From Tautonia marina (GTDB lineage Bacteria > Planctomycetota > Planctomycetia > Isosphaerales > Isosphaeraceae), in the NCBI RefSeq assembly GCF_009177065.1, contig NZ_WEZF01000004.1, positions 248,001 through 312,000 of the forward strand: DNA of 64,000 bases, written 5' to 3'. This document shows positions 1 through 64,000 of the stretch, in pieces. A model generated the notes under the pieces. That model worked only from the letters and a program-made list of their open reading frames with translations, was not told where the DNA came from and did not search any database. The position numbers and the translations under genes were made by a program. The number at the start of each line of letters is the position of its first letter. Within the stretch, counting starts at the first letter, position 1.

Positions 1-1
1 G

Positions 2-2317
2 GATCCGGTCTCACAGCAATACCGCCTCGCCGCGTCGGGAGTCGCCGGTCAATCCATCACCATTGACGCTGAGTCTGCTAGCGATGAGGGTGAGCTTCCT
101 CCTGAAGTCGTCGAGGTGGCACGCAGCGGGATGCATTTCCTCGTCGAAAACCTCCAGTCCGATCATCGCTTCGATCGCGAATGGATCACTCGCCATCGAC
201 TCGGATCACTGATCGCCCTCCCACTGAGTGTTGCGGGAGAACGGCACGGGATTCTATCCGCCGCGATGCGATCGGAACCGAGTGACGAATGCCTCGATGC
301 GTTGCTCGGTTTTGCATCGATTATCTCTGCTTCTCTCAATGATGTTCAACTGCTCTATGGTGAACTTTCTGCACGCGTCGATGCTGAAGCTGAGCATCGG
401 AGGTTTCAATCCATTGTCGATTTGATCCCGATCGGGGTGGTCCTCGTGACCGGCCCCAATCCCCGAGTAACCTTGATCAACCCCGCATGTCGAGAGATGC
501 TCGGCCGAGACCATCTCGCCCCGATGTCCCTGCAGCAGTTTTCCAGGCTCTTCCCAGTTCGGGCACTCGACGGCTCACCCATTGCAGAATTCAATCGCCC
601 CCTCTGGCGATCCTTTTTCCGCGCCGAGGAAGTCAGAGAGACGATCCGTTACGTTCGGCCTGACGGGGTAGAGCGAATTTTTGAGGTCATTGCCCATCCA
701 TTTCCCACCGTTGATGGAGGTGCAATCGCAACTTACCACGACATCACCGAACGAAGTGAGTTGCAATCCGATCTTTCAATGCGGGCCGCTCAGCTCAAAG
801 CCCTGCTGGATCACTTACCCGTGGGGGTCGCCTACTTCGATCTCGATTGTCAGTGTCGTGCTTGCAATGGTCCCGCCTGGCGAATTCTTGGCCGTTCACG
901 GTCTCAGATTATTGGCGCAACGGCCGCAGAACTATTCGCGGATTCTCCGGACTTATTGTCGGCAGTGCGACGTTGTGTGGCCGATTTGGAGCCCCATGTT
1001 CAAATCAATGCCCCCTGGACGGAAGCGACCGGCGGCGATTCGATTCGTTATCTCGAATGGCGCTTCGAGCCCCTCTTGACCTCGAACCGAGAGCCGATCG
1101 GGGCCCTTGCCCTGATCGGGGATGTCACGGCCCGAAAGCGGACTGCCGACGCAATGCAGAAGGCCAAGGACGATGCCGAACGATCTGCCCGGAATAAGTC
1201 TCGCTTCCTGTCGGCCATCAGCCACGATCTGAGAACGCCAGTCAATGCGCTCAACTTGCTCGCCGAAACCATCGGTCGGCGTCTCGGGGAACTTCCCCGG
1301 GACGATGAGTTGACCCGGCTCTCCAGCTACCTGAAACGGGCCTCTGGGAACCTTGCCGAACTGGTGAGCGACCTGCTCGATTTGACTTGTTTTGATTCCG
1401 GAGTTATCAATCAACATCAAGTCGAGTTTCCGATTGAGGACTGGCTTGATTCCACCCTCGGACCTATGCGTCTGGCCGCCCAGGAGAAGAAACTCACGTT
1501 CACCTGGGAATTCGAAGGGACACATCACTGGATTCGCGCAGACCGTGTCAAGCTGGGTAGGGTCCTCTCAAACCTTGTCGGAAACGCGATCAAATTTACG
1601 GAATCGGGTTTTATCCGGGTGAGAATTACCTTACCGACTGATGGTCGCCTCCAATTCTGCGTCGAGGACTCGGGGCCCGGTATCCCAGCGACTCAACTTG
1701 GGCAAATCTTTGACGAGTTCGCCCAGCTCCGTAATCCCGAACGAGATCGCACGAAGGGAACCGGGCTAGGACTGGCAATCTGCCGACGCCTTGTGGAAGC
1801 CGTCGGTGGCCGAATGGAGGTCTCAAGTACCTCCGGAACAGGTAGTTGCTTCATCGCGGTTTTTCCGGTCACCCCCTTGCCGTGCCCTCCTGGAACGTAC
1901 TCCTCCTCCATCCAGCATTCGTCCGAAGGGACGACTCTGGGTGACCGACCTCGCGTCCTTCTTGTTGAAGACGACGAGACAACGCGCCTACCAATGAGCC
2001 ATCTGCTCGAACTCTCCGGCTTTGATGTCCAAACCGCCTGCGATGGACCAGAGGCCCTTGAATGGCTTGCTCAAGAACGTCCCACCTTGGTCCTTCTCGA
2101 TCTGATGATGCCACGAATGGACGGCATCGAGGTACTCCGCCGGATTCGAGGTGATAATCAGCTCGCCGATTTGCCTGTTCTTATTCTTTCTGGGGATGTC
2201 CTTGATGAACGAATCCAGCAACTAAGATCGCTCGGCGTGAGTGGCACCCTCTCCAAGCCAATCGACTTCGACCGACTCCTTACCGTACTTGAGGAACTCC
2301 TGATCCAATCGGCTTGA
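2..2317 (+). CDS. Hybrid sensor histidine kinase (GAF-PAS-PAS-HisKA-HATPase-REC), 5' truncated
   Basis: The frame is open to the left edge, so the true start lies outside the window; a GTG at 116 is only an internal candidate. Residues before about nt 350 look like the end of a GAF domain. Two PAS-like sensor domains follow (about nt 390-760 and 790-1130). The dimerisation/phosphoacceptor box reads FLSAISHDLRTPVN, with the His codon at 1223-1225. The ATPase domain has an N box (NLVGNAIKFTESG), a G1 box (DSGPGIP) and a G2 box (GTGLGLAI). A C-terminal receiver domain carries the acidic start VLLVEDDE, the phosphoacceptor Asp in LLDLMMPRMDG (codon 2099-2101) and the conserved Lys in LSKPID. It probably autophosphorylates on His and passes phosphate to its own receiver; no transmembrane segment is visible, so it looks cytoplasmic. 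The signal sensed is unknown. Confidence 0.93.
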   Translation, partial: DPVSQQYRLAASGVAGQSITIDAESASDEGELPPEVVEVARSGMHFLVENLQSDHRFDREWITRHRLGSLIALPLSVAGERHGILSAAMRSEPSDECLDALLGFASIISASLNDVQLLYGELSARVDAEAEHRRFQSIVDLIPIGVVLVTGPNPRVTLINPACREMLGRDHLAPMSLQQFSRLFPVRALDGSPIAEFNRPLWRSFFRAEEVRETIRYVRPDGVERIFEVIAHPFPTVDGGAIATYHDITERSELQSDLSMRAAQLKALLDHLPVGVAYFDLDCQCRACNGPAWRILGRSRSQIIGATAAELFADSPDLLSAVRRCVADLEPHVQINAPWTEATGGDSIRYLEWRFEPLLTSNREPIGALALIGDVTARKRTADAMQKAKDDAERSARNKSRFLSAISHDLRTPVNALNLLAETIGRRLGELPRDDELTRLSSYLKRASGNLAELVSDLLDLTCFDSGVINQHQVEFPIEDWLDSTLGPMRLAAQEKKLTFTWEFEGTHHWIRADRVKLGRVLSNLVGNAIKFTESGFIRVRITLPTDGRLQFCVEDSGPGIPATQLGQIFDEFAQLRNPERDRTKGTGLGLAICRRLVEAVGGRMEVSSTSGTGSCFIAVFPVTPLPCPPGTYSSSIQHSSEGTTLGDRPRVLLVEDDETTRLPMSHLLELSGFDVQTACDGPEALEWLAQERPTLVLLDLMMPRMDGIEVLRRIRGDNQLADLPVLILSGDVLDERIQQLRSLGVSGTLSKPIDFDRLLTVLEELLIQSA

Positions 2318-2582
2318 ACCTCCTCTTCAAGCGAATGAAACGCGTAGCTTACGACCCTATCGTCAAACACGAAATGTCGGACCGGGACTGATCTGGAATC
2401 GACCTTTCAATCGGCACTTCATCCATACTCAACACGATCGAATGAACGATTCATTCCGCTTCTTCGATGAGAAAACCTCGAGCATGAACGGTCAAATAAA
2501 AAACCGACCGAGTCAAACTCGGTCGGTCAGGACTGCTAACGCAGGTAAGCGTTGATTCAACAGACGAAACTTAACGGGCGAA
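2318..2582. other. Intergenic region between sensor kinase and cta operon end
   Basis: The two flanking genes converge here. The only clear structure is the terminator at 2496-2527. No gene is supported. Confidence 0.6.
2496..2527 (-). terminator. Rho-independent terminator of the ACIII-caa3 operon
   Basis: A perfect 10-bp stem (arms 2503-2512 and 2518-2527, 5-base loop) is followed, reading the minus strand, by a run of six T, an A and three T. It sits 56 bases past the stop codon of the last oxidase gene. Confidence 0.88.
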
Positions 2583-3002
2583 TTAGTGTGAAGCTCCCGT
2601 GTGATGAGCTCCTGACTCATCGTGTGCAATATTCATCAGCGCGGTATCTGGATCAGGGAGCCCACCGAAATACGCCGAAGCCGCCTCACGAGACTCACCT
2701 TGATGGAGAATCGGAGAAATCCAACCCCGACTCAGAAAATCCGAGAGAGAGAAAGCGATGAGAATCAACAGCCAGAACGTTCCCGAACCGGCAAACAGCC
2801 AGGTCAAACGACTGCTGAACCTGAGATGCATGAAATAGAGCATGATCAGGACAGCTTTGATCGTCGCGATGGTTAAGGCGATCGGAATTTCGAAAACTCC
2901 GAGCTCAAAGACCAGGGCAACCACGACCGTCAGAACCATCAAGGCCATCAGGATCGCGAAGATGACAAAATTGGTTCGGAGTGAGATAACGTGCTGGCTC
3001 AT
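2583..3002 (-). CDS. ctaF: Cytochrome c oxidase subunit IV (prokaryotic COX4 type)
   Basis: A 139-residue protein with three hydrophobic segments (about residues 10-33, 38-60 and 66-90) and the family-typical sequence KAVLIMLYFMHLRFSS in the second and third segments. It is the small accessory membrane subunit of the caa3 oxidase and is thought to stabilise assembly rather than bind cofactors. It overlaps the end of subunit III by four bases (ATGA), so translation is probably coupled. The polar C-terminal tail of about 50 residues is longer than in minimal family members. It is the last gene of the operon, followed by a strong terminator. Confidence 0.9.
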   Translation of the reverse strand: MSQHVISLRTNFVIFAILMALMVLTVVVALVFELGVFEIPIALTIATIKAVLIMLYFMHLRFSSRLTWLFAGSGTFWLLILIAFSLSDFLSRGWISPILHQGESREAASAYFGGLPDPDTALMNIAHDESGAHHTGASH

Positions 3003-3673
3003 CGGTTAATCAAGTAGAGGATTGGATAAAGGAAAACCCAGACGATGTCAACGAAGTGCCAGTAAAGGCCGAGCATCTCGATCTGGGTAGCACCGCCGCC
3101 AGTAAACCATCGTCGTTGCACAAGGACCGCCATGATGGCGATGATCACGATCCCAATAACCATGTGTAACGCATGGATACCCGTGAGCGTGAAGTAGAAC
3201 GACCAGAAGAGAATCTGTCGTCCTGGATAGCGGTCCTGATTGAAATTGATACCCGGAACCAGTTCGAGGTGGTAATCATGGATCCACTCATACGCCTTGA
3301 CTCCGAGAAAGACCGAGCCAAGAACGATTGTGGCAACCAGAAACAGCACTGTGTTCCGATGTTGCCGGAGCTGAGATGCTCGAACAGCCAATGCCATGGC
3401 CAAGCTGGAAACGAGCAATACCGCAGTATTGTACGCCCCAAGGATGGGGTCGAGATGCTCACTCGCGGCCTTCATCGCAGGTCCGTAGAGGGTCTGGACC
3501 ACCGCAAAGGCGCCCAGGACCCCCCCGAAAAACAGAACCTCAGTCGAGAGAAACGCCCACATACCGAGGCTGGAACTCTCGTGCTGCTGTTGCAGATCCT
3601 CGAAGTGGTGGTACAGGTACGTATCGTCCTGACCGTAGGTATTGTCGTGGGCGGTCGCCGATGGGCTAGACAA
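2999..3673 (-). CDS. ctaE: Cytochrome c oxidase subunit III
   Basis: A 224-residue polytopic membrane protein. Family hallmarks include [15 protein letters not shown] near residue 37, [12 protein letters not shown] in the middle and [19 protein letters not shown] at the C-terminus. Subunit III carries no redox centre and supports proton uptake and stability of subunit I. The start codon is TTG at 3673, preceded by AGGAG inside the last codons of subunit I; the genes overlap by eight bases. No ATG occurs before residue 38, so the TTG start is preferred. Confidence 0.93.
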
Positions 3674-5345
3674 TGCCTTGCTCCTGCACTTCGCGTTGCT
3701 GGTCAGCGAATTCCTGCAACTCGTAGTCGTAGGGACCGCTGGTCACGATCTTGGTATCAAGGAAATTGTGGGTAGGGGGAGGACTCGAGGTCTCCCATTC
3801 AAGTCCGGATGCCGCCCAGGGATTAGGGCCTGCGATCTTACCGACCTTCAGGGAGATCAGCAAATAGATCAGAGGCATCATGTATCCAACGGCGAGAACG
3901 GAGGCACCAGCCGTCGACATAACATTCAAGACCTGATATTCCTCCGGGTACTCGTAATATCGACGAGGCATCCCGATATATCCCAGGAGGAACTGCGGGA
4001 AAAATGTTAGGTTGAAGCCAATAAAAACGGTCAAGGCTGAAAGTGCGCCCCAGAATTCCGAGTACATCCGGCCAGTGATCTTGGGCCACCAGAAGTGAAG
4101 GCCCCCGAGGTAGGCCATCACCATCCCACCGACCATGATGTAATGGAAGTGAGCGACGACGAAATACGTGTCGTGGACATGAACATCGGTCGCCATCGTC
4201 GAAAGGACCAAACCGGTCAGCCCTCCGATCGTGAACAAACCGATGAACCCAAGAGCGTAGAGCATCGGGGTCTTGAACGAAACCGACCCTTTATACAAGG
4301 TCGCTGTCCAGTTGAAGACCTTGATGCCCGAAGGCACGGCCACGAGGAAGCTCAAAACCGAGAAGATCATGCCTGCGTACATCGACTGACTGGAGACAAA
4401 CATATGATGTCCCCAGACCAGAAAGCCGAGAACCGCGATCGCAAGTAAGGCACCCGCCATGAAGGAATAGCCGAAAATCTTCTTGCGAGCGAATGCGGTA
4501 ACAATCTCACTGATCACGCCGAAGCTCGGCAAGATCATAATGTAAACCGCAGGATGGCTGTAAAACCAGAAGAGGTGCTGGAACAGAAGCGGATCACCAC
4601 CGTAGGCCGGATCAAAGATTCCAACCTTGAACAGTCGCTCAACGGCGACCAGGATAATCGTGATCGCGAGAACCGGTGTTCCAAGGACAATGATCAGGCT
4701 GGTTGCGTAATGCGCCCAGATAAATAACGGCAAACGCAACCAAGTCATCCCGGGAGCCCTCATCGTGTGGACTGTCACGATAAAGTTGAGGGCTGTCAGG
4801 ATGGAAGAGAACCCAACGATGAAGATCCCGAGCGCAGCGGCAATGACTTGAGTGTTCGAAAACATGGTCGAGTAGGGCGTGTAGAACGTCCAACCGGTAT
4901 CCACCCCACCTGCAACAAGAGCATAGAGGGTGAAGAGCCCGCCGATCATGTAAATATACCAGCTCATGAGGTTGAGCCGGGGGAACGCCAGGTCTCGGGC
5001 ACCAATCATCAAGGGAAGCAGAAAATTTCCAAGGACCGCCGGAACACCAGGGATCAAGAAGAAAAACACCATGAACACGCCATGGATCGTGAACGACCGG
5101 TTGTAGTCGTCCGGCGAACCGAAGACGTCGCCGCGCGGCGTCATCAATTCAAGTCGCAGGAGCGTAGCGGCCGCTCCACCGAGTAAGAAGAAAACCGTGA
5201 TCGAAATCATGTAGAGCAAACCGATCCGCTTATGATCGGTCGTCAGGAGCCAACTTTTGACAGTATAGTCAGCTCCCAGATAGCCCATGTTCGAGTCCGA
5301 CTCTTCGATCACTCTGGGATCATCGGAACGCGGTGCCGTGCTCAT
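3666..5345 (-). CDS. ctaD: Cytochrome c oxidase subunit I (A2-type heme-copper oxidase)
   Basis: The 559-residue catalytic subunit reduces O2 to water at a heme a3-CuB centre and pumps protons. Visible ligands are His88 (IHG, low-spin heme), His264 in YSHPAVY with the cross-linking Tyr268, His313/His314 (WGHHMF) for CuB, and His399/His401 in VAHFHYIM. The YSHPAVY motif replaces the HPEVY glutamate of A1-type enzymes, so this is an A2-type oxidase as in Thermus and Rhodothermus caa3. The start codon overlaps the subunit II stop by one base (TGATG). Confidence 0.96.
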
Positions 5346-6403
5346 CAGTCCGTACCTCCGTTCGCCGCAGCCCCACCCATGAAGTCGGTAATGTTGGACG
5401 AGGCTCCTTCACCTTCAGACATCCCACGATCCGTGAGAGTCCGGTTCGGACGACCTCGACCAATCGATTTAATGTAGGAAACCAGTTTCAAAAGGTCTTC
5501 CTCTGGAATCTGGCCTGCAAACGAGGGCATCAGGGGTTCATACCCGGAGACTACCTCCTCCATGGGGCGCAGGATCGAGTCGCGAACGTATCGCTCATCC
5601 GCGACGATAATCCTCGAGCCACTCTGTGGATCTTTCGGGTCGTTTAGCAGAGGAACAGGCCCTCCAAAAACTCCCTCCAGAGGAGGAGCTTTCACGGTCG
5701 AATTGGCCCCGTGGCAACCACTGCAGTGGTACTGGCGGAACAACGCCTCACCTTCCGCGGCCAATCCGTTTGTCTCACTACTCCCTTCAAGCCAGGCCTC
5801 GTAATCGGCGGGCTCCATCACCGTGACCCAGCCACCCATGCGAGAATGCTCAGTTCCGCAATATTCCGTGCAAAACAACCGAAAACGTCCGACTTTCGTG
5901 GGATGAAACCACATCGACGTGTAACGACCGGGGAGCACGTCCTGCTTAGCTCGGAAATCCGGGATGTAATAGCTGTGAATCACATCCTCAGAGGTCATGA
6001 TCAGCCGAACCGGCTTTCCAGCCGGCACGTGCAACGCATTGATCTCGCTGCTTCCTTCAGGGTGCTGAGCCTTCCACATCCACTGCTTGCCAGTGACGTA
6101 GATTTCGATCGAGTCACCAGGAGGACTGACCAGCTCGAAGTAAATGACGGCCCCCCAAATGAAGAGGCCGATTCCGATCAATGTCGGGACCGTAATGTAA
6201 ATCGCTTCGGCCAGTGGGCTCGAATCGCGAATGTTGGATCGGTCTGCTTTCGAACCACGCCGATATTTGACGGCGAAGAAAAGGACGAAAAAGCAAAACG
6301 CGAAGGTAAACGCCGCGCTAACGATCATGAGCCCAATGTAAAGGGCATCGACCTTCGGCGCGAACGTTGAGGCTGAGTCGGGGAAGAGTGGGAATTCCCA
6401 CAT
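5345..6403 (-). CDS. ctaC: Cytochrome c oxidase subunit II with fused cytochrome c domain (caa3 type)
   Basis: A 352-residue protein that accepts electrons into CuA. It has two transmembrane segments (about residues 18-45 and 68-90), then the cupredoxin domain with CuA ligands His143, Cys178, Cys182, His186 and Met189 ([12 protein letters not shown]). A cytochrome c domain follows with CSGCH at 227-231 and a likely axial Met at 292. The fused heme domain defines a caa3 oxidase. I chose the ATG at 6403 because longer in-frame starts would run far into the SCO gene and add an arginine-rich tail unlike the family. The gene begins 16 bases after the SCO stop. Confidence 0.95.
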
Positions 6404-6419
6404 AGTTCCATGTTCTCGC

Positions 6420-7334
6420 TTAACGGTCCGAGTGGGCGTTCGATGTTTGGATCGTCGATGCGGAGGAAACCGATGTCCTCCGCCGGTCCCTGACAAACAT
6501 GGCAATCATGAACGAACCAAGGCTGAGCACAGTCACCATGCCCAGAAGTCGGACAACGTTCATGATCGCAAAACTGTACGACCCGCTCTCCGGGTCGTAA
6601 ACATAGCAAAGCAGTAATGCTTGCTCAACGACACCGCCAATCGTCCCCTCCGAAGCATCGGTCAAAGCCAGTCTGAGATCTCGAGCAGGATAGCTGATCC
6701 CGTAGACGTAACGAGAGATCCGACCCTCCGGGGTCAGAAACACCAGCCCGGCAGCATGAGCGTAAAGCTTGGACTGAGGATTGTAGGTGTACGAGAAACC
6801 AGCAGAGTCCGCGAGGGAATCGATCGTCTCCTGATCCTGGGTCGTCAGAAAATGCCAACCACTTCTCGCCTCATCCCCAGAAAAATGATACGCCCTCATC
6901 ACCGCCGATTCCTTTGCGAGCGCTGACTCGGAAGAATCTGCGGGATTAATGCTCACGCTGATCACGTCGAAGGCCTGACCGACGGTGTAATCGTTCAGAA
7001 CATTGAGACTGCGAACCAGACCGTCGAGGACCTGATTGCACAGCAAGGGACAATCGAAATAAACAAGGTTCAGAATCACAGGCCGGTCACCCATCAGATC
7101 TCCGAGCCGAACGGTTTCGCCCAGCTCATTCTGAAAGACGAGGTCGAGGGGAACCTGAGAACCCGGTTTCTGCTCGAATTTGACTCTGGAAAGAATCCCT
7201 GGCTGAGGTGTCAGTTCAGGTTGTTCCGTTCGCGTCGGCGAGGGTTGAGCCAGCGATGATGAAGTCGTGAGCAACCCCATCACCATGATCAACACCGAGA
7301 AGCACGATCGTAACGAACGGAGGAAGAAATTCAT
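6420..7334 (-). CDS. SCO1/SenC-family copper chaperone, membrane anchored
   Basis: A 304-residue exported protein with a thioredoxin fold. It has an N-terminal signal (about residues 1-30), the copper-binding motif CPLLC (Cys95, Cys99) and the distal conserved His193 (LYAHAAG). A C-terminal transmembrane helix at about residues 262-284 and an arginine-rich tail set it apart from N-anchored SCO proteins. SCO proteins deliver or reduce copper at the CuA site of subunit II, and its position directly before ctaC fits that role. It overlaps the upstream small membrane protein by four bases. Confidence 0.9.
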   Translation of the reverse strand: MNFFLRSLRSCFSVLIMVMGLLTTSSSLAQPSPTRTEQPELTPQPGILSRVKFEQKPGSQVPLDLVFQNELGETVRLGDLMGDRPVILNLVYFDCPLLCNQVLDGLVRSLNVLNDYTVGQAFDVISVSINPADSSESALAKESAVMRAYHFSGDEARSGWHFLTTQDQETIDSLADSAGFSYTYNPQSKLYAHAAGLVFLTPEGRISRYVYGISYPARDLRLALTDASEGTIGGVVEQALLLCYVYDPESGSYSFAIMNVVRLLGMVTVLSLGSFMIAMFVRDRRRTSVSSASTIQTSNAHSDR

Positions 7335-7756
7335 TCCGACGTTCCTCCTGGATCCGATGACCGCGTGGGCAGACCCTGCTCTGCAATTATGGAGAGGGCG
7401 CGATCAATCGGTATATGAGCGACCCCTGAATCGCGATCAACCCATCCATAAGAGTCCAGTCGCTCGTTGACCTCTCGACGCATAATCTCCATGTCTCGGC
7501 TCGGTTTCTCCTGAAGCCGAGGTCCTGGGTAGAGGTCGTCATCTTCCAGGGCGAAGAGGGCGGACCGCTTCTGATCAAGACGTTCTTGGGCCTGATTGAA
7601 ACGCTCCGTCAGAAACGCGATTGCGATAAACACAATCACAACCACCACGGTCAACCCCACCGTGAACATGGCGATCGGGCCAACATGGATTCGGTCTTCC
7701 TGATATCCTCGAGCGTGAGGGTTGAGTGACTCATCATGATGAATCTGGTCAGCCAT
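7331..7756 (-). CDS. Small single-span membrane protein of the ACIII-caa3 operon
   Basis: A 141-residue protein of unknown function. A His/Asp-rich N-terminus is followed by one long hydrophobic segment (about residues 25-50), a charged stretch that may be coiled coil (about 51-70) and a C-terminal part with YGWVDRDSGVAHIPIDRA near residue 103. From memory, that YGWVDR...IPIDRA signature recurs in proteins encoded beside SCO and caa3 genes in other bacteria, but I cannot check this here. It starts three bases after the actF stop and overlaps the SCO gene by four. Position suggests an assembly factor or extra subunit linking ACIII and the oxidase; that is inference. Confidence 0.82.
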   Translation of the reverse strand: MADQIHHDESLNPHARGYQEDRIHVGPIAMFTVGLTVVVVIVFIAIAFLTERFNQAQERLDQKRSALFALEDDDLYPGPRLQEKPSRDMEIMRREVNERLDSYGWVDRDSGVAHIPIDRALSIIAEQGLPTRSSDPGGTSE

Positions 7757-7759
7757 TGG

Positions 7760-9109
7760 TCAGGCCCCCTCCGAATGCGAAGCATGTGCGGCATCGTGAT
7801 GTCGAAGCTCGACCAAACCTGGATCATGGTTGGCAAGCAAGGGCCGCGAGTTCAAGAAGTACACGAACGAAGCCAGCCAGAGACCACCGAGCCCAAGAAT
7901 TGCCGCGAGGTCAAGGAGATGCGGCACCGGGCTCTGGTATCCGAGCGATGGCCCAAGAAGCCAGTACAGATCCACAAGATGAATCACAAAGATGAAGGAC
8001 GCGATGGCTCGCAAACGCGTCGCCTTCTCTTTGTTTGAGCGGAAGAGCAGCACGAAAAACGGAAGGAAGAAGTGAAAGATCGCCAGGAAGCCAACAACGT
8101 ACTGCCAGCCGTGCTGTGAACGTTGGAGGTACCACGGGATTTCCTCGCTGAGATCGCCACTCCAGACAATCAGAAACTGGCTGTATGAAGTGTATGCCCA
8201 AAGCATCACGAAGGCGAGCATCAGGTTTCCAAGATCCCTGAGTCGTTTCGGCTGGACAATGTCACCGAGAGCTCCTCGATCCGCCAGCAATGTCGTGACG
8301 ATGTTAAGCAAGGCGAATGTTTGAAGTCCCATCCCGACGATCAACATCGCTCCGTAAATGGTCGAGTACCAATCGGGATCGAGCGACATCCCCCAGTCAA
8401 ACATGGCAAAGGTGCCCGTCAAGAAGGCTAGGATCAGTCCTGGGGCCCCAAGAAGCGCCATTCTTCGGGTCGGGATGGAGGGATTCGAGACTCGATCCTG
8501 TTCGTTTGACCAACGAACCAACAAGAACGCAAGCCCCCCCCAGATCGCAAAGTATCCAGCCGACCTTGCGAAGTAAAAGGGGCGCTGAAACCAGATCTCT
8601 TTATGATTGAAGTGCGAAGTATGCCCGTGCTCTTCGTACTCTCCGTGCTCCTCCGAGACTGCCGCATGCTGAGAATCAGAGTGAGCATCTGGGTGCTCAC
8701 CCTCAGCAGCATGATCATCCGCAGAAGAATGACTCGTCCCGTGCTCTGCTCCCGCCCAGGGATAGATCTGGTTGATTCCGAACGCGAGGGGCAAGAACAA
8801 GGGAGTCATCAATAGGAAGGTCGACGCTCCAGCTTCTAGAGGACGCCGAAGGATGAGGCCCCAGGTTCCCCCCGCAAGGTGATTGAGAAGGAGAAGACTA
8901 AGACAGGCAAAGGGCAACCCGAACCAAAAAATGTATGCGATCAGATATGATCGAAGGACCTGTTGGACGTCGAAGAAAGCGCCCACAATGCAGAGTAAGA
9001 GCCCAACAATTCCTACGATTCCGGCGATACGAAAGATCTGTTCCAAGCGACTGGCCAGGGGATCGCCGTTCCCACTGCCATCGCCACTCTTCCCGAAGAA
9101 ACTCGTCAC
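7760..9109 (-). CDS. actF: Alternative Complex III quinol-binding membrane subunit ActF
   Basis: A 449-residue polytopic membrane protein related to ActC/NrfD-type subunits, with about ten hydrophobic segments. In ACIII, ActC and ActF form the membrane core; ActF is the more diverged copy. An insertion at about residues 121-170, between segments corresponding to TM3 and TM4, contains eleven histidines with many Asp/Glu residues and may bind metal or be a flexible loop. The start is GTG at 9109, overlapping the actE stop by four bases. Confidence 0.88.
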   Translation of the reverse strand: MTSFFGKSGDGSGNGDPLASRLEQIFRIAGIVGIVGLLLCIVGAFFDVQQVLRSYLIAYIFWFGLPFACLSLLLLNHLAGGTWGLILRRPLEAGASTFLLMTPLFLPLAFGINQIYPWAGAEHGTSHSSADDHAAEGEHPDAHSDSQHAAVSEEHGEYEEHGHTSHFNHKEIWFQRPFYFARSAGYFAIWGGLAFLLVRWSNEQDRVSNPSIPTRRMALLGAPGLILAFLTGTFAMFDWGMSLDPDWYSTIYGAMLIVGMGLQTFALLNIVTTLLADRGALGDIVQPKRLRDLGNLMLAFVMLWAYTSYSQFLIVWSGDLSEEIPWYLQRSQHGWQYVVGFLAIFHFFLPFFVLLFRSNKEKATRLRAIASFIFVIHLVDLYWLLGPSLGYQSPVPHLLDLAAILGLGGLWLASFVYFLNSRPLLANHDPGLVELRHHDAAHASHSEGA

Positions 9110-9732
9110 TGGGCCGCCTCCTGGGACTGCTCAACCCGCTGCCGGTCGGCCTCGTCAAGGCTGTCAATCGGAGCATTCTGACTGAGTTGAAGGGCCTTAA
9201 TATACGCAACCACTGCCCAGCGGTCTTGAGGCTTGATGCGGTGTGCGTAGGAATACATCGCCCCGTAACCTCGGCTGATCACGTCGAACAGATGACCAAC
9301 CGGGATCTCTCGCAGGCGTTGTTCGTGCAGGCTCGGGGGCTTTGGCATTCCTCGTTGAACGATCATTCCCTGTCCGTCACCCACGCCGCCATGACAGGGT
9401 GAACAGAAGACAGTGAACTGGTCACGACCTCGTTCGAGAACGCCTTCGTCAACCGGGAACGGAAAGGTCGTGGCGAGTTGACCATCTTCCTGACCGTAAT
9501 AGAGATGTTCATCCGATCGAGCCCAACCACGAGCAACAGTGCCTGCGACAAGGGGACGGGCTGAGAAACCGTCTGGGAAAAAGGCGCTGGGCTCGTAGGT
9601 ATCATACCGAGGCTGATCGTACATCTCGGAACGGCAGCCGATGAAACCGAGTGTTCCGAGTACCAGAACCCTCAGGACTGCGCCTTTACGGTGACACGAG
9701 AAGCGATTCGACGATCGAGAAGTTGTGTTCAT
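9106..9732 (-). CDS. actE: Alternative Complex III monoheme cytochrome c subunit ActE
   Basis: A 208-residue exported cytochrome. After a basic N-terminus and a hydrophobic stretch, FIGC (Cys33) resembles a lipobox, so it may be a lipoprotein. The single heme site is CSPCH at residues 110-114, followed by GDGQGM and, downstream, GAMYSYAHRI, typical of the ActE family. It would carry electrons from the pentaheme subunit towards the cytochrome c tail of CtaC. Four-base overlaps link it to both neighbours (actD and actF). Confidence 0.9.
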   Translation of the reverse strand: MNTTSRSSNRFSCHRKGAVLRVLVLGTLGFIGCRSEMYDQPRYDTYEPSAFFPDGFSARPLVAGTVARGWARSDEHLYYGQEDGQLATTFPFPVDEGVLERGRDQFTVFCSPCHGGVGDGQGMIVQRGMPKPPSLHEQRLREIPVGHLFDVISRGYGAMYSYAHRIKPQDRWAVVAYIKALQLSQNAPIDSLDEADRQRVEQSQEAAQ

Positions 9733-10271
9733 GGTCGCACCTCCGAGAGCGATTCGGGACTGAACCCCTCGAGGAACGACCGCGTCTCCTGCTCATGGAA
9801 CTGGTCGTCGTCCCACCGAATGAACAGGAAGAATCGATCGTGCGAGGCACGGACGAATTTTTCCACGCTGAAGACCGGGTGGTAAGGCATCGGAAGACCG
9901 TTCAGGAACAGCATGCCAAAAACTGCCGCGAAGGCAGCGGCCAGAATCGTGCATTCGAAGGTCACCGGGATGAACGCCGGCCAGCTATTGAGCGGTTTGC
10001 CCCCGATATTCAGGGGGTAATCGATTACAGAGGCGAAATACTGCATGGTAAATCCGCCGAGACCACCAAGCAGGCCTGCCGTGAAGACGATGGCAGGGAT
10101 TCGGTTTTTTCGGAATCCGATCGCCTCGGCAAGACCTTCGACCGGGAACGGCGAATGGGCCTCCATCCGCCGATACCCTGCTTCGCGCGCCTTGGTCGCA
10201 GCACTGACCAGTTCGGTCGGTGATTTGAACTCAGCGATGTACCCGTAGAGATCTGGGTGCGTCACGTCCAT
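9729..10271 (-). CDS. actD: Alternative Complex III subunit ActD (DUF3341)
   Basis: A 180-residue protein with a soluble N-terminal part (YGYIAEFKSPTEL near residue 9, then AREAGYRRMEAHSPFPVEG), two transmembrane helices (about residues 60-82 and 102-125) and a soluble C-terminus. This matches DUF3341/ActD, a structural subunit of ACIII without cofactors. It starts 19 bases after the actC stop and overlaps actE by four bases. Confidence 0.9.
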   Translation of the reverse strand: MDVTHPDLYGYIAEFKSPTELVSAATKAREAGYRRMEAHSPFPVEGLAEAIGFRKNRIPAIVFTAGLLGGLGGFTMQYFASVIDYPLNIGGKPLNSWPAFIPVTFECTILAAAFAAVFGMLFLNGLPMPYHPVFSVEKFVRASHDRFFLFIRWDDDQFHEQETRSFLEGFSPESLSEVRP

Positions 10272-10290
10272 CGTTCAGTTCCACTCCCGA

Positions 10291-11721
10291 TCAGGCGTGC
10301 GACGAGTCGCCCTTGCCGTGTCCGTCGTTGCCAAGACTCTTGCGATGATCCACCTCGTATGCCAGTTCCTGCATCTCGCTGATCGCAATCGCAGGCAGGA
10401 CCCGGATGAAGAGGAACAGGAGGCAGAAGAAAACGCCGATCGTTCCGAGGTAGAGCGACCAATCCCAGAACGTTGGGGTGTACTGCTGCCAGTTTGCGGG
10501 AACGAAATCCTGGCTCAGGCTCGTCACGACGATGATGAAACGCTCGAGCCACATGCCGACGTTCACGACAATCGAGATCAGCCAGAGTACGATCACGTTG
10601 CGTCGGGCGAAGCGAAACCAGAGCAGTTGCGGAATCACGATGTTGCAGGCGATCAGGCCCCAGTAAAACAGCCAGTAAGGCCCAAAGGGCCGACCTGGCC
10701 CGAGCATCATGAAGAACTCGTATTCGTTCTCGCCGTACCAGGCAATGAAGTCCTCCATCAAATAGCCGTAGGCAACGATCAAGCCTGTCGCCAACATGAC
10801 CTTGGCCATGTTCTCAAGGTGACGATCGGTGATGAAGTCCTTCAGGTCGTAAACGGCTCGAAGGGGAATCGCCAACGTCAGCACCATGGCGAAACCCGAA
10901 AAGATCGCACCCGCAACGAAATAAGGCGGGAAGACCGTTGTGTGCCAGCCAGGGACCACGCTCACGGCGAAGTCGTAGGACACGATCGTATGCACCGAGA
11001 CGACCAGGGGAGTGGCCAGACCTGCGAGGAGCAAATACGACGTTTGATACCGTGCCCAGTGGCGGGCAGAGCCTCGCCAGCCCATCGACATCGCCCCATA
11101 AATCACCTGGGCAAACTTGTTCTTCGCACGATCTCGAAGGTTCGCCAGGTCGGGAAGTAAGCCGACATACCAGAACAGCAGCGAAACCGTGGCGTAGGTC
11201 GACACCGCAAAGACGTCGAAGACCAGAGGACTTCGAAACTGCGGCCAAAGGGCCATGGTGTTCGGATAAGGCATCAGCCAGTAGAACACCCACGGCCGGC
11301 CAAGGTGGAGGATCGGGAACATGCCGGCGCAGGCCACCGCGAAAAGCGTCATGGCTTCCGCGAAGCGATTGATCGATGTTCTCCACTCTTGCCGCAGCAG
11401 AAGCAAGATCGCCGAGATCAATGTGCCGGCGTGACCGATACCGATCCACCAGACGAAGTTGACAATTGCGAAGCCCCACATCACCGGGACATTGAGGCCC
11501 CAGATGCCCGTGCCCTTCAAAAAGAGTACGGTTACGGACATCAAAAACAGCATCACGAACGCGAAGGAGATCGCAAGGCCGAGTACCCAGCTCTTGCGAA
11601 TCCGGTCGAGAAGGACAACTGCGGTGAGTTTGTCCGAGACCGTCGCGTACGTGTGCCCGGGGCCAATGATCGGCAGTTCTTCCACGCCGGACCGCCCCGT
11701 CAGATCGTTCTCACTTGCCAT
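10291..11721 (-). CDS. actC: Alternative Complex III NrfD-like quinol-binding subunit ActC
   Basis: A 476-residue polytopic protein of the NrfD/PsrC family. About ten membrane segments are visible, with family sequences GIGHAGTLISAILLLLRQEWRT, AGMFPILHLGRPW and MWLERFIIVV. ActC is where menaquinol is oxidised on the periplasmic side, feeding the iron-sulfur clusters of ActB. A GGAGTCG site precedes the ATG, ten bases after the actB stop. The His-rich C-terminal tail is short. Confidence 0.93.
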   Translation of the reverse strand: MASENDLTGRSGVEELPIIGPGHTYATVSDKLTAVVLLDRIRKSWVLGLAISFAFVMLFLMSVTVLFLKGTGIWGLNVPVMWGFAIVNFVWWIGIGHAGTLISAILLLLRQEWRTSINRFAEAMTLFAVACAGMFPILHLGRPWVFYWLMPYPNTMALWPQFRSPLVFDVFAVSTYATVSLLFWYVGLLPDLANLRDRAKNKFAQVIYGAMSMGWRGSARHWARYQTSYLLLAGLATPLVVSVHTIVSYDFAVSVVPGWHTTVFPPYFVAGAIFSGFAMVLTLAIPLRAVYDLKDFITDRHLENMAKVMLATGLIVAYGYLMEDFIAWYGENEYEFFMMLGPGRPFGPYWLFYWGLIACNIVIPQLLWFRFARRNVIVLWLISIVVNVGMWLERFIIVVTSLSQDFVPANWQQYTPTFWDWSLYLGTIGVFFCLLFLFIRVLPAIAISEMQELAYEVDHRKSLGNDGHGKGDSSHA

Positions 11722-11731
11722 CGACTCCGCC

Positions 11732-14700
11732 TCACGCCGTCGCGATCTCGGGATTCGGGTTGGTCACGCGAGCCAGGTACGTCGTGCGAGGCCGGGTATT
11801 GAGATCCTCGGCCAGCATTCCGTAGTTGCGCGGCGACTTCTTGAGCCGGGTCACCTGCGCTGATTCATCATTCAGGTCACCGAAGACCAGAGCCTGAGTC
11901 GGACAGGCAGCCTGACAGGCGGTGACAATCTCACCATCCCGCACGCGTCGCCCTTCGATTTCCGACTGTATCTTGCCTTCGTAGATCCGCTGGACACAGT
12001 AAGTGCACTTCTCCATGATGCCCCGAGAACGCACCGAGACGTCGGTGTTGTGCAGGAGGACCAGGGGAGAAAAGCCCGAGCCGAGTTCCGACTCCTTGAG
12101 TTGGATTTCGGGATAGTTCAAGAAGTTAAACTTTCGAACCTTGTACGGGCAGTTGTTACTGCAATACCGCGTGCCGACGCAGCGGTTGTAGACCATGTTG
12201 TTCAGACCTTCGTGGTCATGGACGGTTGCCCCCACAGGACAAACCGGCTCGCACGGGGCCTTTTCACAGTGCATGCAGAATCGTGGCTGGAACGCAATCT
12301 TCGGATTCTCGAGGGCTGGCTCCTGACCGGCGGGGGTTTCGACCGCGAAGTAGCGATCCACCTCCATCCAGTGCATGACCCGACCGCGAATCACCTCTCG
12401 CTTGCCCACAACGGGAATGTTGTTCTCTGACTGGCAGGCGACCACGCAGGCAGCACAGCCAACGCAACGGTTCAGGTCGACGGTCATTCCCCAGGCGTAC
12501 CCTGGATGACCATTCCAGCCCTCTCCCCGATCTGCAGAGTAATCGTACTCAGGATAAAGCGATTCCGTCGTCTCACCAAACCGAGCAGAGAAGTGCTGAT
12601 TTAGGTGAGCGAAATCGGGTTGAGACTGATACTGATCCAGAGTGGCTTCACGGTAGAGGTCTCGACCGTCAATTGAGCCTTGCAATTGAGTCGAGGCCAG
12701 TTCGTACGTCTGCTCCGACCGGTTGATCGAAACCCCAGGGATGATCCAGGACGATGCAGTGGAACGGATTGCGTAAGCGTTGAACCCGGTCCCGTTGCCG
12801 ACCCGACCGGCACGCGTTCGTCCGTATCCGAGGTGCAGGGTCACCGCCCCTTCGGCATGGCCAGGCATCACAAAGATCGGTACGTCGAGCGTCAATGTTC
12901 CGACGGTCAGGCCAACCACATCCCCCGACTGCAACCCCGCAAGCGGACTCGTTGACGCCTCATCCACCATCGACGCTGGAACCATCAAGGCGTTGTCCCA
13001 GGTCAACTTGGTGATGGGTTTGGGACATTCTTGAAGCCAGGCGTTGTTGGCGTATCGTCCGTCAAAGATCGTCGGATCGGGCGCCAGGACCAGTTCGAGC
13101 GAACCTTCCGTCGGTTCGAAGTCCTCGACGGTGGCCAGTGAAGCACCCTCCGCGATTGACACCTCGACGGGCTTGAAGTCCGTGCCTGCGATGAAGCCGT
13201 CGTGAAGGCATTGCCTCCAGCGTTGGGAGAAACCGTTCGACTCGGAACCCTCGGTCTCCGAGTCTCCCGCAAGCTCGTTCCGCCAGTACGCTTCGAGCAA
13301 GGCACGCCCATCGGGATTCCGATCCCCTCGGAGTGCCGCGACGACCTCCAGACTCGATCGTCCTCCGAAAAGTGGGGCGATCAACGGTTGAACCAGGGTC
13401 GCCGTTCCATCGAAGGCACGCCCGTCTCCCCAGGCTTCCAGGAAATGGGCCTGCGGCACATGCCACTGACACAACTCGCCGGTCTCATCAAGCGCGAGCC
13501 CGAGATGCACTCGAAGCGTGTTTTCTGCGTCAATCAGGGCATCTCGGAAATTCAGATCCGAGGGAGCATCATATACCGGGTTGACCTCGAGCATGACCAG
13601 CAGATCAACCTTGCCGGCATTGAGGTCGTCCACCAGTTCCCGGAGGGCTTCCCCCTGATTGATCGATTCACTGACGGGTTCGATCCACTCGATCGTCTTG
13701 CCGAAGTTCCCGAGCGTTTCGTTGATGGCGTGCGCCAAGGCATGAACGACGGGCGGTTGAGCGTCTCCCACCAGCACCAACGATGCCCCAGGATGCTCAC
13801 CAAGATCGCGAGCCAGCGGGCCAATCCATCGAGTGGCTTCTTCCGGAAGCGACCCCGAAGGCTCAGGAAGTCCTGGAATCCCCAGTTCCCTGGCCAGCAT
13901 CAAGGCAAAGTCCTTGATCCGACTCGCGGCCAGCGGCAGGCGATGATCGGCATTCGACCCCGTCAGAGTCAGGTTGCATTCAACGGCATAATGACGGCTC
14001 ATCCCATCGGGATGATCCGGATTCCGACGATCGGCGTAACCGCGAGCATTCACGAGGTGCCCGGGACCATACGCCAGGAAATCCGCGTCGAGGGTCACGA
14101 GTCGGTCGGCACGATCGACATGAAAAATCGCATGTCGGTCTGCCCCGAACGCCCGAATCGCCCCGTCTCGAGCGTGATCGCGATTCACCGGCTCGTACTG
14201 AATCCACTGAGCGTTCGGGAACTCTTCGAGCAGTCCTTGAATCTGGGCTCGAAGGGTGGGAGAGGTCACCGTTCGGGTCAGAATCCTCAGCCCTTCTCCT
14301 GCCCCCTTTACCTTGAGTTGCTCGTACTGCTCCAACATCCCAACCTGGAAGTCTTCCCAGGTTTTCGGTCTGCCATTGCGAAGCACTTCCTGAGAGCGAT
14401 CCGGATCGTAGAGCGACAGCAATTCCGCCTGACAGAAGAGGTCCGTCGATCCCACCGTAGCATTGATCGGCTGGGCGTCGGGATCGGCCGTCTTAAGAAC
14501 CTGATCCACAACCTCTTTCGTGAGGGACGAAGGCGACGCCGGGTGAAGCCCGTTGCCCTCGATCTTGATCGGGCGACCTTCCTGGCTCTCAACCAGCAAG
14601 CCGATGCAATCTCCGGCAAGGCTCATCGAGGTGGCGAAGTAGAGCGGCTTGCCCGGAACCAACTCCTCGGGAGCCTTCACGTAAGGGACAATCTTTTCCT

Positions 14701-14962
14701 GCGGCTGAAACGCGCACCCGCTCACCCCCGCAAGGGCAAGCGAGGCAGCCATCAGCTTGAGAAATTGACGACGGCTCTCGGGATCATCCCAGGAATCAGC
14801 CTGCTCGGGAAACTCCCGCTGCATGTAGCTGAGGAACTCATCCGTCTCGGTCAGCTCCTCCAGGCCACGCCAGTACCGCGGCCCGGTCGCGCCATCGAGC
14901 CGGGAGCGAAGACGAGCCAGATTCAAGGGCGTCCGCTTCGGAGCGTGATGGGACTCTCTCAT
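11732..14962 (-). CDS. actB: Alternative Complex III molybdopterin-like/iron-sulfur subunit ActB
   Basis: A 1076-residue fusion. A twin-arginine-like motif, SRRQFLKL, lies about 64 residues into the protein and is followed by a hydrophobic stretch ending GVSGC (Cys83), consistent with export and possible lipidation. Residues about 90-780 resemble a molybdopterin oxidoreductase scaffold, which in ACIII carries no molybdenum. The C-terminal ferredoxin-like part has clustered cysteines: 833-843 (CVGCAACVVAC), 896-908 (CMHCEKAPCEPVC), 928-938 and 986-989, as expected for three 4Fe-4S and one 3Fe-4S centre. I chose ATG 14962 because it gives the four-base ATGA overlap with actA; a start at 14980 adds six residues. 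Confidence 0.92.
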   Translation of the reverse strand: MRESHHAPKRTPLNLARLRSRLDGATGPRYWRGLEELTETDEFLSYMQREFPEQADSWDDPESRRQFLKLMAASLALAGVSGCAFQPQEKIVPYVKAPEELVPGKPLYFATSMSLAGDCIGLLVESQEGRPIKIEGNGLHPASPSSLTKEVVDQVLKTADPDAQPINATVGSTDLFCQAELLSLYDPDRSQEVLRNGRPKTWEDFQVGMLEQYEQLKVKGAGEGLRILTRTVTSPTLRAQIQGLLEEFPNAQWIQYEPVNRDHARDGAIRAFGADRHAIFHVDRADRLVTLDADFLAYGPGHLVNARGYADRRNPDHPDGMSRHYAVECNLTLTGSNADHRLPLAASRIKDFALMLARELGIPGLPEPSGSLPEEATRWIGPLARDLGEHPGASLVLVGDAQPPVVHALAHAINETLGNFGKTIEWIEPVSESINQGEALRELVDDLNAGKVDLLVMLEVNPVYDAPSDLNFRDALIDAENTLRVHLGLALDETGELCQWHVPQAHFLEAWGDGRAFDGTATLVQPLIAPLFGGRSSLEVVAALRGDRNPDGRALLEAYWRNELAGDSETEGSESNGFSQRWRQCLHDGFIAGTDFKPVEVSIAEGASLATVEDFEPTEGSLELVLAPDPTIFDGRYANNAWLQECPKPITKLTWDNALMVPASMVDEASTSPLAGLQSGDVVGLTVGTLTLDVPIFVMPGHAEGAVTLHLGYGRTRAGRVGNGTGFNAYAIRSTASSWIIPGVSINRSEQTYELASTQLQGSIDGRDLYREATLDQYQSQPDFAHLNQHFSARFGETTESLYPEYDYSADRGEGWNGHPGYAWGMTVDLNRCVGCAACVVACQSENNIPVVGKREVIRGRVMHWMEVDRYFAVETPAGQEPALENPKIAFQPRFCMHCEKAPCEPVCPVGATVHDHEGLNNMVYNRCVGTRYCSNNCPYKVRKFNFLNYPEIQLKESELGSGFSPLVLLHNTDVSVRSRGIMEKCTYCVQRIYEGKIQSEIEGRRVRDGEIVTACQAACPTQALVFGDLNDESAQVTRLKKSPRNYGMLAEDLNTRPRTTYLARVTNPNPEIATA

Positions 14963-15708
14963 CGGTGGCAAACCGCGCAATTGGTCAAGGGAGTGTTATG
15001 GCCGAGAGTGGGAACCTCGTACATCGCAGCGAGAAGCTGCCCGAGTTCCTCCTGAGAGACGTAGTCGTCTGACGCCAGAAGCTCGAAGGTTTCCGAATCG
15101 GCCTCACGCTGAACGAACGCCTTGACAGCCTCTTGGTCTTGATCGACCGACCATTCAAGGTTATAGATTTCTTCTCGCGGACGCAGGTGCTTCTCAGGGT
15201 TTCGGTGGCACTCAAGGCACCAACCCATGCTCATTGACTCTTCCTTCCAGGCCAGTGGCATTTGGTCGACACGGCCGTGGCAAGAATAGCAACCGACTCC
15301 CTTGTTCACGTGAATCGCGTGATTGAAGTAGGTGTAGTCGGGAACATCGTGGATTCGGTTCCACTCCAGAGGTCGATCCAACGCCAGGCTTTCCCGAACC
15401 GGGGCCAGCATCGGACTGTCAGTCCAGATCTGGGAATGGCAACTCATGCACGTGTACGTCGGGGGCAACCCGGCGAATGAGGATTCTTCCACCGAAGTAT
15501 GGCAGTAACGGCAATCAATCCCCAAACCTCGCACGTGATGTTCGTGAGAGAAGGGAACCGGCTGCGATTTGACCACGTGGACATCGGTCTGATACGGCGA
15601 CCGGATCACCATGTGGGTAACAAGAAGCACCCCCAAGGCAACAAACGCCCCGCCGAAGATGCTCGCTCGGGCGAGCGTATTGGCGCTCGGGTGAAAAATC
15701 TGAGGCAT
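14959..15708 (-). CDS. actA: Alternative Complex III pentaheme cytochrome c subunit ActA
   Basis: A 249-residue protein with an N-terminal membrane anchor (about residues 15-33) and five CXXCH heme sites at residues 66-70, 87-91, 140-144, 164-168 and 244-248. Extra histidines such as SHEHH near 55 and FNHAIH near 129 are likely axial ligands. It receives electrons from ActB and passes them to ActE or the oxidase. The ATG at 15708 is fixed by GAGGAG two bases upstream of GC-ATG and by the anchor beginning right after it; the longer in-frame extension to 15831 is arginine-rich and unlike the family. It is the first gene of the operon. Confidence 0.93.
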   Translation of the reverse strand: MPQIFHPSANTLARASIFGGAFVALGVLLVTHMVIRSPYQTDVHVVKSQPVPFSHEHHVRGLGIDCRYCHTSVEESSFAGLPPTYTCMSCHSQIWTDSPMLAPVRESLALDRPLEWNRIHDVPDYTYFNHAIHVNKGVGCYSCHGRVDQMPLAWKEESMSMGWCLECHRNPEKHLRPREEIYNLEWSVDQDQEAVKAFVQREADSETFELLASDDYVSQEELGQLLAAMYEVPTLGHNTPLTNCAVCHR

Positions 15709-15712
15709 TGCT

Positions 15713-15718
15713 CTCCTC
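15713..15718 (-). promoter_or_regulatory. Ribosome binding site of actA
   Basis: GAGGAG on the minus strand, just upstream of the ATG at 15708. It decides between this start and a longer in-frame ORF. Confidence 0.7.
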
Positions 15719-15840
15719 GACTCGCCGACCAGGGCAAGACCACTCGGGCGACCGTCCGCCGGAGTCCCGCCAGCCAGGACGTCCGTCAATCGTGACCTCA
15801 AGGTGTCCGGGGGGGCACACCTGAAAGTCAAACCACCGCT

Positions 15841-15856
15841 CGTGATTTATTTCACG
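15841..15856 (-). promoter_or_regulatory. CRP/FNR-like palindrome upstream of actA
   Basis: CGTGATTTATTTCACG is a dyad containing GTGA-N6-TCAC, the half-site geometry recognised by CRP/FNR-family regulators. It lies 133 bases before the actA start. Binding and the identity of a regulator are inferred. Confidence 0.45.
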
Positions 15857-16106
15857 AAGTTTCCGAAAAAACAAGGATTGCGTCCGAACCAACCGTCATG
15901 TGGCTCGCCGACACAAGGGCACCCAACACGACGAACCGGGTTCGAAAACAACCCGCGAGAAACCTGAAGGCGGGCGGCTGAAATCTCGGCATCAGTTCAA
16001 GGATGACCGTTGTGTTGAACCAACACCGTTTCCAATAGACTAACCAAGGAGAAGTTCCAGGACAAGACACCGGTCCTCCATTCGAAACGAGAATTGGGGC
16101 CGATTG

Positions 16107-16122
16107 CCACAACTTATTGTGG
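16107..16122. repeat. Short palindrome in the actA upstream region
   Basis: CCACAACTTATTGTGG has perfect 6-base arms around four bases. It may be an operator or chance; there is no T-tract to make it a terminator. Confidence 0.25.
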
Positions 16123-16251
16123 GAATAGGTTTTAGAAATTTCTCGCTCATCGTTTGACTCTCCATGACGGCGGAGCAATCAAAGAGAAACACAAGAATTC
16201 TGAGGCCAAAACTCCTCAAATCGAGGAGGGCCATAAATGCATTTGGGCTTC

Positions 16252-16830
16252 CTATTCAGGAGACAGTGCGAGTAGCCAGGGAGATGGCTGGTGAGTCCAA
16301 GGCAGATCACAGCGCAGCAGTTTCATGGGGGGGGTTCTGGAACTGCTGGCCCAGTCAAGAATCTGTCTCGATTCTTCTCGCCCGAGGGGATGGCCGGGGT
16401 ACACGACCACGCTCACAAGGCCACCGGGTATCACCTGGGTTACGGCTGCCTCAAGTGCGCAAAGGGTTGATTCTGGTCGCGTTGCGATGGAATGATCGCC
16501 TCCGGGGAGATAACCGAGGTTGAACATCATTACCTTCGGTCGAGCCAGGGGATCTCTTGCGGAAAGGAGCGTCTTGAGGTCTTCGTGCCTGGCTTGCGCA
16601 AGGATGACCCGATTCGACAAATTCGCCTCGATCAGCCGACGCCTCGTTGTGGTCAGAGCAACCATCTGGAGATCGAGCCCAAGAACTCGTCCTGTCGAGC
16701 CGACCTGCTGCGCGAGCCAGAGGGTGTCGTGCCCCTTCCCGACCGTTGCATCGATGGCGAAGTCCCCTTCCGAGAGCGTCCGAGCGACCAGAAGTTGGGC
16801 CAGTTCCACAATGCGGGGCAGACCAATCAC
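16252..16830 (-). CDS. YtqB/TrmR-like SAM-dependent RNA methyltransferase (putative rRNA_methylase family)
   Basis: A class I methyltransferase of about 192 residues. The SAM-binding motif I reads DATVGKGHDTLWLA, and FNLGYLPGGDH is the signature of the YtqB/TrmR group (PF06962), where a Bacillus member methylates tRNA. The frame is open up to 16938, but the GTG there has its GGA directly adjacent. The GTG at 16830 has GGAG upstream and places the start about 22 residues before the GD preceding motif I, as in YtqB. It lies downstream of tctA on the same strand, with no obvious functional link. Confidence 0.8.
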   Translation of the reverse strand: MIGLPRIVELAQLLVARTLSEGDFAIDATVGKGHDTLWLAQQVGSTGRVLGLDLQMVALTTTRRRLIEANLSNRVILAQARHEDLKTLLSARDPLARPKVMMFNLGYLPGGDHSIATRPESTLCALEAAVTQVIPGGLVSVVVYPGHPLGREESRQILDWASSSRTPPMKLLRCDLPWTHQPSPWLLALSPE

Positions 16831-16942
16831 TCGGACAACTCCACAGCGAATCACTGACCTGAAATCGGCAAAATGACCTGCGGAGTTCACGAGTTGCCGG
16901 CTCGCGCCTCGAAAATCATGCGACCAGCGTGGGGTCACTCCT

Positions 16943-18490
16943 TCATCTGAGGCGGTTCTGCCTGGAATCCCCTGCGAGCCAACGACCGGGACGGATCAAT
17001 GCCACGATCAGAAGGAGGATCCAAAGTCCGACGAGAACTCTTGCCGGCCAGCGATCGACGAAGGCGATCGCCGACCCATCGGCAGCCGTCAACACCTGGA
17101 TGAGCCGCTCCTCCAGTGGACCTCCGAGAATGATGCCGAGGACCACCGGACCGAGTGGGATGGCTCTCCGTTCCAGAACGAATCCGAACAGCCCAAAGAC
17201 AAGCATGACCCCGATGTCGAAGGTGCTCCCGTTGATCGCAAACGATCCGAGCACACAAAACAAGAGGATAACTGGCATCAAAATCCGTTTCGGCACCCGA
17301 AGCACCAATCCCCCCGCCTTGATCGCTGCAAGTCCCACCGGCAACAGAATCAGGTTGGCGAGGATGAAGATCAGGTACAGTCCATACACCAGGGTCGCCT
17401 GTTTCTCGAAGATCTCCGGACCAGGCGTGAGATCCTTCATCATCAGCACGCCAATGACAATCGCCGTGACCGAGTCTCCGGGAATCCCCAGCACCAGGGC
17501 TGGAATCCAGGCTCCTGCCAGGGCTGAGGAGTTGGCCGTCGTCGCGGTTCCGAGCCGATCGAGTGCGCCTTCATCATCGGATTCAGCATGCGGAAGATCC
17601 GACTGGCGACCAATCCCGAGAGAAACCCAGCTTGCAATGTCAGCCCCGGCTCCGGGCAACATTCCGATCAGCGCGCCAATCGACCCGGACCGGAGACTCG
17701 AAAAGGGCCGCCGGACCAACCGTCGAATCGCTCCCGGCACTTCCTTCAACGGGTGTCCCGGTGAAGGTGTTGCTCCCCCCGGGATCTGATTCGACGCTCG
17801 ATCGGATTCCGGGATCATCGTCAGCAGATTCTTGAATACCTCCGACACGCCGAACAGGCCGATCATCGCCGGAATAAAGCCGATCCCTTGATAAAGTTCC
17901 GGATTCCCGAACGTAAACCGCGACTGGGCATGCACGGCGCTCAGTCCCACGGTTGAGACGAGCAACCCGAGCAGGACCGCGGACGCTCCCTTGATCGGTG
18001 CACCTTGGGACACCACCACGGCACAGGTGAGCCCGAGGACATAAAGCCAGAAGTGCTCGGCCGGGCTGAACAAGGTTCCTACCTGGGCCAGTTGGCTTCC
18101 CAGCAAAATCAGCACGACCGCACCGAAGAGACCTCCCGCCACACTGAAGATCAGCGCTGTGACCAATGCCGCATCGGCCCGGCCCCGGGAGGCGAGGCCG
18201 CTCCCGAGGTCCGCGTATGCCGCCGATGCCGGCGTCCCCGGAATCCGAAGCAAGATCGTCGGAATATCTCCGGCAAAGATCGCACAGGCGACCATGGTGA
18301 CGATCGCCGCCAGCGCAGGAAGCGGAGGCAACCAGTACGTCAAGGGAACCAGCAAGGCCATGGCCATCGTAGCGGTCAACCCCGGCACCGCTCCGACGAA
18401 CACGCCGTAAAGAGCCGAGGCAAGAATTGCCGTCCAGACCACGGGGTCGAGCAGGACCTGAGAGGCAGCGTCCACGATCGCGGGATCCAT
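16943..18490 (-). CDS. tctA: Tripartite tricarboxylate transporter, large permease subunit TctA
   Basis: A 515-residue protein with about ten to twelve membrane segments. The TctA hallmark motifs are present: GAVPGLTATMAMALLVPLT near residue 28, IPTILLRIPGTPASAA near 70, GMLPGAGADIASW in the middle and LGIPGDSVTAIVIG later. It is the main translocation subunit for a carboxylate, driven by an ion gradient. The ATG at 18490 is preceded by AGAGGGG and lies 37 bases after the upstream fusion gene; a longer frame to 18571 overlaps that gene and looks non-coding. The substrate cannot be told from sequence. Confidence 0.92.
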   Translation of the reverse strand: MDPAIVDAASQVLLDPVVWTAILASALYGVFVGAVPGLTATMAMALLVPLTYWLPPLPALAAIVTMVACAIFAGDIPTILLRIPGTPASAAYADLGSGLASRGRADAALVTALIFSVAGGLFGAVVLILLGSQLAQVGTLFSPAEHFWLYVLGLTCAVVVSQGAPIKGASAVLLGLLVSTVGLSAVHAQSRFTFGNPELYQGIGFIPAMIGLFGVSEVFKNLLTMIPESDRASNQIPGGATPSPGHPLKEVPGAIRRLVRRPFSSLRSGSIGALIGMLPGAGADIASWVSLGIGRQSDLPHAESDDEGALDRLGTATTANSSALAGAWIPALVLGIPGDSVTAIVIGVLMMKDLTPGPEIFEKQATLVYGLYLIFILANLILLPVGLAAIKAGGLVLRVPKRILMPVILLFCVLGSFAINGSTFDIGVMLVFGLFGFVLERRAIPLGPVVLGIILGGPLEERLIQVLTAADGSAIAFVDRWPARVLVGLWILLLIVALIRPGRWLAGDSRQNRLR

Positions 18491-18527
18491 CAATCCGAAG
18501 TCCCCTCTCCGGCAACGGTCGCCGGCT

Positions 18528-19865
18528 TCACCAACCCAGCCACCCCCAGGGAAGCGGAACCCGCAGGACAACCGCGAACACCTGATAGGTCATCGGAGCG
18601 CATACCAACGCGACCGCCAAAGCCACGGGCCACTTTACCCGCAGGAAGCACAACATCCCCAGGAGCAGGACCATTGCCGTCAGGACGTAACCGACCCGAT
18701 CCGCCAGGAGCACGTACCCCAGCACAAACGCCAATGCGACTCCCATCCGAACCAAGCCGTCCCGATCGATCCGAGGCGCCTCGACCGATCGCCTGAGCCC
18801 TCCTCGAACTGCGAGGATCAGCAGTACCAGGGCGAGCAAGCCCAACAGAATCCCCGGAAAGATCATCGGTCCGTACCGCGTGGATCGAACAGACTGGAAC
18901 GCGTCTCCCGTCAGAATCACTCCCATCTGACGGTCGAACTCGTCCATGATGGCGCGAAACGCTTCGGGGGGAGCGGGAGAGACGTTGAATCCGGTGTTCT
19001 CCATGAACTCGAGATACGATTCGCTTTGGATCACCTTTGCCACAGCCGATTCGAGCAATTCGGCACGATCCTCTGGCACTCCCAGCGGTAATGCAAGGCC
19101 TCGCCACCCACCCATGGTCCAGTCGGAGCCTTCCTCCCGAAAGGTTGGCACGTCGAGGAATCCCTGCACGCGATCGGCCGACATGACACCGAGACACCGA
19201 ATCCGGCCCGACTCGAGCAACGCCGAGGCCTCTGGAAGGCTGCAACAGACCATCTCGACCCCGCCCGACATCAGTGCATCAAGTGATGGTCCTGCGCCAT
19301 TGATCGGGATCCAGAGAATATCGCCAGCATCGAGCCCTTCATCGTTCAGCCAGCCGGCCAGGCTCACATGCCAGATCCCCCCCTGCGCCGTGCCCGAGGC
19401 CCGCAACGCCCGAGGCTCCGCCGCCACCGCGTCCTTCAATTCCGCCAGTGTCTGCCACGGGGCATCGTCTCGAACAAACAGCGCCGCATCGTCCCGATTG
19501 AGCAGCATGAGCGGTCGGAAATCGTCAGGAGTGATGTTCGTCAACCCCCGCCAGTGAAGCATGTTCAACTCGACGGTCACCATTGTCAGGGTGTAACCAT
19601 CGGCCGGGGCGAGCGCTCCCCGAGTATGGCCCGTCACTCCCGATCCCCCGGTCGCGTTCACCACGTTGACCGGCACGCCGAGCTCTTGCTCAAGCAAGGC
19701 AGCAACCGTCCGCGAAACGGTATCGGTGCCTCCCCCCGCCGACCAGGGACAGATGAGCATCATCGGCCGGTCAGGATAGCGTTCCCCTTCGGAACACCCG
19801 ACAAGGACGAGGAGTCCCAGGAGCAGGAAGGGCAGCCGTGATCGAAGATCCATGAAGCGAATCAT
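18528..19865 (-). CDS. Fused TctC-TctB: solute-binding lipoprotein joined to small transporter subunit
   Basis: One 445-residue chain combines two transporter subunits that are normally separate. Residues about 1-25 form a lipoprotein signal ending LVLVGC. Residues about 30-315 are a Bug/TctC-type binding protein (YPDRPMMLICPWSAGGGTD, then GGSGVTGH and GTAQGGIWHVSLAGWL). After about residue 320 there are four hydrophobic segments that match TctB, ending near PWGWLGW. The fusion would tether the binding domain to the membrane complex. I chose the ATG at 19865; an ATG at 19853 also keeps the signal. It precedes tctA, so the full transporter is encoded by two genes. Confidence 0.88.
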   Translation of the reverse strand: MIRFMDLRSRLPFLLLGLLVLVGCSEGERYPDRPMMLICPWSAGGGTDTVSRTVAALLEQELGVPVNVVNATGGSGVTGHTRGALAPADGYTLTMVTVELNMLHWRGLTNITPDDFRPLMLLNRDDAALFVRDDAPWQTLAELKDAVAAEPRALRASGTAQGGIWHVSLAGWLNDEGLDAGDILWIPINGAGPSLDALMSGGVEMVCCSLPEASALLESGRIRCLGVMSADRVQGFLDVPTFREEGSDWTMGGWRGLALPLGVPEDRAELLESAVAKVIQSESYLEFMENTGFNVSPAPPEAFRAIMDEFDRQMGVILTGDAFQSVRSTRYGPMIFPGILLGLLALVLLILAVRGGLRRSVEAPRIDRDGLVRMGVALAFVLGYVLLADRVGYVLTAMVLLLGMLCFLRVKWPVALAVALVCAPMTYQVFAVVLRVPLPWGWLGW

Positions 19866-20054
19866 CTTTGCTCGCTGGAGAGGTTCGCTGGACCGGCAAC
19901 CCGGCCACAAAGGGGTGGCGATTCCCGAGGAACACACCTGACGTTGTGAGCCGCGGGGAATTCGACCATCGCATCCATCCGCGTCGAAAGCCTTCTGAAG
20001 TGAGGACCGCTCCACTCCCGGATCAATCTCCTCCTCGAACGCCGGAGCTTGTTC

Positions 20055-20423
20055 TCAGAAGGGATGTCGAAGATTGAGGATCACACTATAAATCACCACG
20101 GCCGCCGCCGCGATGATTCCGATACGGAGCACGAGCCTCCCCCGGCCCTCCTTGGCGTATTCGACTCCCTCCGCAATCACAACCACCGCCGCGATGAGGA
20201 GAAACTTGTACGCTACCAACCCCTTGATGTTGAACCGATGGAAGACCCAGGCAGCCAGCGGATTCGACTCGATAAATCGAGGCCCCCGAGCAAGTAACGC
20301 CCACGTCAAAAACACGTCGAGCACGCTGAGAATGATCAGCCAGGCAATCTCCGACTCCAAAAGAAGATGCCGGGTATGCCAGGAAGTCTGCCTGGTGCGA
20401 CGGCGACGATCCTGCTCACTCAT
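20055..20423 (-). CDS. DUF5658-family membrane protein
   Basis: A 122-residue protein with a basic N-terminus (RRRRTR) and three hydrophobic segments (about residues 24-44, 65-85 and 95-115). The pattern of a Glu/Asp-containing first helix followed by SNPLAAWVF resembles DUF5658, a small membrane family seen in planctomycetes. Function is unknown. The ATG at 20423 is preferred over a TTG at 20453. It is a single gene, divergent from the TPR gene on its right. Confidence 0.75.
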   Translation of the reverse strand: MSEQDRRRRTRQTSWHTRHLLLESEIAWLIILSVLDVFLTWALLARGPRFIESNPLAAWVFHRFNIKGLVAYKFLLIAAVVVIAEGVEYAKEGRGRLVLRIGIIAAAAVVIYSVILNLRHPF

Positions 20424-20563
20424 CGAGTTATCCGAGTCCGTTCCGACGATCAATCAGGATGACACGTCGGGGCAGTCCAAGCACGCCGCTCCCCCAACGG
20501 TCGCGAGCCAGAGGATGACGCTTCACCCGGTCCATTGCAAGCGCCTCTCCAAGTTCCTCCTGA

Positions 20564-20593
20564 TTGACAGGACACCTGATCGGTCCTTAGCGT
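20564..20593 (+). promoter_or_regulatory. Candidate promoter of the small TPR gene
   Basis: A perfect TTGACA at 20564-20569 is followed after 18 bases by TAGCGT, a weak -10. It lies about 65 bases before the ATG at 20658. Confidence 0.35.
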
Positions 20594-20657
20594 GAATGGG
20601 CTTCCCACTCAGAACCCTCGCGACCAATTGTCAGATGCCTTTCCTGGGAAACCTCTC

Positions 20658-20987
20658 ATGTCCGACTCCCCAAAGTCTGCCCGCCGGCTTGCCCTCGAAG
20701 AAAGTCTCGCCGCCGATCCCACCGACACCTTTCTCCGTTATGGCCTTGCCATGCAATGTCTCCGAGAGGGAGACCTTGACGAGGGCCGAAGCAGGCTGGA
20801 GGCCCTCATCGCCGATCACCCGGATGACCAGGTCGCGTCCTACCAGCAGCTCGGACAATCCTACATGGATGAAGGCGATCCAGAACGGGCCCGCTCGTAC
20901 TTCGTCTCAGGAATCGCGAAGGCTCAGGCGCTCGGCGACCTGAAAGCCGCGGGGGAAATGCAAGGGTTCCTCGAACTGCTCGGCTGA
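20658..20987 (+). CDS. Small tetratricopeptide-repeat protein
   Basis: A 109-residue soluble protein made of about three TPR-like helical hairpins: DTFLRYGLAMQCLREGDLDEGRSRLE, VASYQQLGQSYMDEGDPERARSYF and a final LKAAGEMQGFLELL (given here as separate helices). TPR units mediate protein contacts; no partner can be named. The ATG at 20658 starts the structured part, and an upstream in-frame ATG at about 20592 would add 22 proline-rich residues. The dehydrogenase gene follows within 35 bases and may be co-transcribed. Confidence 0.75.
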   Translation: MSDSPKSARRLALEESLAADPTDTFLRYGLAMQCLREGDLDEGRSRLEALIADHPDDQVASYQQLGQSYMDEGDPERARSYFVSGIAKAQALGDLKAAGEMQGFLELLG

Positions 20988-21021
20988 GCGTCCATATCCT
21001 ACCGTGCCGGGCGGTGCCGTG

Positions 21022-22179
21022 ATGGTGTCCACATTCACGTTTCCCCTTCGCATCCGCTTTGGTGACGGTGCGATCGCTGAACTCCCCGCCGAGCTTTCCA
21101 CCCTTCGGGTTCGTCGTCCCCTCGTGGTGACGGATCCGGGAATTGTTGCCTGCGGCCTTCTCGATCGGGTACTGGACGGACTCGCTCGAACGTTTCCCGG
21201 TCGTTCGAGCGTCGCCGTGTTCGCGGACGTTCGGCCCAATCCCCTCGAGTCGGATGTCCTGAATGCATTGGAAACGTATCGGGAAAACGACTGCGATGGA
21301 CTGATCGGCCTCGGCGGCGGCAGCCCGATCGATGCCGCCAAGGCAACTCGACTGCTGGTGGCGTATCCGGGCCCACTGGCCGACTTCGATGACCTGGAAG
21401 ACAGCTCCGCGCGGATTCCCGGCGATCTGCCGCCCATGATCGCAATTCCCACGACGTCCGGAACCGGGTCGGAGGCGAGCTGTGCAGCGATCCTTCAGCT
21501 CACCCAGTCCGGCCGAAAAACCGCCATCCGTAGTCCTTCTCTGTTACCAAGCGTCGCGCTCTGCGACCCTGAACTGCCCCTGAGTCTCCCGCCGATCCTC
21601 ACCGCGGGGATCGGTATGAACGCCCTGACTCGTTGTGTTGAGAGCTATCTTTCAACCACATACGATCCGATCTGCGACGGGATCGCGCTCGAAGGGCTTC
21701 GACAGGTGGCCAGAGGACTGGAGCCGAGTGTCCAGGACGGGGCAAGTCACGATGCGCGGCGAGCCCTGATGATGGGCTCACTACTCGGAGGAATTAGCAG
21801 TCGCAAGGGCCTGGGCATGCTTCACTCTCTCTCCCTCGCCCTGAACTCGGAAGGTTGCGCGCACCACGGCACGCTGAGCGCCATTCTCCTCCCGCACGCC
21901 CTGCGGTTCAATTTCGAGACGGCTCATGCTCGCCTGACCCACTTGGCCTCTCAGCTCGGACTGGGCCGAAGTGGAGACGGCCCCGGCCACTTGATCACCC
22001 TGTCCGAGATCTTGCTGGCTCGACTTCCGCTGCCTCGAAGGCTCGGTCAGGTCGAAGGACTCGATCGAGAGCGGATCGCGGAATACGCTCACCTTGCCCT
22101 GCTCGATCAGAGCCACCGAACCAATCCCCGATCGTGCGATGAGTCCTCGCTGATCCACCTTCTCGAGGCCGCATGGTGA
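21022..22179 (+). CDS. Iron-type alcohol dehydrogenase-like protein with altered metal ligands
   Basis: A 385-residue member of the iron-containing alcohol dehydrogenase superfamily. NAD-binding motifs GGGSPIDAAK and PTTSGTGSE are intact. In FucO the metal is held by Asp196, His200, His263 and His277. Here the first pair is Asn200 and Arg204 (GMNALTRCVESY), while the second pair survives as His268 and His282 (LHSLS...AHHG); the non-ligand His267 position is Leu272. So two of four ligands are lost, and ordinary Fe/Zn-dependent alcohol oxidation is doubtful. A metal-independent activity is possible. A GTG at 21004 could add six residues. Confidence 0.85.
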   Translation: MVSTFTFPLRIRFGDGAIAELPAELSTLRVRRPLVVTDPGIVACGLLDRVLDGLARTFPGRSSVAVFADVRPNPLESDVLNALETYRENDCDGLIGLGGGSPIDAAKATRLLVAYPGPLADFDDLEDSSARIPGDLPPMIAIPTTSGTGSEASCAAILQLTQSGRKTAIRSPSLLPSVALCDPELPLSLPPILTAGIGMNALTRCVESYLSTTYDPICDGIALEGLRQVARGLEPSVQDGASHDARRALMMGSLLGGISSRKGLGMLHSLSLALNSEGCAHHGTLSAILLPHALRFNFETAHARLTHLASQLGLGRSGDGPGHLITLSEILLARLPLPRRLGQVEGLDRERIAEYAHLALLDQSHRTNPRSCDESSLIHLLEAAW

Positions 22180-22207
22180 ATCGAGCCGGTCTCCTCCCGG
22201 AACGACG

Positions 22208-22250
22208 ACGGCCCGTCGCCCCCCCCTGCAAAGGGGGGTCAACGGGCCGT
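22208..22250. terminator. Nested hairpin between convergent genes
   Basis: Outer arms ACGGCCCGT (22208-22216) and ACGGGCCGT (22242-22250) pair perfectly, and inside them CCCCCCT-GCAA-AGGGGGG forms a second stem. There is no T-tract on either side, so it may be a factor-assisted bidirectional terminator. Confidence 0.55.
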
Positions 22251-22277
22251 CAGCGGGATGAGCGACGACACGATGGG

Positions 22278-23306
22278 TCAGAACTGATCGGCGCTAATCA
22301 CCTCTCCCCCTCGAATCGAGTTCAAACCGATCCAGACAAGGTGGTTGATCGACTCCTTGACGAACCGAACCGAACCGTCGCCAAGCACCACATTGATTCC
22401 ACCGGCATGCCGGCTCCGGGCTGCGGCGAAGGCCTGGCTGTCACCCGCATTCCCGGTGCAAGGCAAGCGATCCTCTGGCACGCAAAAGATGGGCTGGTTC
22501 AGAAAATCGCCACCTTGGACCAGATCGAGGTAGTCTCGAAACTGGTTCGGGGCAAAGCGGGTCATGAACGACCCTCCACCGGGCACACTCGACCACATCA
22601 CCCCTCGTACGTCGAAGCGATCACCCTGGAGGACTTCCGCGATGAACACCGTGTTACTGGTTCCATCCCGGACGTCGGCCAATTTTGTCGTCCGATGACC
22701 AAAAGCCGACTGAAGATACTGCTGAGCCCCAATGGCCTCTTGTCGCCAGTTGGTATTGCCCCAGCTCACCGCGTAGTTCCCTTTCGTAAACACGGGGCCG
22801 CTGAGCAACCCTCCCTGGTACTGCGGTGTAATCTGAAATTGACGTTCCTCGTCACTCGGGCACTGGAAGATTGAAATCTTCGTCCCGGTCACGGTGCTGT
22901 TCGCAAAGAACCCGAGGGCAGGCGCCAGCGGACCGCCCACTCCCCAGGCGGTCGGCACGCCTTCCGCACCGAGTTCGAAATTGAAAGCGTTATAAAGTGC
23001 CTGCTGCTCGAACTGAGGCAGCATCAGGATGAACCACGTCGTGTTCGGCGTCCCGGAGAAGATGGTCGGAAATGACGGTCCCGGAGGACCGGCTCGCCAG
23101 ATCCGCCCGGGTGCCAGCGTGTTATGGATATCATGGTAATTATGCAGCGCCAGACCGAGCTGCTTCAGGTTGTTCGTGCACTGGGCGCGTCGCGCCGCTT
23201 CCCGAGCACTCTGCACCGCCGGCAGCAACAGGGCGATCAAGACCCCGATAATGGCAATGACGACAAGCAACTCAATCAGCGTAAAGCCGCCGCGAGATCG
23301 TCGCAT
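22278..23306 (-). CDS. DUF1559 pseudopilin-like exported protein
   Basis: A 342-residue protein with a type IV pilin/type II secretion style N-terminus: basic residues, then GGFTLIELLVVIAIIGVLIALLLP, then SAREAARRAQC. The prepilin peptidase site is G-F with Glu at +5. Near the C-terminus VLGDGSVRFVKESIN is the usual closing signature of DUF1559. These proteins are greatly expanded in planctomycetes; their role is unknown. The ATG at 23306 is fixed by AGGAGG eight bases upstream; the extra 36 codons upstream lack a signal. Confidence 0.93.
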   Translation of the reverse strand: MRRSRGGFTLIELLVVIAIIGVLIALLLPAVQSAREAARRAQCTNNLKQLGLALHNYHDIHNTLAPGRIWRAGPPGPSFPTIFSGTPNTTWFILMLPQFEQQALYNAFNFELGAEGVPTAWGVGGPLAPALGFFANSTVTGTKISIFQCPSDEERQFQITPQYQGGLLSGPVFTKGNYAVSWGNTNWRQEAIGAQQYLQSAFGHRTTKLADVRDGTSNTVFIAEVLQGDRFDVRGVMWSSVPGGGSFMTRFAPNQFRDYLDLVQGGDFLNQPIFCVPEDRLPCTGNAGDSQAFAAARSRHAGGINVVLGDGSVRFVKESINHLVWIGLNSIRGGEVISADQF

Positions 23307-23652
23307 GGACGCGACCTCCTCATCGAGTACGGTTTGCGAACAACCGAACGAAGAAATGGAGAACCCCTGAGAGACAGGCAAGGCCATCAGGTCAGAACAG
23401 ACTGATGGCTCCAATCACAATCCTAGTCGACCCTGAACCTGAAAGCGAGCACGATTCCATGAATTCCACAGGCACAGCATGGAACCTTCTGGCCCTCAGG
23501 TTCATCCCTCCGGTAGAGAAACTGACCAGTCCGAGAGTGCAGAGTCAAGCACTCTTGGGATGATGAGGTTAAGAATCATCAAGTCTTCTCAAACCAGCAA
23601 CAAATCGACCACCCCTCGTTCATCTCCAGGCCCTTCTGGCAGGAAGACCCTC
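23307..23652. other. Divergent intergenic region (DUF1559 / queC)
   Basis: About 345 bases holding the ribosome sites of both genes (AGGAGG for DUF1559 at 23315-23320, AGGAAG for queC just before 23653). I looked for a preQ1 riboswitch ahead of queC and saw none. No clear promoter pair. Confidence 0.5.
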
Positions 23653-24351
23653 ATGAGAAATGGTGGCTCCAGGGCAGTTGTTCTCCTCAGCGGTGGCCTC
23701 GATTCCTCCACCGTTCTGGCGGAATGTCTCGCCGAGGGCTTTACTCCCTACGCGTTAACGGTGCTTTACGGCCAGCGTCATCACATTGAGCAAGAGGCCG
23801 CGCGACGTGTTGCTCAGGCCTTTGGTGTCGCCCGCCACATCGAAGTCACGCTCGACCTGCGTCCCTTCGGTGGCAGTGCGCTGACGGACCAGATTGAGGT
23901 CCCCAAAGATCGACCCCATGACGAGATCGCTGAGGGGATTCCGATCACCTACGTACCTGCCAGAAATACTGTTTTCCTGTCCCTTGCCCTCGCCTGGGCC
24001 GAGACGATCGAAGCCTTTGACATCTTCATCGGTGTCAACTGCGTCGACTATTCCGGATATCCGGACTGCCGTCCCGAATTCTTAACCGCCTTTGAATCCC
24101 TCGCCCAGCTTGCGACCAGGGCGGGGGTCGAACATCGAGGGCGCTTTCGGATCCATGCTCCGCTGATCACCATGTCCAAGACGGAGATTGTCCGACGAGG
24201 TCTGGAACTCGGGGTCGACTACAGCATGACTCACAGTTGCTACGATCCCGACGAGCACGGTCGAGCCTGTGGCCGATGCGACTCCTGTCGGCTTCGGCTC
24301 GACGCCTTCGAGCAGCTTGGCCTGACCGATCCTGCTCCCTACCAGTCTTGA
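23653..24351 (+). CDS. queC: 7-cyano-7-deazaguanine synthase QueC
   Basis: A 232-residue enzyme that converts 7-carboxy-7-deazaguanine to preQ0 using ATP and ammonia, in queuosine biosynthesis. The ATP-pyrophosphatase loop reads [16 protein letters not shown], followed by [32 protein letters not shown] and [18 protein letters not shown] are QueC signatures, and a zinc site is formed by Cys residues in HSCYDP...[10 protein letters not shown]. The ATG at 23653 has AGGAAG upstream; the open frame to 23479 has no conserved content. No other que gene is in the window. Confidence 0.96.
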
Positions 24352-24369
24352 GCTTTCCCAGAAATGCGT

Positions 24370-24407
24370 GAAGGCCCTGCACCACGCCTAATGCGGTGAG
24401 GGCCTTC
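24370..24407. terminator. Hairpin between queC and the convergent secreted-protein gene
   Basis: Perfect 9-base arms GAAGGCCCT (24370-24378) and AGGGCCTTC (24399-24407) enclose a partly pairable loop. T-tracts on both sides are weak (four A on the right, read as T on the minus strand before the stem only), so termination strength is uncertain. Confidence 0.5.
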
Positions 24408-24440
24408 AAAAGTTATGGCCGATTGGCCCCGAATCCGAGC

Positions 24441-25436
24441 TTAATCGTAAACCCAGGTAAATCCTGGAGCGATCAGGCGGAACTGACGTTCCCGGACATC
24501 AAACTCATCTCCGGGTGTCGAAAAGTCGATCCGAAGCGTTTTGTACTTCACGTCGGAATTTTCCGCATCCGAATCGTCCCCGTATTGGAGGCCGTCAGAA
24601 AGCCCCCGAACGAAGATGGAGAGCGAGTCCGATCGAGCGATGTCGTCATCCAGAATCCAGAAGGCGACCCCGTGCACGGCGTCGTCAACTTCCTCCTTGG
24701 TACTCGGAGGAATCATGCCAGTGACCGAAACCGCCCCCAATAACGGTGCCCCGACGATCGGCGGGCGAGTGTGCTCACGAGCCCGAACCACCTCGACCGC
24801 CTGAGGCAGCACGACATCGGGATATCGTTTTCCCTCATCCGTCTCCAGGAAGAACTGGGGAACGAACATCCGAGGCTTGCCGGATCGGTTGATCACTCGG
24901 TAATACAGATAAAGCGCCGTCCGACGCCCCATGCCTGGAACGTCGATCGTCCGGGTTCGCAGCGGCTTGAACGAGAAGTCGAGAACCCAGATCCCTTCGC
25001 GGAGTCCTGTGTCCGCTGTGGCCATTCCAGTCTTCGATCCCGAGAGCATTTCCCCGGCCTGGAATTCGCCACTGACCTGTCCCAGGGTCAGCGTGCCGCG
25101 CAATCCCTGATCATCGTCAGCGAGGATTGTTCCCGTCGCCCCACTCTCCTGCCCCGTCACTTCCTCTCCGATGGAGAAATTGGCGTTTTGATCTCGGTAC
25201 TCGATCTGAGGGGCCTTGTCCCGAGGCAAGGGAGTGGCGTCGATGATCGTTTCGTTCACCCGAGCGACACGAGGAACCTCGACCGTTGGTAGGGTTTGCG
25301 ACAGGGAAAATTCAGGAATTGTCGGTGGCCCATCGTCCTGAGCGTTTGCCCGAGTACTGCCAAACGGGAACCCAAGGGCGAGTCCGCACGCGAATAACCA
25401 GGGAACGTGACTTCGCACAGAAGGGACCTCCCGCAT
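24441..25436 (-). CDS. Secreted protein of unknown function
   Basis: A 331-residue protein with an N-terminal signal (about residues 8-32, ending RANAQ). After a proline-rich stretch, residues about 88-145 hold two copies of a short glycine-rich motif (FSIGEEVTGQESGATGTI and FQAGEMLSGSKTG), a beta-strand repeat also familiar from phage tail and other surface proteins. The C-terminal part (about 150-331) is predicted beta-rich with LYLYYRVINRSGKPRMF and has no motif I recognise. A GTG seven codons in (25418) has GGGAGG eight bases upstream and may be the real start. A good promoter lies at 25510-25539. Confidence 0.7.
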   Translation of the reverse strand: MREVPSVRSHVPWLFACGLALGFPFGSTRANAQDDGPPTIPEFSLSQTLPTVEVPRVARVNETIIDATPLPRDKAPQIEYRDQNANFSIGEEVTGQESGATGTILADDDQGLRGTLTLGQVSGEFQAGEMLSGSKTGMATADTGLREGIWVLDFSFKPLRTRTIDVPGMGRRTALYLYYRVINRSGKPRMFVPQFFLETDEGKRYPDVVLPQAVEVVRAREHTRPPIVGAPLLGAVSVTGMIPPSTKEEVDDAVHGVAFWILDDDIARSDSLSIFVRGLSDGLQYGDDSDAENSDVKYKTLRIDFSTPGDEFDVRERQFRLIAPGFTWVYD

Positions 25437-25509
25437 CGAGGGATCGGGTGGAAAGGAATCGGAATTCAGGAAGAGAATCAGAGGTAGGCCAATCGACGTG
25501 AGTCTCTTA

Positions 25510-25539
25510 ATTCTAACAACAGAATTACACTTACGTCAA
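25510..25539 (-). promoter_or_regulatory. Candidate sigma-70-type promoter
   Basis: On the minus strand TTGACG (25539-25534), an 18-base spacer and TAGAAT (25515-25510) precede the secreted-protein gene by about 75 bases. An inverted repeat TAATTCT/AGAATTA (25508-25514 and 25521-25527) overlaps the -10. Confidence 0.5.
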
Positions 25540-25695
25540 GCTGACCACTGCGACCTCGTCTCGGCTCCTCCTCCACCCTGCCAGCGGTTCCGCCATTCGG
25601 GCCTGTAACGACGACTCAGTTCGAACCTGATGACGTGGTTCTGCAAGGCGTCCTGACTGGGGTCAAAGGCAAGGCGAAGGCGAGCGATTTCCCGA

Positions 25696-27420
25696 TCAAT
25701 CTGCCCGTCGAACCGTCACTCGACGTCCCTTGATGGTGCTCGATCGGAGCGCTGCGACGACCTCTCCGGCGACCTCCTCGGGAACTTCGACAAACGAAAA
25801 GCGGTCGGCAATTTCGATCGCGCCGATCATCCGACCACTGATCCCGGCCTCGTTGGCAATCGCTCCCACCAGGTCCCCGGGACGGACCCCGGACTCCCGA
25901 CCCGCACCAATATAAAGCCGCGCCACTCCCGAGCCGAAACCTGCGGAGGTGGCTTCAGATCGACGCGGCTTTCGAGTGCCGGACGGCCCCTCTTTCGTCT
26001 TGCGCCTTGGTTCCCGGGTGGGACGACGATCCCGAGAGGGACGATCGGATCGGGGAGCGACCACCGGGATTTCCTGATCATCTTCCTCGTCGTTCCCCAG
26101 CGCGTTATGGGCCAACTTCAGCGCGGCAAGGGTCACGGTCAGGATGTCGAACTCTCCGGTTAACGACTCAAGTACGACTCGGAATCGGTCCAGCTCTCCC
26201 TCAATCAGCGTTTCCCGAACGGCAGCTACGGTCAAATCGAGTCGTTTGGAACGCACGTCGGCAACGGTTGGGACCTGTGCCAGTTCGATCTTCCGCTTGG
26301 TCGCGCGTTCAAAATTCTGGAGTAGGCGATGCTCTCTCGGCTCGGCAAGGGTGATTGCCACCCCTTCTCGACCGGCTCGACCCACTCGACCAATCCGGTG
26401 AACGTACGATTCCGCCTCGGTCGGGGGATCGTAGTTCACCACATGAGAGAGATGCTCGATATCGAGGCCCCGAGCAGCAACATCCGTGGCAATCAGCAGA
26501 TCGGCGTTTCCAGACCGGAATTTTTTCATCACCCGGTCACGCTGCTCTTGCGACATTCCACCGTGCAGCGGCTCAGCCCGGTATCCTCGGGCGTTGAGCA
26601 TTTCCGCCAGTTGATCGACCTCATCGCGTCTCCGGCAGAAGACGATCGCCGAGGTCGGATTCTCCAGGTCGAGCACTCGTCCCAGCGCAGCGATCTTGTA
26701 CGCCCTGGGCACAAGGTACGCCAGTTGTCTGACCTTCGGGATCGCTCCCGCAGGAAGCTTCTCCTTGGCAATGGTGATCTGAACCGGATCCTTCAGATGC
26801 CGACGGGCGATCGCGGCAATCCGAGGAGGCATGGTCGCCGAAAAGAGGACGGTCTGACGATCCTCAGGGGTCTCTCCCAGAATCGACTCGATGTCATCGG
26901 CGAAGCCCATATCGAGCATTTCGTCCGCTTCATCGAGGATCACCGTCACCACGCCTTGGAGTGGCATCGTCCCCCGCTTGATGTGATCGAGCGCGCGTCC
27001 TGGAGTCGCCACGACAACATCGACTCCTCGTTGCAACGCTCGAAGCTGTGGCCCATAAGCCTGACCACCGTAAATCGGCAACACTTCGATTCCGAGCTTT
27101 TTGCCATAACGATGCACGGCCTGAGCCACCTGCATCGCCAGTTCTCGGGTCGGAACAAGAATCAGGGCCGATGGCTTCCCACGATTCGCTTCTGCTACGC
27201 TCAGGCGTTGCAGCAACGGCAGCGCGAATGCTGCCGTCTTTCCGGTCCCGGTTGCGGCCTGGCCGACCAGATTCCGTCCCTCGATCAGTGGCGGGATGGT
27301 TTCCCGCTGGATCGGCGTAGGTTCCTCGTAGCCAAGTTCGGCGAGCGTCTCCGCGAGGCGGGCGTCGAGGCCAAGCGCGTCGAATCCAGGGCCCGCGTCG
27401 TTGGAGATCGGAGTGGACAT
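25696..27420 (-). CDS. DEAD-box ATP-dependent RNA helicase with DbpA-type RNA-binding domain
   Basis: A 574-residue helicase of the DeaD/CsdA group that remodels RNA using ATP, for example in ribosome assembly or at low temperature. Visible motifs are the Q motif (GYEEPTPIQ), ATGTGKT at 56-62, PTRELA near 90, DEAD at 163-166, SAT, and HRIGRVGR in the second RecA domain. A basic linker of about 40 residues (rich in Arg/Lys/Pro, about 455-495) leads to a C-terminal DbpA RNA-binding fold starting ARLYIGAGRESGVRPGDLVGAI (two parts of one segment). AAGGAAA precedes the ATG. It is a single gene. Confidence 0.94.
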   Translation of the reverse strand: MSTPISNDAGPGFDALGLDARLAETLAELGYEEPTPIQRETIPPLIEGRNLVGQAATGTGKTAAFALPLLQRLSVAEANRGKPSALILVPTRELAMQVAQAVHRYGKKLGIEVLPIYGGQAYGPQLRALQRGVDVVVATPGRALDHIKRGTMPLQGVVTVILDEADEMLDMGFADDIESILGETPEDRQTVLFSATMPPRIAAIARRHLKDPVQITIAKEKLPAGAIPKVRQLAYLVPRAYKIAALGRVLDLENPTSAIVFCRRRDEVDQLAEMLNARGYRAEPLHGGMSQEQRDRVMKKFRSGNADLLIATDVAARGLDIEHLSHVVNYDPPTEAESYVHRIGRVGRAGREGVAITLAEPREHRLLQNFERATKRKIELAQVPTVADVRSKRLDLTVAAVRETLIEGELDRFRVVLESLTGEFDILTVTLAALKLAHNALGNDEEDDQEIPVVAPRSDRPSRDRRPTREPRRKTKEGPSGTRKPRRSEATSAGFGSGVARLYIGAGRESGVRPGDLVGAIANEAGISGRMIGAIEIADRFSFVEVPEEVAGEVVAALRSSTIKGRRVTVRRAD

Positions 27421-27704
27421 CCCAAACGTTTCCTTTTGAAGTTGCGCGTGTCGAACCTGAGTGAATCGTCAGATGGCGGTTCGACGATCAAAACGGACCA
27501 GTCTACCAAAAAACCCAGAATCGGTGTGGGGATGGAGCACAAGAATTTCCGTGGTCCAGGAGGGCCAGGTTCAACCGGCCATCGAGCGACCCGTGCATCG
27601 GAAGGACTCTGTCGCAATCCGGGACCTGGGCCGCTAGAGTCAGATCGTCCGCCTTCCAAGCAGCGCTTTGCGATGCGATCCGAATTCAAGCCCGAGGCAC
27701 GTCA

Positions 27705-29054
27705 ATGAAACGTCGACGGTTCTTCCAGGCAACAGCTGCCGGGCTCGCGCTCTCAACGGCTCCTGGATTCGCGGAAGCCGCCGCCGCCATGCAAGGCAAG
27801 CGCGTCGGTCTGATCGGCACAGGCTGGTACGGCAAGGTCGATCTCTTTCGATTGCTCCAGGTGGCTCCGGTCGAGGTGGCGGCACTCTGTGATGTCGATG
27901 CAAAGATGCTTGCCGAGGCCGCCGAGATGACGGCCAAGCGGCAGCCATCTGGCAAGGTTCCCCGGACCTACGCCGATTATCGCGAGATGCTCGATGAGAA
28001 CGACCTCGACATTGTCCTGATCGCCACCCCCGACCACTGGCACGCCCTGCCGATGATCGCCGCGGTCGAGCGCGGGGCCGACGTCTACGTGCAAAAACCG
28101 ATCAGCGTTGACGTGGCTGAAGGGAAGGCCATGCTCGACGCCGCCCGCAAGCACGGCCGAGTCGTTCAGGTCGGCACGCAGCGACGGAGTACCCCCCACC
28201 TGATCGAAGCCCGCGATCGGATCGTCCGCGAGGGCCTGCTCGGGACGATTGGCCACGTCGAGGTCTACTGTTATTACCATATGCGCAATCGAAGCCAGGC
28301 GGCCGACACCGCGCCTCCCGAGCATCTTGACTGGGAGATGTGGACCGGTCCTGCCCCCATGCGACCGTTCAACCCGATCGCCCACCCGCGAGGTTGGCGC
28401 GCCTTTACCGAGTACGGCAACGGCATCATGGGCGACATGTGCATTCACATGCTCGATGCCGTCCGCTGGATGCTCGACCTGGGCTGGCCGAAGCGCATCG
28501 CCTCGACCGGCGGAATCTTCATCGATCCTGCGAGCCGAGCCAACATTCCCGACACCCAGACCGCGACCTTTGAGTTCGACGAGTTCCCGGTCGTCTGGCA
28601 GCACCGCTCCTGGGGCCACCCGGTTGATCCTGATTACCCCTGGGGAGCCACCATCTACGGCGACAAAGGGACGCTGAAGCTCAGCGTTCATCGCTACGAC
28701 TTCACTCCCCTCGGGAACGGGCAGCCGATTCACGGCGATGTCCTCTACGAGCTGGACGAGTACCCCGAGGATCGAACCGAAAAGGATCTCGAGCAGCACG
28801 TTGCTCCTGCCGTTCGTCGTCACATGCTCGACTTTCTGTCCGCCATCGAATCGAGGGGCAAGCCCGTGGCCGACATCGAGCAAGGCCACATCTCCTCGGC
28901 CTCGTGCATCCTGGCAAATCTGGCAATGGACCTCGGCCGAACCTTGACCTGGGATGCCGAACTCGGCCAGGTGGTCGGTGATGACGAAGCGAATCGCCGT
29001 CTCGCCCGTCCCTATCGCGAGCCCTGGACTCATCCCGGGAAGCACCTCCTCTGA
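27705..29054 (+). CDS. Gfo/Idh/MocA-family NAD(P)-dependent oxidoreductase with export signal
   Basis: A 449-residue oxidoreductase. The N-terminus KRRRFFQATAAGLALS is a twin-arginine-like signal, so the folded, cofactor-loaded enzyme is probably exported, as in many planctomycete members. The Rossmann fold follows with VGLIGTGWYGK near residue 35; ATPDHWH and VQKPIS mark the nucleotide-binding/catalytic loop (Gln replaces the common Glu of EKP). The C-terminal domain has GIMGDMCIHMLDAVRW. Substrates of this family are sugars or inositols; the specific one cannot be read. It ends at a strong terminator. Confidence 0.92.
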   Translation: MKRRRFFQATAAGLALSTAPGFAEAAAAMQGKRVGLIGTGWYGKVDLFRLLQVAPVEVAALCDVDAKMLAEAAEMTAKRQPSGKVPRTYADYREMLDENDLDIVLIATPDHWHALPMIAAVERGADVYVQKPISVDVAEGKAMLDAARKHGRVVQVGTQRRSTPHLIEARDRIVREGLLGTIGHVEVYCYYHMRNRSQAADTAPPEHLDWEMWTGPAPMRPFNPIAHPRGWRAFTEYGNGIMGDMCIHMLDAVRWMLDLGWPKRIASTGGIFIDPASRANIPDTQTATFEFDEFPVVWQHRSWGHPVDPDYPWGATIYGDKGTLKLSVHRYDFTPLGNGQPIHGDVLYELDEYPEDRTEKDLEQHVAPAVRRHMLDFLSAIESRGKPVADIEQGHISSASCILANLAMDLGRTLTWDAELGQVVGDDEANRRLARPYREPWTHPGKHLL

Positions 29055-29082
29055 GAACGCGACGGGCGGTTTGTCTGAGGTG

Positions 29083-29127
29083 CCCCCGGCGTTCCCTCGG
29101 CAACGCCGGGGGATTCTTTCGTTTTTC
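29083..29127 (+). terminator. Rho-independent terminator after the Gfo/Idh/MocA gene
   Basis: Arms CCCCCGGCGTT (29083-29093) and AACGCCGGGGG (29102-29112) pair perfectly over eight loop bases and are followed by a T-rich stretch. Confidence 0.9.
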
Positions 29128-29528
29128 TGTCGGCTCCTTGGCGGCCGTTACGATTGTTCGTGGGGATCGAGCAACGCGGCTTGATCGCACCAGGAAAAAT
29201 TTCGGGATCGCACTGGTACGACGTGCGGGCGATCTGTTATAGAGATGCCGTGCCATGGCCTTTGCCGGACCTTCAGGATGAGCGTCACGACGAGGCAAAT
29301 TTCCGCTCCCCACCAGGGCACTCACCTCCGAGCGAACCGAGCCATGGACGGCACCCTTGTGACAGACTGATGCGTCACCCTTGAGGATGGAACCCAGCGT
29401 GCTCGCCGCGTTGCGAGCCCGACCGCATCTCACCATTGCCAACCCATCTTCTGCCGAGCGGAAGGGTTGTGAACGGATTCGAGCGCGCGATCCCTCGCGA
29501 CGCTGCATCTTGCACGGAGGAGAAACCG
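29128..29528. other. Leader region of the large TPR gene
   Basis: About 400 bases with no supported gene. A TATAGA near 29240 could be a -10 but has no good -35. The ribosome site GGAGGAG (29516-29522) ends the region. Confidence 0.5.
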
Positions 29529-32500
29529 ATGTCCGTCCGCTGGAAACCCCTGATCGTTCTCTCAGGGCTCTTCGTGACCGTGGCCCTCGGAGGGCTCGTT
29601 GCCTTCGTTCTCGTCTCCGGTCAGTCGAACGTTGAAGACGTTCTCACACAGGCCCGCTCGGCTCGTGAGGCCGGCAAGTTCGAAGAAGCGGAGATCTACT
29701 ACCTCCAGGCAAATCAGATCGAATCGCGGAATTCCGAGGTCCACGCCGAGATCGCCGATTTCTACGGCGACTGGATCGCCCAGGCCGACGCCTCCAAGCG
29801 ATTTCATTACCAGGGGTTACGGCTCCGGCATCTGCTTGAAGCCACCAAGTTCGATAAGGCAGCGCTCGAGCCCCGCCAGGCTCTCCTGACCGAAAGCCTG
29901 AAGGGAGACAACACCCCCGAACAGATCCACTGGGCCCGCCAGGTCATCCCGCTCGCTCCGAACGATCCCGATGCCCTGTACGTGCTGGCCATCGAAGCGC
30001 TTGATGAGGCTCCCGCGAACATCAAGGAAGCCGATCGTCTGCTCAAAGTGCTCCAGCAGGTCGCCCCCAGTCGCGATCGAACATCCTGGATCGAGGCCCG
30101 GATTGCCCAGTATTCCAAGAACACCACCGACCTTAAACGCATCCTGAAGACCGCCCTTGAGCGAGAGCCCGATGCGTCCGCCGATGAAATCGATCAGCTG
30201 AGCCGCCTCCGACTCCTCGTCGTGAACCTCGAAACCGCGGGCGATCCCGAACAACACGCCACCGCCCTCGACCGGATCCTTTCGCAGAACGAACGCATTC
30301 TTTCCCAGGACGGAATCCAGGGAACCCGGATCGTTGAGCTTCAGCGTCTCGCCCGCCGTGTCCGCGATCAGCTTCTCGAACTCGACAGCACCTCCGCAGA
30401 TCAGCGTTGGGAACCTCTGGCCGAGGTCATTGATCGCGGCTTCCAGACGGCCTTGAAATCGGACGATTTCGTGGGCGTCTGGATCCACCAGGCGTATGCC
30501 GAACACCTCAACCTTCGAGGCCATCGCGTTGCCTGTCTTGAGGTCATTCAAAATGCTCTGACCCCCGAAGTGGTCAAAGACGCTTCCCTGCAAGACGAAG
30601 TCATGAGGCTTCGTGAAACCGCGATCAAGGCCGCTCTGTCCGACCCCAGCGACGCGGATCGCTTCGACAAGGCACAACCGCACATCGAAGCGTTGATCGC
30701 CGGAACCCGTCCCGAGTACCAGGGCCTCGGACACCTGTTCCAGGGGGCCATCGATCTCGAACGCTCCGGATTGACCGGCCCTCGATCGGGCTCGGCCGAA
30801 ACGGATTCCACCCGACCGCTCGCCGACGCCCGGAACCACCTTCGCGACGCAACGCTCAAGCTTCCCGAGGTCGGTCTGGCCAAGGCCCTCTACGGCATTG
30901 CCCTCTTGATGTCCGGCGAGACAGCGCTCGGTCGCCAGCACCTGCTCGAAGCGCAGCGCATGGGACCTCTCGAAGCACGCTATCAGATTTGGGCCGCCTG
31001 GAGCCTGCTCGAAGCCGGCTACCCGGAGGAATCCGAACGGATCGTCAATCGGGTCGTCGAACTCGCCGACCGCGACCCGAGCATCAGCTCGCTCTCCGGA
31101 ACGATCCAGTTGCTCCAGGGAGAGATCGCCCGGAGCCGGAAGTCGCCCAAGGATCTTGAGGTCGCCCGAGCCGCCTACGCGGGGTCAATCGTTGATGGCG
31201 ATGAAGTTCCCCCTGCCGTCTCTCTCCGCCTTGCCGAACTCACCATCGCCCTCGACGGTCCCGAAGCCGGCCTCGCCCAACTCGACGACATGCGGCGACA
31301 TGGAGGCAGCACCCCTGCCCTGGAAGCCCTGGCGGTCTCCACTCTGGTCGAGCTTGACCGAATCGATGACGCCATCACAACCCTCAAAGCCGCTCGCGAG
31401 GCCGCTCCCGACGACGCTCAGCTTGCCGTCCTTCACGCCGCCATCGCCTTGAAGCAAGATCAGCCCAACGAGGCAGACGCGCTGCTTGCCGACTTCCTGG
31501 CCGATCATCCTGACGATCTGACCGTGGCCCAGACCCGTGCTCGGATCCTCTCCGGTGTCCTCGATCGGGCCGACGAGGCTCGAACGGTCCTGACCGAGAT
31601 CGGAGAACGAACAGGAGTCACCGCCCCCTTCGTTCAGCTTGCGATGATCGACCTGGCCCAGGGAGATCTTGCCGCCGCGTCGAAGACCGTTGAGATCATC
31701 CGCAATCGCTGGCCCGAGGCCTCGGCCGGTGACCTGCTCGATGCTCAGATCGCCCTCTTCGAGCGAGACTTCAACGCCGCATCCAAGCACCTTCAGGCCG
31801 CCATCGAGAAAGACCCGAGCAACAAGGTCGCCCTCTTCTGGAAAGCTCAGCTCGACAGCCGAGGCGGCGCTCCCTCCCGGGCCGCCGAGGACTTCGAGAA
31901 GCTCGTCCGCGACGGGACGATGAAGGAGCTCGGCAACGGACTCTCACTGGCCACCGCCGCCGAATGGTCGTTGGCCGCGATGGCGATGGAGAACAAGGAT
32001 TTCGACAAGGCCATCGCTCGCCTTGAATCCATCGTCCAGGGTGACAACGCCGGGTCGATGGAACGGGCCGCTCGCTGGCAGATCATCGCCGCCCGATCCG
32101 AAAAGGGACAGTGGCAAGATGCCCGGAAGGAGCTGATCGCACTTCTCAATGAACCGGAATCGACCATCGACGAACGTGTCCAGGCTGCCGACTTCTTCCG
32201 CCGCAACGGCGAATCGGAAGTGGCCGAAAAGCTTGTCGACCAGGTCCTCGATCGCAAGCCGGGCCATGCCGGAGCCGTGATCATCAAGTCCTACCTGCTC
32301 AGTGAGCAGGGCAAGACGCCCGAAGCCATCGATCGCCTCCGCGCCGCCATCGAGCACGAGGAACAACCCCCGGCCGTCTACCTCATGCTCGCCGCCTTCG
32401 CAGGCGAAACCCAGACCTCCGACAACGCCTTCGCGACAATTCGTACCTCGCTGGAACAGGGTCTTGAGGCTCACCCTCAATCGATCGATCTCCTCCGATC

Positions 32501-34100
32501 GGTCTATGAGGTGATCCGCCGCACCGATGGCATCGATTCCGCCCTGCAGTTCGTCGAGAACCGTGTCAGCCTCGACACCGACGACGACCGCATCCAGCGC
32601 CTTCTGGTCGATCTCTACACCCGTGAGGGCCGGCTCGACGACGCAGAAACCCTCATCGAAACGATCATCGAGCGCCAGCCGAAGAACCCCCGCCTCGCCG
32701 CCGGCCTGGTGACCATTGTCAGCACCAAGGCCAGTCAGGCCGCTCGGCAGAATCGTCCAGCGGAAGAACAGGAGCTCAACACTCGTGTCTTGAAGCTTCT
32801 TGAGACCTTCCGGACCCAATTCCCCGATGACCTCCGCTTCCCTCAGGCTGAGTGCGAGCTGGCCATTCGTCAGGCCGACTACACCAAGGCCGAGGCGGTG
32901 GCCCGAGAAATCGAGGAACTCAACCCGGAATCACCCATCGGACCCCTGCTCCGGGCTCAGGTCTATCGCGATCAAGGACTCGACGAGCGAGCCATCCAGG
33001 CCTATCGCGATGCTCTTGAGAACAACCCCCTTCGCGACGACATTCGCATGGTCCTTGCTCAGCTTTTGCTCGAACTCGGCCGAACCGATGAAACGCTTGC
33101 CGAGGCGTCTCGCATTCTCGACCGCTCTCCGGGAAGGGCCGACGCAGTGCTTCTTCAGGCCTCTGCGCTTGCCTCGCAAACCGGCACCGCAGACCAGATC
33201 GAGCGGCGGCAAAGCGAGGCCGTTGCGTTGCTCGAACAGGCCATCGAGCAGAATCCGACCTTCACCAAGGCCTATCTGGAGGTCGCCCGCATCAACTACC
33301 TTCGCGGTCGAGTCGATGAGTCAATCGCGATCTTGAAGGCTGCCCGGGAAACGCTTCCCAACGACGAGCAACTCCTCTCGGGTCTGATTCGATATCTCGT
33401 CGAACCTCCTGCCGACGGCTCCGCGTCGGGCGAGGCAAACCTGGCCGAAGCGCTCCGGATTGCCGACGAGATCGGCCTGGAGAAGGCAACTGGCACTCTC
33501 TCGCTCGCGGTGGCCCTCGGTTTCCACCGTGGCGGGCGATCCGACCTGGCCAGGCCCTGGGCCGAACGGGCCGTCTCGCTGATTGACGAACCGCTGGTTC
33601 ATCTGACCTACGGCGACATCCTCCTCTCGTTCGCCGAGTCTCAGCAGGATGCCGACTCGACCCGAAGCCTCTTCGAAGACGCCGTGGCCATGTACGACAA
33701 GGTGCTGTCCCACGATTCGAAGTCAATCGAGGCCGTGAACAATAAGGCGTGGATCTTGCACCGCCATCTTGGCAAGGATCAGGAAGCCCTCGACCTGATC
33801 GAAGGGTTGCTCACCCGCGTCGAGCAGCGCACCCTTCCGGGCGAGTTCTTCGATACGCTCGGCTCAATTCAACAGGCCGTCGGTCGCAACAAGGATGCAG
33901 AACAGTCTTACACCGAGGGCTTGAAGAAGTCTCCTGATCTGGCGGTCCTGAACTTCCATCTCGGTCGCCTGATCGCGGCCGACCCCGAACGTTCGGCACG
34001 AGCCAATCAGTATCTCACCCGAGCCTGGGATGCCCGCGCTCAGCTTTCGAGCGAAGATGTCTCCGAGCTGGAAACCCTGCTCAATCGCGTTGGCCACTGA
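29529..34100 (+). CDS. Giant membrane-anchored tetratricopeptide-repeat protein
   Basis: A 1523-residue protein with one N-terminal transmembrane helix (about residues 7-29) after a short basic start, then TPR-like alpha-helical repeats to the end. Examples are VLTQARSAREAGKFEEAEIYY near residue 40 (given as the first repeat) and QEALDLIEGLL near 1420. It is probably anchored in the inner membrane with a long outward- or inward-facing solenoid that holds other proteins. Length and layout recall PrsT-like TPR proteins of exopolysaccharide/protein-sorting systems, but no PEP-CTERM or sortase-like gene lies here, so that is only a possibility. GGAGGAG six bases before the ATG fixes the start. 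A strong terminator follows. Confidence 0.88.
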   Translation: MSVRWKPLIVLSGLFVTVALGGLVAFVLVSGQSNVEDVLTQARSAREAGKFEEAEIYYLQANQIESRNSEVHAEIADFYGDWIAQADASKRFHYQGLRLRHLLEATKFDKAALEPRQALLTESLKGDNTPEQIHWARQVIPLAPNDPDALYVLAIEALDEAPANIKEADRLLKVLQQVAPSRDRTSWIEARIAQYSKNTTDLKRILKTALEREPDASADEIDQLSRLRLLVVNLETAGDPEQHATALDRILSQNERILSQDGIQGTRIVELQRLARRVRDQLLELDSTSADQRWEPLAEVIDRGFQTALKSDDFVGVWIHQAYAEHLNLRGHRVACLEVIQNALTPEVVKDASLQDEVMRLRETAIKAALSDPSDADRFDKAQPHIEALIAGTRPEYQGLGHLFQGAIDLERSGLTGPRSGSAETDSTRPLADARNHLRDATLKLPEVGLAKALYGIALLMSGETALGRQHLLEAQRMGPLEARYQIWAAWSLLEAGYPEESERIVNRVVELADRDPSISSLSGTIQLLQGEIARSRKSPKDLEVARAAYAGSIVDGDEVPPAVSLRLAELTIALDGPEAGLAQLDDMRRHGGSTPALEALAVSTLVELDRIDDAITTLKAAREAAPDDAQLAVLHAAIALKQDQPNEADALLADFLADHPDDLTVAQTRARILSGVLDRADEARTVLTEIGERTGVTAPFVQLAMIDLAQGDLAAASKTVEIIRNRWPEASAGDLLDAQIALFERDFNAASKHLQAAIEKDPSNKVALFWKAQLDSRGGAPSRAAEDFEKLVRDGTMKELGNGLSLATAAEWSLAAMAMENKDFDKAIARLESIVQGDNAGSMERAARWQIIAARSEKGQWQDARKELIALLNEPESTIDERVQAADFFRRNGESEVAEKLVDQVLDRKPGHAGAVIIKSYLLSEQGKTPEAIDRLRAAIEHEEQPPAVYLMLAAFAGETQTSDNAFATIRTSLEQGLEAHPQSIDLLRSVYEVIRRTDGIDSALQFVENRVSLDTDDDRIQRLLVDLYTREGRLDDAETLIETIIERQPKNPRLAAGLVTIVSTKASQAARQNRPAEEQELNTRVLKLLETFRTQFPDDLRFPQAECELAIRQADYTKAEAVAREIEELNPESPIGPLLRAQVYRDQGLDERAIQAYRDALENNPLRDDIRMVLAQLLLELGRTDETLAEASRILDRSPGRADAVLLQASALASQTGTADQIERRQSEAVALLEQAIEQNPTFTKAYLEVARINYLRGRVDESIAILKAARETLPNDEQLLSGLIRYLVEPPADGSASGEANLAEALRIADEIGLEKATGTLSLAVALGFHRGGRSDLARPWAERAVSLIDEPLVHLTYGDILLSFAESQQDADSTRSLFEDAVAMYDKVLSHDSKSIEAVNNKAWILHRHLGKDQEALDLIEGLLTRVEQRTLPGEFFDTLGSIQQAVGRNKDAEQSYTEGLKKSPDLAVLNFHLGRLIAADPERSARANQYLTRAWDARAQLSSEDVSELETLLNRVGH

Positions 34101-34134
34101 CGCAAACCTCAGCGTACGATCGCTGGAATGTTCC

Positions 34135-34183
34135 TTGCCCCCGCGTCCTCGCATTCGCTCGAGGCCGCGGGGGCAATTTTTTT
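34135..34183 (+). terminator. Rho-independent terminator after the large TPR gene
   Basis: Arms TTGCCCCCGCG (34135-34145) and CGCGGGGGCAA (34166-34176) pair perfectly and are followed by seven T. It ends just before the stop codon of convergent bioF. Confidence 0.92.
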
Positions 34184-34186
34184 CAC

Positions 34187-35365
34187 TCAGTCTGCCGGGA
34201 GACAAACAGATTCCATTTCCTCGATCAGCCTGTCCAGTTGCTCTTCGTCGTGACTCGCGGCCAGGCTGATGCGTAACCGGGCTGTTCCTCTGGCGACGGT
34301 CGGCGGTCGAATCGCTCCCACGAGAAAGCCCGAGGCCAGCAACCGGGACGCCGCGTTCAAAGTCCGATCCACGTCTCCCAGAATGACCGGAACGATCGGC
34401 CCCTCCGACTCTGGCACCTTCAGGCCGACCGATCGCAACCCATCTCTCAATCTCCGGCCCAGTTGATGAACCCGCTCACGTCTCCAGGGTTCCTCCCGAA
34501 TGATCCGGAGCGCCTCCCGAGCAGCCCCCGCCGCGGCGGGGGGCGTTGCCGTGGAATACAGCAACGTAGGGGCGTGATTGTTCAAATGATCGATCAGCCG
34601 CCGACTCCCCGCGACAAACCCACCGACCGATCCCAAGGCTTTCGATAAGGTGCCTACCCGGATCGCAACACGATCAGCCACGCCGAGGGCCGCACTTGCC
34701 CCTCGACCCTCCGGGCCGAAGACGCCGGTCCCGTGCGCCTCGTCGACCAGCAACATGGAACCAGACCGCTCGGCGATCTCGACCAGTTCCGAGAGCGGGG
34801 CCAGATCCCCGTCCATGCTGAACACCCCGTCCGTCGCAATCAGCGTCCGACGGTATCGTCCCTGATCTCGACCGATCAGATGAGCCAGTCGCTCGTGATC
34901 CCCGTGCGGGAAGATCCGCACACTCGCGCCCGAGAGACGAGCCCCCTGGATCAGGCACGAGTGATTGAGCCGATCTCCATAAACGACATCCCCCGATCCG
35001 ACCAGAGCCGCAATCGTTCCCAGGTTGGCAGCGTAGCCGGTTGGGAACAGTGCCACGGCCTCCGTTCGTTCAAATGCGGCCAGATCCTCGGCCAGTCGTT
35101 GATGAGGTTCTCGCCAGCCGCACACCAGCGGAGAGGCCCCCGATCCCCAACCATACCGACGGGCCGACTCCATTCCCGCGGCGATGACACGAGGATCACT
35201 CGCCAGGCCGAGATAATCGTTCGAGCTGAGATCGACCAGCCTCTGGCCGTCCCGCTCAAGCCATCCCGGAGTGGCCGTCCCATAAGGCACGATCGACCGA
35301 TGCAACCCCATTCGATTGCGATGGTCGGCGACCTCGTCAAGCCAGGCCAGCGGGTCGAAGCTCAT
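34187..35365 (-). CDS. bioF: 8-amino-7-oxononanoate synthase
   Basis: A 392-residue PLP-dependent enzyme that condenses pimeloyl thioester with L-alanine to give 8-amino-7-oxononanoate, the first step of the biotin ring pathway. Motifs are LSSNDYLGLA near residue 47, LLVDEAHGTGVFG with Asp208 and His211, and the PLP lysine Lys242 in GTLSKALGSVGG. The start ATG shares a base with the stop of the ketosynthase upstream (TGATG). A related 2-amino-3-ketobutyrate ligase is less likely given bioB in the same operon. Confidence 0.92.
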   Translation of the reverse strand: MSFDPLAWLDEVADHRNRMGLHRSIVPYGTATPGWLERDGQRLVDLSSNDYLGLASDPRVIAAGMESARRYGWGSGASPLVCGWREPHQRLAEDLAAFERTEAVALFPTGYAANLGTIAALVGSGDVVYGDRLNHSCLIQGARLSGASVRIFPHGDHERLAHLIGRDQGRYRRTLIATDGVFSMDGDLAPLSELVEIAERSGSMLLVDEAHGTGVFGPEGRGASAALGVADRVAIRVGTLSKALGSVGGFVAGSRRLIDHLNNHAPTLLYSTATPPAAAGAAREALRIIREEPWRRERVHQLGRRLRDGLRSVGLKVPESEGPIVPVILGDVDRTLNAASRLLASGFLVGAIRPPTVARGTARLRISLAASHDEEQLDRLIEEMESVCLPAD

Positions 35366-36633
35366 CAAAGTGTCCTTTGGCTCCACACGGGCTCAGGAGT
35401 CATGCGACTCGAACCGTCCGGGCGCCTCAAGACCACCACCGCCAAATGCCCGCCGAACCCGAGCGAGAGTTTGAGCGCAGTCCGGATCTCCCGGAATCGA
35501 CCACGAGTTGGAGTACCGTCAAGGTCGCATTGCGGGTCGGGATCGGTCAAATTCAAGGTCGGCGGCACAAACTGATCGCGGATCGACAGACAGGTAATCG
35601 CCAGCTCGGCGGCCCCTGCCCCTCCCAGCAAATGACCGATTTGCGCCTTGTTGGCGGAGCAGGAAACATGATCGGCGTGACTCCCCAGCGCGCGTCGAAT
35701 CGCCTGGCATTCGAGCGGATCATTCACTCGGGTTGCTGTCCCGTGGACGTTGATGCAATCGACCTCGCCGGGCTCCACTCCCGACCGCTGAAGCGCCTCG
35801 ACGATCAGGGCCGCAAGCCGCGTCGGGTCGGGGTCGAGGTTGGTGAGATGAACGGCGTCGGACCCCAGAGCTCCCCCGGCCACCTCCGCATAGGGCAAGA
35901 CTCCGCGCGCACGAGCATGATCCTCCCGCTCGAGGAGAAGCACTGCCCCCCCCTCCCCGACCAGAAACCCACTGCGAGCGCGATCCCAGGGACGAACCGC
36001 AAGCCCCGGGTCGTTCTCGACCCGGGCCATCGCCCCCATCCGATCGAAGGCTCCCAGCACCAGCGGCTCCAGCGATCGATCGACCGCGCCGGCGAGGGCG
36101 AGATCACAGGCTCCTTGACGGATCAACTCGGCAGCCCGCAGCACCGCAACCACTCCCGTCGCGCACGCCGCGATTGGCGCAAGCCGAGGCCCTTGCAGCT
36201 CAAAGGCTCGCCCAATCGCTCGTGCCCCCGCGTCGGGCCAGGCATCGGTCCAGTCGCCAATCGAACCGACCAGATCTCCCAATCCTGAGCGATGCCAACG
36301 AACAAGCCGATTGAGATCCCCTTTGCTCAGACCCACCACCGTGGCGGCTCGGGTCCGATCACCTTGGAAGGTCCCGTCCTGAAGCAGCTCGGCGTCGTCG
36401 AGAGCCGCCCGAGCCTCTTGCACTCCGGGCCCTTCGTCATCAGGACTCGCGTCGAGGATTGGATACCCGGCCCAGATCCGACCCGGTCCCGCCTTCAGGG
36501 GCAACACCGTCGCTGCCGACAATCCCGACCGAAGTCCTTGCCACGATGACTGGGTGGTGGGACCGAGCCCCGATCGAAGCCCGATCCCCGAAATCACCAC
36601 GCGGGGCGATCTCCTCCTCGACGACTCTGCCAT
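35365..36633 (-). CDS. FabF-like beta-ketoacyl-ACP synthase inside the biotin operon
   Basis: A 422-residue thiolase-fold ketosynthase with the full Cys-His-His set: Cys157 (PIAACATGV), His297 (NVHGTATRVND), Lys329 and His334 (NKAQIGHLLGGAG). It should condense an acyl group with malonyl-ACP. The ATG at 36633 is chosen because a longer frame would overlap bioB by 65 bases; the spacing from bioB is then 40 bases. It sits between bioB and bioF with overlapping stop/start to bioF, so it may supply the pimeloyl precursor. It could also be a general fatty-acid enzyme that happens to be here. Confidence 0.88.
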   Translation of the reverse strand: MAESSRRRSPRVVISGIGLRSGLGPTTQSSWQGLRSGLSAATVLPLKAGPGRIWAGYPILDASPDDEGPGVQEARAALDDAELLQDGTFQGDRTRAATVVGLSKGDLNRLVRWHRSGLGDLVGSIGDWTDAWPDAGARAIGRAFELQGPRLAPIAACATGVVAVLRAAELIRQGACDLALAGAVDRSLEPLVLGAFDRMGAMARVENDPGLAVRPWDRARSGFLVGEGGAVLLLEREDHARARGVLPYAEVAGGALGSDAVHLTNLDPDPTRLAALIVEALQRSGVEPGEVDCINVHGTATRVNDPLECQAIRRALGSHADHVSCSANKAQIGHLLGGAGAAELAITCLSIRDQFVPPTLNLTDPDPQCDLDGTPTRGRFREIRTALKLSLGFGGHLAVVVLRRPDGSSRMTPEPVWSQRTL

Positions 36634-36673
36634 GAATCGGCCACCGAATCGGCCGGCCCCCGTACTTTGGGGC

Positions 36674-37642
36674 TCAGCGCGGGTCGGCCTCCATCGCCTT
36701 GAGGCCGAGTTGATCAAACAACACGCGATCGGCGTCAACGTCCGGGTTCGGCGTCGTCAGCAACTTCTCTCCCGCAAAGATGGAGTTGGCTCCGGCCAGG
36801 AAGCAAAGGGCCTGCTCCGCCGGACTCATCGACAACCGCCCCGCCGACAGTCGGACCCGGGCCGTCGGCATCAGGATGCGAGCCGTTGCGATCGCCCGAA
36901 CCATCGACCAGACATCGAGCTTCGCCTGATCCGCTAGTGGCGTTCCTTCCACCGGCACCAGCGCGTTGATGGGAACCGATTCGGGAGGCTCCGGTAGGTT
37001 TGCCAGCGTATGCAACAGGCTGATCCGATCCTCCTCCGACTCTCCCAGACCCAGAATCCCACCGCAGCAGACCGAGACTCCCGCGTCTCGGACGTGCTGA
37101 AGCGTCTGGAGTCGATCGGCATAGGTCCGGGTCGTGACAATCTGGTCGTAATACTCCTCGGAGGTGTCGAGATTATGGTTGTAAGCGTCGAGCCCCGCCT
37201 CTTTCAAGCGCTGGGCCTGTTCGGCGTTGAGCATGCCGAGCGTGACACAGACCTCCATGCCACCAAGCCCCTTGATCCGGCGAATCATCTCCAGAACGCG
37301 CTCGAACCGAGGTCCGTCCTTCACTTCCCGCCAGGCGGCCCCCATGCAGAATCGGGTTGATCCGTCGGCCTTGGCGGCTTCGGCCGCGGCCACCACCGCG
37401 TCCACATCCATCAAGGGCTCAGATTTCACCGGAGCTTCGTAGTGGGCCGACTGAGAGCAATAGCCGCAATCCTCCGGGCAGCCGCCCGTCTTGATCGAGA
37501 GCAAGCGGCAGACCTGAACCTCCCCGACGTTTTGGTGACGCCGATGCACGTCCGAAGCGCGAAGGATCAATTCGAGCAACGGCGCGCGGTAGATCGAGGA
37601 AACCTCGTCGATCGAGTAGCGAGGGGTCGAGGCAGTCAGCAT
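36674..37642 (-). CDS. bioB: Biotin synthase
   Basis: A 322-residue radical SAM enzyme that inserts sulfur into dethiobiotin. The 4Fe-4S/SAM site is CPEDCGYC (Cys55, Cys59, Cys62), followed by SQSAHY. Other family sequences are [34 protein letters not shown] and [11 protein letters not shown]. The ATG at 37642 begins the conserved part; the open frame to 37714 adds proline-rich sequence. It is the first gene of a bioB-ketosynthase-bioF operon; bioA, bioC, bioD and bioH are not in the window. Confidence 0.95.
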
Positions 37643-37679
37643 GATTGAGTTCTTCGGCGGGTCAGGCGGAGGACGAGTC

Positions 37680-37707
37680 AGCCACCTTTTCAGCGTCTCA
37701 GGTGGCT
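37680..37707. repeat. Inverted repeat ahead of the biotin operon
   Basis: Perfect 8-base arms AGCCACCT (37680-37687) and AGGTGGCT (37700-37707) lie between the small membrane protein and bioB. No T-tract follows. It could be a weak terminator or a regulatory stem; it does not match BirA or BioR boxes. Confidence 0.4.
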
Positions 37708-37741
37708 CGAACACTCACGAGTCAGAATGAATAACCGGGGA

Positions 37742-37945
37742 TCAGCGGCGGGCCGACAGACTGACGACAAACATGATGGCCAGACATCCCGCCCCGGCGG
37801 CCAGATACCCAAAGAGCGGTTTCCCCTCGCTCTCCTCGCCGGCCACGGGAACGCCAGGGTCCTGGGCGGTCGCAGCGCCAGGAGCAACCAGGCCGAGGAC
37901 CATCGCCAGCATCAGTCCTCGGGCAACTCGGGTGAACAGGCTCAT
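37742..37945 (-). CDS. Small secreted or membrane protein of unknown function
   Basis: A 67-residue protein with a signal peptide (about residues 5-27, ending GAATAQ), a short acidic linker and a C-terminal hydrophobic helix (about 43-63) before a final RR. The ATG at 37945 has GAAGGA eight bases upstream and overlaps the end of the HYExAFE gene by four bases (ATGA), which supports it being a real, coupled gene rather than the longer frame to 38011. No family recognised. Confidence 0.6.
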   Translation of the reverse strand: MSLFTRVARGLMLAMVLGLVAPGAATAQDPGVPVAGEESEGKPLFGYLAAGAGCLAIMFVVSLSARR

Positions 37946-38508
37946 CGAGACGTTTCCTTCGAGGTCGAGGCCGAGCCCGAGCGTAAACCCACGGGCGTCA
38001 TCGGCAACCAATCATCGAGCGGTCGGACACGTTTTCGGAAGGCCAGACGAGCCATTGCCACCGCTTTCCAGGCCGGGCCTCGAGAACGCAGGTGCGTCAG
38101 GTAATCATCCAGCCCCACCGCCCAGAACCGATAAATCCGTCCCCGAAAGGGGAATCCCCCCTCTCCTGGCGGAAGTCCGAACGCCGGAGGCCGCTCGGCA
38201 TACACGAACGCCAGCACCGACTGAAACGACGGGCCGAACAGCGCCTGCCAGCGTACCAGGCCATCGAGATCATCGGTCGTGACCCAGTTCTCCCAACGGC
38301 GGCGGCCCGAAGCATTTTTACCGCGTTTGCCTTTGACTTCCACCACAAGGTTCGGACCGAGACTCGGATAAAGCAAGAAATCCGGAGATTTCAAGCCCCC
38401 CTCCGGAGCCAACGATCGCTTGGCCTCATCAATCGCCACACAGGGAACCCGTCGAGCGCGAATGTACGCCTCGAAGGCCGCCTCGTAGTGATTGGAACGA
38501 TCGGCCAT
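37942..38508 (-). CDS. HYExAFE-family protein, possible PD-(D/E)xK nuclease fold
   Basis: A 188-residue protein opening with NHYEAAFEAYIRARRVPCV, the signature after which the HYExAFE family is named. Residues SPDFLLYP (Asp43) and LVVEVKGK (Glu57, Lys59) have the D...E-x-K spacing of PD-(D/E)xK nucleases, and RWENWV follows. This fold assignment is my inference from motif spacing. Family function is unknown. No partner methylase or recognition subunit is next to it; the overlapping downstream gene codes for a small membrane protein. Confidence 0.8.
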   Translation of the reverse strand: MADRSNHYEAAFEAYIRARRVPCVAIDEAKRSLAPEGGLKSPDFLLYPSLGPNLVVEVKGKRGKNASGRRRWENWVTTDDLDGLVRWQALFGPSFQSVLAFVYAERPPAFGLPPGEGGFPFRGRIYRFWAVGLDDYLTHLRSRGPAWKAVAMARLAFRKRVRPLDDWLPMTPVGLRSGSASTSKETSR

Positions 38509-38738
38509 CGTCGTTTCACATCCTGGTCAAAGTTCCTTCCGGTCGATCGCAGGCCTTGCGGAGCGAACGGTCTTGCAGTAGATCGTGCGGCCCCGGCCCA
38601 ACATCTTATCCGGCCTCGACGATTCTCGCGAGAGCTCGACGACCTCGATCGACGATTCGTCCAGAGGCCAGGACCTACCCAAGCGGCTCCCAAACCTTCG
38701 AGAGCGCCCGTTCAACGATCTCCGGTGAACGCCGATCG
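38509..38738. other. Intergenic region rpiA / HYExAFE
   Basis: 230 bases without a supported gene, a clear terminator or a promoter. Both flanking genes are on the minus strand. Confidence 0.5.
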
Positions 38739-39413
38739 TCACGCGTCGCGTTGCCGAAGCTCCACAGAACCATCGTCCCGCCCGATCAGCACTCGCCCGG
38801 TCATTCCCAGGAAGAAGCCCGTCTCGACGACCCCCGGAATGGCCCGGATGAGGGTGTTCAACTCCCTCGGCTCCGCATCGAGCGAGGAGAGATCCACGTC
38901 GAGCGTGTAATTTCCGTTGTCGGTCGGGATCGGTTGCCCTTCTTGAGAGCGCAGTTCCGCCTGAAATCCCAACCGGGCCAGCTTTCGCTGAACGAGCGGC
39001 AATCCAAACGGGACCACTTCTACCGGAAGCTGCCGACAATAGCCCTGCCCCAGACGGTTGGTCAACTTCTCCTGACCGACCAGAATGATCAGGGTCCGGG
39101 ACGAGGCCGCCACGATCTTCTCGCGAAGCAAGGCCCCCCCCAGTCCCTTGATCAGGTCGAGCTGGGGATCGACCGCGTCTGCCCCATCGAACGTCGCGTC
39201 AATCTCCTCCACATCACTCAGCCCGAGCAACGGGACGCCTACCTCTCGGGCAAGGGCTTCGGTCGCCCGGGACGTGGCGATCCCTCGCACGTCGAGGCCC
39301 TCGCGGACCTGCTGACCAAGCCTTCGCACAAACTCGGAAGCTGCCTGTCCGGTGCCAAGGCCAATCACCGTCCCATCGACGACCAGTTCAAGCGCCTTCT
39401 CCGCAATACTCAC
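38739..39413 (-). CDS. rpiA: Ribose-5-phosphate isomerase A
   Basis: A 224-residue enzyme interconverting ribose 5-phosphate and ribulose 5-phosphate in the pentose phosphate pathway. Motifs: VIGLGTGQAASEFV near residue 16, FDGADAVDPQLDLIKGLGGALLREK (substrate loop with the catalytic Asp, Lys and Glu; one segment of 25 residues, its first half FDGADAVD and second half KGLGGALLREK are the diagnostic parts), and VVPFGLPLV. Length is normal. The start is GTG at 39413 with AAGGGA upstream. It is divergent from the HAD gene. Confidence 0.94.
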   Translation of the reverse strand: MSIAEKALELVVDGTVIGLGTGQAASEFVRRLGQQVREGLDVRGIATSRATEALAREVGVPLLGLSDVEEIDATFDGADAVDPQLDLIKGLGGALLREKIVAASSRTLIILVGQEKLTNRLGQGYCRQLPVEVVPFGLPLVQRKLARLGFQAELRSQEGQPIPTDNGNYTLDVDLSSLDAEPRELNTLIRAIPGVVETGFFLGMTGRVLIGRDDGSVELRQRDA

Positions 39414-39696
39414 AACTGCGTTCCCTTGTCTGTTTCGCGGTCAATCGGCAGAGAACTGCCGAATCACCTCGCACGGATGCCCCGTTCATACGATGACAGA
39501 TGCCGATCTTTCTGGCAAGCAATCCGACACCTGGCTGTTCGAGATTCCAGAGCCCCCCGTCCGATCCCTCGCCGGGCCATCCCCGATCGTTCATCAATTT
39601 CGACAATCTGCGGAACACCCGCCGGAATTGATACAATCGCTCACCCTCAATCCCCAATCCCTTTCAGACCGCGCCCCTGAGCACCAAGACCGCACG

Positions 39697-40335
39697 ATGA
39701 ACGCTCCCGCCATCATCTTTGACTTCGGCAATGTGGTTGGATATTTCGATTACGGCCGAGCCTGCGAGGCAATCGCCCAGCCTCGGGGACTGTATGGACC
39801 GGCCCTCCTTCAGGCCGCTCGTGAGGCCGGACTCAATGAACTCGTGGCCCAGTTCGAGATTGGACAGCTCAGCGCCAAGGCCTTCGCGGAATCCTGTTGC
39901 GCCTTGCTCGAACCGAGCGATGTCACCCCCGAGGAATTGATCGCCGCCTGGTCCGACATCTTCTGGCCCAACGATTCCCTCGTCCCCTTGATCCACCGCC
40001 TGCACAACGCCGGTCACCGGTTAATCCTTGGCTCCAATACCAACGAGCTACACGCCTCTCGCTTCCGCCGACAGTTCGCCGAAACGCTCTCCCGGTTCGA
40101 TCACCTGATCCTCTCCTTCGAGGTCGGCCACCTGAAACCATCGTCCGGGTTCTACCGGGCCTGTGTCGAAGCGGCCGCGACCGATCCGGCCGATTGTCTC
40201 TTCATTGACGACCTGCCGGAAAATGTCGAGGGAGCCCGACAGGTCGGCCTGCAAGGCCTTTGCTACCGCGATACCCCAACCCTGGTAGCGGACCTCGTGC
40301 GCCTCGGGGTCGACTCGGCCGCCCCCTCGACCTGA
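39697..40335 (+). CDS. HAD-family hydrolase (YihX-like)
   Basis: A 212-residue haloacid-dehalogenase-fold phosphatase. Motif I is IFDFGNVV with the nucleophile Asp in DFGNV, the form found in YihX, an alpha-glucose-1-phosphate phosphatase. Motif II is LGSNTNELH, the motif III lysine lies in VGHLKPSSGFY, and motif IV is CLFIDDLPENVEGA. All catalytic positions are present. The substrate is not evident. The ATG at 39697 is chosen because the 115 codons upstream, though open, show no conserved content. A TACAAT at 39632-39637 could be a -10. Confidence 0.88.
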   Translation: MNAPAIIFDFGNVVGYFDYGRACEAIAQPRGLYGPALLQAAREAGLNELVAQFEIGQLSAKAFAESCCALLEPSDVTPEELIAAWSDIFWPNDSLVPLIHRLHNAGHRLILGSNTNELHASRFRRQFAETLSRFDHLILSFEVGHLKPSSGFYRACVEAAATDPADCLFIDDLPENVEGARQVGLQGLCYRDTPTLVADLVRLGVDSAAPST

Positions 40336-40933
40336 TTGGCGTTGCTCGTAATCCATCTCGTCACGGCGTTCGGTAGGGAGGGAATCGTGATCAATCCTGC
40401 TACATCCCGATCATCCCGTCCGATCCTCAACCGACCGCGACGATCAGCCCACCGACGGTTTGACTCGGCCGTCCCAGGCCCCACACTCCTTAGCAAGCCA
40501 CGGCCCAACGGAACGTCCAGCCGCTCGGGATTGTTGCGACCACGACACCACTTGATCCCACTTCGAAAAAATCCCACGGACAGGGACTTGACTCGCCCCG
40601 GGGCACGGCGCCATGATTGGGTGAGTGCATTCATGCCATCTTCGTCCAAGCGTTTCGATCGAACCAACTGTCCCGACCTGCCCGAAGCCCCTCCAAGCCG
40701 GGGGGATGAGGTGGTCGATGACTGAAAGCGATTGGCGCGCGGGGCGGCATCACAACGCGTCGGGACCCTGGCCGAGTTCGGCCGGGACGTTGGAACACTT
40801 TGGGATCTGATCGCACCTTATCTCCGAGCATCCCCCGGGAGAAACTCCCCGTTCGTCGCGGGGCATCGTCGGCACGCCACGTGATTGTCCGGCGGACGAG
40901 TGGGGGGGCGGGACCAATTCCAGGAGTCGTTCG
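40336..40933. other. Leader region of the giant secreted protein gene
   Basis: About 600 bases without a convincing gene. A weak promoter candidate is TTGACT (40588-40593), 18 bases, CATGAT (40612-40617). The region ends with the ribosome site AGGAG (40922-40926), seven bases before the ATG. Confidence 0.45.
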
Positions 40934-43900
40934 ATGGGCAGCTTCAAGGGTGACAAGCGAAAGCCAGGCCGGAATCGTCCTCGCTCCCTCAGTGGGCTCG
41001 CTCGACGCGATATGAGCCCGGAGCGATTGGAAGAGCGGACGCTTCTCTCATCAGGGTTTATCACTCCTCAGCAAGTCACCGCGGCCGCGTTGAACGGGCC
41101 GGTCTTCGAGAACGGGGGAAAACACCTCTCCGAGCTGTACGAGGCGAGTCGGGTTGGCGGCAATGACCTGCAGCAAACCATCGCCGCGAAGTCGCAGTTC
41201 ATCACCTTCCGCAATGGCCTGGTCGGGGTCGACATCTACAGCGATAAGACCGTCGGCTTCGATCGACTCTCGAAGACGCTCACCGATCTGGGCATGCAGA
41301 TCGTTGCGACAGACTCCCGCAATCAGATCGTCGAAGGCTTCGTGCCGCTCAACCAGCTGGGCACCATCGCCCAGATGGCGGGCGTTCGCACCATGACCCC
41401 GATCTTTACCCCGGCGGTTCGTTCGCAAGGCTCCGCCTCGAACCAGGCCAACGAGGTGATGGGGGCCGACGTCGCCCGCTCGCAGTTCAACGTCGACGGC
41501 AGCGGCGTGACCATCGGGGTGATCTCGGATAGCGTCAGCCGCTTCCAGGGAGGTCTGGCCGACTCCATCGCGTCGGGAGACCTGCCGCCCCTGAATCGCA
41601 TCAACGTTCTGCTCGACGAACAAGTCGGAGGCAACAACTCCGACGAAGGCCGGGCGATGATGGAGTTGATCTACGACATCGCTCCAGGAAGTAATTTCGC
41701 ATTCCATACCGGATTCCTCGGTCCCGTCGGCTTTGCCGATGGCGTCCGCAGACTGGCTCGCGAAGCCGGCTCGGAGCTGATCGTCGACGACGTCGGACTT
41801 GCCGGCGAGCCCGTCTTCCAGCCTGGCCTGATCGCCCAGGCGATCACCGATGTCACGACCGCCGACAATGTCACCTACTTCAGCGCCGCCGGAAACGATG
41901 GCGACCAGGGGATCGAAACCAATTTCCGGGGCGTCAACGCCACGGTGAACGGTGTCGGAGCCGGCCGCTTCCTCGACTTCGATCCCGGCCCGGGGGTCTC
42001 CACGACCCTGCAGGTCACCACCAATCAGGCCAATTCTCGAGTGGTCATGTGGTGGGATGACCCCTGGTTCACCGGCGCCGCCGATACGAACCTCGACTTC
42101 TTCCTCCTCGATGCCAACGGCACGGTCGTGGCCTCGGGTGTGAACAACAACATCGGCAGCGCGACCCCTCAGGAATTTGAGGTCATTCCCGCGGCCGGTA
42201 CGTACCAGCTGGCGATCCGAGTCACCGGCGGCCCCGACCCCTCTCGGGTTCGCTTCCAGACCTTCTTCGATAGCCTCACGGTCGACCAGCAATTCGGCAA
42301 CGCCGGAGCGACCACCTACCCGACGACCTTCGGCCACCCCGCGCACACCGATACGATCGGGGTTGGTGCGGTCAACTTCTTTGATGCGCCGCCGTTCTCG
42401 ACGCAGACTCCGACCCCAACGGCCAACTTCACGTCAGTCGGCCCAGTCCTCTACTTCTTCGATGCAGCGAGCAATCGACTTCCTCAATCGCAATTGCTCC
42501 TGAAGCCGGACGTTGCCGGTCCGCAAGGAACGAATACCAGCTTCTTCGGCAGCGACATTCCGCAGGATCCCGACACCAACCCGAACTTCTTCGGCACCTC
42601 GGCCGCTGCTCCGAACGTGACCGGTGTCGCGGCCTTAATGAAGCAGCTCAACCCTTCGTCTCGTCCCGCTGATATTCGCCAGGCCCTGGTCAACACCGCC
42701 TCCCCGGTCAACGGCACTCCAGCCCGTGCCTGGGACAACCGGGGTGGATTTGGTCTGGTCGATGCCGTTGACGCCATGACGGCGATCGACCAGCTCCGAG
42801 TCGTCGCATCGACCCCGGCCAACGTGGCCGTGCTTCCGTCGGCTCCCACGTTCGTCGAACTCGAATTCTCGAAAGCGATCGATCCCTCGAGCTTGCAGGC
42901 GTCCGACCTGACTTTCCCCGTTGCTCCGAACGGGGTGACCATCAGCGTGGGAACGCCGGTCGTGATCAACCCGATCACCGTTCGGTTCCCGATCACGCTG
43001 AACGTCGCGTCCCCCGATGTCCAGGTCAACGGAACCTACGTCTTCCGCCTGGCCGACAACGCCATCAACGCGCAGGACGGCAGCGAGCTGATCGGCCTCG
43101 ACCGGGCCTTCTCGATCAACGACGTGACCGCCCCTCGCGTCACCAACACGATCCTTCAGGGTCGAATCCTCGTCGTTCAGTTCAGCGAGGCCATGCGAGC
43201 CTCGACCATCAACAAGGGCACCGTCCAGCTCATCCGGACCGGCGGAAGCGGCCAGTTCGGTAATCCCTCGAACGTCGTCGTCACCGACGATCCCCGGGCG
43301 CTCTTCTTCTACGACGCTCAGTCCAACCGGGCGATTTACGACCTCCGGGCCCTGCCGCAGACGGTGATGCCCTCCGACATCTATGCCCTGGTCGTCAGCG
43401 ACCAGGCACGCGACGCGACCGGCCTTCGCCTCGATGGCAACTTCACCGGACAGTTCCCGTCCGGCGATGGGGTTGCGGGCGGCTCTTTCGTCCAGAACCT
43501 CGGCGGTCGGCTGGTGACGGCTCCCCAGATTGTGGAGTTCGGCCTCAGTGCGTCGTCCGACACGGGTCTTCCGAGTGATCGCAACACCAACCAGATCCGA
43601 CCGACCTTCACCGGCTTCGTCGCGGCTCAGTTCCCGGCCACCAACGCCGGTCTTCAGGTCGCCGTTCAGTTCATCCAGGATCGTCCCGGCGGCTTCGACC
43701 TCGATGTCGGACCCAACGGCGAAGGCTTTGTCGGCACCCCCGACCTGATCGTCACCACCGACTCCGCCGGCTTCTTCTCGTTCCAGGCCCCGGAAGACCT
43801 TCGGGAAGGCTTCCACCAGGTCCGAATTGTGGTCGTGGGCGAGGTGGAATGGCCACCGGCCGAAGGGAAGGCCAGCCGCGCCGAGCTGTCCTTCCGGGTC

Positions 43901-46900
43901 GATACCAACGGGCCGCTGGTCACGGCCAGCTCCATCCCGATGGACTCCCGGATCTCGAACCTTCGAAACATCACGCTCAACTTCTCGGATCCGATCAATC
44001 CGACCGACCCGAGCGATCCGCTCGCGGTCCCGGTTCAGCTCGACATCCCGGCACTCGATCCCCGAACCGCCGAGAACCTCGGGAACTATTCGCTCATCAA
44101 CCTCGGTCCCGACCGTCGCTGGGGAACCTCGGACGACATCGACCTGTCCGATTTCATCCAGAGTGCGACGTTCACTTCGACCACCAATCGAACCGTCTCG
44201 ACCGATCCCTACACCGCTCAGGTGGATCTGACCTTCTCTGACGGGCTTCCTGAAGGTCGGTATGCACTCGTTGCACGGACTCAGGGCTTCGGCTTCTCCG
44301 GGATTCGAGACGCCTCGGGCAACCCGCTCGATAACAACACGGCCCAGGCCGGCAATCAGAGCTTCTTCACCTACTTCGAGCTGCAACCGGAAGCCACCTT
44401 CATCAGCGGCTTCAAGGCGTTCAGCCCATCGGCCATCACCCCCGGCACGACGGCCGAGAGTGGCCCCAGGGCCTTCTACGAGGTTCCGGTCCCCGGCTTC
44501 ACGCCTCGAGCCGAAGCGCCGCCGACGATGTTCCACATCGATTTCTCGAACAGCCTGGAGGTTCGAGACTACACCAACGCGGTCCAACTGATCCGCTCGG
44601 CTGATTCCGCCGTGGCCGACGCCGACGGCGACTTCGGGCTGAATGGGTCCACCGGCTTCACCACGGTTTCCGGCCTCACGGTCGAGCTGACCAACTCGAT
44701 TTCTGGAGCCACTCCCGGCCAGCCGGGCTTCCAAAACCGCCTGGTCGTGCGGCTGCCGCAGGGTCAAACCCTCGAGCCCGATTACTACCGCATTGTCTTG
44801 CCGAACACCGGCAGCGAAGAAATCAAGGACGTCTTCGGCAATCATGCCGACCTCGAATTCCTCGGGAATCAGAAGCCCACGGGCACTGACTTCGAGGTCT
44901 TCATGCCCGATGGAACCTACCGAGACGGCCTCACCGGCGACGGTGTCGACGGTGGCACGTTCGTCACCGGGTTCGCCGTGGTTCCCGGTCAGCGTCTCGG
45001 CTCCGATGGTCGGGTCCGCGGGAACATCATCTACACCCGCCCCGACTACCAGGACGATCCGTTCCTCTCGACCGACGATCCCGACGGCAGCATGCAGCGT
45101 CCCTTCGCAACCCTGCTGCCCGAGGCCGAGGCGAATAGCCTCAACGGGGGCGATCTGAACTCGGCCGCCAACTTCGGCACCGGCTTCAACCAGTTGCTCG
45201 ACCGGAACGCCAACCGCCGGTTCGACCGCTCCGCCTTCTTCGAGGCCGAGCAGAACCGCGCAGAGGGACCGGTCGTGATCGTGGCCCTGCCCGGCATTCC
45301 TCGGCCTGGCACCGGTGACTTCCAGACGACTCAGGAGACGTTCGTCATTGCTCCTCCGGCCGGGATCGACCCGACCATTCCGGAAGGCAATGCCAGCGGA
45401 TCAGTGCCGGAGATGACCACTCTGGTCTTCAATCCCGGCTCGGCCCTGAAGATGTTCAACGCCTCCCTCTTCGTTCAGAATCAGGGGTCGGCGCTCCAGC
45501 TCCGAGGTGGATCAAATCCGGGCGAAACCGTCCTCATCACCTCGTTCCTCGACGACACGGTCGGTGGCGACACCAACCGCGACCGAACCAACACCACCCC
45601 TCGCGGTGGCGACTGGGGCGGCATCGTCTTCCGGAACTACGACGACGTTTCCAACGGTCGAGCCGCGCTCCCCGCTCAGTTCCCGGTCGATGGCAAGCTT
45701 GGCCTGTCGGGCGCCTCGGACGTCATGTCCTTGATCAACCACGCGAACATTCGGTTCGGTGGTGGTGCGGTCCCGCAGACGATCGGCACGCGGTACGACA
45801 CGATCACCCTCTTCAACAGTCGGCCGACGATCACCAACACGGTCGTTTCCGACAGTCAGGGAGCCGGTGGTTCCCAGGCCGCCATCTCGGCCGACCTCGA
45901 CTCGCTCCGGGAAGACGCGATCGCTCGCGGCCCTCTGATCCGCCGCGTCGAGTTCGTCGAGAACTCGATCAACGGTATCCTGCTTCGGCCTGCCGTGGGA
46001 ACGCTCCAGGCCCAGGAAACCGACGCGCAGTTCTTCCCGAACAATCCGTCATCGCAAGGTGGGGTCCGGAACTTCGTCATCGACGACCCGATTCCCTACG
46101 TCTTGAACTCTCAGGTCATCATCGGCCAGCGGCTGAACACAATCACCGGAGGCATTCAGGGCGGGATCGGCAGTCGACTCTATGTCCAGCCGGGCATGCT
46201 GATCAAATCCAGCCCTGGCTCGTCGATCGCCGTTGCCAGCACCAACGCCAGCCTGAACATCGGCGACCGAGCCTACATCTCCCAGTTCGACGCCAACCCA
46301 AGCTTCGGTCCCAACAGCCCGAACTTCCGGCCGAGTGACCTGGGTGACGCCAAGCCCCTGTTCACCACGCTGTTCGACGACGCAGCCGAAACCTTCTTCT
46401 TCGACCCGACCACCGGTGTTCGTCGCACGATCGTGCCGGCCAATGCCACCGACGGCAACTCCAACAATCCGCAGCCCTCGCCGGGGAACATCCCCTCGTC
46501 GCTCCGCTGGGGCAACATCTCTGTCACCCCCGGTGCCCGAGCGGTCATCGACGAGGCTGAGTTCCGCTTCGGTGGCGGCCGGATTATCGTCCCCGAAGGC
46601 GGCCTGGGGAACCGTCAGGTGCTCAACCTGTCGGGCTTCGGTGCGGGGGCCTTCGTCTCGGTCACGAACAACGACTTCTACGACAACTTCGACGTCCCGA
46701 TCCTCGTCTCGCCGAACCAGTTGCTCGCCGCCGATCCGACCCGGCCGCTGCTGTCGGGCAACCCGTTCTTCCGCGGCAACGTGATGGAGCGAAACTCCAT
46801 CAACGGCCTGGGGATCAGCACCGGTGGGTTCGTGATCCCTCCCGTGAATTTCCAGGGAGATTTCTACGCCGAAACCGTTCCGTTCAACGGCAACTCCCCG

Positions 46901-49900
46901 AACCTGACCGTCGACTCGGTCTGGGACGACACCGACATCGTCCACGTTCTTCGCGGAACCGTGATCCTCGCTGGCTGGCACAACAGCGGCTTTGGCTCCA
47001 AGCCGGTCCCGAGTTCCACCACCTTCGAGGATGAACTCGATCCCGCCGTCTCGTTGACCCTCCAGAGCGCCTTGCCCGATACGCTGCTAAGCAACGGCGA
47101 GCGGATCGCCCGCCCCGGCGAGGAACTGGTTGTCAAACTGTTCAACGACACGCCGATCGGCAACCCCGGCCCCGGCGACGCGATCGACCCTGCTCTGAGC
47201 ATGCAGACGCCCAACGTCACGGGCAATCTCTTCGGCGCCGGCTTCAACGTCGGCTACGATGACGGCGCCGACCCCGACCAGCCCAGCCCGACCGTTGATC
47301 CCGGCTATGGCAGCCAGATCCGCATCGTCGGCATCGGTTCCAACGAATCGACCGGTCAGCAGCGGGTCCCCGTCGTCATCACCTCGTTGCGAGACAACAC
47401 CGCCGGACCGGTCGTCCGCGGGGTTGACCAGTCCGATACCTGGTTTGCCGACTTCCGCGGCCGTAACATCCCGCTCGACACGCCGGCCCCCGGCGACGGT
47501 GGGATGATCGGCATCGGTGGCGGCAGCCTGTTCGACTACAACCTCTTCGACCCCCGCAACGGCAGTCTCATCGACAACGCCGACATCCGATACCTCCACC
47601 GGATCGAGTTCCAGGCCGGCGGGATCGTCGACGCCTTCGACCTCGACGACAGCGACGCGATCGACCTCGCCGACCAACTCCGCTTCCAGAAGCTCGGCCT
47701 CGATCCGGCCACGCAGTACAACGCTCAGCATGGCTGGACGGTCTCGAACTCCAACCTGTCGAGCTTCCGCGATGCCGGTATCCTCGCCGATCAGGGCTTC
47801 GACCTCATCGCCCGCGAGCTCACCGATATCGGAGGAAATCTCACTGCTGGTTTCCCGGCCCGCATCAGCGGCCAGAGGGGCCAGCCGGTCAACCTGTTCC
47901 TGGTCAACAACACCATCGCCAACATGCCGGTGGGCGTCCGCGTCAACGCGACCACTGGCAACAACGACACCTCGCAGTCTCCGACCCAGATCGTGATGCT
48001 GCACAACACCTTCTACAACAACGGTGTTGGTTTCCGTGCTGAAGCTCCGGCCTATGCCGGTGGCCCTCCTCCCAACAGCCTGTCGCATGTCTACTTCTTC
48101 GGGATGAACAACATCTTCGATGGAGGGACGATCGGCAGTCAGGCCGGAGCCGCGGCCGTTCGAACCAATGGTATGGTCGGTGGCAGCGAACTGCTGTTCA
48201 ACGTCTTCCACAACTACACCACGAACGTCGAGATCAATAACCCCGCGATCGCCGGCTTCGGCTTCCTGGGGAACAACAACCCGATCTTCGGCGATCCGCG
48301 GTTCCTCGATCCTCAGAACGGGAACTTCTTCCTTCAGCCCGGTTCGGTCGCCATCGACGCCGCGATCAGCGAAATCGGTCCGCTGGCCATTGGCAACATG
48401 CTCCGACCGGTTTCCAACCAGGTGCTCGACGCCTCGGGCGGAATCCGGAACACTACCGGACGCACCAACCCGTTCGGGAGCCTGGGCAGTCCCTCCTCGA
48501 CCCTCGATGTCATCACCTTGCCCGGCACTCCCGGTCGAGGATTCGTCGACCAGTTCATTCCGGTCTTGCAGGGGACTCCCGGCGGTGTCATCGGACCGGC
48601 GTCCAGTGCCGCCACCTTCGCCTTCCGCCCACTCGGTGGCGAACGCGACCTGGAAGGCTTCCTCCGGATCGACGATCCGAACACGCCGAACCTCGGCTTC
48701 GGCAGCCGGCCATACTTCGACATCGGTGCCCGAGAGTTCCGCATCTTCAACCCGCCGATCGTCACCAACCAGGGGGCGACGGATGTCAATGGAGACGGGG
48801 TCGGTGACGGCGTCACGGCCACGATCATCGATCCGACCACCGGCAACCCGCAAGACATCAGCATCTACATCCCTGGTGGTGTTGCCGGTGTCAACCAGTC
48901 GCCGCAGACCCTCAGCTTCCAGATCAACAAGGATCTGGACCCGCAGACGGTCAACAGCCAGACGGTCCTGCTTCAGGCCTCCGGTGGCGACGGCATCTTT
49001 GGCAACGCCAACAGCCCGGCCGACCGCACCATCCCGCTCTCGGGCCTGGTGAGCTTCGACCCGACCACCAACCGCCTGGTCGTCGAACTGGCCTCGGCCA
49101 ACCTCCTGCTGTCCAACGATCTCTACCAAATCACGCTCGTCGGCACCGGCGGCAATGTGATCCGAGATCGACAGGGCAATGCCCTCGACGGCGAAAACCT
49201 CGCCACCAACGGGCTGCCCGGCCCCTTGCCCTCCGGTGACGGCTTCCCGGGCGGCAACTTCATCCTGCCGTTCACGATCGACACGAGGGCGCCGGAAGTC
49301 GTTCCGGGCACCTTCCGCCTCGATCCGACGAACGACCCGACCTTCCCGGTCGGCATCACCAACGTCGACATGCCGACCTTCGTTGGCCGGATCACCGACC
49401 TGTTCCCGCCGGTCAACCCGCTGGTCAACCAGACGGTGGTGCTCGATGTCGACAGCAACGGCGACGGTGTCTTCGACCTGATCGGCATCGGCCAGGCCAT
49501 CACCGACGCCAACGGCAACTTCGTCATCACGGCCAACCAGTCGTTGCCCGATAGCCCGTTCAACGTCGGCCCCGACGGAATCTTCGGCACCGCCGACGAT
49601 ACCGGCTACAGCCGAGCCCGCGTCCGGGTCACCGATGTTTCCGGCAACGAGTCGGACCCGAACGACCCGAACGCCACCATCCGGTTCGTGCTCGACACCC
49701 GCTCGCCCGAGCTTCTTTCGACCACCCCGGCGGATGGCTCTCAGGTCAGCAGCGGAGGCTTCCAGGTCTCCTTCACCGCCGACGAGAACCTCTTGCTCTC
49801 CAGCCTCACGGCTCCGGGTTCCATCCAGGTCGTGGGCGCCGGGCAGGACGGTGTCTTCGGCACCGGAGACGACCGCACCGCCAATGTCGTCCTCTCGTCG

Positions 49901-51541
49901 CTGAACATCGCGTACCTCGCCACGGCACCGAGCGGCCCGGTTCGGGTCAGCTTCAACGTGACCGGCGCGGATGTCAACGACATCTACCGGGTCACCGTCA
50001 ACCCCTCGGTCACCGACCGGGCCGGGAACTCCATCGAGGACGGCGGCTTCAGCATCGACATCGTCGTCTTCACTCCCGGTCAGGAACGGTTGCTGTTCGT
50101 TGGACCGTCGGGCTCGTTCAACCCGACCGGCTCCCGCAACAATCCGTTCCCGACCATCGCCGCCGGCCTGGCCGCGGCGACCGTGGGCGACACCGTGGCG
50201 GTCTTGCCCGGCACCTACAACGAGGCGGTCACGCTCAAGTCGCTCGTCCGTCTGGTGTCGGCCGACCTCTCCAGCACCGACAGCAACGTCGTCCCCGGTC
50301 GGGCTCAGGCCACGATCATCCGAGCTCCGTTGAATCCGAACGGGCCGGAAGTCACGGTGACCGGCTCCGACCTGATCGGCCTCGGTGGCGACGTCGATAC
50401 CGAGCTTCGTGGCTTCGCCATCGTCGCTCCGCTGTCGAACGTCAGCACCGGGCAGCTTCAGGAAGACTCGACCGGCCTCTTGCTGCTCAACTCCGGCGGC
50501 CTGTTCCACCGGAACATCATCATCAACGGTGGTCGCGGCATCGACATCACGCCTCGATCCTCGGGCGACAACGCCCGGATCGAAAGCAACGTCATCGTCG
50601 GCAACCGCACCGGCCTGGTCATCATGGACGGCGACAACACCGACCCGATCGATCCGGTTCAGGTGACCAACAATACCTTCGCCTTGAACAACGGCGGCAT
50701 GGTGGTCTACGACGCCGCCCTGAACACCGGCTCGATCGTGCTGACCGATGTTGCCAACAACATCTTCTGGCAGAACAATGACCGCACGCCGGGTGCCACC
50801 GACTCCCACCTTGCCGTCTACCCGCCGGTCGCCCAGGTCCGCGGCAATATGTTCGGCTCGAACCCGAACAACCCGCTCCTCGGCTTCCCGGTGGGTGCGA
50901 TCAGCACCACGCCGAACCCGACGGCCGCCTTCAACTACATCGGTGAGCCGGCCTTCATCGCGGCCCGAGACCCGAGGCCCGGATTCGACGGCCCGACCGT
51001 CACCCTGCTCGACGGCAACTTCGGCCTGACCCCGTCCTCGGCCGCCATCGACGCGGCCCTCGGACAGGTCGCCCCCACCCTCGACTTCCTCGGTCGAGCC
51101 CGGGTCGATGTGCCCAATCGCGGCTTCGTCAACCTCGGGCCGGCGGATGTGGGAGCCTATGAGTTCCAGCCGTCCAGCCAGGTGATCATCCCCGGCTTCC
51201 CGGGCATTCCGGGATCGCCGATCTCCCCGACCCCGACCCCGACCCCGCCCGGCACGATCCTCTTCGGAACTCCGGGAGCCGCCTCGCCGAGCGAACCGGG
51301 ATCGCCGGTCAACGTCGGACCTAACAACCCCGCCGTCACGTTCCAGCCCGGAACCGGCGTCGGTCGGGCCGCTCAGACTTCCGGCACCTCGCAAGCGACC
51401 GCCGGGCAGGCCCGCCGCGATCGAGACGCCCTGCGAGGTCTCCTCACCGGCAAGCAGACCAAGGTCGCGGAAACCGCTCCGCAAGGCAAGCGAGCCTGGC
51501 ACGACCTGATCTCGTTGACCCGCTTCCGCCGCGGCAACTGA
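40934..51541 (+). CDS. Giant secreted multidomain protein: subtilase-like domain, Ig-like modules and beta-helix regions
   Basis: A 3535-residue protein. A basic N-terminus leads to MSPERLEERTLLS, a LEPR-XLL-type export motif seen on large planctomycete surface proteins; no classical signal peptide is visible. Residues about 170-620 form an S8/subtilisin-like domain with Asp199 (VISDSVSRF), oxyanion Asn321 (SAAGNDG) and Ser556 (GTSAAAPN). At the usual His position the sequence is SDEGRAMMELIYDIAPG, so Glu238 replaces His. Then come Ig/SbsA-like modules; three end with similar GDG-V-GG-F blocks near residues 842, 1334 and 2766. Parallel beta-helix stretches occur at about 1560-2480 and 3050-3400, the latter opening with a DUF1565-like PFPTIAAGLAAATVGDTV. 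A proline-rich TPTPTPP linker and basic tail end it. Likely a cell-surface protein. Confidence 0.93.
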   Translation: MGSFKGDKRKPGRNRPRSLSGLARRDMSPERLEERTLLSSGFITPQQVTAAALNGPVFENGGKHLSELYEASRVGGNDLQQTIAAKSQFITFRNGLVGVDIYSDKTVGFDRLSKTLTDLGMQIVATDSRNQIVEGFVPLNQLGTIAQMAGVRTMTPIFTPAVRSQGSASNQANEVMGADVARSQFNVDGSGVTIGVISDSVSRFQGGLADSIASGDLPPLNRINVLLDEQVGGNNSDEGRAMMELIYDIAPGSNFAFHTGFLGPVGFADGVRRLAREAGSELIVDDVGLAGEPVFQPGLIAQAITDVTTADNVTYFSAAGNDGDQGIETNFRGVNATVNGVGAGRFLDFDPGPGVSTTLQVTTNQANSRVVMWWDDPWFTGAADTNLDFFLLDANGTVVASGVNNNIGSATPQEFEVIPAAGTYQLAIRVTGGPDPSRVRFQTFFDSLTVDQQFGNAGATTYPTTFGHPAHTDTIGVGAVNFFDAPPFSTQTPTPTANFTSVGPVLYFFDAASNRLPQSQLLLKPDVAGPQGTNTSFFGSDIPQDPDTNPNFFGTSAAAPNVTGVAALMKQLNPSSRPADIRQALVNTASPVNGTPARAWDNRGGFGLVDAVDAMTAIDQLRVVASTPANVAVLPSAPTFVELEFSKAIDPSSLQASDLTFPVAPNGVTISVGTPVVINPITVRFPITLNVASPDVQVNGTYVFRLADNAINAQDGSELIGLDRAFSINDVTAPRVTNTILQGRILVVQFSEAMRASTINKGTVQLIRTGGSGQFGNPSNVVVTDDPRALFFYDAQSNRAIYDLRALPQTVMPSDIYALVVSDQARDATGLRLDGNFTGQFPSGDGVAGGSFVQNLGGRLVTAPQIVEFGLSASSDTGLPSDRNTNQIRPTFTGFVAAQFPATNAGLQVAVQFIQDRPGGFDLDVGPNGEGFVGTPDLIVTTDSAGFFSFQAPEDLREGFHQVRIVVVGEVEWPPAEGKASRAELSFRVDTNGPLVTASSIPMDSRISNLRNITLNFSDPINPTDPSDPLAVPVQLDIPALDPRTAENLGNYSLINLGPDRRWGTSDDIDLSDFIQSATFTSTTNRTVSTDPYTAQVDLTFSDGLPEGRYALVARTQGFGFSGIRDASGNPLDNNTAQAGNQSFFTYFELQPEATFISGFKAFSPSAITPGTTAESGPRAFYEVPVPGFTPRAEAPPTMFHIDFSNSLEVRDYTNAVQLIRSADSAVADADGDFGLNGSTGFTTVSGLTVELTNSISGATPGQPGFQNRLVVRLPQGQTLEPDYYRIVLPNTGSEEIKDVFGNHADLEFLGNQKPTGTDFEVFMPDGTYRDGLTGDGVDGGTFVTGFAVVPGQRLGSDGRVRGNIIYTRPDYQDDPFLSTDDPDGSMQRPFATLLPEAEANSLNGGDLNSAANFGTGFNQLLDRNANRRFDRSAFFEAEQNRAEGPVVIVALPGIPRPGTGDFQTTQETFVIAPPAGIDPTIPEGNASGSVPEMTTLVFNPGSALKMFNASLFVQNQGSALQLRGGSNPGETVLITSFLDDTVGGDTNRDRTNTTPRGGDWGGIVFRNYDDVSNGRAALPAQFPVDGKLGLSGASDVMSLINHANIRFGGGAVPQTIGTRYDTITLFNSRPTITNTVVSDSQGAGGSQAAISADLDSLREDAIARGPLIRRVEFVENSINGILLRPAVGTLQAQETDAQFFPNNPSSQGGVRNFVIDDPIPYVLNSQVIIGQRLNTITGGIQGGIGSRLYVQPGMLIKSSPGSSIAVASTNASLNIGDRAYISQFDANPSFGPNSPNFRPSDLGDAKPLFTTLFDDAAETFFFDPTTGVRRTIVPANATDGNSNNPQPSPGNIPSSLRWGNISVTPGARAVIDEAEFRFGGGRIIVPEGGLGNRQVLNLSGFGAGAFVSVTNNDFYDNFDVPILVSPNQLLAADPTRPLLSGNPFFRGNVMERNSINGLGISTGGFVIPPVNFQGDFYAETVPFNGNSPNLTVDSVWDDTDIVHVLRGTVILAGWHNSGFGSKPVPSSTTFEDELDPAVSLTLQSALPDTLLSNGERIARPGEELVVKLFNDTPIGNPGPGDAIDPALSMQTPNVTGNLFGAGFNVGYDDGADPDQPSPTVDPGYGSQIRIVGIGSNESTGQQRVPVVITSLRDNTAGPVVRGVDQSDTWFADFRGRNIPLDTPAPGDGGMIGIGGGSLFDYNLFDPRNGSLIDNADIRYLHRIEFQAGGIVDAFDLDDSDAIDLADQLRFQKLGLDPATQYNAQHGWTVSNSNLSSFRDAGILADQGFDLIARELTDIGGNLTAGFPARISGQRGQPVNLFLVNNTIANMPVGVRVNATTGNNDTSQSPTQIVMLHNTFYNNGVGFRAEAPAYAGGPPPNSLSHVYFFGMNNIFDGGTIGSQAGAAAVRTNGMVGGSELLFNVFHNYTTNVEINNPAIAGFGFLGNNNPIFGDPRFLDPQNGNFFLQPGSVAIDAAISEIGPLAIGNMLRPVSNQVLDASGGIRNTTGRTNPFGSLGSPSSTLDVITLPGTPGRGFVDQFIPVLQGTPGGVIGPASSAATFAFRPLGGERDLEGFLRIDDPNTPNLGFGSRPYFDIGAREFRIFNPPIVTNQGATDVNGDGVGDGVTATIIDPTTGNPQDISIYIPGGVAGVNQSPQTLSFQINKDLDPQTVNSQTVLLQASGGDGIFGNANSPADRTIPLSGLVSFDPTTNRLVVELASANLLLSNDLYQITLVGTGGNVIRDRQGNALDGENLATNGLPGPLPSGDGFPGGNFILPFTIDTRAPEVVPGTFRLDPTNDPTFPVGITNVDMPTFVGRITDLFPPVNPLVNQTVVLDVDSNGDGVFDLIGIGQAITDANGNFVITANQSLPDSPFNVGPDGIFGTADDTGYSRARVRVTDVSGNESDPNDPNATIRFVLDTRSPELLSTTPADGSQVSSGGFQVSFTADENLLLSSLTAPGSIQVVGAGQDGVFGTGDDRTANVVLSSLNIAYLATAPSGPVRVSFNVTGADVNDIYRVTVNPSVTDRAGNSIEDGGFSIDIVVFTPGQERLLFVGPSGSFNPTGSRNNPFPTIAAGLAAATVGDTVAVLPGTYNEAVTLKSLVRLVSADLSSTDSNVVPGRAQATIIRAPLNPNGPEVTVTGSDLIGLGGDVDTELRGFAIVAPLSNVSTGQLQEDSTGLLLLNSGGLFHRNIIINGGRGIDITPRSSGDNARIESNVIVGNRTGLVIMDGDNTDPIDPVQVTNNTFALNNGGMVVYDAALNTGSIVLTDVANNIFWQNNDRTPGATDSHLAVYPPVAQVRGNMFGSNPNNPLLGFPVGAISTTPNPTAAFNYIGEPAFIAARDPRPGFDGPTVTLLDGNFGLTPSSAAIDAALGQVAPTLDFLGRARVDVPNRGFVNLGPADVGAYEFQPSSQVIIPGFPGIPGSPISPTPTPTPPGTILFGTPGAASPSEPGSPVNVGPNNPAVTFQPGTGVGRAAQTSGTSQATAGQARRDRDALRGLLTGKQTKVAETAPQGKRAWHDLISLTRFRRGN

Positions 51542-51568
51542 TCTCGCTTCGCCACCCCGTCAACACTC

Positions 51569-51602
51569 AGGCGAGCGGTCCCTCGGGACCGCTCGCCTTT
51601 TT
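51569..51602 (+). terminator. Rho-independent terminator after the giant gene
   Basis: Arms AGGCGAGCGGTCCC (51569-51582) and GGGACCGCTCGCCT (51585-51598) pair fully (in practice 12-13 pairs with a small loop) and end in five T. Confidence 0.93.
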
Positions 51603-51840
51603 GTTGTTCCGGAGCTGGAGCAACGACACCCGCGATCGCCGATTGCCGGCGTTCCCTCGCGCGTCATTCTCACACGCTCTTCCCAACCGAAAACCCCGCT
51701 CCCGCGCCCGATGGGTCCACCCACTCATCCGAGTCTGGGGAGACAGCCAGGAGAAGGGGCTTCTCTCACACAGTCAAACACCGCTCAACATGACGCAAGG
51801 GCCACCCGAGAGCGATGGCCCGTTTCGTCCCGTCCCGTCG
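51603..51840. other. Intergenic region between convergent genes
   Basis: Roughly 240 bases between the giant gene's terminator and the ferredoxin stop. No gene or second terminator seen. Confidence 0.5.
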
Positions 51841-52137
51841 TCAGGACTTGCCGGTGCAACCTTCACCTTCCAGCGCCGGCTTTTTCTCCGTGATCACGGG
51901 ACACTTCAGTGATTCTTCCGCGTTCAACGGGGTAAATTCCTTCCACTCGTCAGGCACGTTGTCCTCGTGGAAGATCGCCTCGACCGGGCATTCCGGCACG
52001 CAGGCCTCACAGTCGATGCACTCCTCCGGGTGGATGAACAGCATCTGCGCCCCTTCATAGAAGCAATCGACCGGGCATACCACGACGCAGTCGGTGTACT
52101 TGCAGTCGAAGCATGGCTCGCAGACGATATGCGCCAC
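51841..52137 (-). CDS. fdxA: FdxA-type 7Fe ferredoxin
   Basis: A 98-residue soluble electron carrier. It opens AHIVCEPCFDCKYTDC and continues VVVCPVDCFYEG, then ECIDCEACVPECPVEAI. The cysteine pattern fits one 3Fe-4S and one 4Fe-4S cluster, as in FdxA. The start is GTG at 52137 with AAGGAG upstream; the open frame to 52374 has no conserved content. It may serve radical SAM enzymes such as BioB or YgiQ, but there is no direct link. Confidence 0.93.
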   Translation of the reverse strand: MAHIVCEPCFDCKYTDCVVVCPVDCFYEGAQMLFIHPEECIDCEACVPECPVEAIFHEDNVPDEWKEFTPLNAEESLKCPVITEKKPALEGEGCTGKS

Positions 52138-52528
52138 GTTGCGCTCCTTTAAGTTCTTGAGGAATTGAGCGAAGCAAATCAACCGATCGTTCGGCCGGAT
52201 CGGTCTGGGAGTCAACACCAATTGTAAAGAGTTTGCAAGTCCACTGCACGACGGCCGGGGCGGTTGTCGTCGATTCCCCGCGTCGCTTCCCTCTCGCAAG
52301 AATCCCCGCATCCCGCTCGTACAGTCGTCCAACTCGCTCGATCGAATTGACGACTCGCCGTTCTCCGGAAACACAATCGTGCGATCCGGTTCGCGTGCGT
52401 CATCCGCTTGACGCGCCCCGCCGATCGGCCCTATGTTGAAGAATTGACGGAGATTCGGTCGCGTTCCCGCCGGATCGGTCCTCCTCGTGCCCCGGTCCTC
52501 CCGCCTTCGCCTCCGAGGAGCATGCCCC
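52138..52528. other. Divergent region ferredoxin / DUF1549 gene
   Basis: About 390 bases with no supported gene. Start-proximal ribosome sites for both genes are present. No convincing promoter pair or palindrome. Confidence 0.5.
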
Positions 52529-55015
52529 GTGCGACTCCCTTCCTCCTTCCGATTCGGATCGACCGTCCTGGCACTGGGATGCTTCGTCTGGTCGCTTCCG
52601 AACCTTCAGGCAGCCCCCTCCTCCCCCCAATCCCTTTCGATTGAGCCCGCCTCCATCCACTTGAGCGACCCGAGCGACCGCCAGCAGGTCGTCGTGACGG
52701 CGCACTTCGCCGATGGTTCAATCCGCGACGTCACGTCAGAAGCCACCTTCTCCGTCGATTCCGACGGTCTCGCCCACGTCTCACCGTCTGGCGTCCTCAC
52801 GCCTCGCACCGGCGGCGGCTCGACCTCCTTGATCGTTCGCTTCGGAGCCGCCACCGCCGAAGCGAGTATCACGGTTGCCTCCACCGAATCCCCTCGGCCC
52901 ATCAGCTACCGGCAAGACGTGGCCGCGGTCTTTTCGAAAGCCGGATGCAACATGGGAGCCTGCCACGGCAATCTCAACGGCAAAGGGGGCTTCAAGCTCT
53001 CGCTCCGCGGCGATGACCCCGGCCTGGATCTGCTCACGATCACCCGGGGCGTCTTCGCCCGTCGGATCGACACCGTGGCCCCTGAGTCCAGCCTGATCCT
53101 CCTGAAGGGCCTCGGCCAGCTCCCGCACGAAGGAGGCCGTCGCTTCGGTCCGGAAGATCTCGAGGCGCACATCCTCCGCTCCTGGATCGCCGGAGGCGCC
53201 CGGGACGACCTTGGCTCCGTCCCCGAAGTCGCCTCCCTCTCCATCTTCCCGAGCGATCGGATCAACGCCGCTCCCAGCCTGACTCAGCAGCTCGTCGTCA
53301 CGGCCACGTTCACCGACGGCTCCACCCGAGACGTCACGCGTCTGGCCGCCTTCGACCTGGACGATCCGACTGCCGTCGCCGTCTCTCCCTCCGGCCTCGT
53401 CCGCCGCAATGGTTCGGGAGAATCAGTCGTTTCGGCCCGATTCCTCGGCAATCACGCTGTCTCCCGCCTGGCCTTCCTCCCCGATCGTGCCTCCTTCGCC
53501 TGGGACGGACCCGCGCCGAAAACCCCCTTCGACGAGGCCGTGTTCGCCAAGCTCGAAGCCCTCAAGATCCACGCCTCCCCCCCGACCCCCGATCACGTCT
53601 TCCTCCGTCGTGCCTTTCTCGACGCCATCGGCGTCTTGCCCACTCCCGACGAGGCCCGCGCCTTCCTCGATTCCGACGATCCCGACAAACGGGCTCACCT
53701 CGTCGATGCCCTCCTCGATCGCCCCGAGTTCGCCGACTTCTGGGCCTTGAAGTGGGCCGACCTGCTCCGCAACGAGGAAAAGACGATGGGTCCGAAAGGC
53801 GTCTGGGCTTTCCAGCGCTGGCTCCGCGACCAGATCGCCGCTGATGTCCCCCTGACCAACTTCGCCGAGGCCCTGCTCACCGGCTCCGGTTCCTCCTGGG
53901 GCAACCCCCCGGCCAGCTTCTACCGCACGAACCGCGACCCCGAAACCTGCGCCGAGAGCTTCGGCCAGATCTTCCTCGGCGTCCGCCTGCAATGCGCCCG
54001 ATGCCACAACCACCCGTTCGACGTCTGGACGCAGGACGACTACTACGGCATCGCTGCCGCCTTCGCCAACATCGAGCGCAAGGAAGTCAACAACACGCGG
54101 CGCGACCGGCTCAACTCGCACGAGATCAACGGCGACGTCCTGGTCCACCTCAAAGGCACTCCTCGAATGACGCATCCGGTCACCCGCGAGCGGGTCGCGC
54201 CGACGGCTCCCGGTGGCGTCTTGCTGGAGTTTGCCGACGACAACGACGCCCGGGCCGCCCTCGCCGACTGGCTCACCCGGCACGACGAACAGTTCGCCCG
54301 GAACATGGCCAACCGCGTCTGGTTCCACCTGTTCGGCCGGGGGGTCGTCGATCCGGTCGATGACTTCCGATCTTCCAATCCCCCGAGCAACCCCGCCCTC
54401 CTCGACGCCCTGACCGATGCCTTTATCACCGGTGGTTACCGGGTCAAACCCCTCGTCCGCCAGATCATGACCTCCGCCGTCTACGGGCTCGACTCCACCC
54501 CCCGACCGACCAACCTCGACGACGAAGCCAACTTCGCCCGGGCCCGAATCAAACTCCTCCCCGCCGAGGTCCTGCTCGACGCCATCGCCTCGGCCCTCGA
54601 CCGCCCGGCCGACCTCGACGGCGTTCCCCCCGGCACCCGCGCCGTCTCCCTTGCCGGCGCCAACACCGGGCCCGAATTCCTCGACGCCTTCGGCAAACCC
54701 GACCGCCTGCTCACCTGCGAATGCGAGCGATCCGAGGAAACCACCCTCTCCCAGGCTTTCCAGCTCATCAACGGCTCGTCCGTTCGCGCCATCCTGGAAG
54801 ATCCCAACAACCGCCTCGGTCAACTCCTCGATTCCCAACTCAGCAACGAGGCCAAGCTCGACGAGCTTTACGTCGCCTCCCTCTGCCGTCCGCCGACCGA
54901 CGAGGAGGTTTCCGGAGCCCTCGACTACCTCTCCTCCGCCACCAACCCCCGAGCCGCCTGGGAAGACATCGCCTGGGCCCTGGTGAATAGCAAGGAGTTC
55001 CTCCTCCGACGCTAG
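52529..55015 (+). CDS. DUF1549/DUF1553 planctomycete protein with BIG2-like repeats and heme-type motifs
   Basis: An 828-residue exported protein. A signal peptide (about residues 5-30, ending LQAAP) is followed by a BIG2-like Ig domain (FADGSIRDVTSEATF), a region with CNMGACHGN, a second BIG2-like domain (FTDGSTRDVTRLAAF), then DUF1549 (RRAFLDAIGVLPTPDEA, WALKWADLLRNEEK) with CARCHNHPFDVWTQDDYYG, and DUF1553 at the end (FARNMANRVWFHLFGRG). CARCH is a CXXCH heme-c site; CNMGACH has wider spacing. The GTG at 52529 is chosen for GAGGAG upstream and the signal peptide right behind it. It forms the usual pair with the DUF1501 gene; function is unknown. Confidence 0.92.
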   Translation: MRLPSSFRFGSTVLALGCFVWSLPNLQAAPSSPQSLSIEPASIHLSDPSDRQQVVVTAHFADGSIRDVTSEATFSVDSDGLAHVSPSGVLTPRTGGGSTSLIVRFGAATAEASITVASTESPRPISYRQDVAAVFSKAGCNMGACHGNLNGKGGFKLSLRGDDPGLDLLTITRGVFARRIDTVAPESSLILLKGLGQLPHEGGRRFGPEDLEAHILRSWIAGGARDDLGSVPEVASLSIFPSDRINAAPSLTQQLVVTATFTDGSTRDVTRLAAFDLDDPTAVAVSPSGLVRRNGSGESVVSARFLGNHAVSRLAFLPDRASFAWDGPAPKTPFDEAVFAKLEALKIHASPPTPDHVFLRRAFLDAIGVLPTPDEARAFLDSDDPDKRAHLVDALLDRPEFADFWALKWADLLRNEEKTMGPKGVWAFQRWLRDQIAADVPLTNFAEALLTGSGSSWGNPPASFYRTNRDPETCAESFGQIFLGVRLQCARCHNHPFDVWTQDDYYGIAAAFANIERKEVNNTRRDRLNSHEINGDVLVHLKGTPRMTHPVTRERVAPTAPGGVLLEFADDNDARAALADWLTRHDEQFARNMANRVWFHLFGRGVVDPVDDFRSSNPPSNPALLDALTDAFITGGYRVKPLVRQIMTSAVYGLDSTPRPTNLDDEANFARARIKLLPAEVLLDAIASALDRPADLDGVPPGTRAVSLAGANTGPEFLDAFGKPDRLLTCECERSEETTLSQAFQLINGSSVRAILEDPNNRLGQLLDSQLSNEAKLDELYVASLCRPPTDEEVSGALDYLSSATNPRAAWEDIAWALVNSKEFLLRR

Positions 55016-55080
55016 GAACTCAACCGAGAAGACTCTTGGCCTGCGCTCAACGACAGTCGCTCAACCGGGAGAACGCCCCG

Positions 55081-56469
55081 ATGAACCGCGGATGCCCCGA
55101 TTTCCAGGCCACTGCTCTCCTCTCGCGCCGAAGCCTCCTGCGCGTCGGGAGCCTCGGCCTCGCCGGCCTCTCCCTCCCAAACGTTCTGCGGGCGGCCTCC
55201 GACCCGAGCAAGTCGTATCGCCCGGCGACCGCGAAGAATGTCATCTTCCTCCACCAGTTCGGCGGGCCGAGCCATATCGACACGTTCGACATGAAGCCCG
55301 ACGCACCCGAGGGGATTCGCGGCGAGTTCTCGCCCATCGCCTCGACCGTGCCGGGGGTCAACGTCACCGAGCATCTCCCCCGCTTCGCCCAGGTGATGGA
55401 CAAGGTCGCGCAGATTCGATCGGTCCACCACCGAATGAAGAACCACAACTCGGCCAGCTACTACAGCCTGACCGGCCACGCCCCCCCGCTCGACGATATC
55501 CGCCTCCGCGACACGCTCGAACTGTTCCCCTCCTACGGCTCCGTCGTCGCCAAGCTTCGCCCGAGCGACGACCCAGCCGTCCCCTCGTACGTCTCCTATC
55601 CGCACGTGATGCGCGACGGCAGCGTGACCCCCGGCCAGCACGCCAGCTTCCTCGGCAAGCCGTACGATCCGTTCTTCATCGGCCAGGACCCCAACGAGCC
55701 CAGCTTCCGCCTTCCTGAGCTGGACTTGCCCGAGTCCACCCCCCTGTCCCGTCTTGACGACCGCCGCGGCCTGCTCGAACTGATCGACCGCCAGGCCCAG
55801 CTCCTCGAATACGACGCCACCGCCCGAGGGATCGACGACTTCTACGGCCGAGCCCTCTCGATGCTCGCCTCCCCCCGGGTCAAGGGGGCGTTTGATCTCA
55901 GCCAGGAACCCGACGACCTCCGCGACCGCTACGGCCGGACCACCTACGGCCAGTCCTGCCTGCTCGCCCGCCGCCTCGTCGAGACTGGTGTCCGGTTCGT
56001 GACCGTCTATTTCTCCCGATCCATCGGTGGCAACGGCTCAAACGGCTGGGACACGCATCAAGACAACTTCAACGACCTGAAGAACCGGCTCCTGCCGATC
56101 ACCGATCAAACCGTTCCCACCTTGATCCAGGATCTCGATGCCCGCGGCCTGCTCGACGAGACCCTCATCGTCTGGATGGGCGAATTCGGCCGCGGCCCGA
56201 AGATCGGCGACCGCGACGGCAAAGGGCGCAACCACTGGCCCAGTTGCTACACCGTGCTGTTTGCCGGTGGCGGCACCACCGGAGGCGCCGTCTACGGCTC
56301 CAGCGACCGCATCGGCGGCTATCCTGCCATCGACCCCGTCCCTCTGGAGAGCATCGCCGCCACCATGTATCATGCCCTCGGCATCGACCCCGAAACCGAG
56401 GTCTCCGACCGCCTCAACCGCCCTCTTGCCATCGCCTCGCAGCGTCCGATCACCGAGATCTTCTCATAA
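55081..56469 (+). CDS. DUF1501 exported protein
   Basis: A 462-residue protein with a twin-arginine-like start (LSRRSLLRVGSLGLAGLSLP). The body matches DUF1501, a sulfatase/alkaline-phosphatase-like fold: FLHQFGGPSHIDTFDMKP, HHRMKNHNSASYYSLTG, GWDTHQDNFNDLKNRLLP and WMGEFGRGPKIGDRDGKGRNHW are visible (each a separate segment). It begins 65 bases after the DUF1549 gene and is very likely co-transcribed and functionally paired. The true substrate is unknown. GGGAGAA precedes the ATG. Confidence 0.93.
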   Translation: MNRGCPDFQATALLSRRSLLRVGSLGLAGLSLPNVLRAASDPSKSYRPATAKNVIFLHQFGGPSHIDTFDMKPDAPEGIRGEFSPIASTVPGVNVTEHLPRFAQVMDKVAQIRSVHHRMKNHNSASYYSLTGHAPPLDDIRLRDTLELFPSYGSVVAKLRPSDDPAVPSYVSYPHVMRDGSVTPGQHASFLGKPYDPFFIGQDPNEPSFRLPELDLPESTPLSRLDDRRGLLELIDRQAQLLEYDATARGIDDFYGRALSMLASPRVKGAFDLSQEPDDLRDRYGRTTYGQSCLLARRLVETGVRFVTVYFSRSIGGNGSNGWDTHQDNFNDLKNRLLPITDQTVPTLIQDLDARGLLDETLIVWMGEFGRGPKIGDRDGKGRNHWPSCYTVLFAGGGTTGGAVYGSSDRIGGYPAIDPVPLESIAATMYHALGIDPETEVSDRLNRPLAIASQRPITEIFS

Positions 56470-56500
56470 AGTGAATTGGGGAAGCCGGAGGGGAGTATAT

Positions 56501-56681
56501 GCCACGGATGAAACACAGATAAGAAAACACCACCAAATAGAACAGAACCACAGCGAAAAGTTCCGGTAGAACAAACCGACCAATCCAAGCACTCCCCTCG
56601 AATCGTCTCTTCGCTCGATCTCTCTCGTTGCGTTGGTGCACTCTTCCCTCATCTGTGTTCCATCAGTGTTTCATCCGTGGC
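56501..56681. repeat. Inverted-repeat element with CCACGGATGAAACAC termini
   Basis: The 16-base left end GCCACGGATGAAACAC (56501-56516) is perfectly repeated in inverse orientation at 56666-56681. The inner flanks also share AACACAGAT-type sequence. The 150 bases between have no gene and are AT-richer than the surroundings. It resembles intergenic repeats I recall from other planctomycete and verrucomicrobial genomes. Confidence 0.65.
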
Positions 56682-56733
56682 TCAATTTCCCTCTCGCTTC
56701 TGCCCTTCCTCTCCCTCGCCCCCGTAAACTCCC

Positions 56734-57057
56734 ATGAGCGACCCACCCACCAACATCCGAGCCCACCAGGCCGACCAGGCCCTCGAACTCTCCTGGATCG
56801 ACCTGGGCACCTCCAGGGTTCCTTACCACTTCATCCGGAGCGAGTGCCCCTGCGCCTCCTGCAAGGACGAGTGGACCGGCGCCCGCATCCTCGACCCCGC
56901 CACCATCCGCCCCGACCTCCGCATCGAGGCCCTCGAACCGATCGGCAACTACGCCGTCCGGATCGCCTGGAACGACGCCCACTCCTCCGGCCTCTACACC
57001 TGGGACCACCTCCGCGACCTGACCCAGCGGCACGAGCGAGACGCGACCCCCTCCTGA
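56734..57057 (+). CDS. DUF971 protein (gamma-butyrobetaine hydroxylase-like N-terminal domain)
   Basis: A 107-residue soluble protein with LELSWIDLG, PYHFIRSECPCASCKDEWTG and WNDAHSSGLYTWDHLRDL, which match the small DUF971 domain family. The CPCASC cysteines may bind a metal or an iron-sulfur cluster. Related stand-alone proteins are often found near iron-sulfur assembly genes, which is not the case here. Function unknown. Confidence 0.85.
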   Translation: MSDPPTNIRAHQADQALELSWIDLGTSRVPYHFIRSECPCASCKDEWTGARILDPATIRPDLRIEALEPIGNYAVRIAWNDAHSSGLYTWDHLRDLTQRHERDATPS

Positions 57058-57132
57058 ACCTGACCTGATCCCAGACCTTGGTATCGCTCAGGCGGGGCGA
57101 TTCCCCCCGATCGAACCCTCTATTGAAGTCGA

Positions 57133-58179
57133 ATGGCCGGGATGTCTCCCTCCTCTGTCCGCCTGACCGTGGCCCTGCCCACCTACAACGGGGCTCGCCA
57201 CCTCGCCGAGGCACTCCGTTCCATCCTTGACCAGTCCTCCCCACCGTTCGATCTGCTTGTTTGTGACGATCGCTCCGAGGACGAAACCCTCTCCGTGATC
57301 CAACAACTGGCCGGCGACCGAGCCCGGATCGTCGTCAACCCCGAGCGCCTGGGCCTCGCCGGCAACTGGAATCGCTGCGCCTCTCTGTCCCGAACACCCT
57401 ACCTGGCGATTGTTCATCAGGATGATGTCCTCCTCCCCGGACATCTCGCCTTGCTCCTCCGCGTCTTCTCCCAGCATCCCGACCTCGGCATGGCCTGCGG
57501 AGCAACCCAGGTCATCGACGAATTCAGCCTGCTCATCCCCCCCTCGGTCATCGAGCGTCCCGACCTCGGCCCGACCGACCGTCTCTATCCTCCCGGTGCC
57601 TTCGTGGCCGAGCTGGCCGAGCGGAACCCGGTCCGCTGTTCCTCGGTCATGCTCCAGGTCGACGCCCTGAATGACGTCGGCGGCTTCGACCCCTCCTATC
57701 GCTACGCCGTCGACTGGGATTGCTGGCTCCGCATCGCCCGCCGCTGGCCGGTCGCCTGGCTGACCACTCCCACGGTCGCCGTCCGCTGGCATTCCGAGAG
57801 CGAAACCCACCGCTTCCACCGCGGCACGGCCGATCTCGACGAAGTGGCCCGCCTGCTCGATCAGTTGCACACGCTCGACTCGGCTCTCTTGCCCGACCCC
57901 CTCGCCTCACGCCGGGCCGCCGATCGTGCGCTCTCGGCCGCCTACCTCAACCGATCGCTCGACGCCCTTCATGCCGGTGACGCCCTCCTGGCCCGCTCGA
58001 GCCTCGGCCGATCGTTCTCCCTGCATCGCCCGATCCTGGGACGAATCCTCCGCGATCCTCGCCTCGCCCTTCAGATGGCCGCCCTCGTCCTCGCCCCTCG
58101 TTGGGCCTCCCGACACTTGCAGCATCCCGCGGAATCGCCCAGTGTTCCACCTCGAAACGAACCGCCCGCCGAGCCTTGA
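57133..58179 (+). CDS. Glycosyltransferase family 2
   Basis: A 348-residue GT-A fold enzyme that transfers a sugar from a nucleotide sugar. Motifs are VALPTYNGARHLAEAL at the start, VCDDRSEDET (nucleotide binding) near residue 43, IVHQDDVLLPGHL (metal-binding DD) near 96 and a C-terminal YAVDWDCWLRIARRW. There is no transmembrane segment, so it is probably cytoplasmic or peripheral. No other polysaccharide gene is nearby, so the acceptor is unknown. Confidence 0.9.
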   Translation: MAGMSPSSVRLTVALPTYNGARHLAEALRSILDQSSPPFDLLVCDDRSEDETLSVIQQLAGDRARIVVNPERLGLAGNWNRCASLSRTPYLAIVHQDDVLLPGHLALLLRVFSQHPDLGMACGATQVIDEFSLLIPPSVIERPDLGPTDRLYPPGAFVAELAERNPVRCSSVMLQVDALNDVGGFDPSYRYAVDWDCWLRIARRWPVAWLTTPTVAVRWHSESETHRFHRGTADLDEVARLLDQLHTLDSALLPDPLASRRAADRALSAAYLNRSLDALHAGDALLARSSLGRSFSLHRPILGRILRDPRLALQMAALVLAPRWASRHLQHPAESPSVPPRNEPPAEP

Positions 58180-58776
58180 GTTCGGCCCCCCTGGACCGAT
58201 CACCCCCCGCCCGAGCCGCCTTCTTGAGCGGTTCCGAAAAAAATGTGACTACCGAAGTGAGAATTCTCGATCATTTTGGTGTCAGGCGATCCCCAACGAG
58301 GGCCACTTCCTCGGGAACCCCGCGACCGCGCCTGCTCTTGATCTTTGGCAAGCTGACCAGCCCTGGCGAATTTGATTCACCTTCGGGCTCCAACGCCTCC
58401 CACCCGCGCGAAACAAAGCCATTCCGGAGAAAATCTGCTGTGCGAAACGAGGCCATTCCCTCACGCCGATTCACGGAACGAACCCAACGAAAAACACTTA
58501 AGGTGCTTCCATTTTAAGCTTTACGACAACAACGCACCAGCGCTCCGGAGCGTTCCAGGAGTCGATCCGAGACGCTCTCCCCCCAGGCTTTCCACCACGT
58601 ATTCCGGTCCGAGCCTGGTAACCGATCGTGTCGAGTTCGCGGCCCAGACGGTGCGCTTGCCCCTGAGAATTCAGATCGTACTCGAACTTCCATCACCCCG
58701 GACCGTACAATGATCTGCTCAAGAGTGAAGTTCCAGCCCTCGATTCGCAAAATCTGACCCTTGGCGGTCGCCGCTT
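58180..58776. other. Long intergenic region before ygiQ
   Basis: About 600 bases with lower GC than the flanks and no supported gene. A TACAAT at 58706-58711 may be a -10 for ygiQ but has a poor -35. Nothing else recognised. Confidence 0.45.
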
Positions 58777-60855
58777 ATGGACCTCGTTCACCTGCAACTT
58801 GCCGACGCCGCTCGGAACGAGCCGAACCGGGCCATGACCCAGTTACCGGTTCTCGACGATCATGCGACACGCGCCCTCCCGCCGCTGCCCGCCACCCGGG
58901 CAGAGATGGACGCCCGAGGATGGGAGGCCGTCGACGTGGTCTTCGTCACCGGAGACGCCTACGTCGATCACCCCTCCTTTGCCAACGGCATCCTCGCCCG
59001 AGTCCTCGAAGCCGCGGGCTACCGCGTGGCCGTGCTCGCGCAGCCCGACTGGAAGAGCGCCGACCCCTGGCGGACCTTCGGCCGCCCGCGCCTGTTCTTC
59101 GCCATCAGCGCGGGGAACATGGACAGCATGATCAACCACTACACGGCCAACAAGAAGGTCCGCAACGACGACGCCTACAGCCCCGGCGGCCGCATCGGCC
59201 TGAGGCCCGACCGCGCTACCTTACCTTACTGCCAGCGTGCGCGCGAGGCCTTCCCCGGCGTCCCCGTCATCGCCGGCGGGGTCGAGGCATCCCTTCGCCG
59301 CCTGGCGCATTACGATTACTGGAGCGACACCGTCAAGCGCTCGATCCTGCTCGACTCGAAGGCCGACCTCGTCGTCTTCGGCATGGGAGAGCAGCCCATC
59401 CTGGAGATCGCCCGGCGTCTTTCCTCGGGAGAAACGGTCAAGGACCTCCGCGACATGCGAGGTGTCGCCTATGCCCTCGGCGCCAAGGAATCCCCCCCGT
59501 CCGACTGCCTCACGCTCCCGACCTTCGAGGAGGTCAAAACGGACAAGCTCCAGTTTGCCAGAGCCACCCGAATCATCCACCAGGAAACCAACCCGCTCAA
59601 TGCCCGACGCCTGGTCCAGTATCACGACCGCCAGGCAATCGTCTGCAACCCTCCGGCCTTGCCCGTGACCGAGGCCGACATGGACCGCATCTACGGCCTG
59701 CCCTACACCCGACGACCCCACTCGATGTACGGCAATGAGCCGATCCCGGCCTTCGAATCGATCAAGGACTCCGTGACCATCATGCGAGGCTGCTTCGGCG
59801 GCTGCACCTTCTGCTCGATCACCGCTCACCAGGGGCGGATCATCCAGTCCCGCTCGAAGGATTCGATCCTCAAGGAGTTGCAGGCGATCGGCCAGGACCC
59901 GAGCTTCAAAGGGGTTGTCTCCGACATCGGCGGGCCGACTGCCAACATGTACCAGATGAAATGCACCCGTCCCGAGGTTGAAGCCGTCTGCAAGCGCCAG
60001 TCCTGTGTTCATCCGAAGATTTGCAAGCTACTCGGCACCGACCACGGCCCCCTGATCGAGCTGATGAAGGAGAGTCGAGACATCCCCGGCATTCGGAAAG
60101 TTCTAGTCGCCTCGGGCGTTCGGATGGACCTCGCCCAGCAATCTCCCGAGTACCTGCAGGAGCTGGCCGCCCACCACGTCGGAGGTCACCTGAAGGTTGC
60201 CCCCGAACATACTGATCCCGAGGTCCTCAAGCGGATGAAGAAGCCGGAGATCAACGATTACGAGTCGTTCGACACCGCCTTCCGCGCCGCCAGCCAGCGG
60301 GCCGGGAAGACCCAGTACACCGTCCCTTACTTCATCGCCTCGCACCCCGGCAGCGACCTGAAGGCGATGATCAACCTCGCCCTGTTCCTAAAGCGCAACG
60401 GCTACAAGCCCGATCAGGTCCAGGACTTCATCCCGGCCCCGTTCGACGTGGCCACCTGCATGTACTACACCGGCCTCGACCCGTTCACCGGCGAAGAGGT
60501 GTTCATCGCCCGCCACCTCCGCGATCGGAAGCTCCAACGGGCCTTGCTCCAGTTCTTCAAGCCCGAGAACTACTTCGAGGTCCGCGATGCCCTGCTCAAG
60601 GCCGGCCGATCCGACCTCATCGGTGCCGGTTGCGACTGCCTGATCCCGTCTCAGCCTCCAAAGGCCGCGCTTCGAGCCCGGATGGAACGGGCCAACAAGG
60701 CCGTCGACGAAGGTCGCTACGTCCATCAGATTGACTTGAAGTCAAACGCCTCCGGACCGCCCGCCGCCACGGCCAGTACCGATCGCACCGGCCAGGGGCC
60801 GCGAGCGGCCGGCTATCGCCCGGGTCGCTCCGGTGCTCGGAGGCGCAAACGATGA
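58777..60855 (+). CDS. YgiQ-family radical SAM protein
   Basis: A 692-residue protein. An N-terminal cobalamin-like domain ([15 protein letters not shown] near residue 54, then [16 protein letters not shown]) precedes the radical SAM core with CFGGCTFC (Cys339, Cys343, Cys346). Later blocks are [22 protein letters not shown] and LKVAPEHTD. The basic C-terminus resembles other YgiQ proteins. Its reaction is unknown; the family is widespread. The last four bases overlap the next gene (ATGA). Confidence 0.93.
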
Positions 60856-62315
60856 GACACCCCCGACCCACGCGCGGCCGACGCTCGGGCCCCTCCCCCT
60901 CCGTCAAGCGTCCTCCTCGATTCGATCGTGATCAGGCTCCCCCCCAAGACGACCCCACAGCCTCGCTCGTCGAACACGCCGCCCCCGCCGTGGAACTGGC
61001 GAAGGCAACCGCCTCGATTGCCTTGCAGGTCGAGTCCGCCCTGTTCGTCGACCGGAGAAGGCCGGACGCGCTCATCGCATCAGCCTTGAAACGACAACGG
61101 GCCTTCTCATTGGTCGATCGCCTGTTCGTGTCCCGTTCGATCGACGCCCTGTTCCGCTGGTGGGGCTGGATCGAGCCGCTCCGCCTTGACCCGATTGAGG
61201 CGAGACTCCTGATCGCCGTCCTGCTCGATCGCTCGGACGTGCCCGAAGCCTGTCGGGTTTGGGCGCGACAGATTGGCGTCGATTCTCGGTGCCTCTCTCC
61301 CATTGGCAACGCCCCAAGCTGGGCTCGGCGCGCCGAAGCCTTCCGACGCCTCGTCGAACAGCCCCGAGCCACCACCGAACCCTGGGCCTTGTTCCCCCGC
61401 TGGCTCCGGGACGAACTGCTTGAACCGCCCGGCACTCAGCCACTCAAACACCGGATCGCGGATCTCCTTCAGACGCTTCAGCAGCCGATTCCCTCCTGGG
61501 TCCGTGTGTTCCGAGGGCAGCCTGAAACCGTCTGGAACGAGCTCCGAAGCGCCGGCTGTCCTCCTCGCATCCACCCTCACTATCCCGACGCCGCAACACT
61601 CGATCCCGGCACGATCCTCCAGACACTCGAACCGTTTCGCCGCGGTGACATCGTGTCACAAGATCTCTCATCACTGGCCGTCATCGCCTCCTGTGACGCC
61701 GATCCTGGGGAACGATGGTGGTACGCAGGCAAGCCGCGCGGAGAACGCGCGGTCCTCCTCGCCGATCGCATGTCCGGCAAAGGGACCTTGATCGTCGCCG
61801 AACTCGATGCCCGCAACCGCGCAAGAACCGCCAAAATTGCCCAGAAAGGTCCTTTCTCGAACGTGGCCACGCGTGTCTGGGACGGTCGCCACGTGGTCGG
61901 AAAAGCAGGAACCTATCACGGGGTTCTCCTCGAACCTCCCAGCTCCGGGATGGGACTCTGGCGTCGGGAACCGGCCCTTCGATGGCTCATCGATCGGCCC
62001 GAACTGGATCGCCTAATCGAGCAGCAAACCGGACTGCTCCATGCCGCGGCCTCCGGAGTCCGTCCTGCGGGCGTCCTGATCTACGCAGTGCCCTCCCTTG
62101 TTCGAGCTGAGACGACGGCGCAAGTCGAACGGTTCCTCTCAGAGCACCCTCAATTCCAGCTCGACCCGTTTCCCGATCCCATCGATGGAACACCAACCGA
62201 TGGAACCTTCGTTCTCTGGCCAGATCGGGCCGAGACCGAAGCCTGGTATATTGCTCGAATCATTCGATCCTCTGAGTCCCGTGACAGCGAGTCGCCCACC
62301 CTCACCCAGGAGTAA
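60852..62315 (+). CDS. RsmB-like RNA m5C methyltransferase homologue lacking catalytic cysteines
   Basis: A 487-residue protein with a basic, proline-rich N-terminus and an overall layout like RsmB/NOP2-type 16S rRNA m5C methyltransferases: an N-terminal helical part, then [20 protein letters not shown] and a Rossmann-like domain. Where active enzymes have AAPGGKT the sequence is GKPRGERA; where they have DAPCSG it is EPPSSG (Ser364 for the first Cys); where they have TCS it is AVPS (Pro414 for the second Cys). Both catalytic cysteines and the SAM loop are gone, so it probably does not methylate. It overlaps ygiQ by four bases. Confidence 0.75.
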
Positions 62316-62438
62316 TCAACCCAGTCCATCACAACGTAACCCGCGAGAGCATTCGCTATCATTGCCCAATTCAAGCAAAAGAAAGCCGGCTACACCATCT
62401 CTTGATTGAGCAAAGCCATTCATGGAATTGGATGAGAC

Positions 62439-62468
62439 TTGACAGTGTCCAAGGTTTCACCTCATAGT
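62439..62468 (+). promoter_or_regulatory. Promoter of the ECF-type sigma factor gene with overlapping palindrome
   Basis: A perfect TTGACA (62439-62444), an 18-base spacer and CATAGT (62463-62468) lie about 65 bases before the ATG at 62536. A palindrome ACCTCAT-N5-ATGAGGT (62459-62477) overlaps the -10 and could be a repressor site. Confidence 0.5.
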
Positions 62469-62535
62469 GCATGAGGTTTGCCGGATTCCTGATCAACTTT
62501 CGATCGAACCAGGTCGGATCTTACGGAGCCATCTG

Positions 62536-63144
62536 ATGCCGCTCTTCGCTCCTCAAACGCCACCTGAAATCCGCTTTCATCAACTGCTCCGAGAAGCTCG
62601 TGATGGCTCGACCGAAGCACGCTGGCTCGTTGTTCAACTCTTTCGGAAGATGATGCTTACGATTGCGAACGAGGAGGTCGATCAGGCGGTTCAGGCACGC
62701 GAAGCACCGTCCGACATCGTTCAGGAGACCATCGTCGAAGCGCAACGCGATCTGGACCGCTTTCATGGAATGACCGAGAAAGAGATGCGCGGGTGGCTGC
62801 GAAGAGTCTTGAAACGGAATATTCAAAACCTTCATCTAAAATACCGGACTATCAAGCGCGACCTGAAACGTGAACGATCAATCGAAACTCCAACTCAGAG
62901 TCACGATCTCAGCATGACCGATCCGGGTCCGTCACCAAGCACGGTGTTGGATCGTCGTGAGCGACTGCAGGGGATCGATCGGGTCATCAAAACATTGCCC
63001 GACCACTATCGCCAGGTCATTGAGCTCTACTATCGAAAAGGTTTCACCTTTGCTCAAATCGGAGAAGTCATGAAGCGATCGGAAGGGGCGGTTCGACAGC
63101 TCCACGCCCGATCGCTTCATGAACTCAGCAAACGTCTCAAGTAA
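62536..63144 (+). CDS. ECF-type RNA polymerase sigma factor
   Basis: A 202-residue sigma-70 family factor. Region 2 spans about residues 25-110 (DIVQETIVEAQRDLDRF, then MRGWLRRVLKRNIQNL). Region 4 is at the C-terminus (LPDHYRQVIELYYRKGF, then FAQIGEVMKRSEGAVRQLHARSL) with a helix-turn-helix. The layout matches the large ECF-like groups of planctomycetes. The ATG at 62536 has GGAG seven bases upstream; the longer frame from 62467 is less likely. No anti-sigma gene is adjacent. Confidence 0.9.
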   Translation: MPLFAPQTPPEIRFHQLLREARDGSTEARWLVVQLFRKMMLTIANEEVDQAVQAREAPSDIVQETIVEAQRDLDRFHGMTEKEMRGWLRRVLKRNIQNLHLKYRTIKRDLKRERSIETPTQSHDLSMTDPGPSPSTVLDRRERLQGIDRVIKTLPDHYRQVIELYYRKGFTFAQIGEVMKRSEGAVRQLHARSLHELSKRLK

Positions 63145-63223
63145 CCTGAGTGCCACTTCTCTCTGAGTTCGAAGCGACGTTCTGGTCAATGGAACGTCAC
63201 TTCCTTGAGGTACGCACCGCGAT

Positions 63224-64000
63224 TCAACGAGTTTCCTGAGCCTCGAGCTGGGCGAGTTCGTCGGTGAGGTCTTCGTTTGAAGGAGCTTCGACTCGTACTG
63301 GAGAGGGTTGATAAATCGCTGAATCGGCAGCCTGACGGCTTGCAGTTTGAAGCGGCCCTGGAATGCAACCGAGGACCAGGCTCAACACCGCACAGGTACC
63401 AACTGCCGCGACCACAGGCCAACTAGGGCGAACTCGGTCGGTCGAATCGGTGACCTGCGCGGGAGTACCGTAATACATGGCTGCGACGATTCGCAGATAG
63501 TAATAGGCACCCACTGCCGCGTTGATCACACCGATCACCGCCAGCAGTCGAAGCGAGGGAATCCCCTGGATCGGAGCCGCGTTCCAGGCGGAAGCGAAGA
63601 TCAAAAACTTGCCCCAGAACCCCGCCAGCGGAGGTACTCCCGCAAGGCTGAACAGGCAGAGTGCCATGGCGAGGCTCAGCAGCGGCCGAGTGCGGGAGAG
63701 ACCGGACAGGTCGTCGATCGTTTCAGCACGCTCCCCGACCCCTTCGAGGAGTAAGATGACTCCGAAGGCACCAAGGGTCATCAACGCGTAGGCTGCGAGA
63801 TAGAAGATAAGACCTTCCGCCCCGGAGTTGGGTCCGAGGTTCGAGGGATCCTCGACCGTGGCAAATGCCACCGCGATGCCAATCATTAAGTACCCTGCGT
63901 GGGCAATCGATGAGTAGGCAAAGAGTCGCTTGAGATTGGTCTGGACCAGGGCCACGGTATTGCCAAGCACCAATGTTGCCGCCGCAATAATCCAGGCCAG
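63224..64000 (-). CDS. nuoN: NADH-quinone oxidoreductase subunit N, 5' truncated
   Basis: The frame runs off the right edge, so only the last 258 residues are seen. The proton-pumping membrane subunit of complex I is recognised by LGNTVALVQTNLKRLFAYSSIAHAGYLMIG (only the part KRLFAYSSIAHAGYL is needed), GVPPLAGFWGKFLIF and AVGAYYYLRIVAAMYY. It ends with a polar C-terminal tail of about 40 residues. Other nuo genes presumably continue upstream beyond the window. Confidence 0.94.
   Translation of the reverse strand: MAWIIAAATLVLGNTVALVQTNLKRLFAYSSIAHAGYLMIGIAVAFATVEDPSNLGPNSGAEGLIFYLAAYALMTLGAFGVILLLEGVGERAETIDDLSGLSRTRPLLSLAMALCLFSLAGVPPLAGFWGKFLIFASAWNAAPIQGIPSLRLLAVIGVINAAVGAYYYLRIVAAMYYGTPAQVTDSTDRVRPSWPVVAAVGTCAVLSLVLGCIPGPLQTASRQAADSAIYQPSPVRVEAPSNEDLTDELAQLEAQETR

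Follow-up and report, generated by a model that had tools for sequence, protein, structure and literature searches.

A subtilisin-fold domain with Glu at the catalytic His position in a giant protein of Tautonia marina, a predicted serine protease with a carboxylate general base

Catalytic triads are usually taken as hard to replace. The window analysed here, a stretch of 64,000 nucleotides from Tautonia marina (contig NZ_WEZF01000004.1, positions 248,001 to 312,000 of the forward strand), carries a gene whose subtilase domain has Glu where the catalytic His is expected, and this raises the question of which residues would form its active site. The initial annotation described a 3535-residue surface protein with Asp199 and Ser556 in normal subtilase motifs and Glu238 at the His position, and proposed either an S8 fold with sedolisin-like chemistry or an inactive scaffold. 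ORF listing and translation confirmed a single open reading frame of 3535 codons (3535 aa), in which Asp199, Glu238 (237-DEGRAM-242) and Ser556 (554-GTSAAAP-560) carry exactly these numbers. The results point, with moderate confidence, to a secreted subtilisin-fold serine protease with a carboxylate general base, in which Ser556 and Glu238 would be assisted by Asp286 (or Asp285) as the acid. The gene is organised as follows.

40934..51541, + strand: whole open reading frame, giant protein with an N-terminal protease module (ORF calling)
41027..41050, + strand: residues 32-39, LEERTLLS, similar to the N-terminal export motif of planctomycetes
49694..50035, + strand: Big_5 Ig-like domain, residues 2921-3034 (Pfam, E 9.8e-10)
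50120..50779, + strand: DUF1565 region of beta-helix type, residues 3063-3282 (Pfam, E 5e-6; overlaps a weak NosD match)
51020..51169, + strand: choice-of-anchor Q domain, residues 3363-3412 (NCBIfam, E 1.1e-6)

The giant protein is presumably located at the cell surface. Residues 32-39 of the window protein have no Pfam match, and PF07595 (Planc_extracel) was matched by one of 79 relatives. PF00082 covers only residues 465-607 of the window protein and was matched by 78 of the 79 relatives. No NCBIfam model came near its cut-off in the protease part, and neither Pfam nor NCBIfam offered a model specific to the Glu-type family, the best NCBIfam matches being mycosin and other subtilases far under their cut-offs. 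The host genome has one copy of the Glu-type gene. Compared with one congener, the protease domain is under purifying selection, with a dN/dS of 0.067 for residues 164-622, 0.099 for the whole gene and 0.07 to 0.17 for the six segments that follow residues 164-622. Three relatives (L032, L033 and L034) align collinearly with the 3535-aa protein from residue 1 (or 24) to 3411-3454, with 38-44% identity overall. The alignment includes the long tail behind the protease (42800-51541), which is about 88-93% identical per segment in the congener L176.

AlphaFold2, supplied with 79 sequences, predicted a subtilisin fold plus propeptide (mean pLDDT 91.3, pTM 0.92) with the following parts.

41051..41422, + strand: propeptide region, residues 40-163 (DSSP of the model; beta-alpha-beta-beta-alpha-beta core predicted at 96-156)
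41414..41437, + strand: linker, residues 161-168 (low-confidence stretch 164-168 in the model)
41438..42799, + strand: subtilisin-fold catalytic domain, residues 169-622, split by an insert (PF00082; VIA)
41921..42301, + strand: jelly-roll insert after the oxyanion Asn, residues 330-456 (AlphaFold2 pLDDT 92.9)

In VIA comparisons, the catalytic part matched subtilisins with Z 31.8-33.2 and rmsd 2.3-2.8 over 246-256 residues. With the propeptide included, pro-Tk-subtilisin 2zwo gave Z 32.3 and rmsd 3.4 over 322 residues, and the alignments to pro-Tk-subtilisin and pro-subtilisin E begin at model residue 56. The low confidence at residues 164-168 is as expected for a processed linker between propeptide and domain. 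Residues 161-168 are the likely maturation site, and Gly166 is Gly in 90 of 96 sequences.

When compared directly by hhalign, the Glu family and canonical S8 sequences aligned over the C-terminal half only, and the PDB comparison likewise aligned mostly this half. We therefore relied on a bridge through a sister family of His-type domains (12 rows, L113-L120, L123-L125 and L133, found in genomes of the window's phylum with L026 as query). Against these sisters, hhalign aligned 386 columns at E 8e-55, comprising the core and the jelly-roll insert. It paired Ser198 with the sisters' Asp, Asp199 with a variable residue, Glu238 with the sisters' His, and Asp285-Asp286 with Phe-Ser of the first sister. 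The sisters in turn align with subtilisin BPN' through Asp32, His64, Asn123-Met124-Ser125, Asn155 and Ser221; their jelly roll lies, as in the Glu-type domains, between BPN' matches that run up to 149 and resume from 155 (numbering of the shortened chain). The register obtained for the N-terminal half is consistent with a weak, gap-free match to Tk-SP. The active-site columns were assigned accordingly.

41525..41527, + strand: Ser198, subtilisin Asp32 position (register via the sisters; 152 of 152)
41528..41530, + strand: Asp199, taken by the initial annotation for the catalytic Asp (not Asp in 13 of 152 sequences; 8 changes on the tree with 119 Glu rows)
41645..41647, + strand: Glu238, aligned with subtilisin His64 and opening a predicted helix (proposed as general base; 152 of 152)
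41786..41791, + strand: Asp285-Asp286, subtilisin 124-125 (proposed acid source, Asp286 favoured; each 152 of 152)
41894..41896, + strand: Asn321, oxyanion-hole Asn, equal to subtilisin Asn155 (register via the sisters; 152 of 152)
42335..42337, + strand: His468, best conserved His column, variable (80 of 96 rows have His, 12 have Gln)
42599..42601, + strand: Ser556, nucleophile in GTSAAAP, equal to subtilisin Ser221 (152 of 152)

The 152 sequences, the window among them, are distinct cores (residues 192-560) left from 158 rows after six pairs of identical cores had been merged. Outside this count stand L056 and L088, with a broken frame and the Ser beyond the break, and L179, which comprises the C-terminal part only and has the Ser. 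Since the search patterns of the genome_contigs scan contain the GTS motif, that scan favours Ser556 by construction and does not favour Glu238. Whole-genome searches without a motif seed reached 78 of the 152 cores, and all 78 have the same six residues (Ser198, Glu238, Asp285, Asp286, Asn321 and Ser556). Among the first 97 rows, the invariant columns were G189, S198, E238, G239, P251, D285, D286, G298, N321 and F552; E238, D285 and D286 were the sole invariant charged residues. Of the 96 rows that cover position 556, all but L088, with its frame break, have Ser there. The assignment of Glu to the His position stood, and at the sequence level Glu238 is conserved more than chance would produce. 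The Asp-His-Ser triad of S8 is absent, its positions being occupied by Ser198, Glu238 and Ser556 in all 152 sequences.

The same register speaks against Asp199 as the catalytic acid. Of the two motifs called normal, only that of Ser556 is so; Asp199 lies in V-I-S-D-S, not V-I-D-x-G. A triad of Ser556, Glu238 and Asp199, with Asp199 standing in for Asp32, is favoured by the place of residue 199 directly beside the Asp32 position and by the presence of Asp there in 139 of the 152 sequences. However, residue 199 falls at subtilisin residue 33 and is replaced by Thr (7), Asn (4), Ser (1) or Ala (1) in the other 13, members of the window's own family included, with 8 changes on the tree of 119 Glu rows. 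We rejected Asp199 as the acid on the register and these replacements and regard such a triad as decidedly unlikely, although Asp199 may contribute where it is present. Several genomes of the window's family (L171, L173, L187, L202, L203, L209 and L215) have Thr or Ala here and are natural tests of Asp199.

Nor does a His from elsewhere in the domain appear to complete a classical triad. His468 is the best candidate, being His in 80 of 96 rows, but the column also holds Gln (12), Lys (2) and Asn (2) and lies opposite Pro in most His-type sisters. At 471, Ala predominates (78 of 96 rows), and 258 is His in just 34 of 98 (an earlier alignment that included three misframed rows, L046, L057 and L110). 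As no invariant His column was found among the 96 rows, this candidate was dropped and the corresponding reading is highly improbable; judged from the alignment, no normal His would complete the triad.

The acid is more plausibly supplied by the Asp pair. In the predicted structure, residue 198 closes the first strand, residue 238 opens a helix, and another strand terminates at Asp285, immediately before Asp286. The Ser125 side chain of savinase contacts the Ser221 carbonyl (Table 3 of PMC11593635), and in PCSK9, where residues 123-125 are Leu-Leu-Pro, Pro288 CG lies 3.0 A from OD1 of the catalytic Asp186 (Table 4 of the same paper). Residue 125 thus points towards the acid site, where an Asp, combined with Ser for Asp32, can take the place of the acid. 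The residue at the subtilisin-123 position is Val in 83 of 97 Glu-type rows. In the proposed mechanism, Ser556 would attack the peptide bond and Glu238 would accept its proton; Asp286, or less likely Asp285, would hold and tune Glu238 from the space occupied by Asp32 in subtilisins, and Asn321 would stabilise the oxyanion. The domain would remove its own propeptide near residues 161-168. As a Glu-Asp carboxyl pair must share a proton, the pH optimum is expected to be lower than that of subtilisins. Alternatively, the invariant Asp pair might be structural or metal-binding. The initial annotation had mentioned neither this pair nor Asn321, the propeptide or the inserted jelly roll.

The domain shares the fold, the Ser in GTSxxxP, the oxyanion Asn and a Tk-subtilisin-type propeptide with the S8 subtilisins of clan SB. 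It differs from them in Ser for Asp32, Glu for His64, Asp-Asp at 124-125 and the jelly roll inserted after the oxyanion Asn. With the S53 sedolisins (serine-carboxyl peptidases) it shares the Glu at the His64 position. According to section 2.4 and Table 1 of PMC11593635, the acid of sedolisins lies four residues past this Glu, within one helix, and their oxyanion hole contains an Asp. In contrast, position 242 is Met in the window (Met in 96 of 97 rows, Leu in one), and Asn321 occupies the oxyanion hole in all 152 sequences. The propeptide domain Pro-kuma_activ (PF09286) was not among the four Pfam families matched at E 0.01 by the 79 relatives, each supplied with up to about 140 residues ahead of the domain, and was found in none of 149 genomes of the phylum, the Sulfolobus acidocaldarius control being positive. 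These three features led us to reject membership in the sedolisins. In structure searches kumamolisin-As ranked 39th in Foldseek and was absent among the best 50 rows listed by VIA. Of the proposed S8 fold with sedolisin-like chemistry, the S8-type fold and a Ser-Glu-Asp-type site are thus retained, whereas the sedolisin layout and Asp199 as the acid are not.

A closer precedent might exist. Siezen, Renckens and Boekhorst (2007) reportedly described, by homology modelling, a sedolisin-like subset with Glu in which the conserved Asp is carried by a beta-strand, at a topologically similar place, and not by the Glu helix. The window domain matches this description, Asp285 ending a predicted strand and Asp286 following it, both in 152 of 152 sequences. 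That work probably described this subset already, in which case the window protein is a further member. To our knowledge, no enzyme of this strand-borne-Asp Glu kind has been assayed. If the subset is the same, the additions made here are the dismissal of the Asp beside the Asp32 position as the acid, the Asp pair, the sister family of His type, the insert and propeptide, and a much wider sampling; if it differs, the window protein would be a variant of a known protease kind instead of a further member. Possible catalogue entries for the domain are presumably cd05562, Peptidases_S53_like, Glr3161 and IPR034075, and we found no literature under these names. The titles and abstracts listed on Ser-Glu-Asp subtilases and clan SB evolution contained no description of the Glu-type family. 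Two papers mention families with reference to Siezen et al. 2007, D-H-S and ED-S in PMC9549277 and E-H-S in PMC3937732. A 2024 structural survey recognises only two triad types for the subtilisin fold (PMC11593635). Two annotated plasmid records label such proteins 'S8 family serine peptidase' (H3 being a partial, weak match), and this label implies a triad that Glu-type proteins do not have.

In its architecture the domain resembles the clostridial Csp proteins, for which PMC6636752 describes a prodomain, a subtilase domain and an inserted jelly roll. The triad of the Csp proteins differs, being Asp-His-Ser (as in CspB) or degenerate. Csp structures took Foldseek ranks 1-6 (CspA, CspC-CspA and CspB; TM 0.45-0.58) and were absent among the best 50 rows that VIA listed for the whole model. 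The window insert is nearer the C-terminal domain of Tk-SP (3afg, the best row, with Z 9.0 and an rmsd of 2.1 over 90 residues) than CspA (9pr9, Z 6.7) or CspB (4i0w, Z 6.0), whose scores lie under the Z of 8 at which chance arrangements become unlikely in VIA; SubHal (7.6) and KP-43 (7.1) lie between. The jelly-roll insertion is called unique to Csp in PMC6636752 and PMC12880746; the Glu-type and His-type families together seem to be a second case among subtilases.

The Csp proteins are also the model for an inactive domain, since CspA and CspC are described as pseudoproteases in PMC6636752 and PMC12880746. The absence of both the classical Asp and the classical His, and the six top Foldseek ranks, would suit a pseudoprotease kept for binding or structure. 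Yet CspC has G485, T170 and D105 at its triad positions (PMC6636752), whereas the Glu-type site has the nucleophile, the oxyanion Asn, the Glu and the Asp pair intact in all 152 sequences. Moreover, 94 of 97 rows have an open frame of at least 107 residues ahead of the domain, as a propeptide would require (of the others, L057 and L091 start at a contig edge and L106 has 23 residues), and the dN/dS is 0.067. We thus consider a pseudoprotease unlikely, and less likely than an active enzyme.

The position at the head of a giant surface-type chain, with active residues retained, would also suit a single-turnover domain for self-cleavage, or for bond formation by acyl transfer, that is no general protease. 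Elsewhere in bacteria, the Glu-type domain often lies in a protein of 600-1200 aa. At least ten relatives with a frame left uncut by the end of the locus carry about 25 residues or fewer beyond the domain, which suits a protease acting in trans and makes this alternative improbable. Because all 152 sequences examined keep the residue set, the domain probably represents a functional kind of serine protease that has received little study; the predicted activity is inferred from this invariance, the propeptide, the short stand-alone relatives and the purifying selection seen against one congener.

The DEGRAM-type domains had been thought to recur in planctomycetes. They do, and extend far beyond: the best 80 of 445 relatives in the genome_contigs scan come from 12 named phyla (79 of the 80 loci have a phylum), namely Pseudomonadota (22), Bacteroidota (22), Planctomycetota (16), Cyanobacteriota (9), Thermodesulfobacteriota (2), Actinomycetota (2) and six phyla with one each. 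Glu-type domains were found in 16 of 392 genomes of the window's phylum at E <= 1.6e-25 (L002-L017). In the window's family, 34 of 45 genomes reach E <= 1e-20, and many of these matches lie in open frames of 3500-3900 aa. L032 (Singulisphaera) and L175, which comes from a genome of this family, have identical cores. The viral_contigs collection yielded no relative in a first scan and one distant relative, L112, in a second. This Glu-type sequence, on a contig of 38201 bases, has Asn at 199 and 'SEGTAMM' in place of 'DEGRAM'.

The phylogeny suggests a single origin of the Glu form. With trait columns removed and canonical S8 sequences as outgroup, 39 Glu rows formed one clade (SH-aLRT 99), and the Glu rows were again one clade on a tree of 119 Glu and 12 His rows. 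On the 39-row tree the His rows lie around the Glu clade, with nesting branches of 82, 84 and 94 from a quick search and no bootstrap; on the 119-row tree the His rows serve as outgroup, so that nesting is seen only in the former. The sisters share the core and the jelly-roll insert with the Glu-type domains and differ in Asp at 198 and His at 238 (12 of 12) and in mostly Ser at 286 (Ser 10, Ala 1, Pro 1). Canonical S8 rows had Asp-His-Ser in 15 of 15 of one set and 6 of 7 of another, where the seventh row, L131, has Asn in the Asp column because its Asp is shifted one column on. No mixed Glu/His state occurred among the rows examined, for which only best matches had been fetched. Thirteen loci, L018-L025 and L027-L031, entered no count, and three of them (not L025) had no clear His motif in a scan too narrow to judge. 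The sequences thus place the Glu form as one clade beside canonical Asp-His-Ser relatives, as one switch would produce. The whole set of catalytic positions differs between the sister clades, the nucleophile and the oxyanion Asn being common to both. Given this contrast without mixed rows, a joint change of general base and acid is testable with few expressed domains.

There is about an even chance that a coordinated exchange of Asp32 for Ser, His64 for Glu and 124-125 for Asp-Asp has left a working enzyme with a third clan SB active site beside S8 and S53. In full, such a site would combine Ser-Glu, a strand-borne Asp and an Asn oxyanion hole in at least 12 bacterial phyla, and the canonical sister family would fix the starting point of the exchange.

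Elsewhere in the window, two ORFs 3' of the giant gene (52487-56469) match PSCyt2/PSD1 (DUF1549/DUF1553) and DUF1501, and a 1554-aa ORF at 29436-34100 contains many tetratricopeptide repeats.
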